DNA of 64,000 nucleotides from Kineosporia mesophila (GCF_021129235.1 NZ_JAJOMA010000008.1:1-64000), one strand, 5' to 3'; shown: positions 1-64,000, numbered from the stretch's first letter. The notes: generated by a model not told the origin, from the sequence alone. A program made the numbers and translations.

Positions 1-425
1 TCGGCGGGCCTGCAGGACTATCAAAGTTGTCACCGCGCCCGCCTGGATCACCTTCACCCCAAGCGGCGCAGGTCGCACAGGTCCGCCGGACCGTGACCCG
101 GCCCCACCCGAAAAAGCCCGGCAAGAACAAGAAAACCATCGAGATCGTCTACGTGATCACGTCGGCTGACCACCACGCCGCACCCCCGGACGTCCTCGCC
201 GGATGGCTCCAAAACCATTGGCGCGTTGAAAATCAAGCCCACTGGGTACGTGGTGTCGATTTCGACGAGGACCGATCCCGCGTCCGTACCGGAGGCGGCC
301 CTCAGACCATGGCCAGTCTCCGCAACACCGCCATCAGCCTCCTCAGACTGATCGGCACCACCAACATTGCCGCTGGCCTACGCCACCACGCCAACGACCA
401 GCAACGCCCACTCAACCTGGCCTGA
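1..425 (+). pseudogene. ISAs1-family transposase remnant (C-terminal part, frameshifted)
   Basis: This is the 3' part of an ISAs1-type DDE transposase, cut by the left edge of the window. The frame starting at position 2 reads RTIKVVTAPAW. The match to the family (a following QAAQVAQVRR block, then HWRVENQAHWVRGV...EDRSRVR and LRNTAISLLR) continues only in the next frame, from about position 57. One extra base near position 56 reconciles the two frames, so the copy is broken by a frameshift. The HW..EN..HW block is the hallmark of the family C-terminus. No terminal inverted repeat could be identified downstream. It marks past mobile-element activity at the edge of the glycan locus. The family call is from remembered motifs. 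Confidence 0.75.
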
Positions 426-615
426 CCTCATGAAACCGGACTTTGCCTCACCCCTGGGGCCGTGCTGGGCGTGGTCTACGGGTGCGGGTTGCAGCTTGGC
501 GATCATGCGGAATGCCGGAATCTGCGTCTAGGTGTTCTCGGTGAGAATGATGTGGACGTCGACGCCGCGCCAGGTCTTGGGTGGCGTTCCGACTTCCTAC
601 GTAAGCCGTCTGTGT

Positions 616-1113
616 TCAACGGATGGCTTTGAGCACAGCCTCTGGTTCAGGACTTGCAGGCCAAACGAGGAGGAGGAACTCTTCCTGTATCTCATTGTCC
701 TTCGGCGATGTCCGGGCCTCATGGCGTCCTCGTGCGTGGGCACGAACGCGGTACTGCCCTTCGGGCAAGGTGGGGAAAATGTCGTCACCGCGCGCCTCTT
801 CGAGAGTGCCAATGCCGAAAATGTCATCGTCTTCGACGTTCAATGAAACTTCTGCAACGTCTTCCCATTCATCAAGGTCTTGATGATCTGGGGCGTGATC
901 CCGAATGTCCACGGTCAGAGCAATCTTACTGCTCGTACCTCCCGTCAGCAGAATGGCGAAGTCGCCGGGTACGGCCGGTACCCCCGGTTCTTCAAGGGCC
1001 TCGATGAGTCCGTTCCCCTGGCCGGGGACCCAGCCTTCTGTATCGAAGTACTCGCTACCTTTGAGGTGAAACTGGCCATACGAGACGTAGGTCGATCCTG
1101 ATGTAATTGTCAT
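616..1113 (-). CDS. Hypothetical protein, 165 aa
   Basis: A soluble acidic protein of 165 residues with no membrane segment or signal peptide. The ATG at 1113 is preceded by an excellent Shine-Dalgarno (TTGGAGG, about 5 bases upstream), which is the main reason to accept the gene. The C-terminal half contains an LPEGQYRVRAHARGR stretch followed by an acidic E-rich segment and LLLVWPA. This pattern recurs in short hypothetical proteins of actinomycetes, some beside competition or immunity loci, but no function is assigned. It stands alone between the transposase remnant and the O-antigen-ligase-like gene, and nothing here suggests an operon. Confidence 0.7.
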   Translation of the reverse strand: MTITSGSTYVSYGQFHLKGSEYFDTEGWVPGQGNGLIEALEEPGVPAVPGDFAILLTGGTSSKIALTVDIRDHAPDHQDLDEWEDVAEVSLNVEDDDIFGIGTLEEARGDDIFPTLPEGQYRVRAHARGRHEARTSPKDNEIQEEFLLLVWPASPEPEAVLKAIR

Positions 1114-1510
1114 CAGTCCTCCAACTGCCGTGTGTAGTAGTCCGGCAAATGTAGTGCCAGCGTTAATCGCAGGGCCGGCGCCTGGCGGAATGACACCAGA
1201 CGCCAGCCCCGTTGCCCGCGATTCCTAGGCGGCGACCCAGAAGGCATCTCCGCGCAGAACGCTGTTCTTGGAAAAGAACTCGCGCCACCGTACGTGCACC
1301 CTCACTGCCTCGGTTACTCCTGTGGCGCAAGAGGATGGAAAAGGCTCAGTACCTTGACCGCCGCGGCTACCGTTAGGAGTAGGTCGGTAGGAATCCACTT
1401 GTCCGGGCAAGGCAAACAATTCGCCAAACAGAGAAGATCCACATCGGCCGATCACCTGATCCGCATGCTGTCCGCTCTTTTGGGTTTAGATACGTCGACA
1501 GACTGTTGCA
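1114..1510. other. Intergenic region, no gene recognised
   Basis: About 400 bp between the leftward orphan gene and the rightward membrane-protein gene. Short open frames exist on both strands but none has a convincing start site or protein-like composition. It presumably holds the promoters of both divergent neighbours. No clear -35/-10 pair could be defended. Confidence 0.5.
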
Positions 1511-2878
1511 GTGCTGACAGTCACAGATACTGGCGTGTTGAGACGCGACCTTTTTCTACTCGTAGCCGCAGGGAGCATCAGCGTCGTTGCTGGAGTTGGC
1601 GTTGCCGCTCGGCCTGCTGTCGGCGTCGCTGTCGGTATAAGCCTTCCGCTACTGGCTTTACTCGTCATGAAGCCAGGTGCGCGCCTAGCCGCGGTCACTA
1701 TCGGTGCACTGGTCGTTTTCCAATCAGATAGCTCGTCCGGAAAGTTTGGGTACGTTGCCCTCGCGGTTCTCTGCTGCGCCCTATCTCTGGTGAGCCTTGC
1801 ACGGTCCAACGATCCAGTCATCCAGTGCTTTCGGCTGATGATCCCAGGGTCGATCTTAGTCCTTGCCGCTATTGGATTATCCGGCTTCGTTGCTATCAGC
1901 GGTGGAATCCCGGCGCAGACCTGGGCCAAAGAGGTCTTAAGCTATGTCCTACTGGCTACGCTACCGGCCGTCGGTATTGACGCCGGAAGAACAATTCTCC
2001 CACGTACGCTGAACCGATACATCGCCATCCTCGGCGTCGTGTGTGCCATTGGATTCGCTGTGGACTGGCTTGACCGCCGCGGCGTTTCCGGGCTCTCTTT
2101 CGGGCGGTTCATTCTCGCCACCACGGTCTTGCCAGCCCTCTGTTTCGCGTACGCTCTTGCCTCCGCCGATCGTGGTTATCGAGCCTTCTGGTGGTTGATC
2201 GTCGCCGCACTCGTCGCCGCGATCCTGCTCGTCACCGGCACTCGCTCGAATCTGGTCCTCGTCTTTGGACTTGTCGGCGTAATCGGCCTGCGAAGGGGAT
2301 CGGGCATCCATCCGGTGCGTCTGGTGATGTACATAGCCGGCATGACCGTAGCCCTGGCTACCCTAGTGCCATTCTTGGCCAGTCACCTGATTAGTGATCC
2401 GGCGTTCCTGGATGGCCGGATTACCCAGGCAATGGCCGTTGCCCACGGTGAAGCCTCGTCGGACCAGAGCTATCTCGCCCGTCAGCACTCCTACGAGGTC
2501 GCTCACACTGCTTGGCAGGAGCACCCATGGCTAGGTGTCGGGCCGGGCGGAATTCTTGGATCGGATGCACCCTGGCTAGTCCTGGCCAAGTTCGGTCTAA
2601 TCGGTGCCATGGCGTTGAGTATGTTCGGCGCTTGCCTGTGCGTCTCGATTCGCCGTGCACGACAGATTTCTGGGCCTCAGCCAATTTATGCTGCATCCCG
2701 TGGATGGGCTCTTATCCTTATTGCCCTAACCCCATTCGGGCCCTGGACGGAAGACAAGGGCATCAGTCTTGCCGTGGCTCTGCTCGTCACGGCGGTGGTC
2801 GCGCAAGCGACAAGCGATGATCGAGTACTACCTTCCGAACGAGCAGCTATTGCATGCCAGAACGGAAATGCAACGTGA
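1511..2878 (+). CDS. O-antigen ligase/polymerase-like integral membrane protein
   Basis: A 455-residue polytopic membrane protein with roughly ten hydrophobic segments from the N-terminus (VAAGSISVVAGVGVAA) to the C-terminus (AVALLVTAVVA). A large extracytoplasmic loop near residues 300-350 carries the motif SYEVAHTAWQEHPWLGVGPG. A NP/HPWLGVGPG-type loop is characteristic of the Wzy_C/O-antigen ligase family, which polymerises lipid-linked repeat units or attaches glycans to an acceptor. The GTG at 1511 begins the frame without a strong ribosome site, so the true start may lie slightly downstream. It is separated from the main Wzx/Wzy operon by the XRE pair and eroded DNA, so its partner system is uncertain. 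Confidence 0.75.
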   Translation: MLTVTDTGVLRRDLFLLVAAGSISVVAGVGVAARPAVGVAVGISLPLLALLVMKPGARLAAVTIGALVVFQSDSSSGKFGYVALAVLCCALSLVSLARSNDPVIQCFRLMIPGSILVLAAIGLSGFVAISGGIPAQTWAKEVLSYVLLATLPAVGIDAGRTILPRTLNRYIAILGVVCAIGFAVDWLDRRGVSGLSFGRFILATTVLPALCFAYALASADRGYRAFWWLIVAALVAAILLVTGTRSNLVLVFGLVGVIGLRRGSGIHPVRLVMYIAGMTVALATLVPFLASHLISDPAFLDGRITQAMAVAHGEASSDQSYLARQHSYEVAHTAWQEHPWLGVGPGGILGSDAPWLVLAKFGLIGAMALSMFGACLCVSIRRARQISGPQPIYAASRGWALILIALTPFGPWTEDKGISLAVALLVTAVVAQATSDDRVLPSERAAIACQNGNAT

Positions 2879-2894
2879 ACCGCCACAAGCAGGA

Positions 2895-2936
2895 CGCTTC
2901 CTGCCGACGAACAACACTGTTCGGCGGCAGGAAGCG
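2895..2936. terminator. Bidirectional hairpin terminator
   Basis: A 12-bp perfect arm (CGCTTCCTGCCG) and, after one mismatch, a further 6-bp arm (CGAACA) pair with their complements around a 4-base loop (ACAC). The hairpin lies exactly between the convergent genes ending at 2878 and 2938. There is no T tract, as is common for actinomycete terminators. Confidence 0.75.
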
Positions 2937-2937
2937 A

Positions 2938-3135
2938 CTACTGAGCCTCGCTGTCAAACTCGCCAGCCTTCACCCCGGTAAGGAAGGCACGCCATTCAGC
3001 AGGGGAGAACAAGAGTGTTCCAGCATCGTGGTTCTTGGTGTCACGGACCTGAACCATGCTGCCCTGGCGACGGACCTCGACGCACTGTCCCTGCACATCC
3101 GATGCGCTGGCCTTATGCCACTGCGTTTCGCTCAC
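2938..3135 (-). CDS. DUF397 domain protein
   Basis: A 65-residue protein that is a single DUF397 domain: an N-terminal W-K/AS block, a central CVEVRR strand, VRDTKNHDAG, and the terminal FSPAEWRAFLTGVKAGEFD. Its ATG at 3135 overlaps the 3' end of the upstream XRE/DUF5753 gene by 23 bases, so the two are co-expressed. DUF397 proteins are the small partners of XRE/DUF5753 regulators in actinomycetes (the Scr1/WhiJ-type arrangement), where the pair acts in developmental regulation or as a toxin-antitoxin-like module. Which role applies here cannot be told from sequence. Confidence 0.9.
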   Translation of the reverse strand: MSETQWHKASASDVQGQCVEVRRQGSMVQVRDTKNHDAGTLLFSPAEWRAFLTGVKAGEFDSEAQ

Positions 3136-3949
3136 GAGCCCACTCCTTAATAGGTACCGCCTTGGTAGTCAACAGCTTAGCGTTGCTGATGAAGCGCTGG
3201 ACTACCTTGGGATCTTCGATGAACCGGCCGCCGTCGAGCGATTCGATGTAAACGATGTCCGGCGCCTCGGCTTCGCTAAACTGGAGAAGAGTGTAGGGAC
3301 CCCGCATCGATGGATGGCCGCCGTCCCCGAATCTCAGACAAGAGACGCTAATGTTGGGACGCTGGTTGAGGTTCTGTAGATGGCAGATCTGCTTGCCCAA
3401 CGTGGATTCGCCACCAATCTGGAAGCTGACGGCGGCCTCGCTCAGAATCAATTTCAACTGCGCGGGCTCGGGGCCACCCAGAACCGCGGCCTCACGTTCG
3501 GCGCGAAGTTTCACCGACTCCTCAAGCTCTTCATGGGTCGTGTGCTGGGTCTGTTCAATGACCGCACGATGGTAACCCTCGGTTTGGACCAAACCGTGAA
3601 TCAGCTCGCCGCCGCACACCGTGATGCGGGATGCGGCCTGTTCTAGCTCGACGTACAAGCCAAACCTGAAGTCGCTCACCGTCGAGCTGAAATTTTCCCA
3701 CCAGCCTGACTCGCCTGCTCTCATCGCCCAATCTACCCACTGCGAACGAGTTTTGATGTCCACCCGATAAATGTCGGCTAGTGCTTGGACCTCGGCCCAT
3801 TTGAAGGGGCCTTGACCAGTCTCCAGCCTCCAAAGCTTCTGCCTACTGCCAAATATCCGGGTGTTGACGATGTCGGTCATGGTCATACCAGCCGACTTTC
3901 GTGCAGATGCAAGGGCGCGGCCCAAAGTCCGCTTCAGCATTTCGCTCAT
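3113..3949 (-). CDS. XRE-family regulator with DUF5753 domain
   Basis: A 278-residue DNA-binding protein. Residues about 5-60 form an XRE-type helix-turn-helix (ARKSAGMTMTDIVNT...SRQKLWRLETG). Residues about 90-265 are a DUF5753 domain with the typical LIHGLVQTEGYHRAV and GPYTLLQF...DIVYIESLDGG blocks. The frame is open upstream to 4075, but MSEMLKRTLGRALASAR, starting at 3949, is the natural family N-terminus. It precedes and overlaps the DUF397 gene, forming the common actinomycete pair. Codon use is less GC-biased than in genes of the right half of the window. Likely targets are unknown. Confidence 0.9.
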   Translation of the reverse strand: MSEMLKRTLGRALASARKSAGMTMTDIVNTRIFGSRQKLWRLETGQGPFKWAEVQALADIYRVDIKTRSQWVDWAMRAGESGWWENFSSTVSDFRFGLYVELEQAASRITVCGGELIHGLVQTEGYHRAVIEQTQHTTHEELEESVKLRAEREAAVLGGPEPAQLKLILSEAAVSFQIGGESTLGKQICHLQNLNQRPNISVSCLRFGDGGHPSMRGPYTLLQFSEAEAPDIVYIESLDGGRFIEDPKVVQRFISNAKLLTTKAVPIKEWARERNAVA

Positions 3950-4442
3950 AGCCAAGAGTGTCTCAGTCCAATAGTTATAGCTCAACGGGTCGATTCCGCA
4001 ACGTACGTTTTGCAGACTGGTACCTGCCGCAACCGTGACCGATCCAGGCGTTTGTTGAATCGACAATGGTTGCACGGATCGGTGCAGTGGTATAGGTCGC
4101 TGGAATCATGATCTTTCGGCGGCGTCGGCATACCGTTGGCTCACCTGGCTTGTAAAGCAAATCTTTTAACGGGTTGTCGCAATGCTTTAGTGACACAGTT
4201 GGATGAAAATCTAGTTTCGTCGAAAAGGCTGCGAACGGCCGGTCTGCTGCATAGGAACCGAGCTCCTGGCCTGCTGTGTAGCAAGCTGCCAGTCGCTAAA
4301 GCAACCGGCAGAGTTGACCTCATCATATTAGTGTTGCCACTATGGTCGTATAATGCGTTTTACAACCTTGCCCGTGCCCCCACCAAAAACAGGCGCCATA
4401 TGCGAATTAATGTGCACGCCCTAACGAGCGTTATCGGATAAC
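3950..4442. other. Relatively AT-rich intergenic region, no gene recognised
   Basis: About 490 bp upstream of the XRE gene with lower GC than the surroundings. A TATAAT hexamer occurs at 4349-4354 but no matching -35 box sits at normal spacing. Open frames here are short and not protein-like. Confidence 0.5.
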
Positions 4443-4710
4443 TTGCCAACTGCGGCATCGGCTACTTGGTGGCGTTCTTTTCCGCATTCGCATTCATCCT
4501 GGCCAGATTCTAAGCATGGAATACGAGCTTCCGCCTTGGCGGGTGACCTGGCTGCGATTGTCGGGTACGGTGCTGGCAGCGGTTTGGCCCTTGGCCTGCT
4601 GCAGTACAACCTTCGCGCAGGTATCAAGGGCGCCTGGTACTTCTTAGCTTTGTCAGTCGTGCTACATCTGCTGCTAAGCCTGGGTCAGCGACCAAAGATG
4701 AGAAGTAGAC
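4443..4710 (+). pseudogene. Possible eroded membrane-protein gene
   Basis: Two hydrophobic stretches lie in different frames. One (GYLVAFFSAFAFILARF, about 4458-4512) ends in a stop codon. The other (about 4536-4705) reads like membrane protein with LAAIVGYGAGSGLALGL and YFLALSVVLHLLLSLG. Joined by a frame change they would make a small two- or three-helix protein. No ribosome site is convincing and the family is not recognised. It may equally be chance hydrophobicity, and it is recorded because nothing else explains this stretch. Confidence 0.3.
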
Positions 4711-4826
4711 AATCCATAGGAAGATTCCGTAATCACCGGACCCGTACTCTTCGGCTTATGGGAAATCGCTACTGGCTTTCGACGTCCTGCTTTGTCAGTA
4801 AGGTGCTCAATCCCGGACAAGGTAGA

Positions 4827-5699
4827 TCAGCGATCAGTTACGTTTCCCTGAAGAATCGCTTGTGTCAATGATTCTCGCCAGTCCCGTATAGGGGCCAGCC
4901 CTGTCTTTTCCCAGCTATCAAGTGCAAGGACTGAAAAAGCTGGGCGTGGGGCTGGCCGTTTGAACGCGGCCGATGTTGTCGGTCGTACACGTGATGAGCT
5001 GGCTCCACGAAGATCGAAAACTGCGGATGCCAGTCCGTGCCAGGTTGTTTGGTTTGAAGCGCAAGCGTGGTAAATCCCTGCGGGAGCGCCTGCCTCGACA
5101 ATTTCGACGATTCGCTGAGCGACATCACGAGTCCAGGTTGGCTGACCGTGCTGATCATCGACGACATCCACGAATTCCCGTGTGGCTTCAAGCTTGGCCA
5201 TCGTGCGGACGAACGACGGACCGTGCTCGCCATAGAGCCAGGCGGTCCTGAGAATCCAGTGGTGATAGGGGAGCTCGGCTCGAACGGCCCACTCACCAGC
5301 GGCCTTGGAACGTCCATACGCTGTGCGTGGGGCGGCTGGAGCGTCCGCAGCGTACGGTTCGGTGCTGTCACCGGAGAAGACGTAGTCTGTGGATATGTGA
5401 ACTAGGTGGGCACCACTTGTCGCGCAGGCGCGTGCCAGATTCTGTGGGCCAACGGCGTTGACAGCAAAGGCTGTCGCCTCATCTGACTCAGCGTCGTCCA
5501 CAGCGGTGTAGGCGGCGCAGTTGACCACCACGTCGCCCGCTGAAAGAGAACTGAGCGCAGCGCTGACAGCGTGGGAATCGGTAATGTCGAGCGCGTCACG
5601 GTCGAGTGGCAGAAACGGCCTGCCTTCAAGGGCCGTCTGGACGTCGCGGCCCAGCATGCCGGAAGCACCGGTTACGAACCAGGTTCGGCTTTCGGCCAT
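4827..5699 (-). CDS. rmlD: dTDP-4-dehydrorhamnose reductase (cassette 1)
   Basis: A 290-residue cytosolic SDR enzyme that reduces dTDP-4-keto-L-rhamnose to dTDP-L-rhamnose with NAD(P)H. The N-terminal nucleotide-binding motif is [21 protein letters not shown] and the catalytic [12 protein letters not shown] (Tyr-xxx-Lys) follow near the middle. The start at 5699 is chosen because MAESRTWFVTGAS is the normal N-terminus and GAAGGAGC precedes it at good spacing. It is the last gene of the leftward rmlC-rmlA-rmlD run, 16 bp after rmlA. A second copy lies at 18272-19141. This copy has more A/T at third positions than its paralogue. Confidence 0.95.
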   Translation of the reverse strand: MAESRTWFVTGASGMLGRDVQTALEGRPFLPLDRDALDITDSHAVSAALSSLSAGDVVVNCAAYTAVDDAESDEATAFAVNAVGPQNLARACATSGAHLVHISTDYVFSGDSTEPYAADAPAAPRTAYGRSKAAGEWAVRAELPYHHWILRTAWLYGEHGPSFVRTMAKLEATREFVDVVDDQHGQPTWTRDVAQRIVEIVEAGAPAGIYHACASNQTTWHGLASAVFDLRGASSSRVRPTTSAAFKRPAPRPAFSVLALDSWEKTGLAPIRDWRESLTQAILQGNVTDR

Positions 5700-5715
5700 G
5701 GCAGTAGCTCCTTCG

Positions 5716-6636
5716 TTACTTATGCAGGGCGGCATGGTCGGTGGATTCCGGCATCGTGATCACGTGCTGGGCGGGCTGGCCGAGGAGACCGCGGAGGTAC
5801 CCGCCATAACCGGACTTTTCTAGAGGCTTGATCAGAAGTTTCAGTCGTTCGTCGTCGATCCAGCCGTTACGGTAGGCGACTTCTTCGATGCAGCCGATCT
5901 TCTGACCCTGCCGGGCCTCAATGACCTGGACGAACTGACCAGCGTCCATCATCGAGTCGACCGTGCCAGTGTCCAGCCAGGCGGTCCCGCGCTCGAGCAC
6001 GGTGACGGTCAGCTCACCGCGTTGGAGGTAGTAGTCGTTGATCGCGGTGATCTCTAGCTCTCCGCGGGAACTCGGTTTGATACTGCCGGCGATGGAGACG
6101 ACGTCGTTGTCGTAGAAGTAGAGGCCAGGGACGGCGTAGTTGCTCTTGGGTGCTTGAGGCTTCTCCTCGATGGAGAGGGCCTTGCCTTGATCATCGAATT
6201 CGACCACGCCGTAGGCGCGGGGATTGGAGACCTGGTAAGCGAAGATGTGGCCCCCGCGGACGGCGACGTTTTCGCGAAGTGCAGTCCCCAGACCGACGCC
6301 GTGGAAGATGTTGTCTCCGAGTACCAACGCGACCGGTTCGTCGCCGATGAATTCGGCACCGATCAGGAACGCCTGTGCGAGACCTTCCGGGCGAGGCTGA
6401 ACGGCATACTCCAGACGCATCCCCAGTCGAATGCCATTGCCCAGCAACCGCTTGAACGGCTCGTGATCGTCCGGTGTGGTGATGATCAATACTTCCCGGA
6501 TTCCTGCCATCATCAGCGTGGAGAGCGGGTAGTAGATCATCGGCTTGTCGTAGATCGGCATCAGCTGCTTGCTGATGCCCTGCGTGATCGGGTACAGCCT
6601 GGTCCCGGATCCTCCGGCGAGGATGATTCCGCGCAT
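5716..6636 (-). CDS. rmlA: Glucose-1-phosphate thymidylyltransferase (cassette 1)
   Basis: A 306-residue nucleotidyltransferase making dTDP-glucose from dTTP and glucose-1-phosphate, the first step of the dTDP-rhamnose pathway. The N-terminal signature is [41 protein letters not shown] and the [16 protein letters not shown] block are all present, and the length is normal for RmlA. It lies 5 bp downstream of rmlC and 16 bp upstream of rmlD. Its paralogue at 19138-20043 is highly similar, differing mainly at the C-terminus, where this copy is a few residues longer. Confidence 0.96.
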
Positions 6637-6641
6637 CGGCC

Positions 6642-7289
6642 TTACGACCGAACTGACGGGCGGTGGGCTGTCAGGTCAACGTGGTCGGCTGCTGCTCGTA
6701 GAGAGTCCATGTAGCGGCGGCACTCATCGTAGTCGGGAAGGAGTGCCGCCTCCTTGGCCTGCATCAGAGTCGGCGCTTCGCGGTCCTTGTCCGAAAGAAG
6801 GAGCGGAACATCCTCCGGCCAGGTGATTTCGAGTGCTGGATCGATCGGGTTGATGCCGCGTTCACCGGTCGGGTTGTAGACCGTGCTGCAGAGGTACATC
6901 ACCGTGGCGTCTTCAGTCAGCGCGACGAAAGAGTGCGCGAGGCCCTCTCCGACGTAGAGAGCGGCGCGCTCGACATCATCCAAACGCATGGCGTCCCACT
7001 GGCCGAAAGTAGGGGAGCCCAAGCGGATGTCGACAACAACATCAAGAATCGCACCACGCACACAGGTCACATACTTTGCCTGGCCAGGTGGGACATTGGC
7101 GTAGTGGAGTCCGCGAAGTGTCCCGCGTCGAGATACCGAGCAGTTGGCCTGAGCGAGCTCGAACCGATGGCCGATGATGTCCGTCAGGGCTTCGTGGCGG
7201 TACCACTCCATGAAAACGCCACGAGAGTCTTCGAACTGTCGCGGATGAAGCGCGTAGGCGTCTGGGATCGCCAGTTCTGTCACCTTCAT
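6642..7289 (-). CDS. rmlC: dTDP-4-dehydrorhamnose 3,5-epimerase (cassette 1)
   Basis: A 215-residue cupin-fold epimerase acting on dTDP-4-keto-6-deoxyglucose at C3 and C5. The catalytic-histidine segment [19 protein letters not shown], the VVVDIR strand and the [18 protein letters not shown] block are present. The frame is open further upstream, but [16 protein letters not shown] starting at 7289 is the family start and AGGAG lies 7 bases before it. It is the first gene of the leftward cassette, facing rmlB across a 214-bp divergent intergenic region. Confidence 0.95.
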
Positions 7290-7503
7290 GCGACGAACTC
7301 CTGACGCCCTGCCGTGTACCGTACGTAGTAGCGCATGCGCTGAGGGTATCGAAGTGGATGCTACGTCGTTGTGGCCTCCTGAAAGATCGCACGTTGTATT
7401 GAGAGTTGCGCGCATGGCGGTCGTTGGCACGGTGGGCCGCTAGTGTCGATGGTTTCCCGGGGAGCAATGGCGATCCCACTCGACTCGTGAAAGGAAAAGC
7501 CTG
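7290..7503. promoter_or_regulatory. Divergent promoter region rmlC/rmlB (cassette 1)
   Basis: The 214-bp gap between divergent rmlC and rmlB. A block at about 7382-7413 (AAGATC..., TTGTA, GAGAGTT, GCGCA) is also found at about 20738-20769 in the second cassette, although the surrounding spacer has diverged. On the minus strand the block contains TACAAC at 7398-7393, matching TACAAT in the second copy, a plausible -10 element for rmlC. No -35 box is evident. Confidence 0.5.
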
Positions 7504-8502
7504 GTGCGCATTCTCGTGACTGGTGGGGCGGGGTTCATTGGGTCGCACTTCGTTCGATCCGTTCTGGCCGGTGCGTATGCAGATCTGTCGGGATCGACAG
7601 TGACTGTTCTGGACAAGCTCACTTACGCCGGAAATCCGGCAAACCTGGAATCTGTCACAAGTGCACCAGGTTTCACTTTGGTCGTGGGTGACATCCTGGA
7701 TCGTCGTCTGGTCGACGAGTTGATGGCATCTACCGACCTTGTCGTGCACTTCGCTGCTGAGTCCCATGTCGATCGTTCCATCACAGGAGCCGCGGACTTT
7801 GTCGTGACGAATGTCGTGGGAACCCAGACGCTGCTTGACTCGGCGCATCAGGCAGGGTCCGCCGACATCCGCTTCGTGCATGTATCGACAGATGAGGTCT
7901 ACGGCTCCATCTCCTCTGGGTCCTGGAGCGAGTCTCAGCCGCTGGAACCAAATTCGCCATATAGCGCCAGCAAGGCAGGGAGCGACCTCATCGCTCGCTC
8001 GTACGCGCGGACCCATGGCCTGGATGTCCTGATCACGCGGTGCTCGAACAACTATGGCCCTTACCAGTTCCCTGAAAAGGTCATCCCACTGTTCGTCACC
8101 AACCTGATCGATGGGCAGAAAGTTCCGCTCTACGGCGACGGGCTCAATGTTCGTGATTGGCTGCATGTCGATGACCACTGTCGAGGGATCGGGATGGTCG
8201 CCGCCCGCGGGCGCACGGGTGAGATCTACAACATCGGTGGTGGCACCGAGCTGGCCAACCGAGAATTGACGCAGCTCCTCCTGAACGCCTGTGGTGCCGA
8301 CTGGGATCAGGTGGAGCGGGTGCCTGATCGTAAGGGTCACGACAAGCGTTACTCCGTGGATATTTCTAAGATCACTGCAGAGCTTGGGTATCAGCCGGCC
8401 GTGAGCTTCGAGGCGGGCCTGATGGAAACGGTCCAGTGGTATCGCGATCACCGGGACTGGTGGGAGGCTTCGAAAGCTCAGTCCCTGCTGACAGCGAACT
8501 GA
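7504..8502 (+). CDS. rmlB: dTDP-glucose 4,6-dehydratase (cassette 1)
   Basis: A 332-residue extended SDR enzyme converting dTDP-glucose to dTDP-4-keto-6-deoxyglucose with bound NAD+. The N-terminal GGAGFIGSHFVRS motif, HFAAESHVDRSI, STDEVYGSI and the catalytic YSASKAGSD (Tyr-xxx-Lys) are present. The GTG at 7504 is preceded by AAAGGAAAA. It is transcribed divergently from rmlC and begins a rightward run that continues, 12 bp later, into an uncharacterised gene and then the flippase, glycosyltransferases and polymerase. The paralogue at 20838-21836 has the same length. Confidence 0.96.
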   Translation: MRILVTGGAGFIGSHFVRSVLAGAYADLSGSTVTVLDKLTYAGNPANLESVTSAPGFTLVVGDILDRRLVDELMASTDLVVHFAAESHVDRSITGAADFVVTNVVGTQTLLDSAHQAGSADIRFVHVSTDEVYGSISSGSWSESQPLEPNSPYSASKAGSDLIARSYARTHGLDVLITRCSNNYGPYQFPEKVIPLFVTNLIDGQKVPLYGDGLNVRDWLHVDDHCRGIGMVAARGRTGEIYNIGGGTELANRELTQLLLNACGADWDQVERVPDRKGHDKRYSVDISKITAELGYQPAVSFEAGLMETVQWYRDHRDWWEASKAQSLLTAN

Positions 8503-8514
8503 GGCGGCTCAATC

Positions 8515-9369
8515 GTGAACATTAATTCTGCAGCGGAAATTTCGATCAGCGAGTCAACATCTCGCGACTCTCTACTTCAGCAGGTGAGCAGTGACCAGGG
8601 TGGCCAGCGGGGAAAGCTCAAGAGGGCCATCGTCCTGACCGCGACACTCAAGCCCGCGGAGACGGTGTACAAGCTCAAGCGCTCTGATCTGGATGTCCGT
8701 CGATCGGACTACCTGACGTCAGTGGAGCGCTGGTGCCAGAACAGCCTCAAAGCCTGGGACGATGCCTATCTGATTGACAACTCTCCCGATCTCAGCCCGC
8801 AACAGTGGAGTGAGTTCAGCGATCAGGTCGATCAGCGGTCGAACGGTCAGATCACAGCACTGCACGTGGACGTACAGCCAGACCTCAAAGCGACTCTCCT
8901 GCAGAAGGGGAGGGAGGAAGCCAAACTCCTCGACGCCGCATCAGTCGCCCTCCGACAGCGCGGTGTCACCTACTTCGGCAAGGTGACCGGCCGCCTGTTC
9001 GTAGCTAATGTCAATCAAGCGGTCCCGCCGGACAGGAACCAGGGAATCAGCGCGGCCATCTCGAATCGGCTTCACATGAGCGACACCCGGTTCTTCGCTA
9101 TGCCCGTGGAAGAGTGGCTGGCCCACTACATGGGCATGGAAGCGGACGTTGATGAGCCTAACGGCATCATGCTCGAACACGTTTTTGCAAGGCGCACCAT
9201 GACGGCGATCGGTGCGGGCAGTACGTTTGTCAGTATGCCGAGGCTTCCCCGGTTTATCGGATCGTCCGGTTCGATGGATATCGACTATGGCTCGTTGGCC
9301 GGCAGAGTGAAACGCTCGATGCACGAACTGATCCGACTCCCATATATGCGCTACTCCGTGACCCTGTGA
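8515..9369 (+). CDS. Uncharacterised protein of glycan locus, possible glycosyltransferase
   Basis: A 284-residue soluble protein without signal peptide. After a variable 37-residue N-terminus it reads RAIVLTATLKPAETVYKL, then a segment with RRSDYLTSVERWCQ and DDAYLIDNSPDLS. This layout resembles GT-A-like proteins of capsule loci that begin with an ILTATI-type strand, but no DxD motif is obvious. It sits between rmlB (12 bp) and the flippase gene (4-bp GTGA overlap), so it belongs to the assembly operon. A role as transferase or polymer-modifying enzyme is inferred only from position and fold-like pattern. Confidence 0.8.
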   Translation: MNINSAAEISISESTSRDSLLQQVSSDQGGQRGKLKRAIVLTATLKPAETVYKLKRSDLDVRRSDYLTSVERWCQNSLKAWDDAYLIDNSPDLSPQQWSEFSDQVDQRSNGQITALHVDVQPDLKATLLQKGREEAKLLDAASVALRQRGVTYFGKVTGRLFVANVNQAVPPDRNQGISAAISNRLHMSDTRFFAMPVEEWLAHYMGMEADVDEPNGIMLEHVFARRTMTAIGAGSTFVSMPRLPRFIGSSGSMDIDYGSLAGRVKRSMHELIRLPYMRYSVTL

Positions 9370-10646
9370 CTGGACAGACAATACAGATTGTCCGTCAGAT
9401 GAAGGCGGTCACGAAGTCAGGTGTTGCTGGGGATACGGTCTTCATCCTCTTGGCCTCAGTGGTTTCGCAGGCAGCTGCCGCAGGCTCCTACTTGCTATTG
9501 GCCCGGTCCGTTGGGCCTGAGGATTTCGGTAGCGCCATTGCTATCTCCGGCTTAGTCCTCAGCCTGGTGGGACTGGCGGAGTTCGGTACGAGTAACCTCG
9601 TGACACGAGAGATCGCCGCCCAGAAAATCACTCTGGCGGATGCCTTCCACGGCGTGCTTAGTCGATCCTTGGTCATGACGGGTGCTGGAGCTGGTCTGGC
9701 CATTGTTCTGGATCTCATCGAACAGGTGACCGGGGCCGAGGCTTTCATGGTTGCCATTCTCGTTGCGGGGATGAGTCTTTCGACTGGGCTACAGGGCATC
9801 ATGCGGGGGCGGCGCCGCGTTCGGCTGGCCTCCTGGCTTGGTGCTTCTGACAAACTAGTCGGACTAGCCATCGTTGGTGCGACGCTTCTGACCGGACAGC
9901 GAACCGCTGTGCTCACGCTGTTAGCCGCACTCAGTGTCGGACCGTGGCTGGTGTCTGCCTACATCGGAGTAGCTCTGCTCTCGGAGTCGGGAACGCGCCG
10001 GTTGCGTTGGGTCCACCCTTATCGCGGATCACTGGGTTTCGGTCTGACCTCCTCGGTGACAAGCGTCCAGACCGTTGATGCCACGGCCATCGCCTGGCTG
10101 GCAGGACCAGCCGCAGCTGGTCAGTTCGGTGCAGTATCAAAGTGGGTTGCGCCCTTCAATCTGGTTGTTGCTGCTCTGTCACAGGCCGCACTGCCGCGGT
10201 TAGCCGCAGCACGAACGACTTCTCTTGCGTTGAGGGAACTGACTCACGGGCTATGGGCACCGGCACTGTCGTGTATCGCTGCCCTCATCACGGCAATCGC
10301 CAGCCCGTGGGTCGTCGAACTCCTCCTGGGATCTGCTTTCGCCGGCTCGGCGTCGGTCCTCAGCCTGGTGGCGCTGGCAACGATCCCGGCAGGAGCAAGT
10401 CAGATTGCACTGACGCTCTTGCAAGCGCGTGGTGCTGAAGGGCGGGCCGCCCGAAACATCGTGGCGGCGGTCGTCCTGCAACTGGCCGCGATCTGTGTAG
10501 GAAGTGTTCTTTTTGGAGCGGTCGGAAGTGGAGCAGCCATCCTCGTCACACAGACCATGCTCGCCGGGTTGCTGATCCGAGAGGTACGTACGCTCCTGCG
10601 ATCCGAGCGGCAGGTTCCGCCGAGGATGCACGAGTCCGTCCGATGA
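9366..10646 (+). CDS. Wzx-type polysaccharide flippase (copy 1)
   Basis: A 426-residue membrane protein of the MOP/polysaccharide-transporter superfamily with about 12 predicted helices. The N-terminal pattern VFILLASVVSQAAAAGSYLLLARSVGPEDFG is typical (read as helix 1 followed by the R-x-LGPxxFG-like turn). It should flip lipid-linked repeat units across the cytoplasmic membrane. It starts with GTG overlapping the previous stop (GTGA), and its own stop overlaps the next gene (ATGA). It is flanked by two glycosyltransferases and a Wzy-like polymerase, so all parts of a Wzx/Wzy system are adjacent. Confidence 0.9.
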   Translation: MTGQTIQIVRQMKAVTKSGVAGDTVFILLASVVSQAAAAGSYLLLARSVGPEDFGSAIAISGLVLSLVGLAEFGTSNLVTREIAAQKITLADAFHGVLSRSLVMTGAGAGLAIVLDLIEQVTGAEAFMVAILVAGMSLSTGLQGIMRGRRRVRLASWLGASDKLVGLAIVGATLLTGQRTAVLTLLAALSVGPWLVSAYIGVALLSESGTRRLRWVHPYRGSLGFGLTSSVTSVQTVDATAIAWLAGPAAAGQFGAVSKWVAPFNLVVAALSQAALPRLAAARTTSLALRELTHGLWAPALSCIAALITAIASPWVVELLLGSAFAGSASVLSLVALATIPAGASQIALTLLQARGAEGRAARNIVAAVVLQLAAICVGSVLFGAVGSGAAILVTQTMLAGLLIREVRTLLRSERQVPPRMHESVR

Positions 10647-11827
10647 GCTTAAGAGCGCGTTCCGGTAGCTCAACAAAATCTGAGGGTTCTGGGCGCCGCA
10701 AGATCTGGCGAATCCTGGAGCCGAACTCTTCTGGGCACCGGTTCTGGTATGTAGCCCTTCTGCTGGAACAGATTTCAGCTTCTGGTCCGGCGGTGGGCAG
10801 CGGCATCTTGGTGACGCGACCTCGGGCGATCCAGCAACCGGCTTGGGACGAGCACCTTGCGGGCCGTACGATCGACGGATCGTGGCGGCTTCTGACAACT
10901 GAACAGAGCCATCGCGAGATGCTGAAGGAAGCTTCTCTGGCCGGTGACGAACTGGTCATTCCTGATGCCGATGGTTGGCTACCAGCCCTAGTGGCTCTTC
11001 GTGTCTTCGATCGCCGAAAAGTCTCTGGTTCGCTCTTACTGATGCGTCCGTCACCGGATGCGAGTTGGCAATCGAAGGCCCGGCATTCATTCAAGCGTCT
11101 GCTACTCGCGCTTCTCGGCGCCTTGCATCCGGAACTGCGGGTCTACCGGCTGGTGGCGGTCAAGCAGCGGGACAACGATGTGGAAGACCCCGTGCAGTTC
11201 GACCCGGCAAACATCTCTCGTGAGGACTGGCTCACGCAGAACGGTTTGGACGTCGAGCGCAGGTGGGTCGTGGTGCTGGGGGAGGCTAGCGAACGCAAGT
11301 GTATCGACCTCCTGGCGATGGCAATGGGGCGTTCAGATGTCGGGCAGGCAGGTTGGGGGCTCGTGGTCTTGGGGAAGCCGGCCACCGAAAAGATCAGGTC
11401 TGAGCTCATGGGCTTATCCGCATCGCACCCTGAGCGGGTTGTCTTCCGGCCAGGGTTCCTGACCGACCAGGAATTCGACACATGGGTCGCCTGTGCGGAT
11501 GTCGTGCCAGTGCTTCACCGTAACGAAGGTTCTAGCGGAGTTCTGCTCAAGTGCTGGGCAGCAGGGACTTTCACGATCGTCGGCGGAGCCCGAAGCGTCG
11601 TAGAGGCATCATCATCGCTCGATATGAATTGCCTGACGATTGAGAATCTCACTGTCGATGAAGTAGCAGCTCCATTCTTCGACCGTGACCTGCTGCCGGG
11701 CGGAGAATCCCGAGGAGGATGGGAAGAACGGTCGCAGAATTTTTCCCGGACATTGCTCGGAACGACGGTACAGCGTATGCATCGACATGGGTCTGAAATC
11801 CGGCCACAGCAGGGAGAACCGCGATGA
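10643..11827 (+). CDS. Glycosyltransferase (GT-B like)
   Basis: A 394-residue protein. The N-terminal half starts RILEPNSSGHRFWYVALLLE, a pattern like the Gly-rich first loop of GT-B enzymes. The C-terminal half has RWVVVLGEASERK, VVFRPGFLTDQEFDTWVACADVV and the donor-binding-like NEGSSGVLLKCWAAG. These are features of GT1/GT4-like transferases, although the overall sequence is divergent. It is translationally coupled on both sides (ATGA overlaps at 10643 and 11824). The sugar donor is unknown, and dTDP-rhamnose from the neighbouring cassette is a natural candidate. Confidence 0.75.
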   Translation: MSLRARSGSSTKSEGSGRRKIWRILEPNSSGHRFWYVALLLEQISASGPAVGSGILVTRPRAIQQPAWDEHLAGRTIDGSWRLLTTEQSHREMLKEASLAGDELVIPDADGWLPALVALRVFDRRKVSGSLLLMRPSPDASWQSKARHSFKRLLLALLGALHPELRVYRLVAVKQRDNDVEDPVQFDPANISREDWLTQNGLDVERRWVVVLGEASERKCIDLLAMAMGRSDVGQAGWGLVVLGKPATEKIRSELMGLSASHPERVVFRPGFLTDQEFDTWVACADVVPVLHRNEGSSGVLLKCWAAGTFTIVGGARSVVEASSSLDMNCLTIENLTVDEVAAPFFDRDLLPGGESRGGWEERSQNFSRTLLGTTVQRMHRHGSEIRPQQGEPR

Positions 11828-13035
11828 CCGACACTCGTGCAGGAACGGCAGCCAGAGGCTCGATCTTTCTTGTCCGAGGGGCATTTAGGCCGGGATCGGA
11901 CGCAGTCTCCCGTTCCATGCTGGAACTTGCTCTGGCTATCCAGCGGGCTGGACAGGACGTCAAGATCATCTCATGGACAGGGCCTGGCCAGTTCGGCATG
12001 CTCGACCTCGCCGGTCCAGGAACGGTGGTACCTCTTGGGCCCGGGTCGGACAGCGGCCGCTACACCAGCATGGACCGGGCTACCTTCCTAGTTAAGGCTG
12101 CGCTGTATCTCTGGAACAACGCCCAGCGTGGTGACAGCGTAGTAACGCTGGAGGACCCGACAGCCCTAGGGCTTGCCGCGGTGCCCGTCCGCTGGCGCCG
12201 GAAGGTTAAGCACTACACGTATCTGATGGATCTGCAATCCATCCAGTATCTTTCGCTCCACCATGGTGGACTTCGGTCCGCCGTGATCAATCGAATCCGT
12301 CGCGAACTTGACCGGTTCACCTGGCGCAGTTCGGACGCGGTCGTCGTTCTCGGCGAGTGTATGAAAACTATTGTTCAGAGCGTTGAATCATGTGCTCGCG
12401 TCGAGGTCATCCCGATCTGGCAAGACAGCTCCCGTATCCATCCGGTGGAAGCAGGAGGGATCCGTCAAGCGCTCGGAACTGGTGACAAGCTGGTGGTCAT
12501 GTACCACGGACATGCGACCTACCGACAGCCCATGAACCTGATTCTCGCCGCGGCAGAGGAGTTACGTGCCGACTCAGGGATCACCTTCAGTGTTGTAGGC
12601 AACGGGCCGTCGGTCGACTGGCTCAAGCAGTCTGCTGCGGAACGCAAGCTGACCAATATCGATGTCCAGGCGAGTGTCGATAAGTTTGACTTTTTGACAG
12701 TACTATCGTCTGCAGACGTGCATCTGGCCATCTTGGACGAACGCGCGACTGGGACGTGTGTCCCGTCCAAGACATATACGGCCATGGCCGTGGGAAAGCC
12801 GTGCCTTTACCTTGGCGCAGAATACGGTCAGGCTGCCATGGATGTCACGGCCGCACGGTCTGGCTACGTCGTCGCTACTGATGATTTGCGGGGATTCGTC
12901 GCCTGCCTCCATGAGCTGTCGAATAACGAGGCCGATCGTCTTCAGATGGGGCAGCGTGGGCTTGAGTACTTCACTAGAGAACGGGATCTGGCCGTGATTG
13001 GTGAGAAGTGGATGGATCTCCTTGTCAGCGTCTAG
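11824..13035 (+). CDS. Glycosyltransferase, GT4 type
   Basis: A 403-residue GT-B enzyme. N-terminal: GSIFLVRGAFRPGSDAVSR, the acceptor-side Rossmann loop. Middle: SSDAVVVLGECM then VVMYHGHATYRQPMNLILAA, the usual start of the C-terminal donor domain. C-terminal: FSVVGNGPS, VHLAILDERATGTCVPSKTY and AMAVGKPCLY. It transfers a nucleotide sugar to a growing lipid-linked oligosaccharide at the inner membrane face. The ATG overlaps the upstream stop, and the polymerase gene begins inside its last codons. Confidence 0.85.
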   Translation: MTDTRAGTAARGSIFLVRGAFRPGSDAVSRSMLELALAIQRAGQDVKIISWTGPGQFGMLDLAGPGTVVPLGPGSDSGRYTSMDRATFLVKAALYLWNNAQRGDSVVTLEDPTALGLAAVPVRWRRKVKHYTYLMDLQSIQYLSLHHGGLRSAVINRIRRELDRFTWRSSDAVVVLGECMKTIVQSVESCARVEVIPIWQDSSRIHPVEAGGIRQALGTGDKLVVMYHGHATYRQPMNLILAAAEELRADSGITFSVVGNGPSVDWLKQSAAERKLTNIDVQASVDKFDFLTVLSSADVHLAILDERATGTCVPSKTYTAMAVGKPCLYLGAEYGQAAMDVTAARSGYVVATDDLRGFVACLHELSNNEADRLQMGQRGLEYFTRERDLAVIGEKWMDLLVSV

Positions 13036-14452
13036 CTACGTAATAGAAGCGAATGTCAGCAGACGAGAGACATATTCGCCTGGCGGGGTCTTCGCCGGCG
13101 TCGGACTGTTCCTCGTCATCGGTGTGCTTGCTCCCGCCGCGATCACTTCATGGACGGATTCCTCAACCGGCCCTTGGAAATGGTTCCTTGCTCTCAGCGT
13201 GCTGGCGGCCCTTCGGTATTCTGTGCTGGTTGCGGTGGGTGCCCCGAGGCTTTACGAGCTGACTTTTTGGCTTTTCGTATATCTTTTCCTGGGGCTGGCG
13301 CCCATGGTGCAGATCAGGATGAACGCGTACCCAGAAACGACCCCGGGAATGCTGACCCAGATTGGTGGTCGGAGCGCTGCGGTCATCGTTATTGGGGTGC
13401 TGGCATTTATGGTTGGAGCGTTGGTTTCGCGGCCTTCGGGTGAAACCGGTGCTTCGCGTGTGCGTATAGTTGACGCAAACGCTGCGATGAAGCTCTCTTT
13501 CTTCTCGCTCGTGTACACGCTGTGGTACATCCACGCCGTCGGACCGGCCCTCTTTTCCGATAGAAGCACGTATTCGGTTGCGAGGAGTCTGCTGTGGCCG
13601 AATCCGGCTGTCGGGTCGATAGTTAGCGCCTTGGCAACGACTCCGCTTCTCGTGAGTACCGCTGCTCTCCTCATCGTTTATAAACGTGAGCCAAAAGGTT
13701 CGCTCAAACTTTTGATTGCTGCGCAGATCGTGACCCTCATGTTAGTCGTCAACCCTGTCAGCGGTGCGCGGATCGCCTTTGGATCGGTTTTGCTCAGTTT
13801 GATTGCGATGCTTGGCGGATTCGGCACCAGCAAACGCTTTAGAATCAGCGCGATAACAGTGCTTATCGGGATGTCTCTGATCTTTCCGTATGCTGACTAC
13901 TTCAGGCACGGTGCTGAGGGGCAATCGGCCTTCGGTAAAGGAAATCCTATTGAGGCGATGACGAAGGGCGACTTCGACGGATACGCTCAGGTGACTAATA
14001 GCGTCAACTATGTGGACAATCACGGAGTGACTTATGGAAATCAAGCCCTTGGAGTTGTCCTCTTCTGGGTGCCGCGGAGCATCTGGCCAGAAAAGGCTGA
14101 TGACACTGGGGTAGTCTTAGCCGCTGACCGTGGTTATGGCTTCAAGAATCTTTCTGCTCCGCTGTGGTCAGAGCTGTACATCAACGGCAAGTGGGCCGCG
14201 CTTGCTCTGGGCATGGCGCTCTTGGGGTGGGTGCTGAAGCGCCAAGATAACTTGCGTGTTCGATTGCCCGAAGTCGGGGTCGCCGGAACAATTTTGCCCT
14301 TCACCATGCTGATCATCCTGCGGGGCTCGCTACTTCAGGCTATCGCGAGTTTTGCTGCGGTGATCCTGTTCTCGTTGTTCGTCACCCGCAGCGTTCTGGA
14401 CGTCCAACCTGGGGCTCGGGACCAGTCCCAGCAACTACCGTCCCCACGCTGA
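12998..14452 (+). CDS. Wzy-like oligosaccharide repeat-unit polymerase
   Basis: A polytopic protein of up to 484 residues with about 11-12 membrane segments. Features are FLVIGVLAPAAITSW near the N-terminus, a large outer loop around residues 300-380 (GNPIEAMTKGDFDGYAQ... GNQALGVVLFWVPRSIWPEKADDTG) and C-terminal helices. The VPRSIWPEK-type loop is frequent in the oligosaccharide repeat-unit polymerase family of gene clusters. The GTG at 12998 would overlap the upstream gene by 38 bp, and a start after 13036 is possible. Codon use is AT-richer than the average for the window. It ends the rightward operon, followed by a strong terminator hairpin. Confidence 0.82.
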   Translation: MVRSGWISLSASSYVIEANVSRRETYSPGGVFAGVGLFLVIGVLAPAAITSWTDSSTGPWKWFLALSVLAALRYSVLVAVGAPRLYELTFWLFVYLFLGLAPMVQIRMNAYPETTPGMLTQIGGRSAAVIVIGVLAFMVGALVSRPSGETGASRVRIVDANAAMKLSFFSLVYTLWYIHAVGPALFSDRSTYSVARSLLWPNPAVGSIVSALATTPLLVSTAALLIVYKREPKGSLKLLIAAQIVTLMLVVNPVSGARIAFGSVLLSLIAMLGGFGTSKRFRISAITVLIGMSLIFPYADYFRHGAEGQSAFGKGNPIEAMTKGDFDGYAQVTNSVNYVDNHGVTYGNQALGVVLFWVPRSIWPEKADDTGVVLAADRGYGFKNLSAPLWSELYINGKWAALALGMALLGWVLKRQDNLRVRLPEVGVAGTILPFTMLIILRGSLLQAIASFAAVILFSLFVTRSVLDVQPGARDQSQQLPSPR

Positions 14453-14479
14453 AGCCGTCGCGCCACTAACATTCCGTGA

Positions 14480-14506
14480 GGGGAGGCTGGGTGAACCAGC
14501 CTCCCC
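14480..14506. terminator. Bidirectional hairpin terminator
   Basis: A perfect 11-bp stem (GGGGAGGCTGG / CCAGCCTCCCC) around GTGAA, located between the convergent polymerase gene (end 14452) and the leftward gene ending at 14515. It also marks the point where base composition changes to the higher GC of the rest of the window. Confidence 0.8.
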
Positions 14507-14514
14507 GGCAGGTG

Positions 14515-15519
14515 TTACTGGGCGGCGCCTCGGGTGCTGACGAGTGCCTGCGTCCGGCGGACAGCCGCTCCCGTGAGATCCCACAAAAGCCTCTTGGGAT
14601 CTCTGCGTGGAATCCCGAAGTGAGCTGCTGCGGTGTCTCGCCAGGCGGGGTGTTCTGATCCCCAGAACCAGGATTGTGGGTCTCGGGAAGCCGGCAGCAT
14701 CCGGGCCAGTCCCCGGTGCTTCTCGGCGGGCAGGTGCCACAGGGGGAGTGTCAGGTCGCCGGGCAGCACGGTGCGGTGCGTCGGCGCGGTCCAGATCCGC
14801 CGGATGTACGGCGATGCCTGCTCGACGCGGGTGTAGCGCAGGGCGAAGTTCATGAGTTGCTCCTCGGTGACGAACCGAGGGAGGTTCTTCGTCCACTGGT
14901 CCAGACTGAACTGCCAGGCTTCTTCGACCCGCGGTGCGATGGCATCCCAGGTCGAGGACGTAAATCCGTAGAGTTCGCCGCCGTAGTGTCGCGGTGCCTG
15001 CGTGTGCGCCAGGTCGAGTTGGCGGTGCAGTTCGCCGGCCGTGACGGCCGAGAGCCCCTGGCATACGTAGTCGAGGTCGTACTCGGTGTCGTAGGCGAGG
15101 AAGCCGTCTGTCGGAATGGCTTCGGCGACAGGCTTCAGGCTTCCGGTGCAGATGACGTCGGGATCGAGCAGGAGGATCCGGTCTTCTGCTGCCGGGTAGG
15201 CCGCGGCCAGACAGGCGAGCGCGTCGATGGAGAACAATGACGCATTGAACGAATGGAAAAAGCCGGCCGGAGGCTGGTGGTTGAACTGGGTCAGCAGGAC
15301 TCGGGCATCGAGCTCGGCCAGCCGCCGTTCCATCTCTTCGCCCGGTGACGTGGTGGTTACCAGCACGACGGTGAGTTCTGGATTCCAGCGACGCAGCGAG
15401 GAGAAGCACAGATCGATCAGGCCATGAAAGGTCCTGAGGGAATCATCATTCGCTGAGCGGAGATTGGGGCTGTCCGAGGCCGGAGCCGGGGTGAACGCGA
15501 TGGCTGCGACGGTGCTCAT
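14515..15519 (-). CDS. Probable GT-A type glycosyltransferase
   Basis: A 334-residue soluble protein. It begins with a GT-A-like segment (CFSSLRRWNPELTVVLVTT) and carries DRILLLDPDVICTGSL, where DPDV matches the DxD-type metal/nucleotide-sugar site. Later segments are HYGGELYGFTSSTWDAI and FVTEEQLMNFALRYT. This order (strand, DxD, glycine-rich acceptor loop, E-E-Q) resembles GT8/GT77-like enzymes, but the family is not certain. The ATG overlaps the stop of the upstream GT4 gene (ATGA), so it is the last gene of a leftward three-gene operon. Confidence 0.7.
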   Translation of the reverse strand: MSTVAAIAFTPAPASDSPNLRSANDDSLRTFHGLIDLCFSSLRRWNPELTVVLVTTTSPGEEMERRLAELDARVLLTQFNHQPPAGFFHSFNASLFSIDALACLAAAYPAAEDRILLLDPDVICTGSLKPVAEAIPTDGFLAYDTEYDLDYVCQGLSAVTAGELHRQLDLAHTQAPRHYGGELYGFTSSTWDAIAPRVEEAWQFSLDQWTKNLPRFVTEEQLMNFALRYTRVEQASPYIRRIWTAPTHRTVLPGDLTLPLWHLPAEKHRGLARMLPASRDPQSWFWGSEHPAWRDTAAAHFGIPRRDPKRLLWDLTGAAVRRTQALVSTRGAAQ

Positions 15520-16622
15520 CGGACTGGAGCCACCTGTTCGACGGCCTTCATGACGACGGCGGCGAGCTCATGTGGAGTGTGGCGGGTGACCGGGTGGTCG
15601 AGCAAAGGACCGGTCCAGTCGTCTTTGCTCTGTCGCAGCGCGATCGCCAGTTGCTGCGGTTCGGGTTCGCTGGAGATCACGCCGGGCATGTGCTGGATGG
15701 AGGGAGTCACGCCGCAGGCGTTGGAGACGACGACCTGCAGGCCGGCTGCCAGCCCTTCGTTGACGACGAGGCCCCAGACCTCTTCCTTGCTGGGAAGCAC
15801 GAGCGTGTTCGCTGAGGCGTAGGCCCTGACCAGGTCTCCGCCGTCCAGCGATCCGGTGAACCTGACCGCCGAGTCCAGGTCAAGGTGGCTGGCGAGCGTC
15901 TTCAAGCGGTCTTCCTCGGGGCCGTCACCGACCAGGGTGAGTGTGTCGTGCGGCTGCCGTACGGCCTCGAAGGCGTGAACCAGGCTGTCGACGTTCTTGC
16001 GGGGAATGAGCTGACCGACGTAGAGGTAGTGATGGCCGGACGTCGGGGCGAAATCGGGGCGCAGGTTGACCGCTTCTGCGAACCGGGCGACGTCGACCGT
16101 GTTGAAGCCCTCGACGATCTTTGCCCGGGGGACGCCGATCTCCTGGACGGAGCGGGTGGAGGCACTGCCGGCGGTGAGTACGAGGTCGGCACCCTGGAAG
16201 AACCATCGACGAGCCAGGGGGACCGGGCCGGTGGTGTACCGACGCGTTGCCAGGGTGCTTCGGTAGGAGGCGATGACGGGTACCCGGCGGACTCGGGCCC
16301 ACCAGCGGGCCGCCATGTAGGCCGGGGACTCCCAGCCGTCGATGACGATGGCCCGTGGGCGCTCGTTGATCATCTTGAGCAGCTGGAGGGACGGTGCGTA
16401 GATGACGGAGTCACCGGACGTCGTGAGTGCCTTGGCCTGGAGGAAGACAGTGGAGTGAGGGGCCTCGGTGAGGTCGATGTCCCAGGTGCGGTTGGGTTCG
16501 CTCCGGGCCATGAGAGCAACGGTGAGGTCGTGGGACTCGGAGATGGCCGACCACAGGGGAGCGCGGTACGGCGTGGGAACGTTGCTGATCCAGAGCACGC
16601 GGCCCCGCTGACTACCCGCCAC
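15516..16622 (-). CDS. Glycosyltransferase, GT4 type
   Basis: A 368-residue GT-B enzyme starting at a GTG (VAGSQRGRVLWISNVPTPYR). The C-terminal donor domain has HHYLYVGQLIPRKNVDSLVH, TLVGDGPEEDRLK and NTLVLPSKEEVWGLVVNEGL, where E-x7-E is the GT4 donor-site signature. It overlaps the previous gene by 11 bp and the next by 4 bp. It probably adds one sugar to the lipid-linked intermediate. Donor and linkage are unknown. Confidence 0.9.
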   Translation of the reverse strand: MAGSQRGRVLWISNVPTPYRAPLWSAISESHDLTVALMARSEPNRTWDIDLTEAPHSTVFLQAKALTTSGDSVIYAPSLQLLKMINERPRAIVIDGWESPAYMAARWWARVRRVPVIASYRSTLATRRYTTGPVPLARRWFFQGADLVLTAGSASTRSVQEIGVPRAKIVEGFNTVDVARFAEAVNLRPDFAPTSGHHYLYVGQLIPRKNVDSLVHAFEAVRQPHDTLTLVGDGPEEDRLKTLASHLDLDSAVRFTGSLDGGDLVRAYASANTLVLPSKEEVWGLVVNEGLAAGLQVVVSNACGVTPSIQHMPGVISSEPEPQQLAIALRQSKDDWTGPLLDHPVTRHTPHELAAVVMKAVEQVAPVR

Positions 16623-17748
16623 TGGCGAGACCTTCCGTTCGGAGTTCGTAGGATTCGAGCAGTTGGGTGCCGACGGTCTGCATGGAGAATCGCTTGGTGG
16701 CGGTATGCCTTGCGGTCTCGGCCATTTCGGCGCGGCGTCGGGGGTCGCTCAACAACAGCCCCAGCGCGGCGGTGAGCTGATCGGCTCCCGGCTCGATGAC
16801 CAGCGCGGCGTCATCGGTAGCCAGGAGATCGGCTACGCCGCAACTGACGGTGCAGATGGACGGAACGCCCGCGGCCAGTGCTTCGAGGAGCGTCATGGGG
16901 AAGGGCTCGTCGACGGAAGGCAGAGCGAAGACCGATGCTTCGGAGAGTCTTTTGACGGCCTCAGCGTGTGAGAGAGCGCCTTCGTACACCAGGGAACCCT
17001 CTACCTCGGGGTTCGAGCGGATGAACGTGAGGAGGCGTTCGAGCTCACCGTCGTCGGGGCCGATGATGCTGAACCGGGCGTCAATGCCCTGGGCGAGCAG
17101 GGCCCGCGCTGCTTCGGCGAAGTCCATCACTCGCTTACGAGGGTGAAGGCGGGCCATGAAGAGGACGTTCAGCCGCTCGGTGGGCCGCGGCCGATGCTCG
17201 CTCAGGGCAATGCCGTTGGGCAGCTGAACCGTGACGGACTGGTTCCCCAGAAGCGCTTTGAGTGCCTTCATCTCCAGGTCGGTGAGAACGAACCGCGAGG
17301 TGGCTCGTTTGAGGACGGGCAGCGTGAGCAGGCGGTCAATGGTGCGCGCCTGAATTCGCGCATCGGGCGTGATCATGCCGTGGGTCTGCGTGGTGTACGG
17401 AACCTTGAAGCGCATCAGCACGAGGGCGGCCAGGAGAGGGACCAGATCACGCGCCAGATGCAGGTGGGCCACGTCGAAGTCACGACCGTTGCGAAGGAGC
17501 CAGCGGACCATGGCCGGCGAGACCAGCCCCGAGAAGCGCATGCCGGGGATGGCGTTGTGAACAGGGAAGAGGTGCGCGGGCACACCCTCGATGGATTCAG
17601 GGGTGACACCGTCTCCCCGCCAGCCGGCCACGATACGGGCGTCATGTCCCCGCCGGCGCAGCTCCGCACACTGGTTCACCGCGACGGTCAGTGGCCCGCC
17701 GTACGAGGAGCGGTCGTCTACCAGTGTGACGACGTGAAGGATGCGCAT
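16612..17748 (-). CDS. Glycosyltransferase, GT4 type
   Basis: A 378-residue GT-B enzyme. The start at 17748 gives MRILHVVTLVDDRSSYGGP, the standard GT4 N-terminus with its glycine-rich loop. The frame is open 198 bp further upstream, but that part lacks protein character. The donor domain has NVLFMARLHPRKRVMDFAEA, FSIIGPDDGELERL and SVFALPSVDEPFPMTLLEAL (E-x7-E type). It is the first gene of the leftward GT trio ending at 14515. The ribosome site is weak. Confidence 0.9.
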   Translation of the reverse strand: MRILHVVTLVDDRSSYGGPLTVAVNQCAELRRRGHDARIVAGWRGDGVTPESIEGVPAHLFPVHNAIPGMRFSGLVSPAMVRWLLRNGRDFDVAHLHLARDLVPLLAALVLMRFKVPYTTQTHGMITPDARIQARTIDRLLTLPVLKRATSRFVLTDLEMKALKALLGNQSVTVQLPNGIALSEHRPRPTERLNVLFMARLHPRKRVMDFAEAARALLAQGIDARFSIIGPDDGELERLLTFIRSNPEVEGSLVYEGALSHAEAVKRLSEASVFALPSVDEPFPMTLLEALAAGVPSICTVSCGVADLLATDDAALVIEPGADQLTAALGLLLSDPRRRAEMAETARHTATKRFSMQTVGTQLLESYELRTEGLASGG

Positions 17749-18164
17749 ATCAGGAGTTGCCGGGTTCGCCACGGGCCGCCATGAGAATTCCTCCGCGCGA
17801 TGTCGTCTGGGTGAGCAGATGCTCCTGCAGGTCCACACCGGGTCGGTCCATCCGCGGACGTCGTCAGTGATCGACAGCTCCGGCGACCGGCCGTCATGGG
17901 CGGTCGACGCACTCGGCGTGGCCCGGGAGCAATGTCCGGATCTCAACGCTTCGTGGTGGTGAGATTACTCGATGTGAGTGACCTCGTGGCGGTGCGATTG
18001 AGATTTGGTGGTCAGGGTGGGGCGTGGGGTGTCAGCTGTGGATGTCTGGACGATCATGAGGGTGGGTAATTCGGTGGAGTTGAACAGCCGGTGCAGGGCC
18101 CGTTCCGTCGACAGCGCTGTGCTCGACTCCAGGGAGGTCATGGAAGAAGACCGGAGCGACAGGA
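17749..18164. other. Intergenic region, no intact gene
   Basis: About 415 bp separating the GT trio from the second rhamnose cassette. It should contain the promoter for the leftward GT operon. No open frame here has a credible start, and no repeat or hairpin of note was seen. Confidence 0.5.
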
Positions 18165-18271
18165 ATGGCGGGTCAGTACCCCGAGCGGCGAGCCGAGGCC
18201 TTCGCCGGTCACTTCCTGCTACCCACCAAGGCTGTCGGTGAGGCGCTGACCGGGCTCGCAGCTAACGGCTG
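18165..18271 (+). pseudogene. Possible ImmA/IrrE-type metallopeptidase fragment
   Basis: Roughly 30 codons read QYPERRAEAFAGHFLLPTKAV. This resembles the segment after the HExxH helix in ImmA/IrrE (DUF955) proteins, where an E-RRA-x-x-FAxxFLLP pattern is usual. No HExxH is found upstream in any frame, and a stop at 18081 closes this frame, so only a scrap remains. It abuts the 3' end of the second rmlD. ImmA/IrrE genes are common in mobile and phage-related DNA, which would fit a recombination scar. A chance match is possible. Confidence 0.35.
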
Positions 18272-19141
18272 TCAGTCGAGCACCCCACCCACTCGCACCG
18301 CCTCGTCGAGGGCAGCCCGCCAATCCCGCATGGGTTCCAGACCGGCCTTCTCCCAGGCCGTCAGGTCCAGCACGGAGAAGGCGGGGCGTGGTGCTGGTCG
18401 CTGGAAAGCCGCTGATGTCGTGGTCCGGACGCGTGAGGGGTCGGCGTTCTTGAGTCTGAAGACTTCGGTTGCGAGACCGTGCCAGGTGGTTCGGCCCGAG
18501 GCGCAGGCGTGGTACGTGCCGGCCGGGGCGTTGCTTTCGACCGTCTCGACGATGCGCTGGGCCAGATCCTGGGTCCAGGTCGGCTGGCCGTGCTGGTCGT
18601 CTACTACGTCCACGAACTCTCGGGTGGCTTCGAGCTTCGCCATGGTGCGGACGAACGACGCACCGTGCCGGCCGTACAGCCAGGCGGTTCTCAGAATCCA
18701 GTGCCGACAAGGAAGTTCGGCCCGTACCGCCCACTCGCCGGCCGCCTTGGAGCGTCCGTAAGCGGTGCGGGGGGCCACCGGCTCGTCCGTGGTGTGCGGC
18801 TCGGTGCCGTCTCCTGAGAAGACGTAGTCGGTCGAGATGTGGACCAGGTGCGCGCCTGCCGTGGCGCAGGCCCGGGCCAGGTTCTGGGGGCCAACGGCGT
18901 TGACGGCGAAAGCGGCTGCCTCGTTGGACTCCGCGTCGTCCACAGCGGTGTGGGCGGCGCAGTTCACCACCACGTCGCCGGGGGCGAGGGAAGAAAGAGC
19001 GGCGGAGACCGCAGCCGGATCCGTGATGTCGAGCGCCTCGCGATCAAGGGGCAGCATCGGCCGGCCGGCCAGAGCGACCTGGACGTCACGACCCAGCATG
19101 CCGGAGGCCCCGGTCACCCACCACCGACGGGGGGCGCTCAC
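18272..19141 (-). CDS. rmlD: dTDP-4-dehydrorhamnose reductase (cassette 2)
   Basis: A 289-residue SDR enzyme with the same function and motifs as the copy at 4827-5699: [47 protein letters not shown]. It starts at GTG 19141, overlapping the rmlA stop (GTGA), with AAGGAG upstream. Third-position GC is clearly higher than in cassette 1. Identity with cassette 1 is high through most of the length by eye, and the C-termini differ. Confidence 0.95.
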
Positions 19142-20043
19142 GGGATCAGCTCCTTCGGCATCGTGATCACCTGCTGTGGGGACCGCCCGAGGAGGCCTCG
19201 TAGATAGTTGCCGTAGCCGGACTTCTCCAGGGGCTCGATCAGACACTCCAGTTCCCGGTCGTCGATCCAGCCATTGCCGTGAGCGACTTCTTCGATGCAG
19301 CCGATCTTTTGCCCCTGACGGGCCTCGACCACCTGGACGAACTGACCCGCGTCCATCATCGAGTCGACCGTGCCGGTGTCGAGCCAGGCGGTGCCCCGTT
19401 CGAGTACCGTCACCGCGAGCCGGCCACGCTTCAGGTAATGGTCGTTGATCGCGGTGATCTCCAGTTCGCCCCGGGCGCTCGGCTCGATGCCGCGGGCGAT
19501 GGAAACGACCTCGTTGTCATAGAAGTAGAGGCCCGGCACCGCGTAATTGCTCTTGGGGACCTGCGGCTTCTCCTCGATGGAGAGCGCTGTGCCCCGCCCG
19601 TCGAACTCGACCACGCCGTAGGCACCGGGGTTGGCGACCTGATAGGCGAAGATGTGGCCCCCGCGCACGCGCACGTTCTGGCGGAGAGCGGTGCCCAGAC
19701 CGACTCCGTAGAAGATGTTGTCGCCGAGTACCAGGGCGACGGGCTGGTCGCCGATGAAATCGGCGCCGATCAGGAACGCCTGGGCCAGCCCTTCGGGACG
19801 GGGCTGGACGGCGTAGTCGAGGCGCATGCCCAGCCTGCGCCCGTCCCCGAGCAGTCGCTGAAAGGGCTCATGGTCTTCCGGGGTGGTGATGACGAGAACT
19901 TCCCGGATCCCCGCCATCATCAGTGTGGAGAGCGGGTAATAGATCATCGGCTTGTCGTAGATCGGCATCAGCTGCTTGCTGATGCCCTGCGTGATCGGGT
20001 AGAGCCGGGTCCCGGAGCCACCGGCGAGAATGATGCCGCGCAC
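19138..20043 (-). CDS. rmlA: Glucose-1-phosphate thymidylyltransferase (cassette 2)
   Basis: A 301-residue nucleotidyltransferase producing dTDP-glucose, with [15 protein letters not shown] at the N-terminus, [26 protein letters not shown] and [16 protein letters not shown]. The GTG at 20043 ([11 protein letters not shown]) is the proper start. The frame continues upstream but only as a shadow of rmlC. It lies 4 bp after rmlC and overlaps rmlD by 4 bp, a tighter coupling than in cassette 1. Confidence 0.96.
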
Positions 20044-20047
20044 GGGC

Positions 20048-20656
20048 CTACACCCGGACCGATGCGAGCGAGTCCAGGTGACGGCGGCATTCGGCGTAGT
20101 CCGGGAGGAGACCGGCCTCCTCCGCCTGGGCCAGGGTCGGCGCGTCGCGGTCCTTGTCCGAGAGCAGAATCGGGACATCGCTGGGCCAGGCGATGCCGAG
20201 CGCCGGGTCGACGGGGCAGACACCGCGCTCACGAGTGGGGTTGTAGACCGTGCTGGACAGGTACATCACCGTGGCCCCTTCCGTGAGCGCGACGAACGAG
20301 TGAGCGAGACCTTCCCCGACGTACACGGCCTCGTGATCGACGTCGTCGAGGCGCACGGCGTCCCACTGGCCGAATGCCGGTGATCCACAGCGAATATCGA
20401 CGACCACATCGAGGACGGCGCCCCGCACGCACGTCACGTACTTGGCCTGGCCGGGTGGCACGTCCGCGTAGTGGAGCCCGCGGAGTGTGCCCCGCCGGGA
20501 AACCGAGCAGTTGGCCTGGGCGAGCTCGAAACGGTGGCCGATGACTTCGGTCAGCGCTTCATGGCGGTACCACTCCATGAACGTGCCGCGGGAATCCTGG
20601 AACTGCTGTGGGTGAAGCGCATAGGCGTCCGGGACGGCGAGTTCGTTCACCTTCAT
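20048..20656 (-). CDS. rmlC: dTDP-4-dehydrorhamnose 3,5-epimerase (cassette 2)
   Basis: A 202-residue epimerase with [19 protein letters not shown], the VVVDIR strand and [18 protein letters not shown], starting at [16 protein letters not shown] (20656). It is 13 residues shorter at the C-terminus than the cassette 1 enzyme. It opens the leftward cassette and faces rmlB across a 181-bp divergent region. Confidence 0.95.
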
Positions 20657-20837
20657 GCGAAGGGCTCCAGAGGTTTCGTCGGGCAGGCCATGCACTGAGG
20701 GTATTTTCACGGCGACGGCCACGGAGTGACGCGGTGGAAGATCCGCTATTGTACCGAGAGTTCGCGCAACTGCCCCGTAGGGCGCCGGCCCTCGCTACGG
20801 TGATCACCCCGGTTCTGGTGTCGAGAGGGTAGATGGC
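20657..20837. promoter_or_regulatory. Divergent promoter region rmlC/rmlB (cassette 2)
   Basis: A 181-bp gap between divergent rmlC and rmlB. It keeps the block AAGATC / TTGTA / GAGAGTT / GCGCA (about 20738-20769) shared with cassette 1. On the minus strand it contains TACAAT at 20753-20748, a good -10 hexamer that would give rmlC a leader of roughly 85 nt. No canonical -35 is seen at 16-18 bp. Confidence 0.5.
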
Positions 20838-21836
20838 ATGCGCATTCTCGTAACCGGTGGGGCTGGATTTATCGGTTCGCACTTCGTGCGTTCCCTGATG
20901 GCGGGTATATACCCCGAGTTCGCTGGGGCCGGTGTGACCGTCCTGGACAAACTCACGTACGCCGGGAACCTGGAGAATCTCGTCTCCGTGGCCCGTCGTC
21001 CATCATTCGACGTGGTGGTCGGCGACATCATCGACCGCGCGCTGGTCGATGGCCTGATGTCGTCCACGGACCTGGTCGTGCACTTTGCCGCGGAATCTCA
21101 CGTAGACCGTTCCATCACCGGCGCCGCCGACTTCGTCACCACCAATGTCCTCGGCACGCAAACGCTCCTGGACTCCGCGCTGAGCGTGGGGCGGCCCGGC
21201 ATCCGCTTCGTGCATGTCTCCACCGACGAGGTGTACGGGTCCATCGAGAGGGGTTCCTGGACCGAGGAGAGTCCTCTCGAACCCAACTCCCCCTACAGCG
21301 CGAGCAAGGCCGGCAGCGACCTGATGGCCCGCTCTTACGCCCGCACGCACGGCCTGGACGTTCTGATCACCCGGTGCTCGAACAACTACGGGCCCTATCA
21401 GTTCCCGGAGAAGGTCATCCCGCTGTTCGTCACGAATCTCATCGACAGTCGCAAGATTCCGCTGTACGGCGACGGGTCGAACGTCCGGGACTGGCTGCAC
21501 GTCGACGACCACTGCCGGGGCATCGCGCTGGTGGCCGCGCGGGGCCGGGGCGGTGAGACGTACAACATCGGTGGTGGTACAGAGCTGACCAATCGTGAGC
21601 TCACCGGACTTCTTCTCGACGCCTGTGGGGCGGGCTGGGACCAGGTCGAGCGGGTGCCGGACCGGAAAGGTCATGACCTGCGCTACTCGGTGAACATCAC
21701 GAAGATCAGCCGTGAGCTCGGTTACCGGCCGCTGAAGCGGTTCGATGTCGGTCTGGCCGAGACCGTCGAGTGGTATCGGGCGTCTCGCGCCTGGTGGCAG
21801 CCGCTCACGGTCAAGGCTGCCCTGAAAAAGAACTGA
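20838..21836 (+). CDS. rmlB: dTDP-glucose 4,6-dehydratase (cassette 2)
   Basis: A 332-residue NAD+-dependent dehydratase, same length as the cassette 1 enzyme: GGAGFIGSHFVRSLMAG, HFAAESHVDRSI, STDEVYGSI, YSASKAGSDLMARS. The ATG at 20838 follows GAGAGGG. Unlike its paralogue it is followed by a terminator hairpin, so it is monocistronic. The sequence is strongly conserved between copies in the core and more variable in the last 60 residues. Confidence 0.96.
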   Translation: MRILVTGGAGFIGSHFVRSLMAGIYPEFAGAGVTVLDKLTYAGNLENLVSVARRPSFDVVVGDIIDRALVDGLMSSTDLVVHFAAESHVDRSITGAADFVTTNVLGTQTLLDSALSVGRPGIRFVHVSTDEVYGSIERGSWTEESPLEPNSPYSASKAGSDLMARSYARTHGLDVLITRCSNNYGPYQFPEKVIPLFVTNLIDSRKIPLYGDGSNVRDWLHVDDHCRGIALVAARGRGGETYNIGGGTELTNRELTGLLLDACGAGWDQVERVPDRKGHDLRYSVNITKISRELGYRPLKRFDVGLAETVEWYRASRAWWQPLTVKAALKKN

Positions 21837-21846
21837 CACCGGGTCG

Positions 21847-21870
21847 GCGGCCTGGTCCGCACCAGGCCGC
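21847..21870 (+). terminator. Hairpin terminator after rmlB (cassette 2)
   Basis: A perfect 10-bp stem GCGGCCTGGT / ACCAGGCCGC with loop CCGC, beginning 11 bp after the rmlB stop codon. Confidence 0.75.
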
Positions 21871-22169
21871 TCATCCGGCTGGACACGATGTTCCCCCGAA
21901 CGTCCACAGAAATAGCTCTCACTGCCATGGACATCGCCTACTGGCTCCAGACCTGACTCACGACAACATACTTGGGCGTAGACACGGTGGAGCCACCCTT
22001 GGATGGTTACTCGTGCCCCTCAGACAACAGGGGCAGCTCCGGGGTGGGGATAGTGCCTGTGACGCCTGTGTCTGGCCTCATCTGATCGGTCCGGGGGGTC
22101 GAACCGGCTGATTGGTTCAGACTCTTTCATGGCGGGAACAACGACGGGGATCCGCATTAGGTTCAGAAC
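21871..22169. other. Intergenic region, no gene recognised
   Basis: About 300 bp between the rmlB terminator and the acetyltransferase gene. It presumably carries the promoter of the rightward 22-25 kb genes. No credible coding frame was seen. Confidence 0.5.
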
Positions 22170-22754
22170 ATGGGCATTGAGGCCAGCGCTGACATCGACG
22201 ATTTGGCCGTGATCGGAAAGGGCTCATCGGTATGGCATCTCGCGCAGATCCGGGAGAATGCCGTGCTCGGTGAGCAGTGCGTGATCGGTCGCGGGGCTTA
22301 CGTGGGGCCTGGGGTGATCCTGGGAAATCGGTGCAAGATTCAGAATTATGCACTGGTGTACGAGCCGGCCGTTGTTGAGGACGGTGTTTTCATCGGTCCG
22401 TCGGTTGTTCTCACCAATGACCAGTATCCGCGCGCGGTCACTCCCACGGGTGAGATCAAGTCCGGTGACGACTGGGAAGCGGTGGCGGTGACGGTGCGGG
22501 AGGGGGCCGCGATCGGTGCCCGATCGGTCTGCGTGGCCCCGGTGACGATCGGTCGCTGGGCCCTGGTGGCCGCCGGTTCCGTGGTGACCCGGGACGTGCC
22601 CGATCACGCGCTGGTCGCCGGTGTTCCGGCCCGTCGGATCGGGTGGGTCGGCCGGGCCGGCCGGCGCCTCGAGCAGCAGGAAGGCCGATGGGTCTGCCCC
22701 GTCACCGGAGACGCCTTCACCGAGGTGGGGGAGCGCCTGCAAAGTGTGAGCTGA
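22170..22754 (+). CDS. Sugar N-acetyltransferase, left-handed beta-helix (WbpD/WlbB-like)
   Basis: A 194-residue hexapeptide-repeat acyltransferase with many [LIV]Gxxxx turns: IGKGSSVWHLAQIRENAVLG, CVIGRGAYVGPGVILGNRCK, then GVFIGPSVVLTNDQYPRA and GAAIGARSVCVAPVTIG. The NDQYPRA loop and VWHLAQIRE opening resemble acetyl-CoA-dependent enzymes that N-acetylate amino groups of UDP- or dTDP-linked sugars (WbpD, WlbB, FdtC). The aminotransferases at 34628-36888 and the oxidoreductase at 31425 would supply such a substrate. It is cytosolic and probably trimeric, as the family is. The ATG at 22170 has no strong ribosome site. Confidence 0.85.
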   Translation: MGIEASADIDDLAVIGKGSSVWHLAQIRENAVLGEQCVIGRGAYVGPGVILGNRCKIQNYALVYEPAVVEDGVFIGPSVVLTNDQYPRAVTPTGEIKSGDDWEAVAVTVREGAAIGARSVCVAPVTIGRWALVAAGSVVTRDVPDHALVAGVPARRIGWVGRAGRRLEQQEGRWVCPVTGDAFTEVGERLQSVS

Positions 22755-22780
22755 CGGAAGTTCGATGGGGGGAACAATAA

Positions 22781-24049
22781 ATGTACACGACACTTCGCGA
22801 GATCCTGCCGTCCGGAAGGGCGATCACCGACGAGGAGCGGGGGGCCGGCCGGCGGCGGGTGTCCCGGATCGTGGTCACCCTCGGGGTGGTCAGCTTCTTC
22901 ACCGACCTCTCCTCGGAGATGGTGCTCGCGGTGCTCCCGATGTATCTGACCCTCGAACTGGGGCTCACCGCCATGCAGTACGGGCTCGTCGACGGTGTTT
23001 ACACGGGCATCACCGCGGTCGTCCGGATCGCGGGAGGGCTCCTGGCCGACGTCACGCGGAGGCCGAAGCGGGTTGCTCTGGTGGGGTACGGGGTCTCCTG
23101 CGTCACCAAGCTGCTGTTCCTGCCGGCGGGTGGATTCGCCGCCGTCACCGGACTGGTCGCGCTCGATCGCAGCGGCAAAGGACTGAGAACCGCGCCTCGG
23201 GACGCGATGATCGCCAATTCGGCCGAGACCCAGGACCTCGGGCGCGCTTTTGGCGTTCACCGGGCCATGGACACGGCCGGGGCGCTGGGTGGTCCGCTGA
23301 TTGCCTTCGGTGTTCTAGCCATGCTCGTGCACGGGTATTCGTTCATTTTCGTGCTGAGCTTCTCGCTGGCTGCGATCGGTGTGGCCGTGCTGGCGTTGTT
23401 CGTTCCGGAGCGGCGCGTGCTGGACGTGCGATCGACCGGTTCGTCACGGGCACGGCGTACGCTGATCGAGGCGGGCTCCCTGGCGGCCGATCGCCGCTAT
23501 CGTCGTGTTCTGGCCGCCGGAGGACTGCTGTCGCTCGCCACCGTCAGCGACGGGTTCCTCTACCTGTCGATCGAGCGGCGGGTCGATCTGGATCCGGCTG
23601 CCTTTCCTCTGCTCTACCTCGGAACCGCCGTTTCCTACTTGGTGTTCGCGATTCCCGTCGGTCGGATCGCCGACCGGGTCGGACGCCGGCAAGTTTTCGT
23701 CGGAGGGCATGTTCTGGCTGTCGCCGCATACCTGGTGCTCCTGTTCGCGGCTCCGGGCCCGGCCTTGCTCGTGGCGGTGCTGCTGCTGGTAGGCCTCTAC
23801 TACGCGGCCACCGACGGCGTACTGGCAGCGCTCACGGCCGGACTCGTACCGGCCGATCTGCGCGGTACCGGGATCGCCGGGGCCCAGACCGCGACGGCCG
23901 TGGGCGCCCTGCTGTCCGCCGCACTGTTCGGCTGGCTCTGGGGGGCTTTCGGAGAGCCCTCGGCTGTCGCCGGATTCGCCGTCGGTCTCGTCGCCGCCAT
24001 CGGGACGGCCACCGTCCTGCTGCGGGGCGTCGTCGCCCCGGGGCGCTGA
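22781..24049 (+). CDS. MFS transporter
   Basis: A 422-residue 12-helix major-facilitator protein. The first cytoplasmic loop reads YGLVDGVYTGITAVVRIAGGLLADVTRRPKRV (a GxxAD-x-RRPKR-type signature), followed by LDRSGKGLRTAPRDAMIANS. The LDRxGKGxRTAPRDA motif occurs in a subgroup of actinomycete MFS proteins of unknown substrate. It ends at 24049 with its stop overlapping the start of the next gene, so the two are a unit. Its location inside a glycan locus suggests export, but the substrate cannot be inferred. Confidence 0.88.
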   Translation: MYTTLREILPSGRAITDEERGAGRRRVSRIVVTLGVVSFFTDLSSEMVLAVLPMYLTLELGLTAMQYGLVDGVYTGITAVVRIAGGLLADVTRRPKRVALVGYGVSCVTKLLFLPAGGFAAVTGLVALDRSGKGLRTAPRDAMIANSAETQDLGRAFGVHRAMDTAGALGGPLIAFGVLAMLVHGYSFIFVLSFSLAAIGVAVLALFVPERRVLDVRSTGSSRARRTLIEAGSLAADRRYRRVLAAGGLLSLATVSDGFLYLSIERRVDLDPAAFPLLYLGTAVSYLVFAIPVGRIADRVGRRQVFVGGHVLAVAAYLVLLFAAPGPALLVAVLLLVGLYYAATDGVLAALTAGLVPADLRGTGIAGAQTATAVGALLSAALFGWLWGAFGEPSAVAGFAVGLVAAIGTATVLLRGVVAPGR

Positions 24050-25086
24050 TGCGCCGCAGAGCCAGGATGATCGGTCTCGCCGTGGTGGTGCTCGCGGCCG
24101 CCGGGCTGAGTGCCGTCTCGCTGACGAAAGCGGTCGAGACCGAGCACGAGTCGCGCAGACCGACCCGGATGTCGGCGCTGGACAGAGGACTTGACCTGGG
24201 GAAGGTTCTGGACCGGCCCCACATCGTGTTCCGCAGTACGTCACCCGGCCCGACCTATGGTCTTCTGGCGGCGGTTCCGCTCGGCCGTCCCACCGGAAAA
24301 CGATCGGTCTCGTCCCTGTCGTGCGACCGGGTGTACGCCTCCGCCACGACCGGGATCTGTCTCTCGGCAAACCGGGGAGCGGTCACGACCTACCGGGCCC
24401 AACTGCTCAGTGGGCGGCTGGTTCCTCGGCTGACCGTGCCGATCTCGGGCATTCCCAGCCGGGTCCGGATGTCGTCCGACGGATCCCTGGGCGCGATCAC
24501 CACGTTCGTCAGCGGGCACAGCTACGCCTCGCTTGCCTTCTCCACCGAGACGACGGTGCTGGAGACGGCCGGTGCGCACCCGATCGAGGATCTGGAGAAG
24601 ACCTTCCGGACAACGGTGGACGGGCGGGTGGTCACCGCGAGCGACCTGAACATCTGGGGCGTGACCTTCGGGCCGGGCCCGCGTCCCCGGACGTTCTACG
24701 CCACCGCGGCCACCGGCGGATCGACCTGGCTGGTCCGGGGAGACCTGGAACGGCGCACCCTCACGTCGGTCGGTCGCGATGCGGAGTGCCCGTCCCTGTC
24801 GCCGGACGGAACCACCCTGGTGTACAAGAAGCGGAACGGATCGCCCCGGCGCTGGCGTTACCACGTGCTCGACCTGACCGACGGATCCGAACGGGCGCTG
24901 CCCGAAACACGCAGTATCGACGATCAGGTCGCCTGGCTCGACAACGACCACGTCCTTTACGGGGTCCCTCGCGGTGACTCGGGAGAGGTCGACGTGTGGA
25001 AAGCGTCCGTGCGGAATAGCGGGTCACCGAAACTGCTGATCCGTAATGCCTCGTCCCCCGCTGTGGTTCGTGCAGCTGCGCACTGA
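24049..25086 (+). CDS. Membrane-anchored TolB-like beta-propeller protein
   Basis: A 345-residue protein. Residues 1-25 are an uncleaved-looking membrane anchor or signal (MRRRARMIGLAVVVLAAAGLSAVS). The rest is extracytoplasmic with propeller-type repeats: SRVRMSSDGSLGAITTFV, CPSLSPDGTTLVYKK and VAWLDNDHVLYGV, i.e. S-P-DG-x-x-L(V/A)Y strands of WD40/PD40 (TolB) domains. The ATGA overlap with the MFS gene suggests it works with that transporter outside the membrane, perhaps as a binding or assembly partner. This is inferred from position only. Confidence 0.8.
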   Translation: MRRRARMIGLAVVVLAAAGLSAVSLTKAVETEHESRRPTRMSALDRGLDLGKVLDRPHIVFRSTSPGPTYGLLAAVPLGRPTGKRSVSSLSCDRVYASATTGICLSANRGAVTTYRAQLLSGRLVPRLTVPISGIPSRVRMSSDGSLGAITTFVSGHSYASLAFSTETTVLETAGAHPIEDLEKTFRTTVDGRVVTASDLNIWGVTFGPGPRPRTFYATAATGGSTWLVRGDLERRTLTSVGRDAECPSLSPDGTTLVYKKRNGSPRRWRYHVLDLTDGSERALPETRSIDDQVAWLDNDHVLYGVPRGDSGEVDVWKASVRNSGSPKLLIRNASSPAVVRAAAH

Positions 25087-25307
25087 GGGCCAGTATGTGA
25101 CTGAGTGGCTGAACGATACAGGAGATAAGCATTCGGCCCGGAAATAAACTCCGCTGTTGGCATGAGCTTTCGAGATCGGGCCGCACGCGGGCATCGAATG
25201 ATTGATTGTTTGAGGGCAGGGGCTTTGATGTACGTCGTGCGGAAAGAGAAGAGCTGAGTGTGAACCTCGCGGAATAGAATCGTTTTCGACTGTTGGGGGG
25301 AACGTCG

Positions 25308-26594
25308 ATGCGTCGCCAGAGTGTTGTCATCATTGTTCAGAACCTGCCCGTGCCGCTCGACCGCAGAGTGTGGATGGAGTGCCAGGCCCTGCGCGACGCG
25401 CAGTACGAGGTCTCGGTCATCTGTCCGAAGAGCCCGGGCGACAGAAGCTTTGAAATGCTTGACGGGGTGGCTCTGTATAAGTACCGGGCGGCCCCGGCTA
25501 CCACCGGGCTGCTGAGCTATATCCTCGAGTTCGTGTACTGCTGGCTGCGCACGGCGATGATCTCGGTCAAGGTGTACCGGTGTCACCGATTCACGGTGCT
25601 GCAGGCGTGCAATCCGCCGGACACGTACTGGCTGCTCGGCCGGTTGTGGCGTCTGTTCGGCGTGATCTACGTCTTCGATCACCACGATCTGAACCCGGAA
25701 CTCTTCCGTTCCCGGTTCGGCGACCCGACGTCGGTCTCGGGCCGGATCCAGCTGGCGATCCTCTATTGGCTGGAGTGGATGACCTACCGGACCGCCCGGC
25801 ACGTGATCACCACGAACGAGTCGTACCGGCGGATTGCGCTGGAGCGCAGCAAACTCGGTTCCGCCGACGTCACCGTGGTGCGCAGTGGGCCAGACACCTC
25901 GATCATGCGGCCCGTTCCGGAGAGCACCGAATTGCGCTGCGGTGCTGATCATCTACTGGCCTACATCGGCATCATGGGCCCGCAGGACAACGTCGACGTC
26001 CTGCTCCAGGTCATGCGTGTGCTGACGGTCGACCTGGGCCGCCGAGACGTGCACCTGGTGCTGATGGGTTTCGGTGACTGTCTGGACGGCCTGAAGGTGA
26101 AGGCCGTCGAACTCGGTGTCGCGGGGGTGGTCACCTTCACCGGCCGGGCCGATCTGAGGATGATCGCGGACTATCTCTCCACGGCGGACATCGGCGTGTC
26201 ACCCGACCTGAAGACGCCTCTGAACGACATCTCCACGCACAACAAGACGATGGAGTACATGGCCTTCGGCCTGCCCATCGTCTCCTTCGACCTGGCCGAG
26301 TCACGGATCTCCGCCGGGGCGGGCTCGCTGTACGTGCCCTCGGGTGACGTCCGGGCCTTCGCCGAAGCGGTCGACGAACTGCTGAACGATGAGGAACGCC
26401 GGCTCCAGATGGGCCGGTACTCCCGTGAGCGCTGCGTCAGCGAGATGGACTGGCAGCCCCAGGCGCGCAAGTACGTCCGGGTCTTCGACCGGCTGACCGG
26501 TCACCTGCCCCGCCTTCGGTTGCAGGTCGGCGAGCGCCACCTGGACATCACTCCCCAGGCGGCCTCGACCGTCCTGAGCAGAGAGGCCGAATGA
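25308..26594 (+). CDS. Glycosyltransferase, GT4 type
   Basis: A 428-residue GT-B enzyme. It starts SVVIIVQNLPVPLDRRVW, a characteristic GT4 N-terminus in exopolysaccharide loci, and later has DHHDLNPELFRSRFG, YIGIMGPQDNVDVLLQVM, VHLVLMGFGDCLDGLK and the donor loop ISTHNKTMEYMAFGLPIV. The ATG at 25308 follows a G-rich ribosome site (GGGGGGAACG). A TTG 15 bp upstream is possible. Its stop overlaps the start of the giant secreted protein (ATGATGA), so they are co-expressed. Confidence 0.92.
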   Translation: MRRQSVVIIVQNLPVPLDRRVWMECQALRDAQYEVSVICPKSPGDRSFEMLDGVALYKYRAAPATTGLLSYILEFVYCWLRTAMISVKVYRCHRFTVLQACNPPDTYWLLGRLWRLFGVIYVFDHHDLNPELFRSRFGDPTSVSGRIQLAILYWLEWMTYRTARHVITTNESYRRIALERSKLGSADVTVVRSGPDTSIMRPVPESTELRCGADHLLAYIGIMGPQDNVDVLLQVMRVLTVDLGRRDVHLVLMGFGDCLDGLKVKAVELGVAGVVTFTGRADLRMIADYLSTADIGVSPDLKTPLNDISTHNKTMEYMAFGLPIVSFDLAESRISAGAGSLYVPSGDVRAFAEAVDELLNDEERRLQMGRYSRERCVSEMDWQPQARKYVRVFDRLTGHLPRLRLQVGERHLDITPQAASTVLSREAE

Positions 26595-29500
26595 TGAGAC
26601 GGTTGCTGAGAGGCCTGCCTGCGGTCGTGCTGGTCATCGGTCTGGCCGGTGTGGTCATGCCGACTCTGACCGCGGCCGCCGGCTCGGCCGCAGATGCCTG
26701 CGCGGCGGGCAACGCCATCGTCTGCGAGAACGCGAAGCCGGGAAATCCCTCGTCGCAGTGGGAGATCGTCGGTAAAGGCTCGAGCACGGTCGAGGGCTTC
26801 GCCACGGACATCTCGGTGGACGCCGGGACAACGGTGAAGTTCAAGGTGCACGCCGAGTCCGACTACACCATGAAGATCTACCGGATGGGTTACTACGGCG
26901 GCGCCGGGGCCCGGGAGATCGCCACGCTCACTGCCGACGCGGCGGTCTCCAAGGCCAATCAGCCCAGCTCGTGCGCCAACAACAGTGACAGCACCGGCCT
27001 GGTCGACTGCGGCAACTGGGGGGTCTCGGCCAGCTGGGCCGTTCCGGCCACGGCCGTGTCGGGAATCTATTTCGCCCGACTCGAGCGCATCTCCACGGGA
27101 GACGACAACCACATCCCGTTCATCGTCCGTCATGACAGCAGCCACAGCGACGTGCTGTTCCAGACGTCGGACACCACCTGGCAGGCCTACAACAACTGGG
27201 GCGGCAACAGCCTCTACGCGGGCGCGCCCGCCGGCCGGGCCTACAAGGTCAGCTACAACCGTCCTTTCAACACGCGCTCCACCCCGAACGGGCGTGACTT
27301 CGTCTGGGGCAGCGAGTACCCGATGGTGCGCTTCCTGGAGGCCAACGGCTACGACGTCAGCTACTCCAGCGGGGTCGACACCGATCGCCTGGGATCATTG
27401 CTGACCAACCACAAGACGTTCCTGTCGGTCGGACACGACGAGTACTGGTCGGGAGACCAGCGGGCCAACGTCGAGCGGGCCCGCGATGCGGGGGTGAACC
27501 TGGCCTTCTTCAGCGGTAACGAGGTCTATTGGAAGACGCGCTACGAACCGGGTGTGGACGCCTCGAAGACCCCCTACCGCACGCTGGTCACCTACAAGTC
27601 GACTCACGACGACTCACAGACCGATCCCACCGGCGTCTGGACCGGCACCTGGCGCGACCCGCGATTCAGCCCACCGGCCGACGGTGGCCGTCCGGAGAAC
27701 GCCCTGACCGGCACCATGACCACGGCGATCGAGGGCACCCGGGCGATCAAGGTTCCCGCCGACGAGGGCAAGCTACGTCTGTGGCGCAACACGTCGGTGG
27801 CATCACTGGGCGCCGGGCAGACTGCGACGCTTCCGGCCGGGACCTTGGGCTACGAGTGGAACTCCGACGTGGACAACGGTTTCCGGCCGCCGGGAGCGGT
27901 GCGTCTCTCGGACTCGACCTACGACGTGGAACAGCGTCTCACCGACTACGGCAGCCAGACCGCACCGGGGACGGCCCGGCACCACCTGATGCTGTACCGG
28001 GCCGGCAGCGGAGCCCTGGTCTTCGGGGCGGGCACGGTGCAGTGGTCGTGGGGGCTGGACGAGCATCACGACGGTGACGGTGAGGCCCCCGACCAGCGGA
28101 TGCGCCAGGCCACCGTGAACCTGCTGGCCGACATGAGCGCCCAGCCCGGCAGCCTGCAGAGCGACCTGACCCGGGCCACGAAGTCGGCCGACACCACCCC
28201 GGCGTCCGCCGTGATCACGTCACCGGCGGCCGGGGCCGCGCTCTCCAGCGGCACCCCGATCACCGTTACCGGTACCGCGACGGACGTCGGCGGCCGGGTC
28301 GGTGGGGTGGAGGTCTCGCTGGACGGCGGGCACACCTGGCACTCCGCCGCCGGCCGCGAGTCGTGGTCGTACGACGGTATCGTCGGCCGGGTCGGGGCGA
28401 CCACCGTCCAGGCCCGCGCTTCCGACGACAGCGGGAACCTGCAGAGCTCCCCGGCCCAGAGGCCGGTTTCGGTCAGCTGCCCGTGCGCGATGTTCGACGG
28501 TGAGAAGCCGGCGATCGAGTCCGGTTCCGACCGGAGGGCTCTCGAGCTGGGGGTGCGGTTCCGCCCCGAGCTGGACGGCTACATCACCGGCGTCCGGTTC
28601 TGGAAGGGGGCGGGGAACACCGGCGTGCACACCGGATCGCTGTGGACCTTCAACGGCACCCGGCGCGCCACCGGGACGTTCGTGTCCGAGACCGACAGCG
28701 GCTGGCAGACCCTGGTCTTCCCGGTGCCGGTCGCGGTGACCGCGGGCACCGAGTACGTCGCCTCCTACTTCGCACCGAACGGTGGGTACGCCAGCACCGC
28801 GTCGTACTTCCTGGGTAAGGACGCCGGCGCCTACCCCCTGACGGCCCCGCGGGCCACCACCGCCTCGCAGAACGGCGTCTTTCTGGCCGGCTCGCCGGGT
28901 TTCCCGACCTCGGGCTACCGCGGCGTCAGCTACTGGGTCTCGCCGGTCTTCGACATCGTGAAGCCCGCCGACACGGCCGCACCGACGGTGACCCAGCAAC
29001 GTCCGGTGGACACCGCCAGCAGTGTGGCCATGACCGTGAAGCCCGAGATCACCTTCGACGAGCCGATCGCCGACGGCAGCCTGACGCTCCTGCTGAGGTC
29101 CGACACCGGCCTGGTGCCCGGCACGACCACCCTCAGCGACGACCGGCAGAAGGCCGTGTTCAGCCCGTCGGCCCCGCTGATCAGCGGCACGACCTACACT
29201 CTCTCGTCCACCGGGGGCACCGACGACGCCGGGAACGCCTTCACCGGCCTGACCAGCACCTTCCGCACTGCCCAGGTGACCACGCCCGGGGTCTGCCCGT
29301 GCAGCGTCTGGTGGGACACCGACGTCCCCACCACCAGAGCCACGGATGACGACCAGGACGTCGAGCTCGGGGTCCGGTTCACGGCGGGAAAGGCCGGTTA
29401 CGTCACCGGGGTGCGGTTTTACAAGGGTGCCACGAACACAGGTACCCACACCGGCACCCTGTGGTCGCCCAGCGGCACGCAGCTCGCCCACGCGACCTTC

Positions 29501-31390
29501 ACGAACGAGAGCGCGGCGGGCTGGCAGGAGGTCAGGTTCGACACCAAGGTGCCGGTCACCGCCGGCCAGGTCTACACCGCGTCGTACCACACGGCGGGTC
29601 ATTACGCCCTGACGGCGGGTGGCCTGAACTCCGATGTGGTCAATGATCCTCTGACCGCGGTCTCCTCGGCCGGCAGCGGGGGCAACGGCGTCTACCGGTA
29701 CGGCGCCCACGCCCTGCCGGACAACAACGGCCGGGGTGCCGACTACGGCGTCGACGTGGTCTTCGAGAACGCCGCCGACATCACGGCCCCCGCGGTCACC
29801 GAGCACACCCCGCCGCCGGGCACCGCCAACGTCCGCACCGGCACGGTGCCCCGGGTCACCTTCTCGGAGAAAGTCGTCTCCGGGCTGACCGTGACCCTGA
29901 AGGCCGACTCCACCGCGGTCGGTGTCACCGCCGGCCTGGACACCGCGGGTCTGGTCGCCACCCTCACCCCGGCCTCGCCCCTGGAGGCGGGCAGGACGTA
30001 CACCGTCACGGTCAGCGGCGCCAAGGATGCGGCCGGGAACGTGATGACCCCGTACAAGTGGAGTTTCAGCACATCGGGCACGGAGACCTGCCCGTGCGGG
30101 CTGTACCCGGGCGATCAGGTGCCGTCCACGGTCGACTCCCGCGACGCATCGCCGCTGGAGCTCGGTGTGCGATTCACGCCGTCCGTGAACGGCTACGTGA
30201 ACGGAGTGCGGTTCTACAAGGCGGCCGCGAACACGGGCACCCACGTGGGTTCCCTGTGGACGTCGGGCGGGGCCCTGATGACCTCGGCCACGTTCGGCGC
30301 GGAGAGTGATTCGGGCTGGCAGCAGGTGTCGTTCGGGTTCCCGGTCGCGGTGCAGGCCGGTACCACCTACATCGTCTCGTACACCGCCCCCGAGGGCCGC
30401 TACTCGGCCGATCCGGGCCAGTTCCGCTCGGCCTGGCAGAACGGGCCGCTCACCGCGCCGGCCGACCGCGCGGGCGTGAACAACGGTCTGTACTCGACCC
30501 TTCCGGGACGGTTCCCGACGCGTTCGTACAACGCGACGGGCTACGCGGTCGACCCGGTGTTCACACCCAGCGCGGGCGGCGACTCGTCACCGCCGGTGCT
30601 GCTGTCCACCGACCCGGTCGACGGTGCGGTGAGTGTGCCGGTGAACCGTTCTCTGACAGCCTGGTTCGACGAACCTCAGGCGGCCGGTTCGGTGCGGGCG
30701 GACATCACCGGTCCGGGTTCTTCCGTCGTGGCCTCCACCGTGTCGGTGGGTGCCGACAACTCGGTGACCGTGACACCGTCCTCTGCTCTGCAACCGGACA
30801 CCCGCTACACGATCCGGATCAACGGCTCCGACCTCGCCGGAAACGCCCTGCGGAACCCCGTGACCTGGTCGTACCGTACGGCGAAGGCGGCGGGAACGGC
30901 CTGCCCCTGCTCACTCTGGAGCGACGGCACGGAACCGGCGGTGGCGAGTGCGGACGAACGCCGGGCGGTCGAGCTGGGCGTGAAGTTCACCCCGGAGCAG
31001 GACGGGCGGATCACCGGAGTGCGGTTCTACAAGGGACCGGACAACGTCGGGACGCACGTGGGTACGCTGTGGAGTGCGACGGGTGCGGAACTGGCACGGG
31101 CCACGTTCGGTCCGGAGTCCTCCGCGGGCTGGCAGGAAGTGACGTTCGCCCAGCCGGTCGACGTCACGGCGGGCCGGACCTACGTGGCCGGCTATCACAC
31201 CGATACCGGTGGATATGCCTACACGCTCAACGGTTTCGCGGGTATGGGGGTCGCCCGGGGGCCGCTGGGGGCGCCGATCGGGACGACCACGGATCCGAAC
31301 GGTGTGTACGCGTACGGGGCGCTCGCCTTCCCGTCGTCGGGCCGGTCGACGAACTACTGGGTGGACGTGCTGTTCCAGCCGAAGCCCTGA
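26591..31390 (+). CDS. Giant secreted protein: dimethylformamidase-like domain plus four DUF4082 modules
   Basis: A 1599-residue exported protein. Residues 1-30 are a Sec signal peptide (LPAVVLVIGLAGVVMPTL). Residues about 60-520 match the large (beta) subunit-like fold of N,N-dimethylformamidase, including HDEYWSGDQRANVERA near 282 and FFSGNEVYWKTRYE shortly after. An Ig-like domain (about 535-625) follows. Then come four DUF4082 modules, each opening with CPC (near 630, 903, 1167, 1438), with Big_5-type Ig domains between them (TFDEPIADGSLTLL, TFSEKVVSGLTVTL, WFDEPQAAGSVRAD). DUF4082 modules are thought to be extracellular and possibly glycan-associated. Coupled to a GT4 gene. Enzymatic activity is unproven and amidase activity should not be assumed. 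Confidence 0.88.
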   Translation: MMRRLLRGLPAVVLVIGLAGVVMPTLTAAAGSAADACAAGNAIVCENAKPGNPSSQWEIVGKGSSTVEGFATDISVDAGTTVKFKVHAESDYTMKIYRMGYYGGAGAREIATLTADAAVSKANQPSSCANNSDSTGLVDCGNWGVSASWAVPATAVSGIYFARLERISTGDDNHIPFIVRHDSSHSDVLFQTSDTTWQAYNNWGGNSLYAGAPAGRAYKVSYNRPFNTRSTPNGRDFVWGSEYPMVRFLEANGYDVSYSSGVDTDRLGSLLTNHKTFLSVGHDEYWSGDQRANVERARDAGVNLAFFSGNEVYWKTRYEPGVDASKTPYRTLVTYKSTHDDSQTDPTGVWTGTWRDPRFSPPADGGRPENALTGTMTTAIEGTRAIKVPADEGKLRLWRNTSVASLGAGQTATLPAGTLGYEWNSDVDNGFRPPGAVRLSDSTYDVEQRLTDYGSQTAPGTARHHLMLYRAGSGALVFGAGTVQWSWGLDEHHDGDGEAPDQRMRQATVNLLADMSAQPGSLQSDLTRATKSADTTPASAVITSPAAGAALSSGTPITVTGTATDVGGRVGGVEVSLDGGHTWHSAAGRESWSYDGIVGRVGATTVQARASDDSGNLQSSPAQRPVSVSCPCAMFDGEKPAIESGSDRRALELGVRFRPELDGYITGVRFWKGAGNTGVHTGSLWTFNGTRRATGTFVSETDSGWQTLVFPVPVAVTAGTEYVASYFAPNGGYASTASYFLGKDAGAYPLTAPRATTASQNGVFLAGSPGFPTSGYRGVSYWVSPVFDIVKPADTAAPTVTQQRPVDTASSVAMTVKPEITFDEPIADGSLTLLLRSDTGLVPGTTTLSDDRQKAVFSPSAPLISGTTYTLSSTGGTDDAGNAFTGLTSTFRTAQVTTPGVCPCSVWWDTDVPTTRATDDDQDVELGVRFTAGKAGYVTGVRFYKGATNTGTHTGTLWSPSGTQLAHATFTNESAAGWQEVRFDTKVPVTAGQVYTASYHTAGHYALTAGGLNSDVVNDPLTAVSSAGSGGNGVYRYGAHALPDNNGRGADYGVDVVFENAADITAPAVTEHTPPPGTANVRTGTVPRVTFSEKVVSGLTVTLKADSTAVGVTAGLDTAGLVATLTPASPLEAGRTYTVTVSGAKDAAGNVMTPYKWSFSTSGTETCPCGLYPGDQVPSTVDSRDASPLELGVRFTPSVNGYVNGVRFYKAAANTGTHVGSLWTSGGALMTSATFGAESDSGWQQVSFGFPVAVQAGTTYIVSYTAPEGRYSADPGQFRSAWQNGPLTAPADRAGVNNGLYSTLPGRFPTRSYNATGYAVDPVFTPSAGGDSSPPVLLSTDPVDGAVSVPVNRSLTAWFDEPQAAGSVRADITGPGSSVVASTVSVGADNSVTVTPSSALQPDTRYTIRINGSDLAGNALRNPVTWSYRTAKAAGTACPCSLWSDGTEPAVASADERRAVELGVKFTPEQDGRITGVRFYKGPDNVGTHVGTLWSATGAELARATFGPESSAGWQEVTFAQPVDVTAGRTYVAGYHTDTGGYAYTLNGFAGMGVARGPLGAPIGTTTDPNGVYAYGALAFPSSGRSTNYWVDVLFQPKP
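28480..31380 (+). repeat. Four tandem DUF4082-coding repeats
   Basis: Within the giant gene, four units of about 230 codons begin at about 28480, 29297, 30090 and 30902 with the CPC motif, and each contains ELGVRF or ELGVKF, G(V/I)RFY/WKG..NTG.H.GSLW and SGWQ..(V/L)F. The units are diverged rather than identical at DNA level, so they reflect old duplication. Confidence 0.85.
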
Positions 31391-31424
31391 CATCCGCACG
31401 CCGCCAACCAGACGGGGAAAACAC

Positions 31425-32534
31425 ATGACGACAGACGTGGGCACGGACGATCTCGCGGTCGCGGTGGACGGGCGGGACCGCCCGATCGGGCTCGCCGTGA
31501 TCGGGGCCGGTTACTGGGGACCGAATCTGGCTCGCAACGCCCATCAGTCGGACGCCCTGCGGCTGATGGCCGTGGTCGACCGGGATCCGGCGGCGGCGCG
31601 GAAACTGGCCTACCGGTATGCCGGGGTCATCGCCTCGGCCGATCTGGAGGGCGTGCTGGCCGATCCCGGGATCGACGCCGTGGCGGTGGCCACGCCGGCC
31701 GCGAGTCACCACGCGGTCGCCTCGGCGGCGATCGCGGCCGGTAAGCACGTGCTGGTCGAGAAGCCGCTCGCGGCGACCTACGCCGAGGGGCTGAGCCTGG
31801 TCGAGGCCGCCGAACGGCGGGGTGTGGTGCTGATGTGCGACCACACCTACTGCTACACGCCGGTGGTGCAGCGTATCCGGGAGATCACGCACGCGGGGGA
31901 GCTGGGTGACATCCAGTTCGTCGACTCGGTACGGATCAACCTCGGGCTCGTGCAGCCCGACGTGGATGTGCTCTGGGACCTCGCGCCGCACGACCTGGCG
32001 ATCCTGGATCACGTTCTGCCGCAGAGGTTAAGGCCTCTGGCGGTGAGCGCGCAGGCGGCCGACCCGATCGGTGCCGGGCAGGCCTGCGTGGGTTACCTGA
32101 CCCTGCACCTGCCGGGCGGGGCGATCGCCCACGCGCACGTGAACTGGCTGAGCCCGGTGAAAGTGCGCACCACCCTGATCGGTGGATCACGGCGCACTCT
32201 GGTCTGGGACGATCTCAACCCCTCGCAGCGGCTCTCGGTCTACGACCGGGGGGTCGACCTGACCGACACGACCGACACGACCGGATCGGCCGACGCTGAC
32301 GACCGGCACCGGCGTCAGGTGTCCTACCGGTCAGGAGACATGACCGCTCCGGCTCTACCGGAACGTGAGGCTCTGCAAGGGGTGATGACGGAGTTCTCCG
32401 AGTGCATCCGCACCGGCCGGGCCCCGGTCACCGACGGCCGGTCCGGATTGCGTCTGCTCGACATCCTCGAGGCGGCCACCGCCAGCCTGAACACCGGTGG
32501 TACCGCGGTGTCGCTGCGGGAGGGTGGACGATGA
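31425..32534 (+). CDS. Gfo/Idh/MocA-family sugar dehydrogenase
   Basis: A 369-residue NAD(P)-dependent oxidoreductase with the Rossmann opening GLAVIGAGYWGPNLARN, the dinucleotide-domain end AVATPAASHHAVASAAIAAG and the conserved catalytic-site strand KHVLVEKPLA. LMCDHTYCYTPVVQRIRE and NLGLVQPDVDVLWDLAPHDL follow. The last pattern (DVLWDLAPHDLAIL) is typical of WbpB-like enzymes that oxidise C3 of UDP-N-acetylglucosaminuronate and related nucleotide sugars. The ATG at 31425 is preceded by GGGGAAA, 34 bp after the giant gene. Its stop overlaps the next start (ATGA). It probably feeds the DegT aminotransferases downstream. Confidence 0.9.
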   Translation: MTTDVGTDDLAVAVDGRDRPIGLAVIGAGYWGPNLARNAHQSDALRLMAVVDRDPAAARKLAYRYAGVIASADLEGVLADPGIDAVAVATPAASHHAVASAAIAAGKHVLVEKPLAATYAEGLSLVEAAERRGVVLMCDHTYCYTPVVQRIREITHAGELGDIQFVDSVRINLGLVQPDVDVLWDLAPHDLAILDHVLPQRLRPLAVSAQAADPIGAGQACVGYLTLHLPGGAIAHAHVNWLSPVKVRTTLIGGSRRTLVWDDLNPSQRLSVYDRGVDLTDTTDTTGSADADDRHRRQVSYRSGDMTAPALPEREALQGVMTEFSECIRTGRAPVTDGRSGLRLLDILEAATASLNTGGTAVSLREGGR

Positions 32535-33496
32535 GCGGGGTGGTGATTCCCGGGACCGACTTCCTGGTCACCGGAGGAGCGGGCACGATCGGGTCGACCG
32601 TCGTGGACCAGCTGCTGGCGGCCGGGTGCGGCCGGGTGTTCGTGCTGGACAGCCTGGTGCGGGGCCGGGAGGCGAACCTGGGCCGGGCTCTGGCCGACGA
32701 TCGGGTCGAGCTGGTGCAGGGCGACATCCGTGACGTGGAACTGGTCGGCCGGCTCACCAGGCAGGTGAACGGCGTATTCCACCTCGCGGCCCTGCGGATC
32801 ACTCAGTGCGCGGCCGAACCCCGGCTGGCCAACGAGGTTCTCGTCGAAGGCACGTTCAACGTGATCGAGGCGGCGGCCGGCGCCGGGGTGCGCAAGGTGG
32901 TGGCGTCGTCGTCGGCGTCGGTCTACGGCTTGGCCGAGACGTTCCCCACCGCGGAGAACCACCATCCGTGGGCGAACGACACGCTCTACGGCGCGGCCAA
33001 GGTCTACAACGAGGGCCTGCTGCGGAGTTTCCACGCCATGACGGGGCTGGACTACGTCGTGCTGCGGTATTTCAACGTGTACGGGCCGCGGATGGACGTG
33101 CACGGTCTCTACACCGAGGTACTGATCCGGTGGATGGAGCGGATCGTGGAGGGCCAGGCCCCGCTGATCTTCGGTGACGGGCAGCAGACGATGGACTTCG
33201 TCTACACGGAGGACATCGCCCGTGCCAATCTGCTGGCCATGTCGGGGACGGTGACCGACCGGGCGTTCAACGTCGCGAGTGGCCAGGAGGTCAGCCTGCG
33301 CCGGCTGGCCGAGATGCTGCTGTCGGTGATGGGCAGCGGTCTGGACGTCGAGCACGGCCCGGAACGGGCGGTCAACGGTGTCGTGCGGCGCCTGGCCGAC
33401 ACCCGGGCGGCCCGTGGCGAGCTGGGTTTCGAGACCGCGGTGGACCTGGAAGAGGGGCTGCGCCGGCTGGTGGAGTGGTGGCGTGCCCAGCGATGA
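32531..33496 (+). CDS. NAD-dependent nucleotide-sugar epimerase/dehydratase (SDR)
   Basis: A 321-residue extended SDR enzyme. Motifs are LVTGGAGTIGSTVVDQL at the N-terminus, GVFHLAALRITQCAAEP, ASSSASVYGLAE and the catalytic YGAAKVYNE, then RYFNVYGPRMDVHG. It most resembles UDP-glucose/UDP-GlcNAc 4-epimerases. The substrate cannot be fixed by eye. It is coupled to the oxidoreductase by a 4-bp overlap, and the next gene starts inside its last 14 bp. Confidence 0.9.
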   Translation: MSGVVIPGTDFLVTGGAGTIGSTVVDQLLAAGCGRVFVLDSLVRGREANLGRALADDRVELVQGDIRDVELVGRLTRQVNGVFHLAALRITQCAAEPRLANEVLVEGTFNVIEAAAGAGVRKVVASSSASVYGLAETFPTAENHHPWANDTLYGAAKVYNEGLLRSFHAMTGLDYVVLRYFNVYGPRMDVHGLYTEVLIRWMERIVEGQAPLIFGDGQQTMDFVYTEDIARANLLAMSGTVTDRAFNVASGQEVSLRRLAEMLLSVMGSGLDVEHGPERAVNGVVRRLADTRAARGELGFETAVDLEEGLRRLVEWWRAQR

Positions 33497-34631
33497 GCGG
33501 CCGCTGGTGATGATCAGCGCGGGCACCTACTGGTACGGCCCGCGGATGCTCGATCATCACCTGGCCCATGAACTCGCCCGTTACGCCGATGTCGTCTACG
33601 TCGAGCCGGGGACCTCGGTCGTGAGCCGCTGGCGGGGCTCGACGGCGGCCCGGGCCGCGTGTGGTCCTGAGGTCGAGAGCGTGGAGCCGGGGGTGCAGGT
33701 GCTGCGTCCGCGGGTGAACCCGATGATGGAGCGTCGTCTGGGAAAACCTCTGGCTCTCTGGCTGATCCGGCGGTCCATGCGCCGGGCCGGCCGGCGTCTG
33801 GGCCGCCCGGTGCACGCGCTGGTCCTGATGTCGCTGAACCCACTGTTCGGTTCGGTGGGGGAGCGGTACCGGGTGTTCTACGCAGGTGACGACCTGGCCG
33901 CCGGCGCCGGTCTGATGGGTATCAGTGATCCGGGCCTGGCCGGCCGGGCGGTGACGCTGCCCCGGCAGGCGGACATCGTGGTCGCGGTCAGCCCGCCGCT
34001 GGTGGACAGTCTGCGGTCGGCCGGGGTGGAGGCCCTGCTGATCCCCAACGGTGTCGACGTTCCGCACTTCTCCCGCACGGTGAAGGCCAGTCCCGACCCG
34101 GCGGCGGTCGAGCTGGGTCCCCGGCGTGTGGGTTTCGCCGGTCATCTGGGCGACCGTATCGATCCTGACCTGATCGCGGCGGTCGCCGACCGCGACTGCA
34201 CCGTGCTGCTGGTGGGGCCCCGTCAGCGGGGAGCCGGTGACTGGCTGGAGGAGGTGCTTCGCCGGCCGAACGTGCACTGGCTGGGGTTGCGGTCGTACGC
34301 CGACCTGCCGTCGGTACTGGCGGCAGCCGACGTGTGGATGCTGCCCTACGACGACAGTGCCTTCAACCGGGCCAGCTTCCCTCTGAAACTGCTGGAGTAC
34401 CTGGCCGCCGGACGCCGCGTGGTGGCCACCGACCTGCCCGCCGTGCGCTGGCTCGACACCGGCCTGATCGACGTGGCCCACGGGGCGGCCGGTTTCGCCG
34501 ATGCCGTCACCGGAACGCTCGGCCGGCCGCTGACCGCGGCCGAGTCCGCCGACCGGATCGGATTCGCCTCCTCCCACGGATGGACCGAACGGGTGCGCCC
34601 GCTCGCCGAGCAGATGGGACTGAGCACATGA
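33483..34631 (+). CDS. Glycosyltransferase (TuaH-like GT-B)
   Basis: A 382-residue protein starting at GTG 33483 (VPSDERPLVMISAGTYWYG), overlapping the epimerase by 14 bp. The N-terminal half has LAHELARYADVVYVEPGTS and YRVFYAGDDLAAGAG. The donor domain has RVGFAGHLGDRIDPDLIAA, VHWLGLRSYADLPSVLAA and NRASFPLKLLEYLAAGRRVV. This arrangement resembles TuaH-type glycosyltransferases of teichuronic acid and exopolysaccharide loci. The donor is unknown. Confidence 0.85.
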   Translation: MPSDERPLVMISAGTYWYGPRMLDHHLAHELARYADVVYVEPGTSVVSRWRGSTAARAACGPEVESVEPGVQVLRPRVNPMMERRLGKPLALWLIRRSMRRAGRRLGRPVHALVLMSLNPLFGSVGERYRVFYAGDDLAAGAGLMGISDPGLAGRAVTLPRQADIVVAVSPPLVDSLRSAGVEALLIPNGVDVPHFSRTVKASPDPAAVELGPRRVGFAGHLGDRIDPDLIAAVADRDCTVLLVGPRQRGAGDWLEEVLRRPNVHWLGLRSYADLPSVLAAADVWMLPYDDSAFNRASFPLKLLEYLAAGRRVVATDLPAVRWLDTGLIDVAHGAAGFADAVTGTLGRPLTAAESADRIGFASSHGWTERVRPLAEQMGLST

Positions 34632-35761
34632 AGCAGCTGGACAGGATTCCGGTCATGCGACCGTGGTTCGGGGAGGCCGAGGCCGAGGCGGTCCGCGACG
34701 CCGTGCTCTCCGGCTGGGTGGCCCAGGGGCCGCGGGTGGCGGCCTTCGAGAAGGCACTGGCCGGGCGGCTGGAGGCCCGCGCCGGGGTGGCCCTCTCCAA
34801 CTGCACCACCGCGCTGCACCTCGGCCTGGTGCTGGCCGGGGTGGGCCCGGGTGACGAGGTGGTGGTGCCCTCGCTGTCGTTCATCGCGACGGCCAACGTG
34901 GTCAGGCACCAGCAGGCGGTGCCGGTGTTCGCCGACGTCGACCTGCACACCCAGAACCTCACGGTGGAGACGGTCGAGCGGGCGCTGACACCGCGCACCC
35001 GGGCGGTGATCGCCGTGCACCAGGCCGGGACGCCCCTCGACCTGGACCCGCTGTCCGACCTGTGCCGGGACCGGGGCCTGGTGCTGATCGAAGACGCCGC
35101 CTGCGCCATCGGCTCGCAGTACCGGGGCCGCCCGGTCGGGTCGCAGGCCCGGTTCGCGGCCTTCTCGTTCCACCCCCGCAAGCTGCTCACCACGGGGGAG
35201 GGCGGCATGCTGCTCACCGACGACCCGGAACTGGCGGCCCGGGCCCGGCGGCTGCGCGAGCACGGCATGGACCTCAGCGCCGCCGAGCGACACCAGGGCG
35301 AGGAGCTGGTGCTGGAGTCGTACACCGAGGTCGGGTTCAACTACCGGATGACCGACGTGCAGGCGGCCCTCGGGCTGGTCCAGCTCGAGCGGCTCGACGC
35401 CATGGTGGCCCGACGACGGGAACTGGCCGCCCGCTACCAGAAGGCACTCCCGGGCCTGCTCACGGCCGCGGACACCGCTGACGGAACCACCAACTACCAG
35501 TCGTTCTGGGTGCTCCTGCCACCGGACTGGCCGCGCAGCCGCAACGACATGCTCCGGTTGCTGCTCGAGCACGGCATCAGTGGCCGCCGCGGCATCATGG
35601 CGGCCCACACCGAGCCCGCCTACGCCGGGCATCCGCACGCCCCGCTGCCGGTGACCGAGCGACTGGCCGCCGACTCGCTGATCCTGCCGATCTACCACGA
35701 GCTCTCCGAGGCCGACCAGGACCGGATCATCGACGTTTTCACGACCGGAGGACGAGCATGA
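34628..35761 (+). CDS. DegT/DnrJ/EryC1/StrS-family aminotransferase (copy 1)
   Basis: A 377-residue PLP-dependent sugar aminotransferase. Present are GWVAQGPRVAAFEKALA, GVALSNCTTALHLGLVLAG, VLIEDAACAIGSQYRG and the PLP-lysine segment FSFHPRKLLTTGEGG. It should use glutamate to aminate a keto-sugar nucleotide. The ATG overlaps the upstream GT stop and the stop overlaps the next aminotransferase (ATGA). It resembles enzymes pairing with NeuD/PglD-type acetyltransferases such as the one at 38335, but this pairing is inferred. Confidence 0.93.
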   Translation: MKQLDRIPVMRPWFGEAEAEAVRDAVLSGWVAQGPRVAAFEKALAGRLEARAGVALSNCTTALHLGLVLAGVGPGDEVVVPSLSFIATANVVRHQQAVPVFADVDLHTQNLTVETVERALTPRTRAVIAVHQAGTPLDLDPLSDLCRDRGLVLIEDAACAIGSQYRGRPVGSQARFAAFSFHPRKLLTTGEGGMLLTDDPELAARARRLREHGMDLSAAERHQGEELVLESYTEVGFNYRMTDVQAALGLVQLERLDAMVARRRELAARYQKALPGLLTAADTADGTTNYQSFWVLLPPDWPRSRNDMLRLLLEHGISGRRGIMAAHTEPAYAGHPHAPLPVTERLAADSLILPIYHELSEADQDRIIDVFTTGGRA

Positions 35762-36888
35762 CCACTGACCTGACAGCAGATGCCCCGAGTCTAGTCGAGC
35801 CGGTCCCGCTGACCGATCTGGCCCTGATGCACGCCCCGATCGCGGCCGAGGTCGAGCAGGGGCTCGCCGGGGTGATGGCCGCGGGCGCCTTCGTCGGCGG
35901 TCCGGCGGTCGGCCGGTTCGAGGACGCCTTCGCCGCCTACAGCGGGCGGGCTCACTGCGTAGGCGTCGCCAACGGTACCGACGCGCTCGAGATGGCTCTG
36001 CGGGCTTGCGATGTCACCGCCGGCGACGAGGTGATCATCCCGGCGAACACGTTCATCGCGACCGCCGAGGCCGTCGTCCGGGCCGGAGGTGTGCCGGTCC
36101 CCGTCGACGTCACCGCCGGGGCACTGCTCATCGATCCCGAGCGAGCCGCCGCGGCGATCACCCCGCGGACCCGGGTGCTCCTGCCGGTTCATCTGTTCGG
36201 CCAGCAGGCGCCCATGGCACCGTTGCGGGATCTGGCGGCCGAACGCGGGCTGGTCCTGATCGAAGACGCCGCCCAGGCCCAGGGATCCACCCAGAACGGC
36301 CAGGGCATCGGGACGGGGGCCGTCGCGGCCGCCACCAGCTTCTACCCGGGCAAGAACCTCGGCGCCTACGGCGACGCGGGGGCGGTCGTCTGCGACGATC
36401 CGGCCGTCGCGGCCCGCCTGCGGCGGATCGGGAACCACGGCTGTGAGCGCAAGTACGTGCACTCCGAGTTCGGGTTCACCTCCCGCCTGGACACGTTCCA
36501 GGCCGTCGTCCTCGAGGCAAAGTTGCGGCACCTGGACGGGTGGAACGCCCAGAGGGCCCGGGCGGCTGCGCTCTACGACGAGTTGCTGGCGGACAGCGAG
36601 GTGGCCGTTCCCGTCACGGCTCCCGGAAACCGGCACGTATGGCACCTGTACGTGGTGCGGGTGCGTCGCCGCGAGAGCGTGCTGAGGGCCTTGAACGCGG
36701 CGGGGATCGGCGCGGCGGTGCACTACCCGATCCCCGTGCACCGGCAGCCGGCCTTCGCGGGGACGGCCCGTTCACCGTTGCCGGTCACCGAGCGGGCGAG
36801 CGAGGAGATCCTCTCGCTGCCGATGTTCCCGGGGATCACGCCGGACCAGCAGGAGCGGGTCGTGCGATCCCTGGCGAGGGCATTGTGA
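35758..36888 (+). CDS. DegT/DnrJ/EryC1/StrS-family aminotransferase (copy 2)
   Basis: A 376-residue PLP aminotransferase, distinct from its upstream neighbour: CVGVANGTDALEMALRAC, IIPANTFIATAEAVVRAGG, LIEDAAQAQGSTQNG, and the PLP-lysine in SFYPGKNLGAYGDAG. The FYPGKNLGAYGDAG motif is typical of WbpE/WlbC/FdtB-like 3-aminotransferases, which act with WbpB-like dehydrogenases and WbpD-like acetyltransferases. All three kinds are in this window (31425, 35758, 22170). It is coupled to copy 1 by a 4-bp overlap. Confidence 0.93.
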   Translation: MTTDLTADAPSLVEPVPLTDLALMHAPIAAEVEQGLAGVMAAGAFVGGPAVGRFEDAFAAYSGRAHCVGVANGTDALEMALRACDVTAGDEVIIPANTFIATAEAVVRAGGVPVPVDVTAGALLIDPERAAAAITPRTRVLLPVHLFGQQAPMAPLRDLAAERGLVLIEDAAQAQGSTQNGQGIGTGAVAAATSFYPGKNLGAYGDAGAVVCDDPAVAARLRRIGNHGCERKYVHSEFGFTSRLDTFQAVVLEAKLRHLDGWNAQRARAAALYDELLADSEVAVPVTAPGNRHVWHLYVVRVRRRESVLRALNAAGIGAAVHYPIPVHRQPAFAGTARSPLPVTERASEEILSLPMFPGITPDQQERVVRSLARAL

Positions 36889-36898
36889 GGGGCGGGCG

Positions 36899-38338
36899 AT
36901 GACGTCGTCCGTAGCCCCGGAGACGGCGCCCGAGACCGGTCTGGGTGGACGGGTTCTCAGTGCCCTGCGGTGGAGCTTTGTGGCGACCGTGGTGATCCGG
37001 TTCAGCAGCCTCGGGGTCAGCGTGGCGATGGCCCGTCTCCTGGGGCCTTCGGAATTCGGGGTGTATGCCGTCGCTTTCGTGGTGCTGGCGGCGGTGCTGA
37101 GCCTGAACGAGCTGGGGGTCTCGGTCGCGCTCGTGCGTTACCAGGGTGACGAGCGCGTGGTGGTGCCGACCGTGGCGACGCTGAGCATGCTCGGCAGCCT
37201 GGTCTGCTACGCCGTGATCTTCTCGGTGGCGCCCGGTGTCGCGGCCAGTTTCGGGGCTCCGGCGGCCGTCGGGCCGATCCGGCTCATCGGCCTGTGCGTC
37301 ATCGTCGACGGGCTGGCGGCGGTTCCGGTCGCGCTGCTGCAGCGGGAGTTCCGGCAGAAGCGGCGCGCGGTCGCCGACATCACCAATTTTGGTGTCGGAT
37401 CGGTGATCTCGATCGGTCTGGCAGTGGCCGGGATGGGCGCTGTGAGCCTGGCCGCGGGCCGGATCGTGGGCAGCGTCGCCTCGGTGGTGCTGCTGGTCTC
37501 GTCGGTGCGGGGGAGATGGCGGTTCGGCTGGGACCGGAACCAGGCCGGGGGGCTGCTGGCGATCGGCCTGCCGCTGGCCGGTTCCAGCCTGGTGGTGTTC
37601 GGCATCCTCAGCCTCGACCAGTTCATCGTCGGTCACCTGGGAGGTGCGACGGTGCTGGGCATCTACGTGCTCGCCTTCAACCTATCGAGCTGGCCGGTCA
37701 CCGCGCTCTCGCAGCCGGTGCGCGCGGTCACGCTGCCGCTGTTCGCCCGGCTGGCCGACGATCCGGCGCGGTTCTCCCGCACGGCCGTCGACTGTCTGGG
37801 TGCCCTGCTGGCCGTGACCGTCCCGGTCGCGACCGGCCTGGGCGCGTCCGCGTACCCCCTGGTGCGGGTGGTGTACGGGCCGGACTGGGTGTCCTCGTCG
37901 CCGGTGCTGGTGTGGCTGGCCGTGCTGGGCGGCTGCCGGGTTCTGCTGGAGCTGTTCTACGACCTCCTGGTGGCGCTGGGAGCCACCCGTCAGCTGTTCG
38001 GCCTGCAGGTCGCCTGGTTGGTGGTGCTGGCGGTGGGTCTGCCGGTGGGCCAGCACCTCGGCGGCCCGGTGGGCGTAGCCGTGGCCCACAGCCTGGTCTG
38101 CCTGTTCGTCATCGTTCCGCTGAACGTCCGGGCGATGGTGATGCGCACGGGGACCCCCGTGCGGGCCCTGGTACTGGCCTCGCTGGGGCCCGCGGCCGGC
38201 GGCTGCGTGATCGTGCTGACGGCGGTTGCTCTCCAGCGCAGCGTTCCGGATCTGTTCGCGCTGGCCGGTACCGGCCTGGTCGCCGGGCTGTTCGCGCTGC
38301 GGGGGGTGCTCCGACTGCGGGGCCGGGTCGCACGATGA
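36899..38338 (+). CDS. Wzx-type polysaccharide flippase (copy 2)
   Basis: A 479-residue MOP-superfamily membrane protein with about 14 helices. It begins RVLSALRWSFVATVVIRFSS and SVAMARLLGPSEFGVYAVAF, the usual R-x-LGPxxFG start of the family, with a conserved DQFIVGHLGGATVLGIY loop in the second half. It should translocate lipid-linked repeat units. The start at 36899 follows GAGGGGCG. It is clearly different from the flippase at 9366, implying a second assembly system. Its stop overlaps the following acetyltransferase gene. Confidence 0.92.
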   Translation: MTSSVAPETAPETGLGGRVLSALRWSFVATVVIRFSSLGVSVAMARLLGPSEFGVYAVAFVVLAAVLSLNELGVSVALVRYQGDERVVVPTVATLSMLGSLVCYAVIFSVAPGVAASFGAPAAVGPIRLIGLCVIVDGLAAVPVALLQREFRQKRRAVADITNFGVGSVISIGLAVAGMGAVSLAAGRIVGSVASVVLLVSSVRGRWRFGWDRNQAGGLLAIGLPLAGSSLVVFGILSLDQFIVGHLGGATVLGIYVLAFNLSSWPVTALSQPVRAVTLPLFARLADDPARFSRTAVDCLGALLAVTVPVATGLGASAYPLVRVVYGPDWVSSSPVLVWLAVLGGCRVLLELFYDLLVALGATRQLFGLQVAWLVVLAVGLPVGQHLGGPVGVAVAHSLVCLFVIVPLNVRAMVMRTGTPVRALVLASLGPAAGGCVIVLTAVALQRSVPDLFALAGTGLVAGLFALRGVLRLRGRVAR

Positions 38339-38979
38339 GCACACAGGACGTGGTTCTGCTCGGTTCCGGAGGGCTGGGCCGGGAAACGGTCCAGATCACC
38401 CGGAGCCCGGGATCACGCGCCCGGGTGATCGGTTTCCTGGACGACGACCCGCGCCTGCGCGATCGGACGGTTGCCGGGTTACCCGTGCTCGGGCCGACAG
38501 GCGATGCCGCCGGACTGGGTGGCGACGTGGCGGTCGTGGCCACGGTGGCCAGTGCCGCCGACCCGCAGCGCCGGTCGCGGCTGGTCGGACGGCTGGGACT
38601 TCCTTCCGGCCGATACACCCGGATCGTGCATCCAGCAGCGTCCTTGGCTCCGGACACGGAGCTGGGGGTGGGAACCGTGGTGATGGCCGGGGTGATCGCC
38701 ACCAGCGATGTGCGGGTGGGTCGGCATGTCGTCCTGATGCCCGGGTGCGTCCTGACCCATGACGTCAAGGTCGGCGATGGCGCCACCCTGGCCGCGGGGG
38801 TGCTCCTGGCCGGTGGCGTGATTGTGGAACCGGATGCCTACCTGGGGTCCGGGGTAAGGGTGCGCGAGGGGGTCAGGATCGGGGCGGGCGCCGTGATCGG
38901 CATGGGATCTGTTGTACTGCATGATATTCCGGCGGCGCAGGTCTGGGTGGGTGTTCCGGCGAGGCCGCTCGAACGATAG
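38335..38979 (+). CDS. NeuD/PglD-type sugar acetyltransferase
   Basis: A 214-residue protein with an N-terminal Rossmann-like nucleotide-sugar domain (VVLLGSGGLGRETVQI, VIGFLDDDPRLRD) and a C-terminal left-handed beta-helix (VHPAASLAPDTELGVGTVVM, GRHVVLMPGCVLTHDVKVG, IGAGAVIGMGSVV). This two-part form is typical of NeuD/PglD enzymes that transfer acetyl from acetyl-CoA to an amino sugar nucleotide. The aminotransferases just upstream are the obvious source of its substrate. It is the last intact gene of the rightward operon. Confidence 0.92.
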   Translation: MSTQDVVLLGSGGLGRETVQITRSPGSRARVIGFLDDDPRLRDRTVAGLPVLGPTGDAAGLGGDVAVVATVASAADPQRRSRLVGRLGLPSGRYTRIVHPAASLAPDTELGVGTVVMAGVIATSDVRVGRHVVLMPGCVLTHDVKVGDGATLAAGVLLAGGVIVEPDAYLGSGVRVREGVRIGAGAVIGMGSVVLHDIPAAQVWVGVPARPLER

Positions 38980-39170
38980 ATGGGTCGCCGCGTCCGGTGG
39001 GTTCCCCGGAACCCTTCGGGGAGCGGTACGGTCGATGAGCAGCTCTACCTTTTCTGGCCGACGGTGCTGATCGTGTGGTCGACCTGGTGCGCGGCCGCCG
39101 GGGCCCCTCGCCGGTGCGGTCCCCGCGTCCATCATTCTCGCTCTGGGCCGGTACCGGAGGAATGGGTAGT
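38980..39170 (+). pseudogene. Acyltransferase-3 (OafA-like) remnant
   Basis: About 190 bp directly after the acetyltransferase stop carries fragments of a membrane acyltransferase. TVDEQLYLFWPTVLIVW in one frame matches the family's SVEEQFYLLWP signature. LAGAVPASIILALGRYRRNG in another frame (about 39107-39166) reads as the next helix and loop. Start, HxxxxD region and most of the 10-helix body are missing. It suggests the locus once O-acylated its glycan. Confidence 0.6.
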
Positions 39171-39227
39171 CACACCACCCCGAGCCGCAGCGGACCGTCC
39201 TGCGGGCCCACCGGCGGCGTAGCGCGA

Positions 39228-39980
39228 TCACGGCCGGAACCACGTCGTCCGTCGGTGTTCGCTGAGATCCCCGACGGTGGAGGGGATCAGCCCACGCTCG
39301 AGAATGCCGTCGACGATGCCGGCCACCGCGTCCGCCCGATCGAAACTCGTCGTGGGTGCGCCCCGGGTCGGATGGGGCTCCAGTCGCTCGTGGAAGAGCA
39401 GGATCGCTCCCGGCTCGGCGCCGCGCAGGGCGTCGGTCACCACCTGGCTACCCGGCCTGTCGACCCAGTCGGCGGCATCACCGCTCCACACCACCACCTC
39501 GAGGCCCGCCTGCCGGGCCCCGAGGTAACTGCGGGGGGACTGCGCGCCGTAGGGGGGCCGGTACAGCCCGACCGGTTGCTGCACCAGGTCTTGCAACTCG
39601 TGCCGGGCCCCGGTCAGGTAACGCCGCACCGTGCGCGCGGACAGCCCGGTCATCGGGCGGTGGTCGCGGCCGTGCAGAGCCACCTCGTGCCCGGCCCCGG
39701 CGATGCGCCGGGCCAGATCCGGCCGGGCCCGGGCCTGGTCGGTCAGCAGGAAGAAGGTGCACCGGGCGTTGCGGGCGGCCAGCGCGTCGAGGACCGCAGG
39801 GGTGATGTGCGGGTCGGGGCCGTCGTCCAGGGTCAGGCACACCCGGGTCCGGTCGCGGCCCCCGTTGACCGATCCGGCCACACCGGCCAGGAGGGCGTCG
39901 GCGCCGCGGCGGGCCCGGTGCCGGAAGGACGACGGCAGGGCGGTGCGGAAGGTCCAGTACCAGGGGTATCCCTCAGTCAC
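39228..39980 (-). CDS. Polysaccharide deacetylase (CE4, NodB fold)
   Basis: A 250-residue protein with all main CE4 motifs: TLDDGPD (Asp52-Asp53), HGRDH (His103/His107 metal ligands), RPPYG (141-145) and a C-terminal LLFHE. These predict metal-dependent de-N- or de-O-acetylation of a polysaccharide. There is no clear signal peptide, although residues 1-40 are basic/hydrophobic and may bind the membrane. It is the last gene of a leftward operon, overlapping the Wzy-Wzz fusion by 8 bp, so it probably trims the polymer made by that system. Confidence 0.92.
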   Translation of the reverse strand: MTEGYPWYWTFRTALPSSFRHRARRGADALLAGVAGSVNGGRDRTRVCLTLDDGPDPHITPAVLDALAARNARCTFFLLTDQARARPDLARRIAGAGHEVALHGRDHRPMTGLSARTVRRYLTGARHELQDLVQQPVGLYRPPYGAQSPRSYLGARQAGLEVVVWSGDAADWVDRPGSQVVTDALRGAEPGAILLFHERLEPHPTRGAPTTSFDRADAVAGIVDGILERGLIPSTVGDLSEHRRTTWFRP

Positions 39981-41922
39981 GGCTCTCCGTTCGGCGTCGG
40001 CGGGTGCAGCTCTGCCCGGCGAAGCCGCCGGCCCAGCCCAGGGCGGCGCCGGCGGCCAGCGCCAGGTTCCGGTGACCGTGCCGTTCGGAGGCCACCTCGG
40101 GACGGGATGCCAGGGAGACGCGGATCAGCTCGGTGACCGGTGCTCCGGAGGCGAGCTGGGCGTTCGCGAAGGACGTCCGCAGTTCCTGGACGACGCGGTC
40201 GCGACCGGCCAGGGCATCCGTGGGGGTGCGGGAGAGCACCTGGATCCGGATCAGCGGTCCCCGCCCGGTGCGGTCGGTGGCGGGCATGAGGCTGCCGGCC
40301 CCCGAGGCGACCGTGTAATCGCCTTCCAGGCCCTCGGCGTGCAGCCGAGCGACGGTGGACGGGGCGGTGACCAGTCGCTGGGCCATCTCGGAGGACAGGT
40401 CCAGGTACGGCGAGGCCGCGTAGGGATTGATGGACGTGGGGCTTCCGGGTGGTCCTTCGAGCAGCACGGCTCCGTCGGCCTGGTAGCGCGTCTGCGGGCC
40501 CCCGGCCAGAAGGATGGCGGTGACCGTGGCGACCGCCCCGGCCGCGGGCAGTCCGTGACGCACGACGAACCGGTGGGGCGGCCGCGTGGCAGTGGTCCGG
40601 CCCGGGTCCAGGCGCCACAGGGCCCCGGCCGCCCCCAGCAGCAGGAAGAAGACCCCGGCACAGATGGCGAAGGCCAGGGCGTCGAAGGTGGCGAAGTTGA
40701 AGGCCCCGGACAGCAGAGCGGCGACGAGGGCGGCGGCCAGGTCACGGGTCTTCTCGTCGTGGGACCGCATCCGCACGTGCAGGCACACCCCGACCCCGCA
40801 GGCCATCAGGCCGACCAGCGTCACCAGACCGACCAGGCCGACCTCCAGCAACCAGCCCAGGTAGGCGTTGTCCAGGGTGCGGTAGAGCTCGGGGATGAAA
40901 GTCGAGACGCCCCGGCCGAACCAGGGGTTCTGCGCGAAGTAGTAGTGCACGGCGGCGTAGTCGTCGGTGCGGCCCTGGGTGCTCGGATCGCCGGAGATGT
41001 TCACGAAGAGGTTCCGGAAGGCACCCAGCAGCCCCGGAATCATCACCTTGAGCAGGAGCACCAGGAACGGGAGTGCGAGCAGAACCTGTGCCCGCCGCCG
41101 GGGAGGCCACGCGACGAACAGGACCATCAGCACGATCATTGCGCCCGCCACCGCCGAACGGGAGACGGTCAGGGGCAGAGCCAGCGCGATCAGCACGGTG
41201 CCCGCCCGGTACAGGTTCCGGTGGCGCTGCGCGTACCAGCAGTAGTGCAGGGCCAGCGGCAGCACCATCGCCAGGACCACCCCGAACTCGATGGCGTGCG
41301 TGGCGGTGCCGGACACCCGGGTGAAGCTGTCCCGGGCGAAACTCGGCCCGAAACTGCTGTTCATGGTGAGACCCGGAATCTGGATCAGTGAGGCCGGGTT
41401 CCAGCCGGTGGCGAACTGCACGATCCCCAGCGAGGCGAGGAAGAAGCCCGCCCGCACGAGCGCCTGGAGCACACGGTCGAGGGCAGCCCGGCCGGCCAGA
41501 CCGTCGGCGGTGACGAGAACGATGCCCGACCAGGCACAGACGCTGAGCACGCCTCGGGCCGAGCTGCTCGCCTCCTCCGCCGCGCTCGCGCGCAGGGCGC
41601 CGGCCAGGTAGCTGGCACCCACCGCGAACTGGAACAGATAGACGCAGAACCGGGTTGGCTGAGCCCCGCGCGAGACGCCCAGCCCGGGGACCAGTCTGGC
41701 GAGCAGCCACCAGGCGAGCAGCGCCATTCCCAGCAGGGCGGCCGGCGAACCCGCCGCACCCAGCGGCCCCAGCACCAGGCCGGAGGGAATCGCGAACAGC
41801 AACACCACGAGGAGCACCAGCGCCGAATCCGCCCCCCGGGGTGCCCGTAACGGGGGGACGAGGTGGCGGGGTGCTCGAGGTGCGTACCGGGTGGTGGCCG
41901 GTGCTGTCAGGGGGGCGGTCAA
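39973..41922 (-). CDS. O-antigen polymerase/ligase fused to a Wzz-like domain
   Basis: A 649-residue membrane protein. Residues about 1-450 form a Wzy_C/O-antigen-ligase-like polymerase with about 11 helices and the outer-loop motif HYYFAQNPWFGRGVSTF. Residues about 455-640 start with a further helix (GAVATVTAILLAGGP) and continue as a periplasmic-type Wzz domain (TRYQADGAVLLEG, LRIQVLSRTPTDALAGRD-like strand, a final helix near LALAAGAALGWAGG). The order polymerase-then-chain-length-regulator in one chain is unusual. It starts at TTG 41922, overlapping the upstream stop (TTGA). No tyrosine kinase domain is attached. Confidence 0.82.
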   Translation of the reverse strand: MTAPLTAPATTRYAPRAPRHLVPPLRAPRGADSALVLLVVLLFAIPSGLVLGPLGAAGSPAALLGMALLAWWLLARLVPGLGVSRGAQPTRFCVYLFQFAVGASYLAGALRASAAEEASSSARGVLSVCAWSGIVLVTADGLAGRAALDRVLQALVRAGFFLASLGIVQFATGWNPASLIQIPGLTMNSSFGPSFARDSFTRVSGTATHAIEFGVVLAMVLPLALHYCWYAQRHRNLYRAGTVLIALALPLTVSRSAVAGAMIVLMVLFVAWPPRRRAQVLLALPFLVLLLKVMIPGLLGAFRNLFVNISGDPSTQGRTDDYAAVHYYFAQNPWFGRGVSTFIPELYRTLDNAYLGWLLEVGLVGLVTLVGLMACGVGVCLHVRMRSHDEKTRDLAAALVAALLSGAFNFATFDALAFAICAGVFFLLLGAAGALWRLDPGRTTATRPPHRFVVRHGLPAAGAVATVTAILLAGGPQTRYQADGAVLLEGPPGSPTSINPYAASPYLDLSSEMAQRLVTAPSTVARLHAEGLEGDYTVASGAGSLMPATDRTGRGPLIRIQVLSRTPTDALAGRDRVVQELRTSFANAQLASGAPVTELIRVSLASRPEVASERHGHRNLALAAGAALGWAGGFAGQSCTRRRRTESRD

Positions 41923-42599
41923 GGAAACCGTTCCGAGGGCACGGTCGCCGGCAGCACGATCGTGGCCTCCGGCCTGTCGCCCGCGTCGAGCCGTAAGGAG
42001 CGCCGACGGCGACCTTCCGAGAGGAAGAGCAGGAACAGGGCGGCCGCGAGAACGGCCGTTCCCACCGTGATGGCGGGCCGGAGCGAATCATTCATGAGGC
42101 GGACGGGACGGGGGAGACTGGAGATCGTCATGGTGTTCAGCCACGTGGATCTTGGCGCACCGGAACGGGACTGGAGATCGTCGAGAACGGACTCGAGCTC
42201 GGACACCACGGCCAGCAACGTGCGGTGAGCGGTTTCGGGACTGCTGTCCTGGGTGGTCACGAGCAGCACCGGCGCGGCGGTCGACTGGTCCAGTACCACC
42301 TCATAGGTGGACGTAGCCCCTTTCGCGGCCAGGCGCTCGCCGGTGTCGGGTGCCCCGGCCCGCAACCGGAGCACGTCAGCGGTGGCGACGAGGGCGGAGT
42401 TCATCCCGAGAAAGGGGTTGCCGGCGAATCTCTCACCGGGCTGGTGCGCCGACGTCAGGAGCAGTACCTGGGCGGAGTCCTGGTACTGGGTCGGCACGGC
42501 AGCAAAAGTGGCTGCACCCAGACAGATCGAGAGCATGAGAGCGGGAACGGACAGACGCCATCGCCGGAGAACGACGAACAGAGTTTCCAGGTAGGACAT
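41919..42599 (-). CDS. Wzz-like chain-length determinant protein
   Basis: A 226-residue protein with helices at both ends (VVLRRWRLSVPALMLSICLG near residue 15 and PAITVGTAVLAAALFLLFL near 185) enclosing an extracytoplasmic domain (TQYQDSAQVLLLTSAHQPGE... ELESVLDDLQSRSGAP). This is the Wzz layout that controls polymer length with a Wzy polymerase. The ATG at 42599 has GAGG at good spacing. A GTG at 42605 is an alternative. It is the first gene of the leftward operon and diverges from a GT4 gene at 42709. Confidence 0.85.
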   Translation of the reverse strand: MSYLETLFVVLRRWRLSVPALMLSICLGAATFAAVPTQYQDSAQVLLLTSAHQPGERFAGNPFLGMNSALVATADVLRLRAGAPDTGERLAAKGATSTYEVVLDQSTAAPVLLVTTQDSSPETAHRTLLAVVSELESVLDDLQSRSGAPRSTWLNTMTISSLPRPVRLMNDSLRPAITVGTAVLAAALFLLFLSEGRRRRSLRLDAGDRPEATIVLPATVPSERFP

Positions 42600-42708
42600 C
42601 TCCACCTCGGTCGACGTGATGTCCGGCGGTGCCGTGCAGTCGCCGGGACGTGCCAGAATCTAGCCGACACAGGCATGTCGCGGCGGCGCAATCGGGGGCT
42701 TGGTGCTC

Positions 42709-43965
42709 ATGCATGTTCTGGTTTATCCGCACGCCATGGAGATCGGCGGATCGCAGATCAATGCCATCGAATTAGGTTCTGCCGTGCGAAATATGGGGCA
42801 CGAGGTAACAGTGCTCTCCGAACCGGGGCCATTGGTGACGATGGTGCGTGACCTCGGGCTCGACCATGTGGAGATCCCACTCTCCCGCGGCCGGCCGTCG
42901 CCGGTGGTGATGCGAGCTCTCGTGGAACTGGTGCGACACAGGCGGATCGACGTGGTGCACGGGCACGAGTGGCCCCCGGTGGTAGAGGCATTCCTGGGGC
43001 CGTTCCTGCGCCTGCGCACCCCCACCGTGGCGACCGTGATGTCCATGGCGGTGGCCCCCTTTCTGCCGCGAGGTCTACCGCTGGTCGTCGGCACGGAAGA
43101 TCTTCGGCGTCAGGCCCGGGCGAACGGCTACGAGGACGCTACTCTCATCGCTCCTCCGGTGGATCTTGTTGCGAATGCACCGGATTTCGATCCCGGCGAC
43201 TTCCGGGTCCGGCACGGTCTGGACCCGGATCGCCTGCTTGTCGTGGTGTGTTGCCGACTGGTCAAGGAGCTCAAGCTCGAAGGACTGCTGGTGGCGTGCG
43301 AGACGATCGGTGAGCTCAGCCGGGAGGGGCACGAGGTGCAGTTGGCCGTCGTCGGCGACGGCGCGGCCCGGGAAGCGGTACGGTCTGCGGCCGAACGGGC
43401 CAATGCCGGTGCCGACCGGGCGGTGGTGGTGCTCACCGGTGAACTGCCCGACCCGCGTCCGGCCTATGCCGCGGCGGATGTGGTGCTGGGTATGGGTGGT
43501 TCGGCCCTGAGGGGAATGGCGTTCGGAAAGCCCCTGGTGGTTCAGGGGGAAGGCGGGTTTTGGCGGGTGTGCCGTCCTGACACGATCGACGGGTTTCTCT
43601 CCGCCGGCTGGTACGGGACGGAAGGCGGCGATTCCGGTCATCGCCGTCTTCGCTCCGAACTGATGCCTCTGCTGGCCGACGCCGCTGTGCGCCGGTCGCT
43701 GGGCGAGTTCTCGCGGCACGTGGTGGTCACGAACTTCGGCCTGGAGGCCGCGGCCCGGGTCCAGGCTGACGTGTACGCGCGAACGCTCCACGATTCGCCC
43801 GGTCGATACCGGTCTTCCGGGCTGTACCGGCGGGATCTGGCCCGGCTGGCAACCATGCTGACGGCGCACAAGGTGAGACGCCGGGTTCGGCGGGCCTTGG
43901 GAACTCACACGGTCGACGATTTCAACGCCGTGGGGGCAGCCGCAGCATCCAACTCGCGAAAGTGA
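42709..43965 (+). CDS. Glycosyltransferase, GT4 type
   Basis: A 418-residue GT-B enzyme opening HVLVYPHAMEIGGSQINAIE (GG loop of GT4 acceptor domain). The donor domain has LLVVVCCRLVKELKLEGLLV, VQLAVVGDGAAREAVRSA, and ADVVLGMGGSALRGMAFGKP. The ATG at 42709 is chosen. TTG 42700 or GTG 42703 are possible because GGGGG lies just upstream. It begins a rightward run with the beta-helix protein 4 bp downstream. Confidence 0.88.
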   Translation: MHVLVYPHAMEIGGSQINAIELGSAVRNMGHEVTVLSEPGPLVTMVRDLGLDHVEIPLSRGRPSPVVMRALVELVRHRRIDVVHGHEWPPVVEAFLGPFLRLRTPTVATVMSMAVAPFLPRGLPLVVGTEDLRRQARANGYEDATLIAPPVDLVANAPDFDPGDFRVRHGLDPDRLLVVVCCRLVKELKLEGLLVACETIGELSREGHEVQLAVVGDGAAREAVRSAAERANAGADRAVVVLTGELPDPRPAYAAADVVLGMGGSALRGMAFGKPLVVQGEGGFWRVCRPDTIDGFLSAGWYGTEGGDSGHRRLRSELMPLLADAAVRRSLGEFSRHVVVTNFGLEAAARVQADVYARTLHDSPGRYRSSGLYRRDLARLATMLTAHKVRRRVRRALGTHTVDDFNAVGAAAASNSRK

Positions 43966-43969
43966 CGTA

Positions 43970-45007
43970 ATGGTCTCCAATTCACGACGTTTTCGGCGGT
44001 CGGCTCTGGCCGTCGCCGTGTTCCTCCCCGCAGTGGGTACGCTCGCGGTAGGGCTCCGGCAGGACGCCGGCCCGTCCACGCAGCAGACCCGTCTCGTGAT
44101 GCAGACCTCGGCCACGGTACAGACCACCGAGGCCAGGAGGCGGCACCGCCGGCCTCCGCCGATCCCGGCTCTGACCCCGACCGGAACTCCGGCTGAAACA
44201 TCCACGCCGACCGCGTCCGTCGATCCGGCACCGGCGCCCACATCCTCACCGGAGGTCACCCCCACGAACAGCCCCACCGCGACGGGAACCCCGGCGGCGG
44301 AGGGTATCCCCGGTGCCGGGGCCCCGGACGACACCACCCTGGAAGAAATCGGCGCGCAGCACGTGACGGCGCCGGGAACGGTGATCGACGGGGCCGACAT
44401 CCAGGGCCGGGTGGTGGTGGACGCCGCGAACGTGGTGATCCGTAACTCCCGGGTGACCGGCACCGACGGCGTCGGCATCCTCGTCAACACCGGCAGTGTG
44501 AGGGTGGAAGACACCACGATCTCAGGGTTTGACGACTCCATCGGTGGTGACAACTACACCGCGATCGGCGTCGAGGTGACGGATGCCAACAGCGATGGAT
44601 TCAAGGTGGGCAGCAACGTGCTCATCGAGGACTCGTGGTGCCACGACCTGCGCGTCGCCCCCGGCGCCCACAGCGACTGTGCCCAGGTGCAGTCCGGCGT
44701 GGTGAACACGATCTTGCGCGGCAACTGGTTCGACGCGGGCACGGGCGCCGCGAACGCGGCTCTCTTCATCGCGCCGGACCTCGGGCCGAGTTCGCAGGGC
44801 CCGCTGCTGGTGGAGGGGAACGTGCTCGGCGGCGGCAACTACAGCCTCTACTGCGTCGACGGTTCCGACGGTGACTACTTCATCGACGACATCACCATCT
44901 CGGGGAACATTTTCATGCGGAACAGCCGCTACGGTCCGCTGCTGGTCGAGGTGGCTGCCGTCGTCGAAGGAAACATCTTCCAGGACACCGGTGAGACCGC
45001 CTCGTAG
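43970..45007 (+). CDS. Secreted right-handed beta-helix protein (paralogue 1)
   Basis: A 345-residue exported protein. Residues 1-30 are a signal peptide or anchor (SALAVAVFLPAVGTLAVGL). Residues about 60-125 are a Pro/Thr/Ser-rich linker. Residues about 130-345 form parallel beta-helix rungs: TVIDGADIQGRVVVDA, VIRNSRVTGTDG, VRVEDTTISGFDD, LIEDSWCHDLR, TILRGNWFDAG, LLVEGNVLGGGNYS. Cysteines in SWCHDL, HSDCAQVQSG and YCVDG are shared with paralogue 2. Such folds bind or cleave polysaccharide, but no lyase or hydrolase active site was recognised. Confidence 0.85.
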   Translation: MVSNSRRFRRSALAVAVFLPAVGTLAVGLRQDAGPSTQQTRLVMQTSATVQTTEARRRHRRPPPIPALTPTGTPAETSTPTASVDPAPAPTSSPEVTPTNSPTATGTPAAEGIPGAGAPDDTTLEEIGAQHVTAPGTVIDGADIQGRVVVDAANVVIRNSRVTGTDGVGILVNTGSVRVEDTTISGFDDSIGGDNYTAIGVEVTDANSDGFKVGSNVLIEDSWCHDLRVAPGAHSDCAQVQSGVVNTILRGNWFDAGTGAANAALFIAPDLGPSSQGPLLVEGNVLGGGNYSLYCVDGSDGDYFIDDITISGNIFMRNSRYGPLLVEVAAVVEGNIFQDTGETAS

Positions 45008-45439
45008 CTGACCCGGTGCTCCGCCCGGATGAACGGAGTCGCCAAATTTCCGGTGAGTTTTGCACCGGCGTAACGGATATGACGGGCGCAGCGAGAACGT
45101 CGGCTTACCGGCCTCCGGTCTCGCCAAACCTCTGCTTATGAGAACGGCCGTCGTCGGCACCCTGGGTGGGGCCGACGACGGCCGTTGCTGTGTCCGGGGT
45201 CGTCGATCGATCCGATGGATCGACCCTCGGTGACATCAGGTATCAGCCGGCCCAGTGGGCTCCTTCTGTGCGCGGATCGACGATGTCGGATTCGAGGCCA
45301 ATTGCGCCTGGCGACCCGGGGTGGACGAAACGGCATACAGAGGACGCGGTTACGCCTGGAACGGCACTGATGCGGGTGTCGGTGGGGTAGTCGGGAGAGG
45401 TGTTGCCAGAGGTACTTGGCGTACCGCCTACTTCTGGTT
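45008..45439. other. Intergenic region with terminator
   Basis: About 430 bp between the two beta-helix genes. Apart from the strong hairpin at 45143-45186 nothing coding was recognised. The promoter of the second beta-helix gene must lie in the last 250 bp. Confidence 0.5.
45143..45186 (+). terminator. Strong hairpin terminator
   Basis: A perfect 16-bp inverted repeat (AACGGCCGTCGTCGGC and its complement) around a 12-base loop, 136 bp after the first beta-helix gene. No T tract. Confidence 0.8.
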
Positions 45440-46600
45440 ATGACGAAGCCGACCCCGATCACCGGTGCTACTACCAAGGCCGCTGACGACTCCGCCATCA
45501 AGTCTTCCGGCAACCGGAACGGTGGCGCCCTGCGCTCCCGGGCCCGTGTGCTCACCTTTTCCCTCGCCGCCGCCGTGGCCCTCTCGACGGTCGGCGTCAC
45601 CACCTTCTCGGTCGCCCGGGCCGAGACTGCCGCCGCCGCCGGCGCGACGCAGGCCAAGGTGACCAAGGCGGCTCAGGCCAAGTCCTCGCCCGGTAAGAAG
45701 CGCCGTAAGAGGGGTCCGTCCACCCCGGCGCCGACCACCCCCGCTCCGGCTCCGTCCACTCCGGCCCCGGCCACCCCCGCTCCGGCCACCCCCGCTCCGG
45801 CCACCCCGGCTCCGTCCATTCCTGCTCCCGCTCCCACCCCGCCGGCCCCGCCGGCGACCACCCCGTCCACTCCTCCGGCTGTCGGTTCTCTCCCGACCGC
45901 GCCCAGCGCGGGCACCCCGGCCGGCCTCCATCTGACGGCGAGCGGCGGGCTCACCATCACCAAGGCGGGAACGGTGATAGACGGGGCCGACATCTCCGGG
46001 AACGTGGTGGTCGCCGCCGACGGCGTGGTCATCCGGAACTCGAAGATCACCGGTACCAGCGGTCTGGGCGTGTATGTCCGCAGCGGAAGCCTGATCATGG
46101 AGGACACCACGGTCAAGGGCTTCGAGAACTCGGTCGGCGGAAGCGGCTACACGGCCACCCGGGTCGAGGTGACCGGCGCTTTCGGTGACGGCTTCAAGAT
46201 CGGCGACAACGTCACGATCCAGAACTCCTGGTGCCACGACCTGGCCCCGGCCCCCGACGCTCACGCCGACTGCGGCCAGGTTCAGTCCGGGGTCAAGAAC
46301 GTGCTCATCCACGGCAACTGGTTCGACATGGTCGAGGGCGGTAACGCGGCCCTCTTCATGGCGCCCGACCTGGGCCCGAGCTCGGCCGGTCCGCTGACGG
46401 TCACCAACAACGTGTTCGGCGGTGGCAACTTCAGCGTCTACTGCCTGGACGGTGCCAACGGTCAGTACTTCATCGACGGCATCACGATCGCCGGAAACAA
46501 GTTCCTGTCGAACAGCCAGTACGGCCCGATGCGGGTCAACGTGTCGGCCACGCTCACGAACAACGTCAACCAGGACGGCACGGCAGCCCAGCTCGGCTGA
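45440..46600 (+). CDS. Secreted right-handed beta-helix protein (paralogue 2)
   Basis: A 386-residue exported protein homologous to the preceding one. Residues about 30-60 are a signal peptide (VLTFSLAAAVALSTVGVTTF) after a long basic start. A Lys-rich patch (KKRRKRG) and a TPAPA-type repeat linker (about 95-150) follow. The beta-helix carries TVIDGADISGNVVVAADG, VIRNSKITGTSG, TIQNSWCHDLA, LIHGNWFDMVEG and LTVTNNVFGGGNFS. The same three cysteines as in paralogue 1 are conserved. The ATG at 45440 lacks a clear ribosome site, and a TTG at 45416 is an alternative. Probably cell-wall or polysaccharide-associated. Confidence 0.85.
   Translation: MTKPTPITGATTKAADDSAIKSSGNRNGGALRSRARVLTFSLAAAVALSTVGVTTFSVARAETAAAAGATQAKVTKAAQAKSSPGKKRRKRGPSTPAPTTPAPAPSTPAPATPAPATPAPATPAPSIPAPAPTPPAPPATTPSTPPAVGSLPTAPSAGTPAGLHLTASGGLTITKAGTVIDGADISGNVVVAADGVVIRNSKITGTSGLGVYVRSGSLIMEDTTVKGFENSVGGSGYTATRVEVTGAFGDGFKIGDNVTIQNSWCHDLAPAPDAHADCGQVQSGVKNVLIHGNWFDMVEGGNAALFMAPDLGPSSAGPLTVTNNVFGGGNFSVYCLDGANGQYFIDGITIAGNKFLSNSQYGPMRVNVSATLTNNVNQDGTAAQLG
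45721..45870 (+). repeat. Coding Pro-rich short tandem repeats
   Basis: Three near-identical 15-bp units (CCGGCCACCCCCGCT) at about 45767-45811 lie within a longer Pro/Ala/Thr-rich stretch encoding the linker of the second beta-helix protein. Such repeats can change copy number by slippage. Confidence 0.75.
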
Positions 46601-46613
46601 CCCGGCCCGAATC

Positions 46614-46637
46614 GCCCCCACCCTCATGGGTGGCGGG
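46614..46637. terminator. Hairpin between convergent genes
   Basis: CCACCC / GGGTGG stem with loop TCAT, extended by a bulged GCCC/GGGC pairing, between the convergent beta-helix gene (end 46600) and LysR gene (end 46642). Confidence 0.6.
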
Positions 46638-46641
46638 CATT

Positions 46642-47517
46642 TCAGGCCGACATCGGCCTCCCGAGGTCGAGCAGGCCGATGAACGCCTCGGTGACGGGGG
46701 AGAAGGCGCTGCGGGAGTAGGCAGCCAGCTGACGCCGGTAGGGGTGGATCAGGTTCAGCACGCAGCCGGCCAGCTCGGGCGGGACCAGGCTGCTCGGCAC
46801 CAGTACCGGGCCGAGCCCGGAGGCTGCGAACCGGACGCCGGTCTGGATCTGGGCGGTCGTGAGGGTGCTGGAGGGCGCGAAGCCGGCCGCCCGGCACACC
46901 AGTGTGGTGATCTCGGACAAACCGCTGTCGCCGTCGAACAAGACCCACGGCCGGTCGGCGAGCTGGACCACATCGACCGGATCGGGGCCGATCAGCGGGT
47001 CGTCCGGGGCGACCACCACGACGAACTCCTCGGTGCCGAGATGCATCACCGGGCCCTTCCAGTGCGCCGGGAGCGGCCCGATCGCCAGATCGGCCTTGCC
47101 GTCGCGAACCTCGTTCTCCATCTGGTGGTTGCGCCGGTACTCGATCAGGCGCAGGGCCACGGCGGGGTACTGCTGGTGCCACCGGGCCAGCGTCCGGGTC
47201 AGGTCGCCGGCCGCGATCGAGGTCAGGGTGGCGATCTCGATGTCACCCTCACCGCCGGACAGCAGGCGGCTGACGGCCCGGCTCGCCCGGTTGGCAGCCT
47301 GCAGAGCCACGCGGGCCTCAGGCAGATAGACCCGCCCGGCCTCGGTCAGCACCGCGCTGCGGGGCAGCCGGTCGATCAGCCGGGCGCCCACCTCGTCCTC
47401 CAGATGCTTGATCTGCTGGGACAGTCCGGGCTGCGTGACGTTGAGCATCAGTGCGGCCTGCGAGAAGGAGCCGTTCTCCGCCACTGCGACGAAATATTCC
47501 ATCTGGCGTAAGGTCAT
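46642..47517 (-). CDS. LysR-family transcriptional regulator
   Basis: A 291-residue LysR regulator. Residues 1-60 are the winged helix-turn-helix (MEYFVAVAENGSFSQAALML, VTQPGLSQQIKHLEDEVGAR). Residues about 90-285 are a periplasmic-binding-like effector domain (DIEIATLTSIAAGDLTR, DLAIGPLPAHW, FVVVVAPDDPL). The ATG at 47517 is the family start. It is divergent from the GT4 gene at 47628, the classical arrangement for LysR control of its neighbour, although a regulator of glycan genes is only one possibility. Confidence 0.93.
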   Translation of the reverse strand: MTLRQMEYFVAVAENGSFSQAALMLNVTQPGLSQQIKHLEDEVGARLIDRLPRSAVLTEAGRVYLPEARVALQAANRASRAVSRLLSGGEGDIEIATLTSIAAGDLTRTLARWHQQYPAVALRLIEYRRNHQMENEVRDGKADLAIGPLPAHWKGPVMHLGTEEFVVVVAPDDPLIGPDPVDVVQLADRPWVLFDGDSGLSEITTLVCRAAGFAPSSTLTTAQIQTGVRFAASGLGPVLVPSSLVPPELAGCVLNLIHPYRRQLAAYSRSAFSPVTEAFIGLLDLGRPMSA

Positions 47518-47530
47518 GGCCAGATAGTGT

Positions 47531-47543
47531 CAGGATATTCCTG
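47531..47543. promoter_or_regulatory. Palindrome upstream of lysR, possible operator
   Basis: CAGGATATTCCTG is a perfect 5-bp inverted repeat around TAT, 13 bp upstream of the LysR start and within the divergent region. LysR proteins usually bind such dyads (T-N11-A type). Assignment is positional. Confidence 0.35.
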
Positions 47544-47627
47544 GTTTTCGGTGGCGATGGCGGGTGGTGTCGCCGATGCCAGCTCAAATTGGCTGTTCAT
47601 CCAGCGTATTCGCTTCGGGGGAAGTAT

Positions 47628-48767
47628 ATGCATCAGGAGCACGAACGCTTTGGGCGACAGACCGTCGGTTTCGCCTGTTCCTGGGACAGGGACCAGCGCC
47701 GAACCTGGTCGGGAACACCGTTCCGGCTCCGCCAGGCCCTGTCTGACACCGGGCCGCTGGTGAACATGGGGGTGGAGTTGCCGACACCCGTCCGCACCGT
47801 GCTCCAACTGAGTTCGATGCGCCGGTTCGATCGGCGATGGGTTTCGATGTGGCGGCATGGCAGCGTTTTCCGTCAGCTGACCGAGCAGCGCCTGAGGTCG
47901 ATGGCGAAGACCGGCAGCTGCGACGCCGTCGTCACGATCCAGGATCTGGGCCGCGTGCGGCTGCCGTACCTGGTGTTACAAGATCTGAGCTACGACGTTC
48001 TGCTGGAACAGTCCGGGCCGGAGGGGGTGCCACACTTTCCCACGCTTGACGTATCAGCTCTGAAACGCATGCGCGACCGCCAGTTGCAGGTGTATGAGCG
48101 CGCGGCCGCGCTGCTGCCGATGAGTCACTGGCTGGCTGACCGGCTGGTCGCCTCGGGCGCCGACCGCGCGAAGATCGTGCCGGTCCATCCAGGCTTGAAC
48201 GTGCCGGTCGGCCCGGCCGAGCCGGTGCCCGAGCGTCGGCGCCAGGCTGTGCGGCGGTTACTGTTCGTCGGGCGAGACCCCCACACCAAGGCCCTTGACG
48301 TGGTGCTGGCGGCATTCTCCCGGCTGCGGGCGCATTTCGGGTCAGGTATCGCGTTGACCGTGGCCGGGCCCCTGGTCTGGCCTGGCGAAGGTCCGCCGCC
48401 GGAGGGCGTCGACTTTCTCGGTCCGGTCCGGCACGACCGGGTCGCGGACCTGATGAACAGCCACGATCTCTTCGTGATGCCTTCGCGACTTGAGGGTTTC
48501 GGAATAGCGTTCGCCGAGGCGCTGGCCCGGGGACTGCCCTGCATCGGTCGCCGGGCCTTTGCCATGCCCGAGATCATCCGTCCGGGGACGGGTGGGGAAC
48601 TCGTCGACAGCGACGACCCGGATCAGCTGGCCGGTGTCGTGGTGTCCGCCCTGGCCGATGACGACCTCTACCGTCGTTGCGCGGCCGACACCGACCGGAT
48701 ACGAGCACATTTCAGCTGGCGCCGGGCTGCCGTCGACATCCGTTCGGCCGTCGACGCCGTCGTCTGA
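47628..48767 (+). CDS. Glycosyltransferase, GT4 type
   Basis: A 379-residue GT-B enzyme. N-terminal VGFACSWDRDQRRTWSGTPF reads as the acceptor-side loop. The donor domain has RLLFVGRDPHTKALDVVLA, LTVAGPLVWPGEG, and HDLFVMPSRLEGFGIAFAEA, where E-x7-E is the GT4 signature. The ATG at 47628 follows GGGGGAAG. The frame is open upstream as far as the lysR coding region, but that part is non-protein-like. The next glycosyltransferase starts about 60 bp downstream. Confidence 0.9.
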   Translation: MHQEHERFGRQTVGFACSWDRDQRRTWSGTPFRLRQALSDTGPLVNMGVELPTPVRTVLQLSSMRRFDRRWVSMWRHGSVFRQLTEQRLRSMAKTGSCDAVVTIQDLGRVRLPYLVLQDLSYDVLLEQSGPEGVPHFPTLDVSALKRMRDRQLQVYERAAALLPMSHWLADRLVASGADRAKIVPVHPGLNVPVGPAEPVPERRRQAVRRLLFVGRDPHTKALDVVLAAFSRLRAHFGSGIALTVAGPLVWPGEGPPPEGVDFLGPVRHDRVADLMNSHDLFVMPSRLEGFGIAFAEALARGLPCIGRRAFAMPEIIRPGTGGELVDSDDPDQLAGVVVSALADDDLYRRCAADTDRIRAHFSWRRAAVDIRSAVDAVV

Positions 48768-48825
48768 GAGGCCCCGGCGGCCCTGGGCCGGGAGGCCCGG
48801 CACAGCACAGAGAATTGCCGAAATC

Positions 48826-49776
48826 ATGAGAGGAATGGCCTTGACGAGTGTCGACGTCTCCGTGGTGGTCGTGAGCTACAACGCGCTGGAATGGCTGAGA
48901 CCGTGCCTGGCGGCAATCGGTCCTGGCGCCGACCGGAACCAGGTCGAGGTCATCGTGGTGGACAACGCCAGTGGGAACGAGGTTCGTGAGTTCCTGGCCA
49001 CGGCACCTCACGGGGTCCGGGTCATACAGCTCGACGAGAATCTGGGCTTCGGCCGGGCCTGCAACCTCGCGGTGAAGAACAGCCAGGGCCGGCACGTGAT
49101 GTTGCTCAATCCGGACGCGGTTCTCGAACCGCAGGCGATCGACCGCCTGGTCGAGCACTACGACGGTGATCCGGGCCGTGGACTGGTCGGTGGTCGCACA
49201 CTTCGGCCTGACGGCACGCCGGATCATGGGTCGTGCTGGGGAGCGCCCAGTGTCTGGTCGTGGTTCTGCTCGGCCGTCGGTCTGAGTGTGCTGTTCCGCC
49301 GTTCGCGCTGGTTCGATCCGGAGTCGCTGGGCCCCTGGACCCGGGAGACCGAACGTGAGGTGGACATCATCACCGGTTGCCTGTTGCTCACGTCCCGGTC
49401 GGTGTGGGACCGGCTGGGCGGTTTCGATCCCGACTACTTCATGTACGGCGAAGATGCCGACCTGTGCCGCCGCGCCTGGGACACGGGTTACCGTCCCAGC
49501 ATCACCCCGTCCGCCGTGGCCGTTCACGCCGGTGGTGCATCGTCGCCGCACCGCCTCGGAAAACGGCGGCTGCTACTGAGGGGCAAGGCAACGTTCGCGC
49601 GCAAGCACTGGTCGCCGTCACATCGCCGCGCCGGTCTGATCCTGCTGTCGTGCGGGGTCGGCCTCCGCGCGGTGCGGGAGACAGCGGCGGAGGTCTTCGG
49701 CGGTGCCCCCGACCAGATGATGCGCACCCTCTGGAAGGAACGGGCGACGTGGCTGGCCGGCTGGCCTCCGGCCTGA
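48826..49776 (+). CDS. Glycosyltransferase, GT2 family (rhamnosyltransferase-like)
   Basis: A 316-residue GT-A enzyme: VSVVVVSYNALEWLRPCLAA, VIVVDNASGNEVREFL, LGFGRACNLAVKN, VMLLNPDAVLEP (DxD-like), CLLLTSRSVWDRLGGFDPDY and FMYGEDADLCRRAW. The NxGFgrACN and GEDADLCRR blocks are typical of GT2 enzymes of the WbbL/rhamnosyltransferase type, suggesting dTDP-rhamnose as donor. ATG 48826 has no ribosome site, while TTG 48841 has AGAGGA at ideal spacing and may be the true start. Confidence 0.9.
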   Translation: MRGMALTSVDVSVVVVSYNALEWLRPCLAAIGPGADRNQVEVIVVDNASGNEVREFLATAPHGVRVIQLDENLGFGRACNLAVKNSQGRHVMLLNPDAVLEPQAIDRLVEHYDGDPGRGLVGGRTLRPDGTPDHGSCWGAPSVWSWFCSAVGLSVLFRRSRWFDPESLGPWTRETEREVDIITGCLLLTSRSVWDRLGGFDPDYFMYGEDADLCRRAWDTGYRPSITPSAVAVHAGGASSPHRLGKRRLLLRGKATFARKHWSPSHRRAGLILLSCGVGLRAVRETAAEVFGGAPDQMMRTLWKERATWLAGWPPA

Positions 49777-49782
49777 CCTGTT

Positions 49783-50607
49783 TCAAAGACGGTCGCGGAA
49801 CCAGACATCAGAGGTTCCGCGACGTCGACGCCACCAGGAGAGCACTCGGCTGGAGACCGTGACGAGCACGTACGCGGGGAGATCGGTGATGGCCGCGGGG
49901 GAATTCCGGAGCACCGTGAGAACGCCGCCGACCCCACCCCCGGCGTGAGCCGGCCGCAACCCCTCGGTCTGCACGTCGCGGTTGCCCTGATGCACCCGGG
50001 ATTTCCGGCTGATGCAGCCCAGAAAGCCGCGGGAGACAGGGCGACTGATCACTGCATCGGTAACGCGCGTCTTCTCACTGTCGCTGAACAGGCCGTCGAG
50101 GAAATAGTCATCCCCGATCAGATCTGGCCAGGTACCGAAACGTTCGCGTCCGGAGCGGGTCACCGCCATGGCGTTGGTCCCGGCCAGACCCCGGCGATTG
50201 GCTGGTAGCTTCTCCCAGAAGCGCTGGTAGCTGCGCACTGTCAGGCTCGAGGACGAGGCATCGTAGAGCGGGGTGGCCGCCACGGCCACGAGGCCCGGTA
50301 CGGCGTCCAGTGCTTCGAAGAGCCGCTGGACGGAAACAGCGGCGATCACGACGTCCGCATCGAGGTAGAGGCGTGGAAATGCCGTGGTGCCGGCGTCCCC
50401 GAGATTCAGTGCTGCGGGCTTCGAGCCGACGGGGATCTCCAGAATCCTGGCCCACGGGGCCACTCGCCCGGCGATCTCGGCCGTGTTGTCGGTGCAACCG
50501 TTACAGACGACTACGACATCGATCTCACCGGCCAGCGGTTCCAGCCCGGTGAGCAGGCCGCCGATGGATTCCGCCTCTTGATGGGCGGGAATGATGATGC
50601 TGGGCAC
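49783..50607 (-). CDS. Glycosyltransferase, GT2 family
   Basis: A 274-residue GT-A enzyme. PSIIIPAHQEAESIGGLLTG is the standard start, with VVVVCNGCTDNTAEIAG, and the DxD-type FPRLYLDADVVIA. The segment GTWPDLIGDDYFLDGLFS contains the E/D-D acceptor-side acidic pair. Converges on the GT2 gene at 48826. The strong hairpin at 49792-49823 lies within its last codons, so transcription may end at the gene's own 3' end. Donor and acceptor are unknown. Confidence 0.88.
   Translation of the reverse strand: MPSIIIPAHQEAESIGGLLTGLEPLAGEIDVVVVCNGCTDNTAEIAGRVAPWARILEIPVGSKPAALNLGDAGTTAFPRLYLDADVVIAAVSVQRLFEALDAVPGLVAVAATPLYDASSSSLTVRSYQRFWEKLPANRRGLAGTNAMAVTRSGRERFGTWPDLIGDDYFLDGLFSDSEKTRVTDAVISRPVSRGFLGCISRKSRVHQGNRDVQTEGLRPAHAGGGVGGVLTVLRNSPAAITDLPAYVLVTVSSRVLSWWRRRRGTSDVWFRDRL
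49792..49823. terminator. Hairpin between convergent glycosyltransferase genes
   Basis: A perfect 11-bp stem GTCGCGGAACC / GGTTCCGCGAC with a 10-base loop. It overlaps the final codons of the leftward gene and follows the rightward gene by 16 bp. Confidence 0.75.
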
Positions 50608-50837
50608 CTACGTAGTCTGGCGGACCGCCCTCACCGGCGAGACGGAAACGCCGGAATCCCGTACGGTGCGAGGGCCCGGCCCACGGCTCAGTCATCCATG
50701 ATCGAAGCTGTGCCCCCGCACCGGGAGAGACTCTGCCAGCGTTCAATTGGCCGTGTCCGGGCATTACGGGGGCATGGGGTGAAAGGAGGAGGGTCGCCTG
50801 CGTGTCGATCATCGCTGAGGCGACCTGGGTCGTCCGA

Positions 50838-51023
50838 TCATTGACGGGCCGGCGCTATGTCCGTTGCCACGACATCAGCGGTGTACTCGGTGGCCTGCGC
50901 ATGGACCGGCTTGGTGGAGTAGTTCGCCCAGAGGGCCGACCAGGCCAGCAAGATGATGGCGGCACGGCGGACAACCAGGGTGAGTAGGTCGCTGCGGCGG
51001 CCGGTGGAGATCTGAGCGCTCAT
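50838..51023 (-). CDS. Small hydrophobic protein, 61 aa
   Basis: A 61-residue protein with one membrane segment or signal anchor (TLVVRRAAIILLAWSALWAN) followed by a short exported tail. The ATG at 51023 has AGG 6 bases upstream. Composition is protein-like, but the family is not recognised. It may form a unit with the small frame just upstream at 51035-51220. Moderate confidence because of size. Confidence 0.45.
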   Translation of the reverse strand: MSAQISTGRRSDLLTLVVRRAAIILLAWSALWANYSTKPVHAQATEYTADVVATDIAPARQ

Positions 51024-51034
51024 CGTGAACCTGG

Positions 51035-51220
51035 CTATCGTCGTCCGGGGCCGGTGGGAGCGCGGAACCCACTGATGTCCCGAAGGAACGCCGCCGGTGG
51101 GATTACTAACAGCATCCCGACAGGCGGCGCGAGTGCCTGTAGGAGGTCAGGGCCATGGCCGAAAAGGCCCGACAGCAGGATATGGGTGTCTTTCCCCGCC
51201 GCTGAAAGCCTGTCTTCCAT
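51035..51220 (-). CDS. Possible small membrane protein, 61 aa
   Basis: The frame starting at ATG 51220 (an earlier ATG at 51268 is possible) encodes two hydrophobic stretches (ILLSGLFGHGPDLLQALAPP and GMLLVIPPAAFLRD) and a basic C-terminus. It ends 11 bp before the next small gene. No ribosome site was found and no family recognised, so it is only tentatively coding. Confidence 0.3.
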   Translation of the reverse strand: MEDRLSAAGKDTHILLSGLFGHGPDLLQALAPPVGMLLVIPPAAFLRDISGFRAPTGPGRR

Positions 51221-51386
51221 CGAGCGAAAAGACGAAAAGTGCCGTCGGCGCATATCCGCGTCGAGCACGTCATCCCGTGTCAGATCGGTGTGCGAAACTC
51301 ATCGATGAGGCGCGTCACATGGATCAGCGGTAATGCAGCGGGTAGCAGGTGCCTACGCTGGGTGCTCCGTACGGGCAGGAGTCGGT

Positions 51387-51998
51387 GTGCAGTTGGACGG
51401 TGCGGTGGATCTGGATGCAGCGGCTGGACGCCTGATGAACCTTCCCCGTAGATCCCTGGGCGATGCGCCCGGCCGGGTGTTCCTGACCCTTGTCGCGGCC
51501 GACGCTGTTCTCACGCTCTGGGCGTTCACGGCGCCGGGCGTCTGGTTTCGCCCCTGGCTGGTCGCTGCGTCGGGTTGGCTGGTGCTCGGGGCGCTCTGGG
51601 CGATGCGGGCCGGGTCGGCGTTTCGGCGCAACGGTGGGGTGTCGGCCTGGTCGCGCGATGCCTGGCGCTGGTTGGCGGTGCCCCTGGTGGCGATTGCGGT
51701 GACGGCCATGGTGGAGGCCGGCTTACCGCTACGGGTAGCGCTGATCACGGCGGAGCCGGCCATGAAACGGTTCGCCGACGATCCGCAGGCCGCGGAACCC
51801 TCCCACGTGGGGGTTTACCCATTGTCGTGGGTGGATCGCCGGGCCGGTGGGGGAGCAGAGTTCCTGCTGGATGGCGCGGGCTTCTTCGACGAGTACGGAA
51901 TCGTCTACAGCCCAACGTCTCTCCCGCGCTCGAACGGGTCGAACTCGCGGTACGAGCACATCACCGGCCCCTGGTACGTCATGATCGTCGGGATGTGA
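51387..51998 (+). CDS. Hypothetical membrane protein, about 203 aa
   Basis: Contains three hydrophobic segments (VFLTLVAADAVLTLWAF, LVAASGWLVLGALWAM, LAVPLVAIAVTAMVEAG), then an extracytoplasmic C-terminal part of about 80 residues ending GPWYVMIVGM. The GTG at 51387 has AGGAG 5 bases upstream; ATG 51435 is an alternative. The C-terminal domain (YPLSWVDRRAGGGAEFLL...YGIVYSPT) occurs in hypothetical actinomycete membrane proteins. Function unknown. Confidence 0.7.
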   Translation: MQLDGAVDLDAAAGRLMNLPRRSLGDAPGRVFLTLVAADAVLTLWAFTAPGVWFRPWLVAASGWLVLGALWAMRAGSAFRRNGGVSAWSRDAWRWLAVPLVAIAVTAMVEAGLPLRVALITAEPAMKRFADDPQAAEPSHVGVYPLSWVDRRAGGGAEFLLDGAGFFDEYGIVYSPTSLPRSNGSNSRYEHITGPWYVMIVGM

Positions 51999-52061
51999 AC
52001 GTGAGCGTCGTGGTGGCCGGGGTCCACCATCTTAGAGTTTCGCCGGACTCCTGCTTTTGTA

Positions 52062-52097
52062 TTGACTCTTAACTTATTGAGGAACATTCTCTCCTCA
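52062..52097 (+). promoter_or_regulatory. Possible chitinase promoter/operator
   Basis: A TTGACT hexamer at 52062-52067 is followed 17 bp later by CATTCT (52085-52090), a weak -10. Overlapping is a TGAGGA-N8-TCCTCA dyad (about 52078-52097). These are the only promoter-like features in the 157 bp before the chitinase gene. No DasR-type site was recognised. Confidence 0.35.
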
Positions 52098-52155
52098 GGC
52101 GCTTTGTGCCACTTTTTGTCCTGATCGAACCGGCCGTTCCCTGACCTGAAGGCTG

Positions 52156-53412
52156 ATGATCATGAAGATTTTTCGCATGCCCAGATCCAGGTTCCGTGTG
52201 CTCGGCGCGACGTCGGCTGCCGTCGTCGCGCTCTCCGCAGCAACCGCCGCAGTCGTCGGTCTGAGCGTGGGTCCGGCGTCGGCCACGACCCTGAGCGCCT
52301 CCTGGTACGCCCAGGCGCCGTACGTGATGCCGCTGGAGAACAACCCGCCCAACCTGCCGGCCGTGATGTCCGCGACCGGTGAGAAGGCCTTCATGCTGGC
52401 CTTCATCCTCGCCAACGGAAGTTCTTGCAGCGCAGCCTGGGACGGCACCGCGCCGGTCTCGTCGGACACGGCGGTGAGCTCGGTGATCAATGGTGTGCGC
52501 AACGCCGGGGGAGACGTCTCGGTCTCGATCGGTGGCTACGGAGGCACGAAGCTGGGGCAGGTGTGCAGCAACGCCACCACCACCGCGGCGGCCTATCAAG
52601 AAGTAATTAACAAGTACAGCCTGAAGGCCATCGACTTCGACATCGAAGAGCCGGAGTACGAGAACCTCACGGCCGTGAACAATGAGCTCGGAGCGGCGCA
52701 GATCCTGCAGAGGAACAACCCCGGGATCTACATCTCGGTGACCCTGCCGGGTACGGCGACGGGTACCGGCTACTTCGGCCAGAACGCGCTGAACACGGCC
52801 AAGGGCCTCGGCTTCACGCCGGACAACTGGAGCATCATGCCGTTCGACGGCGGCTTCAACGGGGCGGCCAGTCAGCAGAGCGCGCTAACGGCGTTCAACG
52901 GTCTGCTGACCAGTACCTTCGGCTGGACGGCGGCCAATGCCTGGGCGCATGAGGGCATCTCGCAGATGAACGGGCGCAGTGACACCGGGGAGATTTTCAC
53001 GGTCAGCGACTTCGCCTCGAACCTGACCTTCGCCAAGTCGAAGGGCCTGGGGCGGTTCACTTTCTGGTCGGTCAACCGGGACCGGCAGTGCGCCGGCGGG
53101 GCGAACGACACCACGAGCGGCACGTGCAGCAGTGTGGTGCAGAGCGACTGGGCCTTCACCAAGTACGGGGTGCAGTTCGCGGGTGGAGGTGGCGGTACGC
53201 CAACACCGACGGCCACCGCCACACCGACGGCCACCGCGACCACGAACCCGCCGGCCACCTGCTCCGGCGTCTCCACCTGGAGCTCGGGCACGGCGTACAA
53301 CGGCGGGGCCGTGGTCAGTTACAACAGCCATAAGTGGACGGCCAAGTGGTGGACCTACGGTGACACCCCCGGTGGCGCCGCCGGGGTCTGGACCGACAGC
53401 GGGGTCTGCTGA
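52156..53412 (+). CDS. Secreted GH18 chitinase with CBM5/12 chitin-binding module
   Basis: A 418-residue exported enzyme hydrolysing chitin. Residues 1-45 are a signal peptide (VLGATSAAVVALSAATAAVVG, ending near VGPASA). The catalytic domain (about 47-345) has DVSVSIGGYGG and the GH18 active-site motif IDFDIEEPE, where the terminal Glu of DxxDxDxE is the acid catalyst. A PT-repeat linker (PTPTATATPTA) joins a C-terminal CBM5/12 with CSGVSTWSSGTAYNGG and W-W-rich segments. ATG 52156 or 52162 may start. A terminator hairpin follows. Monocistronic. Confidence 0.95.
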   Translation: MIMKIFRMPRSRFRVLGATSAAVVALSAATAAVVGLSVGPASATTLSASWYAQAPYVMPLENNPPNLPAVMSATGEKAFMLAFILANGSSCSAAWDGTAPVSSDTAVSSVINGVRNAGGDVSVSIGGYGGTKLGQVCSNATTTAAAYQEVINKYSLKAIDFDIEEPEYENLTAVNNELGAAQILQRNNPGIYISVTLPGTATGTGYFGQNALNTAKGLGFTPDNWSIMPFDGGFNGAASQQSALTAFNGLLTSTFGWTAANAWAHEGISQMNGRSDTGEIFTVSDFASNLTFAKSKGLGRFTFWSVNRDRQCAGGANDTTSGTCSSVVQSDWAFTKYGVQFAGGGGGTPTPTATATPTATATTNPPATCSGVSTWSSGTAYNGGAVVSYNSHKWTAKWWTYGDTPGGAAGVWTDSGVC

Positions 53413-53434
53413 CCTCGGTCGGGTCGGGTTGGTG

Positions 53435-53465
53435 CCGGCGTCCATCCAGAAATGGTGGACGCCGG
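53435..53465 (+). terminator. Hairpin terminator after chitinase
   Basis: A perfect 10-bp stem CCGGCGTCCA / TGGACGCCGG with a further CCA-GAAA-TGG tip, 22 bp after the chitinase stop. Confidence 0.8.
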
Positions 53466-53475
53466 TCACGTCGCC

Positions 53476-53846
53476 TCATGGGGGGGCATCTGTGGAATCT
53501 CGGTTCCCGAGGACGAATCGAGCATCTTTGGTCACCCAGAGAAGTCGTTCCCCGGATTGTTCTGGGTTCGGGGTGATCGCCGTGGGAATACCGATCGTTT
53601 CTTCCGAGAGTCCTTGACTCACCAACTGGTTCACCGCATAGCCGTCCGCCGTGAAGTCAGTGGCTGCGGGACACCGGCAATCTGGCCAAGGCGGATTCGG
53701 GATCACCTTTCCCCGGCTGCTGAGATGGTCGTGACGTTCGGAGCGACGTGGGACCGCACCCATTGACCGGCCGACGCCAGGGAAACCATCAGGACCGCTA
53801 TGCCTTGGATGGCCAGGGCCGCGGTACCCGTTCCGTGAGGCCTCAT
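53476..53846 (-). pseudogene. Frameshifted small secreted/membrane protein gene
   Basis: The ATG at 53846 overlaps the TetR stop (ATGA) and opens a signal-like N-terminus (GTAALAIQGIAVLMVSLA then GQWVRSHVAPNVTTISAAGE). This frame stops at about 53702. The protein-like sequence continues in the -1 frame from the same point (VIPNPPWPDCRCPAATDF... ERLLWVTKDARFVLGNRD) to a stop at 53476. The switch occurs at GGGGAAAGGTGA. Either a base change has broken the gene or it is a sequencing error. The coupling to TetR argues that the start is real. Family not recognised. Confidence 0.5.
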
Positions 53847-54433
53847 AACCGGGTGCTGACCAGCAGCCCGTCCAGAACGAATCGCAGTCGGCGCCGGTAG
53901 TCATGGCGGGGTTGCTGGTCACAGGCCCGCACCACCACGCCGCGTTCCAGGATCAGCTGGTTGATGTCTTCGGGGGTGATGTCGGCCCGTACCGCTCCGG
54001 CCTGTTGCGCGGTGCTGAGCAGGTCGGAGGCGAACTGCTGGGCTCCGGCGCACAGGTGGCTGAGGGGTTCGGAGTCGGGCGTCGTTCGCATCAGGACGTC
54101 GTTCGCGGCCGGTTCGTCGAACTGCAGGAGCCAGATGCCCAGGAGGTACTGCTCGAAGCGTTCCCGGGGGTCGTGCAAGTCTTCCACCGTCGCGATGATG
54201 CCCTGGATGCGCTCGGCCACCAGTTCGTCGACGACCGCGTCGATCAGGCCGCGGCGGCTGCCGAACCGGTGGTAGATCGTGCCTTTGCTGACCCCGGCGG
54301 CCTGGGCGACCTCTTCCAGGGGGGAGTTGAGGCCGCCGGAGCGGAAGACGTCGAGCGCGGCCCTGCGGATGCCCTCGGTGTTGCGCCGGGCATCGGCCCG
54401 CCGCGGCCGGCCCGGCGTCCCCGGAACGGTCAC
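53843..54433 (-). CDS. TetR-family transcriptional regulator
   Basis: A 196-residue repressor. Residues about 18-65 are the TetR helix-turn-helix (IRRAALDVFRSGGLNSPLEE, AAGVSKGTIYHRFGSRRGL). The rest is a helical ligand-binding domain. The GTG at 54433 overlaps the stop of the upstream dsbA-like gene (GTGA), so it is co-transcribed with the dsbA-like gene. It probably controls this operon in response to an unknown ligand. Confidence 0.95.
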   Translation of the reverse strand: MTVPGTPGRPRRADARRNTEGIRRAALDVFRSGGLNSPLEEVAQAAGVSKGTIYHRFGSRRGLIDAVVDELVAERIQGIIATVEDLHDPRERFEQYLLGIWLLQFDEPAANDVLMRTTPDSEPLSHLCAGAQQFASDLLSTAQQAGAVRADITPEDINQLILERGVVVRACDQQPRHDYRRRLRFVLDGLLVSTRL

Positions 54434-55107
54434 GCGGGCTGCGCGGCCCGGTCTTGCCAGGACAGATCCAGTGCCCGGCGGAACATTTCGACGGGCTGGG
54501 CGCCGGAGATCGCGCGCTTGCCGTCGAACACGAAGAACGGCACGCCGTTGATGCCCATCTGCTGGGCGGCGGCGACGTCGGCCTCGAAGTCGGCCTCGTA
54601 CGCGTCGCTGCTCAGGGCGGCGATCGCGGCCTCCCGCGAAAAGCCCAGTTCGGCGGCCAGATCGGCGAGGACGCCGTGGTCGGAGAGGTCGAGGCCGTCG
54701 GTGAACTCGGCGCGGAACAGCCGCAGCACCATCTCGTGGTCGCGGCCCTCCGCCTTCGCGAAGTGGATCAGCCGGTGCGCGTCTCTGGTGTTGAAGATCA
54801 GCGAGTCGGCGAAGCGGTAGACCAGCCCGGCCTCGGCGCCCTGGGCGGTGAGGTGCTGGTGCGAGGCGGCCAGCTGGTCGGGCGACAGGCCTCGGTCTTT
54901 GATCAGGTACTCGGTGACCGGGCGGGTCTCGACGGCGCCGGGGTGCAGCTGGAAGCTGTGGTAGCGCACCTGAACCGAGGACGCGTGCGGGAACGCCTCG
55001 ATCGCCTGCTGGAGATGGGCGTCGCCCAGGTAGCAGAACGGGCAGACGACGTCGCTCCAGACGTCGATGGTGATCGGCTCCGCGGCGGGCCCGAATGCCC
55101 CCGCCAT
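54430..55107 (-). CDS. DsbA-family oxidoreductase (FrnE-like)
   Basis: A 225-residue thioredoxin-fold protein with active-site CPFC (Cys22-Cys25) in ITIDVWSDVVCPFCYLG, HSFQLHP, and the cis-Pro loop INGVPFFVFDGKRAISGAQP. This pattern is the FrnE subgroup, found as cytosolic disulphide oxidoreductases or polyketide-type isomerases. No signal peptide, so cytosolic. ATG 55107 is used because it overlaps the stop of the small peptide frame upstream (TGATG). GTG 55116 is an alternative. Coupled to TetR downstream. Confidence 0.92.
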   Translation of the reverse strand: MAGAFGPAAEPITIDVWSDVVCPFCYLGDAHLQQAIEAFPHASSVQVRYHSFQLHPGAVETRPVTEYLIKDRGLSPDQLAASHQHLTAQGAEAGLVYRFADSLIFNTRDAHRLIHFAKAEGRDHEMVLRLFRAEFTDGLDLSDHGVLADLAAELGFSREAAIAALSSDAYEADFEADVAAAQQMGINGVPFFVFDGKRAISGAQPVEMFRRALDLSWQDRAAQPA

Positions 55108-55226
55108 CAGAGACACACCCCGTCGATGCCGCACACCGCGGACTCGTCGGCCGATTCCAGCATGGTCAGCACAGGTACCACCGGCGGGGCCGGCTCGGCC
55201 TCGGCGCTCACAGAAGTTGACTCCAT
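55107..55226 (-). CDS. 39-residue peptide with Cys-rich tail, coupled to dsbA-like gene
   Basis: An ATG at 55226 opens a 39-codon frame ending VCGIDGVCL, with the stop TGA overlapping the ATG of the DsbA-like gene by one base (TGATG). The peptide has an acidic, Pro/Ala-rich first half (SVSAEAEPAPPVVPVLTM) and a C-terminal C-x5-C. The stop-start overlap and the thiol partner argue for a real gene. Against it, no strong ribosome site precedes it. It could be a substrate, maturation partner or regulator of the oxidoreductase, or a leader peptide for coupling. Confidence 0.5.
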   Translation of the reverse strand: MESTSVSAEAEPAPPVVPVLTMLESADESAVCGIDGVCL

Positions 55227-55310
55227 GGTCAAGAAGCCTGACTCATGTTGACGGCACCGTCAAGATGTCCACCCGAAGGCCCGGGAGAGGTATGTCGGTA
55301 ACATCCCGAT

Positions 55311-55616
55311 GTGGGGAAGATCCAGGAAGCGGAGAGCTTTCCGGGCTGGCAGATGGTTGCGGCGGCGTCCGCGGTCGTCTGGTCGCTGCTTCTGGGCGCG
55401 CCCTTGTGGTGGATGACATTCCTGCTGGCCTGGGCCGGCGAGTCCAACGCGTCAACAATCTCCGGCGCGGTCCTGACCTATCTGTTCATGTTCGCGTTAT
55501 GGCTGTTCCCGACCTGGGGCCTGGCCGCCTGTACGAGCTGTCCCGGCCTGGTCTGGTTGCTCTGTGCCCTGGGGACGCCGGGGTCGGCCATCGGGATCGC
55601 AGTCCTCGGCGGGTAG
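55311..55616 (+). CDS. Small membrane protein, 101 aa
   Basis: A 101-residue protein starting at GTG 55311. It has three hydrophobic segments: MVAAASAVVWSLLLGAPLWW, GAVLTYLFMFALWLFPTW and GLVWLLCALGTPGSAIGIAV. A CTSC pair lies between the second and third. Family not recognised. Its 3' end meets the convergent gene ending at 55618. Confidence 0.6.
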   Translation: MGKIQEAESFPGWQMVAAASAVVWSLLLGAPLWWMTFLLAWAGESNASTISGAVLTYLFMFALWLFPTWGLAACTSCPGLVWLLCALGTPGSAIGIAVLGG

Positions 55617-55617
55617 A

Positions 55618-56091
55618 TCAGACCTTGAGCGCGGTCAGCTCGGCCACGGCCCGGGCGACCTCACCGCTCTTGTCGCCGGTGACCCGGATCTCGGTCATGC
55701 CACTGGGAGAACCGGCGTCGGGAACCATCAGCAGGAGCTCCTCCCGGGCCCGGATCGGGTCGTGGAGCATCTTGTCCTCCAGCCCTCCGACGGGGCCGGT
55801 GAGGTGGGCGGCCGACGCGACGATGACCCGGTGCCGGGGGAAGACCCGCACCTGACGCGAGGTGTCGTGGACTCCTGGCTGGACCACCAGGCGGTGCGGG
55901 AAGGAGATGATCGCCAGCTCGTGCCGTTCGGAGCAGGCGTACACGGCCGCGTGATCGGCGCCGCGCCCGGTGCCCTGGCTGTTCCCGACCAGCAGGTTCT
56001 TCCAGTTCTCGGCGCCGCTCAGCTGCTGGAGCGCGTGCAGGGCGTCCCGCAGAATCAGGTCGAGGCTGGCGGGTACGGAGTCGTTCGTCAT
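55618..56091 (-). CDS. Hypothetical protein, 157 aa
   Basis: A 157-residue soluble protein with balanced composition: LDLILRDALHALQQLSGAEN at the start, AAVYACSERHELAIISFPHR, and EIRVTGDKSGEVARAVAELT at the end. No signal peptide. It is well-composed for a real gene but no family comes to mind. It lies upstream of, and divergent from no, known operon; its promoter should be in the 97 bp towards the IclR gene. Confidence 0.65.
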   Translation of the reverse strand: MTNDSVPASLDLILRDALHALQQLSGAENWKNLLVGNSQGTGRGADHAAVYACSERHELAIISFPHRLVVQPGVHDTSRQVRVFPRHRVIVASAAHLTGPVGGLEDKMLHDPIRAREELLLMVPDAGSPSGMTEIRVTGDKSGEVARAVAELTALKV

Positions 56092-56188
56092 CGATGATCC
56101 TCACAGTGACCGGCGGCGCGTCTGTGGGGCTTGTTCGGTCGGGGACTCGCAGTGGTGAAGCGCACCACCGCGGTGACAGCCGATCGGG

Positions 56189-57613
56189 TCAACGTTCACC
56201 CACGGCTATTCGCGGGCAGTGGCCGAGCAGGTCCGAGACCCGGCCGGCCAGTTCCTTCGCGACGGCCTCGAACCGTTCCCCGTTCACACCCATGTAGTCG
56301 GTCGTCCCGACCAGGCAGGCCGCCGCGGTGACGGCACCGCTGGAGTCCCGCACCGGCGCGCTGATCGACAGCATCCCGGTGTCGTCGAACGGCTCCATCG
56401 TGAGCACCCCGTCGCGGGCCACCTGACGCACGCGCCGCAGGAACCGGTCGAGCTCCAGCCGGGTGTAGCGCGGCGGGAACAGTTCGGCGATCTCGCGCAT
56501 CCCCAGATCCATGACGAGCGCCGGGCCACCGTCGGAACCGATGATCGGGTGCGCCCGGCCGAGCCAGGGCGACATCCGCAGCCCCTCGCCCGGCATCCCG
56601 AGCTCCTCGACCAGGGTGAAGCTCCGCATCCCCTTCAGCACGGTGATGAAGGCGCAGGTACCGGTCTCGGCGGCGACCTCGGCCACCAGCGGCCGCCCCC
56701 GCTCGACGATGGTCGGGACCGTGGCCGCCCGGTACCAGCCTTGCACGACCCAGCTGAGCCGGAATCGACTCCGGTTGCCGTCGGTCGCCACGAGCCCCGC
56801 CCGCCGGCAGGACTCCAGCAGCCGCTGCGTCCGGTCGGTGCGCAGTCCCGCCCCGCGGGCCGTGCCGGCGATCGTGTCCGACTGCGAGGCCAGGTGGTGC
56901 AGGATCCGCAGCGCCGCGGTGAGCGCGGAGGGCGCTGTTGCGTCGGCCGGGGAGCCGGCCGGCCGGCTCCGGGGTTCGGTGAACCGGTCCGCGATTGCCT
57001 GCTCGATGCTCAGGCGGGCGGTCTGCACCGCGAGACGGGCCCGGGGGCCGTTCTGCTCCAGGCGGTAGACCGGGAGCCGCACGGCCAGGACACCGACGCA
57101 CTCGCCGTCGGGATCGAGCACCGCGGTGGCGATCTCGATGCAGCTGCCGATCTTCGACTCGAAAATCCCGCCGTCCGGCCGGGCCCGAACCGCAGACAGC
57201 ATCGCCCCCTCCGGCTGGTCGACCACTTCCCCCACCTCGGCCGGGGCGTGCAGCGTCCACAGGGACTCGACCGCTGCGACGATCCGGACTGACATCCCCG
57301 AGCGGGCTCCCAGGCAGACGGTCTCGCCCGTCTGGTGCCCGGCCAGCGTGAGTGCGTACCGCAGGGACTTCGCAAAGGGAGCCGCCGAGCGCCCGGAAAG
57401 CTGGATTGCGCCAAGTCCGAGGCGATATGAGCCGTACGCCCCACCATGTTCCAGAAGTCCCACCGCCTCCAGCTCCGAACACAGACGTGATGTGCGGCTG
57501 AGCGGTGCCCCGAGTTCCCGCGCCACCGCACCCACCGTGATCGGGAGCATGGGATCGCGCCGCCCGGCAATGATTTGAACGATTGTTAACGCGGCGGTCA
57601 CGTAAGTGGTCAT
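56189..57613 (-). CDS. Double-length IclR-type transcriptional regulator
   Basis: A 474-residue protein, about twice the usual IclR length. The first half has a winged HTH (TVGAVARELGAPLSRTSRLC, residues about 20-60) and an IclR-like effector domain (about 85-210). The second half repeats this: HTH (RTDRTQRLLESCRRAGLVAT, about 245-275) and a full effector domain (about 290-465) with VEELGMPGEGLRMSPWLG and LVGTTDYMGVNGERF. ATG 57613 has GAGGA upstream. It is divergent from the ABC transporter operon and the obvious candidate to control it. Confidence 0.88.
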   Translation of the reverse strand: MTTYVTAALTIVQIIAGRRDPMLPITVGAVARELGAPLSRTSRLCSELEAVGLLEHGGAYGSYRLGLGAIQLSGRSAAPFAKSLRYALTLAGHQTGETVCLGARSGMSVRIVAAVESLWTLHAPAEVGEVVDQPEGAMLSAVRARPDGGIFESKIGSCIEIATAVLDPDGECVGVLAVRLPVYRLEQNGPRARLAVQTARLSIEQAIADRFTEPRSRPAGSPADATAPSALTAALRILHHLASQSDTIAGTARGAGLRTDRTQRLLESCRRAGLVATDGNRSRFRLSWVVQGWYRAATVPTIVERGRPLVAEVAAETGTCAFITVLKGMRSFTLVEELGMPGEGLRMSPWLGRAHPIIGSDGGPALVMDLGMREIAELFPPRYTRLELDRFLRRVRQVARDGVLTMEPFDDTGMLSISAPVRDSSGAVTAAACLVGTTDYMGVNGERFEAVAKELAGRVSDLLGHCPRIAVGER

Positions 57614-57635
57614 TGCTTCCTCATCAGCAGAACCA

Positions 57636-57659
57636 GCAATCCTCGGGGCTTCAGATTGC
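57636..57659. promoter_or_regulatory. Possible operator in IclR/ABC intergenic region
   Basis: GCAATC and GATTGC form a 6-bp inverted repeat 12 bp apart, in the 192-bp divergent region. This size suits a dimer operator but is short enough to be chance. A TATAGC at 57700-57705 may be a -10 for the rightward operon. Confidence 0.3.
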
Positions 57660-57805
57660 ACCCCATGCCCACCGTGACCACAAGGGTTTCGGCTGCTCCT
57701 ATAGCGTCCCCAGACATCCGCAGGGCCCACCGAAGGGCTCGCGCGGAAGGTCCCCGCAGCACACCACATCTCCACGCCCGCTTCCCCGGCCCGCCAGGAG
57801 TTGCC

Positions 57806-58753
57806 ATGAGCACGAACGTCTTTCACCATCGCCGCAGAGTTTTCGCCACGGCCGCAGCAGCCCTCGGAGCGATGGCTCTCCTGAGTGCCTGCGCCGACGA
57901 CTCCGCCGGTTCCTCCGCGACCTCGGGATCGGCCCCCGACGCCATCACGGCCGAGTCGATTCCCGGCACGTTCGACGAGTCCATCGCCGCGCTGGTGCCT
58001 TCCGACGTCGCCGACGCCGGGAAGATCACCGTCGCGGCCGGCCCCGGCTACCCGCCCTTCTATCTGCTCGCCGACGACCAGAAGACCCTTGTCGGGGCGG
58101 ACATCGAGGAGGTCCGGGCCATCGGTGACGTGCTCGGCCTGGAGATCAGTTTCCAGGACATCAAGTTCGACGCCATGATCCCGGCCCTGCAGACGAACCG
58201 TGTGGACATGGCGGCGGGCGGTTTCAGCATCACGCAGGAGCGGCTCAAGGCCGTCGACTTCGTCAGCAACTTCTCCGGCGGCACCTCGCTGATCGTGCCC
58301 GCCGGCAACCCGAAGAACATCGGCCTGGACTCGATGTGCGGGAACAAGATCGCCGTCCAGAAGGGCACGGTCTACGCGGACAACTACATGCCGGTCTTTA
58401 CCAAGGCCTGTACCGACGCCGGTCAGAAGGCCATCGACGTGGCTGTTTTCCCGACCCAGGCCGACGCCGCGCTCGCCCTCACCTCCGGTCGCGCGGACGC
58501 CAACATGTCCGACTACGGGCCCCTGGCCTACCAGGCCCAGCGCTCCGCCGGGCAGTTCGAGGTGCTCAAGGAGAACTATGACCCGAGCACCTGGGGTTTC
58601 GCGTTCCCGCAGGGTTCGGACCTGGAGAAGGCCGTGACCGCGGCGATGAACCAGATCATCACCGACGGCACCTACGGCAAGATTCTCGACAAGTGGGGGG
58701 TCAGCGACGGCGCCATCACCGAGTCGGAAGTCCACACCGATGAAGCGAAGTGA
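57806..58753 (+). CDS. ABC transporter solute-binding lipoprotein (amino-acid type)
   Basis: A 315-residue exported lipoprotein with a lipobox (ALLSACADD; Cys near residue 32) and an SBP_bac_3 domain (VAAGPGYPPFYLLADDQKTL, GLEISFQDIKFDAMIPALQT, KAVDFVSNFSGG, NKIAVQKGTVYADNYM). The SBP_bac_3 fold binds polar amino acids and related amines outside the membrane. ATG 57806 follows CAGGAG. The stop overlaps the permease start by 14 bp. The downstream flavoenzyme and amidohydrolase suggest an N-methylated or acylated amino compound as substrate, which is inference. Confidence 0.93.
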   Translation: MSTNVFHHRRRVFATAAAALGAMALLSACADDSAGSSATSGSAPDAITAESIPGTFDESIAALVPSDVADAGKITVAAGPGYPPFYLLADDQKTLVGADIEEVRAIGDVLGLEISFQDIKFDAMIPALQTNRVDMAAGGFSITQERLKAVDFVSNFSGGTSLIVPAGNPKNIGLDSMCGNKIAVQKGTVYADNYMPVFTKACTDAGQKAIDVAVFPTQADAALALTSGRADANMSDYGPLAYQAQRSAGQFEVLKENYDPSTWGFAFPQGSDLEKAVTAAMNQIITDGTYGKILDKWGVSDGAITESEVHTDEAK

Positions 58754-59696
58754 TCCGGGCGTCCTCGGGACGCACACCGCCGCAGATGTCCCGGAACCCC
58801 CGAAAGTCGTTCCCGTCCGCCGGTACGGCCAATGGGTGACGACAGTCGTCCTGCTCGTGATCACGGTCCTGGTGATCCGCTCCCTACTGACGAATCCCCG
58901 CTTCCAGTGGGACATCGTCTTCAGTTACTTCCTCAACGGCCAGGTGCTCGACGGACTGGTGACCACCATCGTCCTCACGGTGGTCGCCATGGCCGTCGGG
59001 GTCGTGATGGGCGTGCTGATGGCGCTCGGTCGCGAGTCGAGGAACCCGGTCGTCTCCGGGGCGGCTGCCCTGTACATCGGGTTCTTCCGCGGCACACCGC
59101 TTCTCGTGCAGCTGATCTTCTGGTTCAATCTGGCCGCGCTGTACCCGGTGCTCTCGGTCGGCATCCCGTTCGGCCCGACCCTGGCCTCGGGCAGCGCGAA
59201 CACGCTGATCACGCCGATGGTCGCGGCGATCCTGGGGCTCGGGCTCAACGAGGGCGCCTACATGTCCGAGATCGTGCGGGCCGGCTTGCAATCGGTCGAT
59301 CCCGGGCAGACCCAGGCCGCGCACGCGCTGGGAATGCGCAAGGGTCAGGTCTTCCGCCGGATCGTGCTCCCGCAGGCGATGCGGGTGATCATCCCGCCGA
59401 CCGGCAACGAGACCATCGCGATGCTGAAGACCACCTCGCTGGTGAGCGTCATCGCGATCCCGGAGCTGCTCTTCCAGGTGCAGGCGATCTACTCGCGCAC
59501 ATACCAGGTGATCCCGCTCCTGATCACCGTGAGCCTCTGGTACCTGCTCCTGACCGCGGTCCTGAGCACCGGGCAGTTCTACCTGGAGCGGCATTTCCGG
59601 CGGGGCGATCTCCGGCCGGCCGAGAAGCCCTTCCTGGCGCGCCTGCTGGCCCGTCGTGACCCTCTGGCCCAACCAGCAGAACGGAAGCAGGTATGA
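58740..59696 (+). CDS. Amino-acid ABC transporter permease
   Basis: A 318-residue HisM/GlnP-type permease with 5-6 helices. [20 protein letters not shown] opens the permease core. [16 protein letters not shown] and the EAA-loop region [20 protein letters not shown]...EAAHALGM-like ([20 protein letters not shown]) are present. The N-terminal 40 residues are a cytoplasmic extension. It couples with the ATP-binding gene by a 4-bp overlap, completing a full importer. Confidence 0.95.
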
Positions 59697-60469
59697 CGGC
59701 CACCGCGACGCCTCCCATGGTCGAGGCCATCGGAGTGCACAAGTACTACGGCAGCAACCTGGTCGTGAAGGGCATCGACCTGAGCGTCACCCAGGGCGAG
59801 GTGATGTGCCTGCTCGGTCCGTCCGGATCGGGCAAGAGCACCTTCCTGCGCTGCATCAACCACCTCGAGAAGATCAACGCCGGAACGATCCGCGTGGCCG
59901 GTGAACTGGTCGGCTACCGTCAGCACAACGATCGTCTGCACGAGCTGCGTGACGCCGAGATCGCCACCCGGCGCAGCGAGATCGGGATGGTGTTCCAGCA
60001 GTTCAACCTCTTCCCGCACATGACCGTTCTGCAGAACCTGATCGAGGCCCCGGTGCTGGTGCGGCGGGAGAAAGCCGCAGAAGCCCGGGCCCGGGCCCGC
60101 ACGCTGCTCGAACGGGTCGGGCTCGCCGACAAGGCCGATGCCTACCCGCGGTCCCTGTCCGGCGGCCAGCAGCAGCGGGTCGCCATCGCCCGAGCGCTCA
60201 ACATGCGGCCGAAACTCATGCTGTTCGACGAGCCGACGTCCGCGCTCGACCCCGAGCTGGTCGGTGAGGTTCTCGACGTGATGCGGGATCTGGCCGCCGA
60301 CGGCATGACGATGATCGTGGTCACGCACGAGATCGCCTTCGCCCGTGAGGTCGCCGACACGGTCACCTTCATGGACGACGGTGTCGTCGTCGAGAGCGGC
60401 ACGCCGGCGGAGGTTCTCGGTAACCCCCGACATCCCCGCACGCAGTCCTTCCTCGCCAAAGTGCTCTGA
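59693..60469 (+). CDS. Amino-acid ABC transporter ATP-binding protein
   Basis: A 258-residue ATPase with Walker A GPSGSGKS (42-49), Q-loop [18 protein letters not shown] signature LSGGQQQR, Walker [15 protein letters not shown] and the H-loop VVTHEIAF. It energises the importer formed with the two upstream proteins. Overlaps the permease by 4 bp. Confidence 0.97.
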
Positions 60470-60493
60470 ACCCCGACAACCGGAAGGTGAACC

Positions 60494-61630
60494 ATGGAGA
60501 CGTTCGACGTAGCCGTCGTCGGCATGGGTGCTCTCGGGAGCGCCGCCACGTACCACGCTGCCCGAAAGGGCGCGAGCATCGTGGCCTTCGAGCAGTTCGA
60601 GCTCGGTCACGTGCGGGGAGCCTCGCACGACACCTCACGCATCATCCGCACGTCGTACGGGGCGGAGGCCTACGTGCGGCTCGCCGAATCGGCCTACCGC
60701 GACTGGGCCGACTTCGAGGAGACGTCCGGTGAGCGGCTGGTCACGGTCACCGGCGGGCTGGTGTTCATCCCGAAGGACGGTCCCTACTCCGCGGCCGACT
60801 TCGTGTCGAGCCTCACCGCGGTCGGGATCCCGTTCGAGTTGCTCTCCCCGGACGAGGTGAAGGAGCGCTGGCCCCAGTTCAGCCTGGCCGAAGGCGTCGA
60901 GACGGTCTACACGGCCGACTCGGGCATCGTCCATGCTTCCCGTTCGGTCGCCGCCTTCCAGATGCATGCGCGGATGAAGGGGGCCGTCATCCGTGACCGC
61001 ACCCCGGTCGAGCGCCTGACTCCGGTCGAGGGTGGCGTCATTGTGCACACCGCCGACGGAGATGTGCTCGCCCGCAAGGTGATCCTGGCCGCGGACGCCT
61101 GGACGAACACCTTGCTGGAGCCGCTCGGCGCGCAGCTGCCGCTGATCACGATGCAGGAGCAGGTCACGTACTTCGGCCCGGCCGAGCCGGAATCCTTCGA
61201 CCGGGACAGGTTCCCGGTCTGGATCTGGGAGGACACCGAGTGCTTCTACGGATTCCCGACCTACGGGGAGCCGACCATCAAGGCGGCGCGCGACCTGTCG
61301 AACAACGTGATGACGCCGGGGGAGCGCACGTTCGTGCCCTCGCCGGAGCTCCTGGAAGAGCTGACGGGCTTCATGCGGAAGACGATTCCCGGCAGCGGGC
61401 AGGTGCTCCGGACCGTCACCTGTCAGTACGCGATCACCCCGGACCGGAACTTCGTGCTCAGCCCGCTCGAGGAGCACCCGGACATCATCGTGGCGCTGGG
61501 TGCGGGCCACGCGTTCAAGTTCGCGCCGGCGATCGGCCGGATTCTCGCGGAACTGGCGATCGACGGCGAGACCACGGACGACATCTCGACGTTCGTGGCC
61601 CCGTCCCGGCTCGAGGGCTCGGTCTCGTGA
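60494..61630 (+). CDS. Sarcosine/N-methyl-L-tryptophan oxidase-like flavoenzyme
   Basis: A 378-residue FAD-dependent amine oxidase of the MSOX/MTOX family. The FAD motif is VVGMGALGSA (residues 9-17). RGASHDTSRIIRTSYGAEAYV matches the family's SSHGxTRxIR region. Cys310 in TVTCQYAITPDRNFV aligns with the cysteine that binds FAD covalently in MSOX/MTOX. It should oxidatively demethylate or deaminate an N-methyl amino acid, giving H2O2. ATG 60494 follows GGAAGGTG. The stop overlaps the next start (GTGA). Confidence 0.92.
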   Translation: METFDVAVVGMGALGSAATYHAARKGASIVAFEQFELGHVRGASHDTSRIIRTSYGAEAYVRLAESAYRDWADFEETSGERLVTVTGGLVFIPKDGPYSAADFVSSLTAVGIPFELLSPDEVKERWPQFSLAEGVETVYTADSGIVHASRSVAAFQMHARMKGAVIRDRTPVERLTPVEGGVIVHTADGDVLARKVILAADAWTNTLLEPLGAQLPLITMQEQVTYFGPAEPESFDRDRFPVWIWEDTECFYGFPTYGEPTIKAARDLSNNVMTPGERTFVPSPELLEELTGFMRKTIPGSGQVLRTVTCQYAITPDRNFVLSPLEEHPDIIVALGAGHAFKFAPAIGRILAELAIDGETTDDISTFVAPSRLEGSVS

Positions 61631-63096
61631 GCACACTCGAATTCCGGAACACCCGGTTCCTCGGCGATGACGGCCTGTTCGATGTGATGGTGGACGCGGG
61701 TCACGTCGCACGGATCAGCCCGGCGGGAACGTCGGTGGGCACCTCGGCGAGCATCGATCTGGACGGCCGGATTCTGGTACCCGGCCTCTGGGACGAGCAT
61801 GTGCACTTCACCCAGTGGACCATCCAGCAGTCGCGGCTGGACCTGGGTGGGACGACCGGCCCGGACGACGTCCTGGAGCGGGTCCGGCAGGAACTGGGCC
61901 GGGCCATCCTCCCGGAGGGCTCCGTCCTGACCGGTTTCGGGTTCCGCGACGGCACCTGGGCCGACCCTCCTGGCCTCCGGGCTCTGGACGAGGTGACCGG
62001 AACCGCGCCGGTCGTCCTGATCAGCGCCGATCTGCACTGCGCGTGGATGAACTCGGCAGCGGCCTCCCGGCTCGGGGTCCAGCCGGACGCATTCGGCCTG
62101 GTGCGCGAGACGGCCTGGTTCGGGGCGAGCCAGAGGCTGCTGGAGATCTCGCCGCCGACCACGGCCCAGTTCCGGGCGGCCGCGCAGGCCGCGGCCCGGC
62201 GGGGCATCGTCGGGGTGGTCGACTTCGAGAACAGCGACAACCTGAGCCAATGGACGCAGCGGGTCGCCGACGGGGTCGACAGCCTGCGGGTCGAGGCGGC
62301 GGTCTGGCCCCAGAGGCTGGAGGCCGCGATCGCCGACGGCCGCCGTACGGGAGATCTTCTGGACGCCGGTGGTCTCCTCACGATGGGTCGCCTCAAGGTG
62401 GTGGTCGACGGGTCGCTCAACACCCGCACCGCCCTGTGCTGGGATCCCTACCCGGGACTCGAGGGTGTCCACGGGTGTGGGGTCTCGACGGTCTCGCCGG
62501 ACGAACTGCGGGACCTGCTGGTGCGGGCGCAGGCCCACGGGATCCGCGCTGCCGTGCACGCGATCGGCGACCGGGCGAACGCCGAGGTCATCGACATCTT
62601 CGAGGAACTCGGCACCGGCGGGACCATCGAGCACGCGCAGCTCGTGGGCACGGACGACTTCGCCCGGTTCGCGCGTCTGGGGCTGGTGGCGAGTGTGCAG
62701 CCCGAACACGCGATGGACGACCGGGACGTCGCCGATCGGCACTGGGCGGGGCGCACCGACCGGGCCTTCGCGTTCGGGTCCCTGCACGAGGCCGGGGTCA
62801 CGCTCCGGTTCGGTTCGGACGCCCCGGTCTCGCCCCTCGACCCGTGGTTCGCCATCTCGGCGGCCACGGCGCGCAGTCGTGACGACCGCGCCCCGTGGCA
62901 TCCGGAGCAACGGGTTCCGCTTGAGGTCGCCCTGGCGTCGAGCATGCGCGGCCGGCTCCGGCCCGCGACCGGTGACGTCGCGGATCTCGCTGTGCTGGAG
63001 GCCGATCCGCGCAGCGCGACGCCGGCCGCGCTGCGCTCGCTCCCCGTCGCGGCGACCCTGATCGCGGGCCGCTTCACCCACACCACACTCGGCTGA
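61627..63096 (+). CDS. Amidohydrolase (YtcJ-like)
   Basis: A 489-residue amidohydrolase_3-type enzyme. It starts at GTG 61627 (STLEFRNTRFLGDDGLFD), overlapping the upstream stop. GRILVPGLWDEHVHFTQW carries the HxH metal motif (near residues 58-60). VVDGSLNTRTALCW, HAIGDRANAEVIDIFEELG, GTIEHAQLVG and FGSDAPVSPLDPWFAI are further metal/active-site blocks. It may hydrolyse an amide or cyclic-amide intermediate of the compound taken up here. One-base overlap with the next gene. Confidence 0.9.
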   Translation: MSTLEFRNTRFLGDDGLFDVMVDAGHVARISPAGTSVGTSASIDLDGRILVPGLWDEHVHFTQWTIQQSRLDLGGTTGPDDVLERVRQELGRAILPEGSVLTGFGFRDGTWADPPGLRALDEVTGTAPVVLISADLHCAWMNSAAASRLGVQPDAFGLVRETAWFGASQRLLEISPPTTAQFRAAAQAAARRGIVGVVDFENSDNLSQWTQRVADGVDSLRVEAAVWPQRLEAAIADGRRTGDLLDAGGLLTMGRLKVVVDGSLNTRTALCWDPYPGLEGVHGCGVSTVSPDELRDLLVRAQAHGIRAAVHAIGDRANAEVIDIFEELGTGGTIEHAQLVGTDDFARFARLGLVASVQPEHAMDDRDVADRHWAGRTDRAFAFGSLHEAGVTLRFGSDAPVSPLDPWFAISAATARSRDDRAPWHPEQRVPLEVALASSMRGRLRPATGDVADLAVLEADPRSATPAALRSLPVAATLIAGRFTHTTLG

Positions 63097-63710
63097 TGAG
63101 ATTCACCGCCGACTACGCCATGACCGGCGAGAAGGACGTGAAGGACCTCATCCGCGCCTACCCCTGGGCCACGATGATCAGCCCGGGCCTGACCGTCTCC
63201 CACTACCCGTTGCTGCTGGACGAGGACGCCGACGGCATCGTGCTCCTGGGCCATGTGGGCCGCCCCGACGAACAGCTGCACGAACTGGGCCGGCACGAGC
63301 TGGTCGTGGTGTTCTACGGTCCCAGCGGTTACGTCTCGCCCGGCTGGTACGAGCTGCCCACGGGCGTGCCGACCTGGAACTTCGAGGTTGTCCACGCCTA
63401 CGGGGTGCCGGAGATCCTCGACGACGCCGAGAACCTGCGCGTACTGGAGAAACTCGTCGACCATTTCGAAGATCCGCTACCACATCCGTTCCGGATGCGC
63501 GCCACCCTGGCCAATGCCGCCTACGCCGACCGGATCGTCCGTGGGACCGTCGGTTTCCGCTTGCGGGTGAACCGGTTCGAGGCCAAGAACAAGATGAGCC
63601 AGGACAAGCCCCCACAGGTCGTGGACCGCATCACCGAAGCGCTCCGGAAGGAGGGACCGTACTTCAATCCGGAGCTCGCCCATCGGATCGAGTCCTCCCG
63701 GCAACGGTGA
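63096..63710 (+). CDS. PaiB-family FMN-binding protein
   Basis: A 204-residue protein of the PaiB (FMN-binding negative transcriptional regulator/pyridoxamine-oxidase-like split barrel) family: ATMISPGLTVSHYPLLLD, VLLGHVGRPDEQLHEL, FYGPSGYVSPGWYE, VPTWNFEVVHAYGV and VGFRLRVNRFEAKNKMSQ are all family features. Function here may be regulatory or flavin-linked redox in the operon. TGATG overlap with the amidohydrolase gene. It is the last gene of the operon. Confidence 0.93.
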   Translation: MRFTADYAMTGEKDVKDLIRAYPWATMISPGLTVSHYPLLLDEDADGIVLLGHVGRPDEQLHELGRHELVVVFYGPSGYVSPGWYELPTGVPTWNFEVVHAYGVPEILDDAENLRVLEKLVDHFEDPLPHPFRMRATLANAAYADRIVRGTVGFRLRVNRFEAKNKMSQDKPPQVVDRITEALRKEGPYFNPELAHRIESSRQR

Positions 63711-64000
63711 TCACGCTCCGCGGAGGAAGGTTTTCCAGCCCTGGGCCGGGCGGGTGCCGGGCGGCAGCTCCCGGAGCCGGGCCAGGACGTGCGGGTCCTG
63801 CACGTCGAGCCAGTCCACGAACTGGCGGAACGACACCAGCTTCACACCGGGCTTCTTGGCCATCTCGACCAGGGCGTCCTCCGCGGCGTCCATGTAGATG
63901 CCGCCGTTCCACTGCTCGAAGTGGTTGCCGATGAACAAGGGTGCCCGGTTGCCCTGGTGCGCCCGCTCGAAACCGGCGAGATACGCGTCCCGGGCCTGGG
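63711..64000 (-). CDS. Polysaccharide deacetylase-like protein (C-terminal part)
   Basis: The last 96 codons of a leftward gene cut by the right window edge. It reads RAPLFIGNHFEQWNGGIYMD, VSFRQFVDWLDVQDPHVLAR and ends KTFLRGA. This is the C-terminal pattern of a group of secreted actinomycete polysaccharide deacetylases (NGGIYM and FRQLxDWLxxQDP). Catalytic D-D-H motifs lie outside the window. Its stop touches that of the convergent PaiB gene (63710/63711) with no gap. Confidence 0.75.
   Translation of the reverse strand, partial: QARDAYLAGFERAHQGNRAPLFIGNHFEQWNGGIYMDAAEDALVEMAKKPGVKLVSFRQFVDWLDVQDPHVLARLRELPPGTRPAQGWKTFLRGA

Follow-up and report, generated by a model that had tools for sequence, protein, structure and literature searches.

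Polysaccharide locus and domain order of the 1599-residue protein

The stretch analysed here (the window) comprises 64,000 nucleotides from Kineosporia mesophila (GCF_021129235.1, NZ_JAJOMA010000008.1:1-64000). It contains a gene for a secreted protein of 1599 residues, recognised by ORF calling, Pfam and local HMMs, in the following setting:

22170..22754, +, hexapeptide N-acyltransferase, nearest solved relative 3mqg
22781..25086, +, MFS transporter and PD40/WD40-like protein (gene pair)
25293..26594, +, GT4 glycosyltransferase (GT4a)
26591..31390, +, secreted protein of 1599 residues
31425..32534, +, Gfo/Idh/MocA dehydrogenase (probable start ATG at 31425)
32531..33496, +, NAD-dependent epimerase/dehydratase
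33378..34631, +, second GT4 glycosyltransferase (Pfam)
34622..35761, +, DegT-family sugar aminotransferase 1, TlmJ/perosamine-synthetase/ArnB-like
35758..36888, +, DegT-family sugar aminotransferase 2, 2oga/QdtB/WbpE-like
36899..38338, +, Wzx-type polysaccharide flippase
38335..38979, +, NeuD/PglD-like sugar N-acyltransferase
39228-39980, separate CE4-type gene

The start codon of the 1599-residue ORF and the stop codon of the GT4 gene before it overlap in the tetranucleotide ATGA; a second ATG occurs at 26594, so the assigned start is provisional. Nearly all of 79 relatives show the same domain architecture, which argues against a chance reading of the ORF. Its features are these:

26591..26695, +, Sec-type signal sequence (about residues 1-35, by eye)
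26867..28069, +, DMFA2_C catalytic domain (PF20254, residues 93-493)
28175..28480, +, Ig-like domain resembling the C-terminal domain of sulfite oxidase (Z 14.6)
28472..28948, +, DUF4082 unit 1 (local HMMs, genome HMM search)
28976..29269, +, Big_5 unit 1 (local HMMs)
29288..29761, +, DUF4082 unit 2 (local HMMs, genome HMM search)
29783..30073, +, Big_5 unit 2 (local HMMs)
30083..30559, +, DUF4082 unit 3 (local HMMs, genome HMM search, model)
30587..30880, +, Big_5 unit 3, CopC-like Ig fold (Z 14.9; local HMMs, model)
30896..31372, +, DUF4082 unit 4, modelled as a PHR-like beta sandwich (local HMMs, genome HMM search, model)

Behind the signal sequence, the order is thus DMFA2_C, Ig, and then four DUF4082 units separated by three Big_5 units. 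The original prediction, made from the DNA alone, had described the ORF, its signal peptide, a domain like the large subunit of dimethylformamidase (DMFase) with HDEYWS and GNEVYW blocks, an Ig-like domain and four CPC-started DUF4082 units alternating with Big_5; our analysis bears out each of these elements. PF20254 matched with 342.6 bits (cut-off 27, E 4.8e-102), and both motifs are present in the ORF. Pfam recognised the Ig domain as Big_7/Mo-co_dimer-like (residues ~536-592) and also matched DUF4082 four times (2.4e-184) and Big_5 three times (5e-47), while the alternation of the two was resolved with local HMMs. Each DUF4082 (PF13313) unit scored 158-169 bits and bears a CPC motif near its start; an HMM search of the genome found no others.

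A molybdenum enzyme was considered and rejected, as the Mo-co_dimer/sulfite dehydrogenase matches cover only the Ig domain (residues ~529-630). Pfam gave no match to the CE4 NodB-homology domain (PF01522) in the protein, and no C-terminal anchor was seen. In the model, DUF4082 folds into a beta sandwich resembling PHR (3no8, Z 11.6; 3gbw, Z 11.2); this predicted likeness is one of fold and does not show a function.

Fold and active site of the catalytic domain

A single-sequence phmmer search of the PDB missed DMFase; its matches were all to Ig domains, for the most part those of sulfite oxidases, so that a profile was needed. The profile, made from nine relatives, retrieved N-acetyl-(R)-beta-phenylalanine acylase (8i5a, 2.3e-39) and DMFase (6lvb, 8e-29). 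An AlphaFold2 model of residues 41-795 (pLDDT 84, pTM 0.84) superposed on the same two enzymes, with Z 31.4 over ~415 residues for 8i5a and Z 30.1 over ~420 residues for 6lvb (rmsd about 3 A in both cases); the next structure match to the catalytic domain had Z 11.3. The predicted model also has the superfamily trait of a ThuA-like alpha/beta domain III joined to an Ig-like domain I, in agreement with the fold originally proposed. The pentraxin domain II is absent, leaving a gap of ~200 residues or more relative to 6lvd and 8i5a, and no candidate for the DMFase small (alpha) subunit was recognised among the ORFs near the gene.

In DMFase, the iron is bound by Y399, Y440 and E521, H519 is essential, and N547 is placed beside the iron site in the legend of the active-site figure (PMC7686228). 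A MAFFT local-pair alignment including both PDB sequences mapped all five residues onto identical ones in the 1599-residue protein:

27188..27190, +, Y200, equivalent of DMFase iron ligand Y399 (alignment)
27215..27217, +, Y209, equivalent of DMFase iron ligand Y440 (alignment)
27434..27442, +, H282-D283-E284, with the equivalents of DMFase H519 and iron ligand E521 (profile, alignment)
27518..27520, +, N310, equivalent of DMFase N547 (alignment)

The equivalence of Y209 is the least certain of the five, because this residue adjoins an alignment gap; confidence of the model around it is moderate (block pLDDT about 60-74). The 6lvd copy used in the alignment is the Y440A mutant, hence the Ala in that column; the acylase has Tyr there too, and the column is otherwise invariant.

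All five residues are invariant among the 79 close relatives (window included). For Y200, H282 and E284 this result is partly circular, since the 79 loci were found with patterns including TWxAYN and their ORFs were picked by HxEYW; the selection did not touch Y209 or N310. Among 16 distant homologues, collected by whole-domain similarity without regard to motifs (roughly 30-39% identity), 14 retain the five residues together, and two have lost Y200 and N310. Paralogues in which the metal-ligand set is lost jointly, with GDSRYW replacing GHDEYW, were seen in this sample only in the host genus. Another, longer copy in the same genome has SRPS at the position of the DMFase HPEY; by eye, the middle of this copy is LamG-like. 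Taken as a whole, the alignments give good support to an intact iron-amidase-type active site in the 1599-residue protein, including the two Tyr and one Glu ligands whose loss would have refuted the original proposal, together with the His and the Asn.

Neighboring genes across genomes

A scan of one genome per species yielded at least 572 confirmed stretches. The best 80 of these share 57-64% identity over the catalytic region and come from Actinomycetota, Pseudomonadota, Cyanobacteriota, Chloroflexota and Acidobacteriota. In these high-GC loci ORFs were called by codon-usage scoring, as longest-ORF calling picked wrong strands. The order DMFA2_C, Ig, DUF4082 is common to nearly all of the 79 relatives. 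Variants include two with N-terminal WD40 propellers (L055 and L037), one to which fn3 repeats and a galactose/glyoxal-oxidase-like Kelch domain are fused (L078), and another with an unnamed domain that begins GPGGPxLVV. In PubMed Central we found nothing about function for DUF4082, for PF20254 or for DMFase in connection with exopolysaccharide, in particular no described function for proteins combining DMFA2_C with DUF4082 (PF20254, PF13313) and no published test of glycan-amide trimming by this kind of protein.

Many of the 80 loci end at contig ends, so the following neighbor counts are lower bounds. Homologues were found near the gene for DegT2 in 36 loci, the epimerase in 36, DegT1 in 35, Gfo/Idh in 32, the NeuD/PglD-like gene in 32, the hexapeptide acyltransferase in 29, Wzx in 21, the MFS transporter and the WD40-like protein in 15 each, and GT4a in 7. 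At least two polysaccharide gene types from the window were present in 47/80 loci, as compared to 0/20 for other 20-kb stretches evenly spaced in two genomes, and at least three of five module genes were present in 37/80. This recurring module, made up of Gfo/Idh, epimerase, two aminotransferases and N-acyltransferases, occurs in Actinomycetota, Pseudomonadota and Cyanobacteriota. On a tree of the catalytic domain, module-bearing loci fall in both deep halves, the label requiring 14 changes (26.6 when shuffled).

The original prediction had coupled the gene to GT4 and asked whether homologues are always found next to GT4/Wzx genes. The coupling is real in the window, given the ATGA overlap, but as a general trait of the family it had to be dropped, and the Wzx count is likewise too low for a constant neighbor. 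The supposed link to glycan loci turned out stronger than guessed, with different partners: Gfo/Idh, epimerase, DegT and N-acyltransferase genes are the commonest. This strong tie is nevertheless not universal, because 33 of the 80 loci (~40%) have none or one of the reference polysaccharide gene types in the fetched flanks, for example those of Arthrobacter, some Nocardioides and Azohydromonas.

The Gfo/Idh gene was the strongest co-occurring partner tested. Of 395 genomes from the class, 38 carry the DMFA2_C gene (E <= 1e-120), 38 the Gfo/Idh orthologue (E <= 1e-95) and 32 both (Fisher p 5.4e-35, a value that overstates significance because the genomes are related and not phylogenetically independent). 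In 30 of these 32 genomes the two genes share a contig and are separated by no more than 25 kb, in most cases by 3-7 kb. Carriers of the two genes belong to 17 and 20 genera, respectively, 16 of which have both. A sample of the phylum gave the same pattern with small numbers, and the hexapeptide acyltransferase proved a more widespread and less specific partner than Gfo/Idh. The DMFA2_C gene is tightly linked to a nucleotide-sugar module that looks able to make and N-acylate amino sugars.

What might this module produce? The hexapeptide protein is closest to 3mqg, an entry titled lipopolysaccharide acetyltransferase, which we take to be WlbB, N-acetylating a 3-amino sugar. DegT2 is closest to 2oga, QdtB and WbpE, and DegT1 to TlmJ, perosamine synthetase and ArnB. 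The combination of acyltransferases, DegT proteins and a NeuD/PglD-like gene suggests a repeat unit that would contain two N-acylated amino sugars. More generally, since two kinds of N-acyltransferase gene recur beside the DMFA2_C gene, the glycan should carry amides.

With its Gfo/Idh, its WbpE-like DegT and its acyltransferase nearest 3mqg, the locus resembles the Wbp/Wlb pathway for 2,3-diacetamido-2,3-dideoxyuronic acids (summarised in PMC10622841). Candidate genes were found for three of the five steps (6-dehydrogenase, 3-dehydrogenase, 3-aminotransferase, N-acetyltransferase and 2-epimerase), while the locus itself showed no recognisable UDP-sugar 6-dehydrogenase or 2-epimerase. The 6-dehydrogenase family is represented elsewhere in the genome, away from the locus, and the local Gfo/Idh bears only a distant relationship to solved WlbA-type entries. 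For these two reasons we did not adopt the reading of a plain Wbp diacetamido-uronate locus.

Proposed function and comparison with characterised enzymes

The intact iron site, and the fact that the gene travels with genes for N-acylated surface sugars, suggest an enzyme whose likely task is to trim the amide groups of a polysaccharide that has been exported. We put at roughly 45% the probability that it is a secreted amidase of the DMFase superfamily acting on the polysaccharide of its own locus. In such a mechanism Y200, Y209 and E284 would bind Fe3+, the iron would polarise the amide carbonyl, H282 would activate water and N310 would help orient the substrate. Retention of the enzyme on the exported glycan or the cell surface might be the task of the DUF4082 and Big_5 domains, which would give the uncharacterised DUF4082 a possible role. 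We infer that a glycan N-acyl group is the substrate: an acetamido or formamido group on an amino sugar would be cleaved once the glycan has been exported, leaving a free amine. Since the protein lacks the pentraxin domain and the vicinity contains no recognisable small-subunit-like gene, the pocket must differ in shape from that of DMFase, whose purified large subunit is inactive without the small one (PMC7686228).

Several observations speak against an amidase that acts on glycan: the characterised relatives use small amides, the DMFase large subunit depends on its small one for activity, and the ~40% of loci with at most one glycan gene type have to be accounted for. The first and the last would suit a secreted acylase that scavenges extracellular N-acyl amino acids or small amides for nutrients and sits in glycan loci for other reasons, given that the closest solved relative, 8i5a, is named as an N-acyl amino-acid acylase and that some homologues lie outside such loci. 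We consider this unlikely in view of the class-wide co-occurrence with Gfo/Idh (32 of 38 genomes) and of the linkage in three phyla, and also because the long DUF4082/Big_5 arrays suggest a surface or polymer target. Rather improbable, in our judgment, is a domain that has kept only the fold and serves as a surface or glycan-binding scaffold. Such a fate could apply to members that have lost the site (the host-genus GDSRYW paralogues and the larger same-genome copy with SRPS), but the five residues are kept here, in the 79 relatives and in most distant homologues.

The iron site might also make or exchange an amide, so that the protein, acting as a transferase, would fix the polysaccharide to the cell surface or cross-link it there. 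A protein that is secreted, has many domains, shows no C-terminal anchor and is linked to a polymer locus would be compatible with this role. However, DMFase is a hydrolase (PMC7686228) and the family has no known acceptor or precedent for transfer, making this quite improbable. The amidase reading could in turn be generalised: widespread secreted iron(III)-tyrosinate amidases, unrelated to CE4-type deacetylases and usually accompanied by their own nucleotide-sugar module, may de-N-acylate the amino sugars of exopolysaccharides. This broader claim is tentative, and we hold it to be doubtful.

Compared to the large subunit of the Paracoccus DMFase (6lvb; PMC7686228), the 1599-residue protein has domains I and III of similar fold and 5/5 site residues at an identity of 18%. 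It differs in being secreted, in lacking the pentraxin-like domain II as well as a recognisable small-subunit gene nearby, in bearing Ig, DUF4082 and Big_5 domains, and in belonging to a polysaccharide locus. The acylase (8i5a, 8huy) is the best solved match by both profile and fold and has the Y, Y, H, E and N positions in common with it; that enzyme, named after its N-acetyl amino acid substrate, is ~775 residues long, with an extra inserted domain and without DUF4082 or Big_5 repeats. These two enzymes, both named for small amides, were the only ones with the iron-amidase fold that we found among solved structures. The DMFA2_C and DUF4082 proteins (PF20254, PF13313) of public genomes have an architecture identical to that described here; a secreted branch that is spread over several phyla, has kept its site intact and has a close genetic partner provides a testable proposal for bacterial amide editing on exported glycans.

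A neighbouring transporter pair

Window 22781-25086, MFS transporter next to a PD40/WD40-like protein

Such a pair lies close to the DMFA2_C gene in 15 of the 80 loci that hold its best relatives (L069, L079, L084, L092, L093, L095, L097 and L099 among them), and Arthrobacter loci lacking the sugar module still carry it. These data hint at a second functional partner.

Other PF20254 proteins and recurrent domains

L131 (G000:C6:71000-90999) and L132 (G000:C59:273000-292999), two further PF20254 proteins of the source genome
L024:6920-8779, L063:14810-17578 and L086:12590-15583, GPGGPxLVV domain
L078:9851-17230, DMFA2_C + DUF4082 fusion protein

Both further PF20254 proteins have lost the HxE motif: one, a long protein, has SRPS at that place, and the other has GDSRYW, a type found genus-wide. 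An uncharacterised domain starting with GPGGPxLVV recurs as a neighbour of DMFA2_C and DUF4082; a Pfam search with the L024 copy gave no match. In the L078 relative, DMFA2_C and DUF4082 share one chain with six fn3 repeats, a galactose/glyoxal-oxidase-like Kelch domain and a GO-like early-set domain.

Rest of the window

7504-17946, second polysaccharide gene set, upstream of the 26591-31390 gene
43970-45007 and 45416-46600, right-handed beta-helix proteins
52156-53412, protein that matches GH18 weakly and carries a CBM5/12 module

The upstream set comprises sugar epimerase, flippase-like, GT4 and weak Wzy-like genes. The two beta-helix proteins adjoin GT4 genes and lie within the polysaccharide region that also holds the 26591-31390 gene. 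Judging from its domains, the 52156-53412 product is possibly a chitinase.
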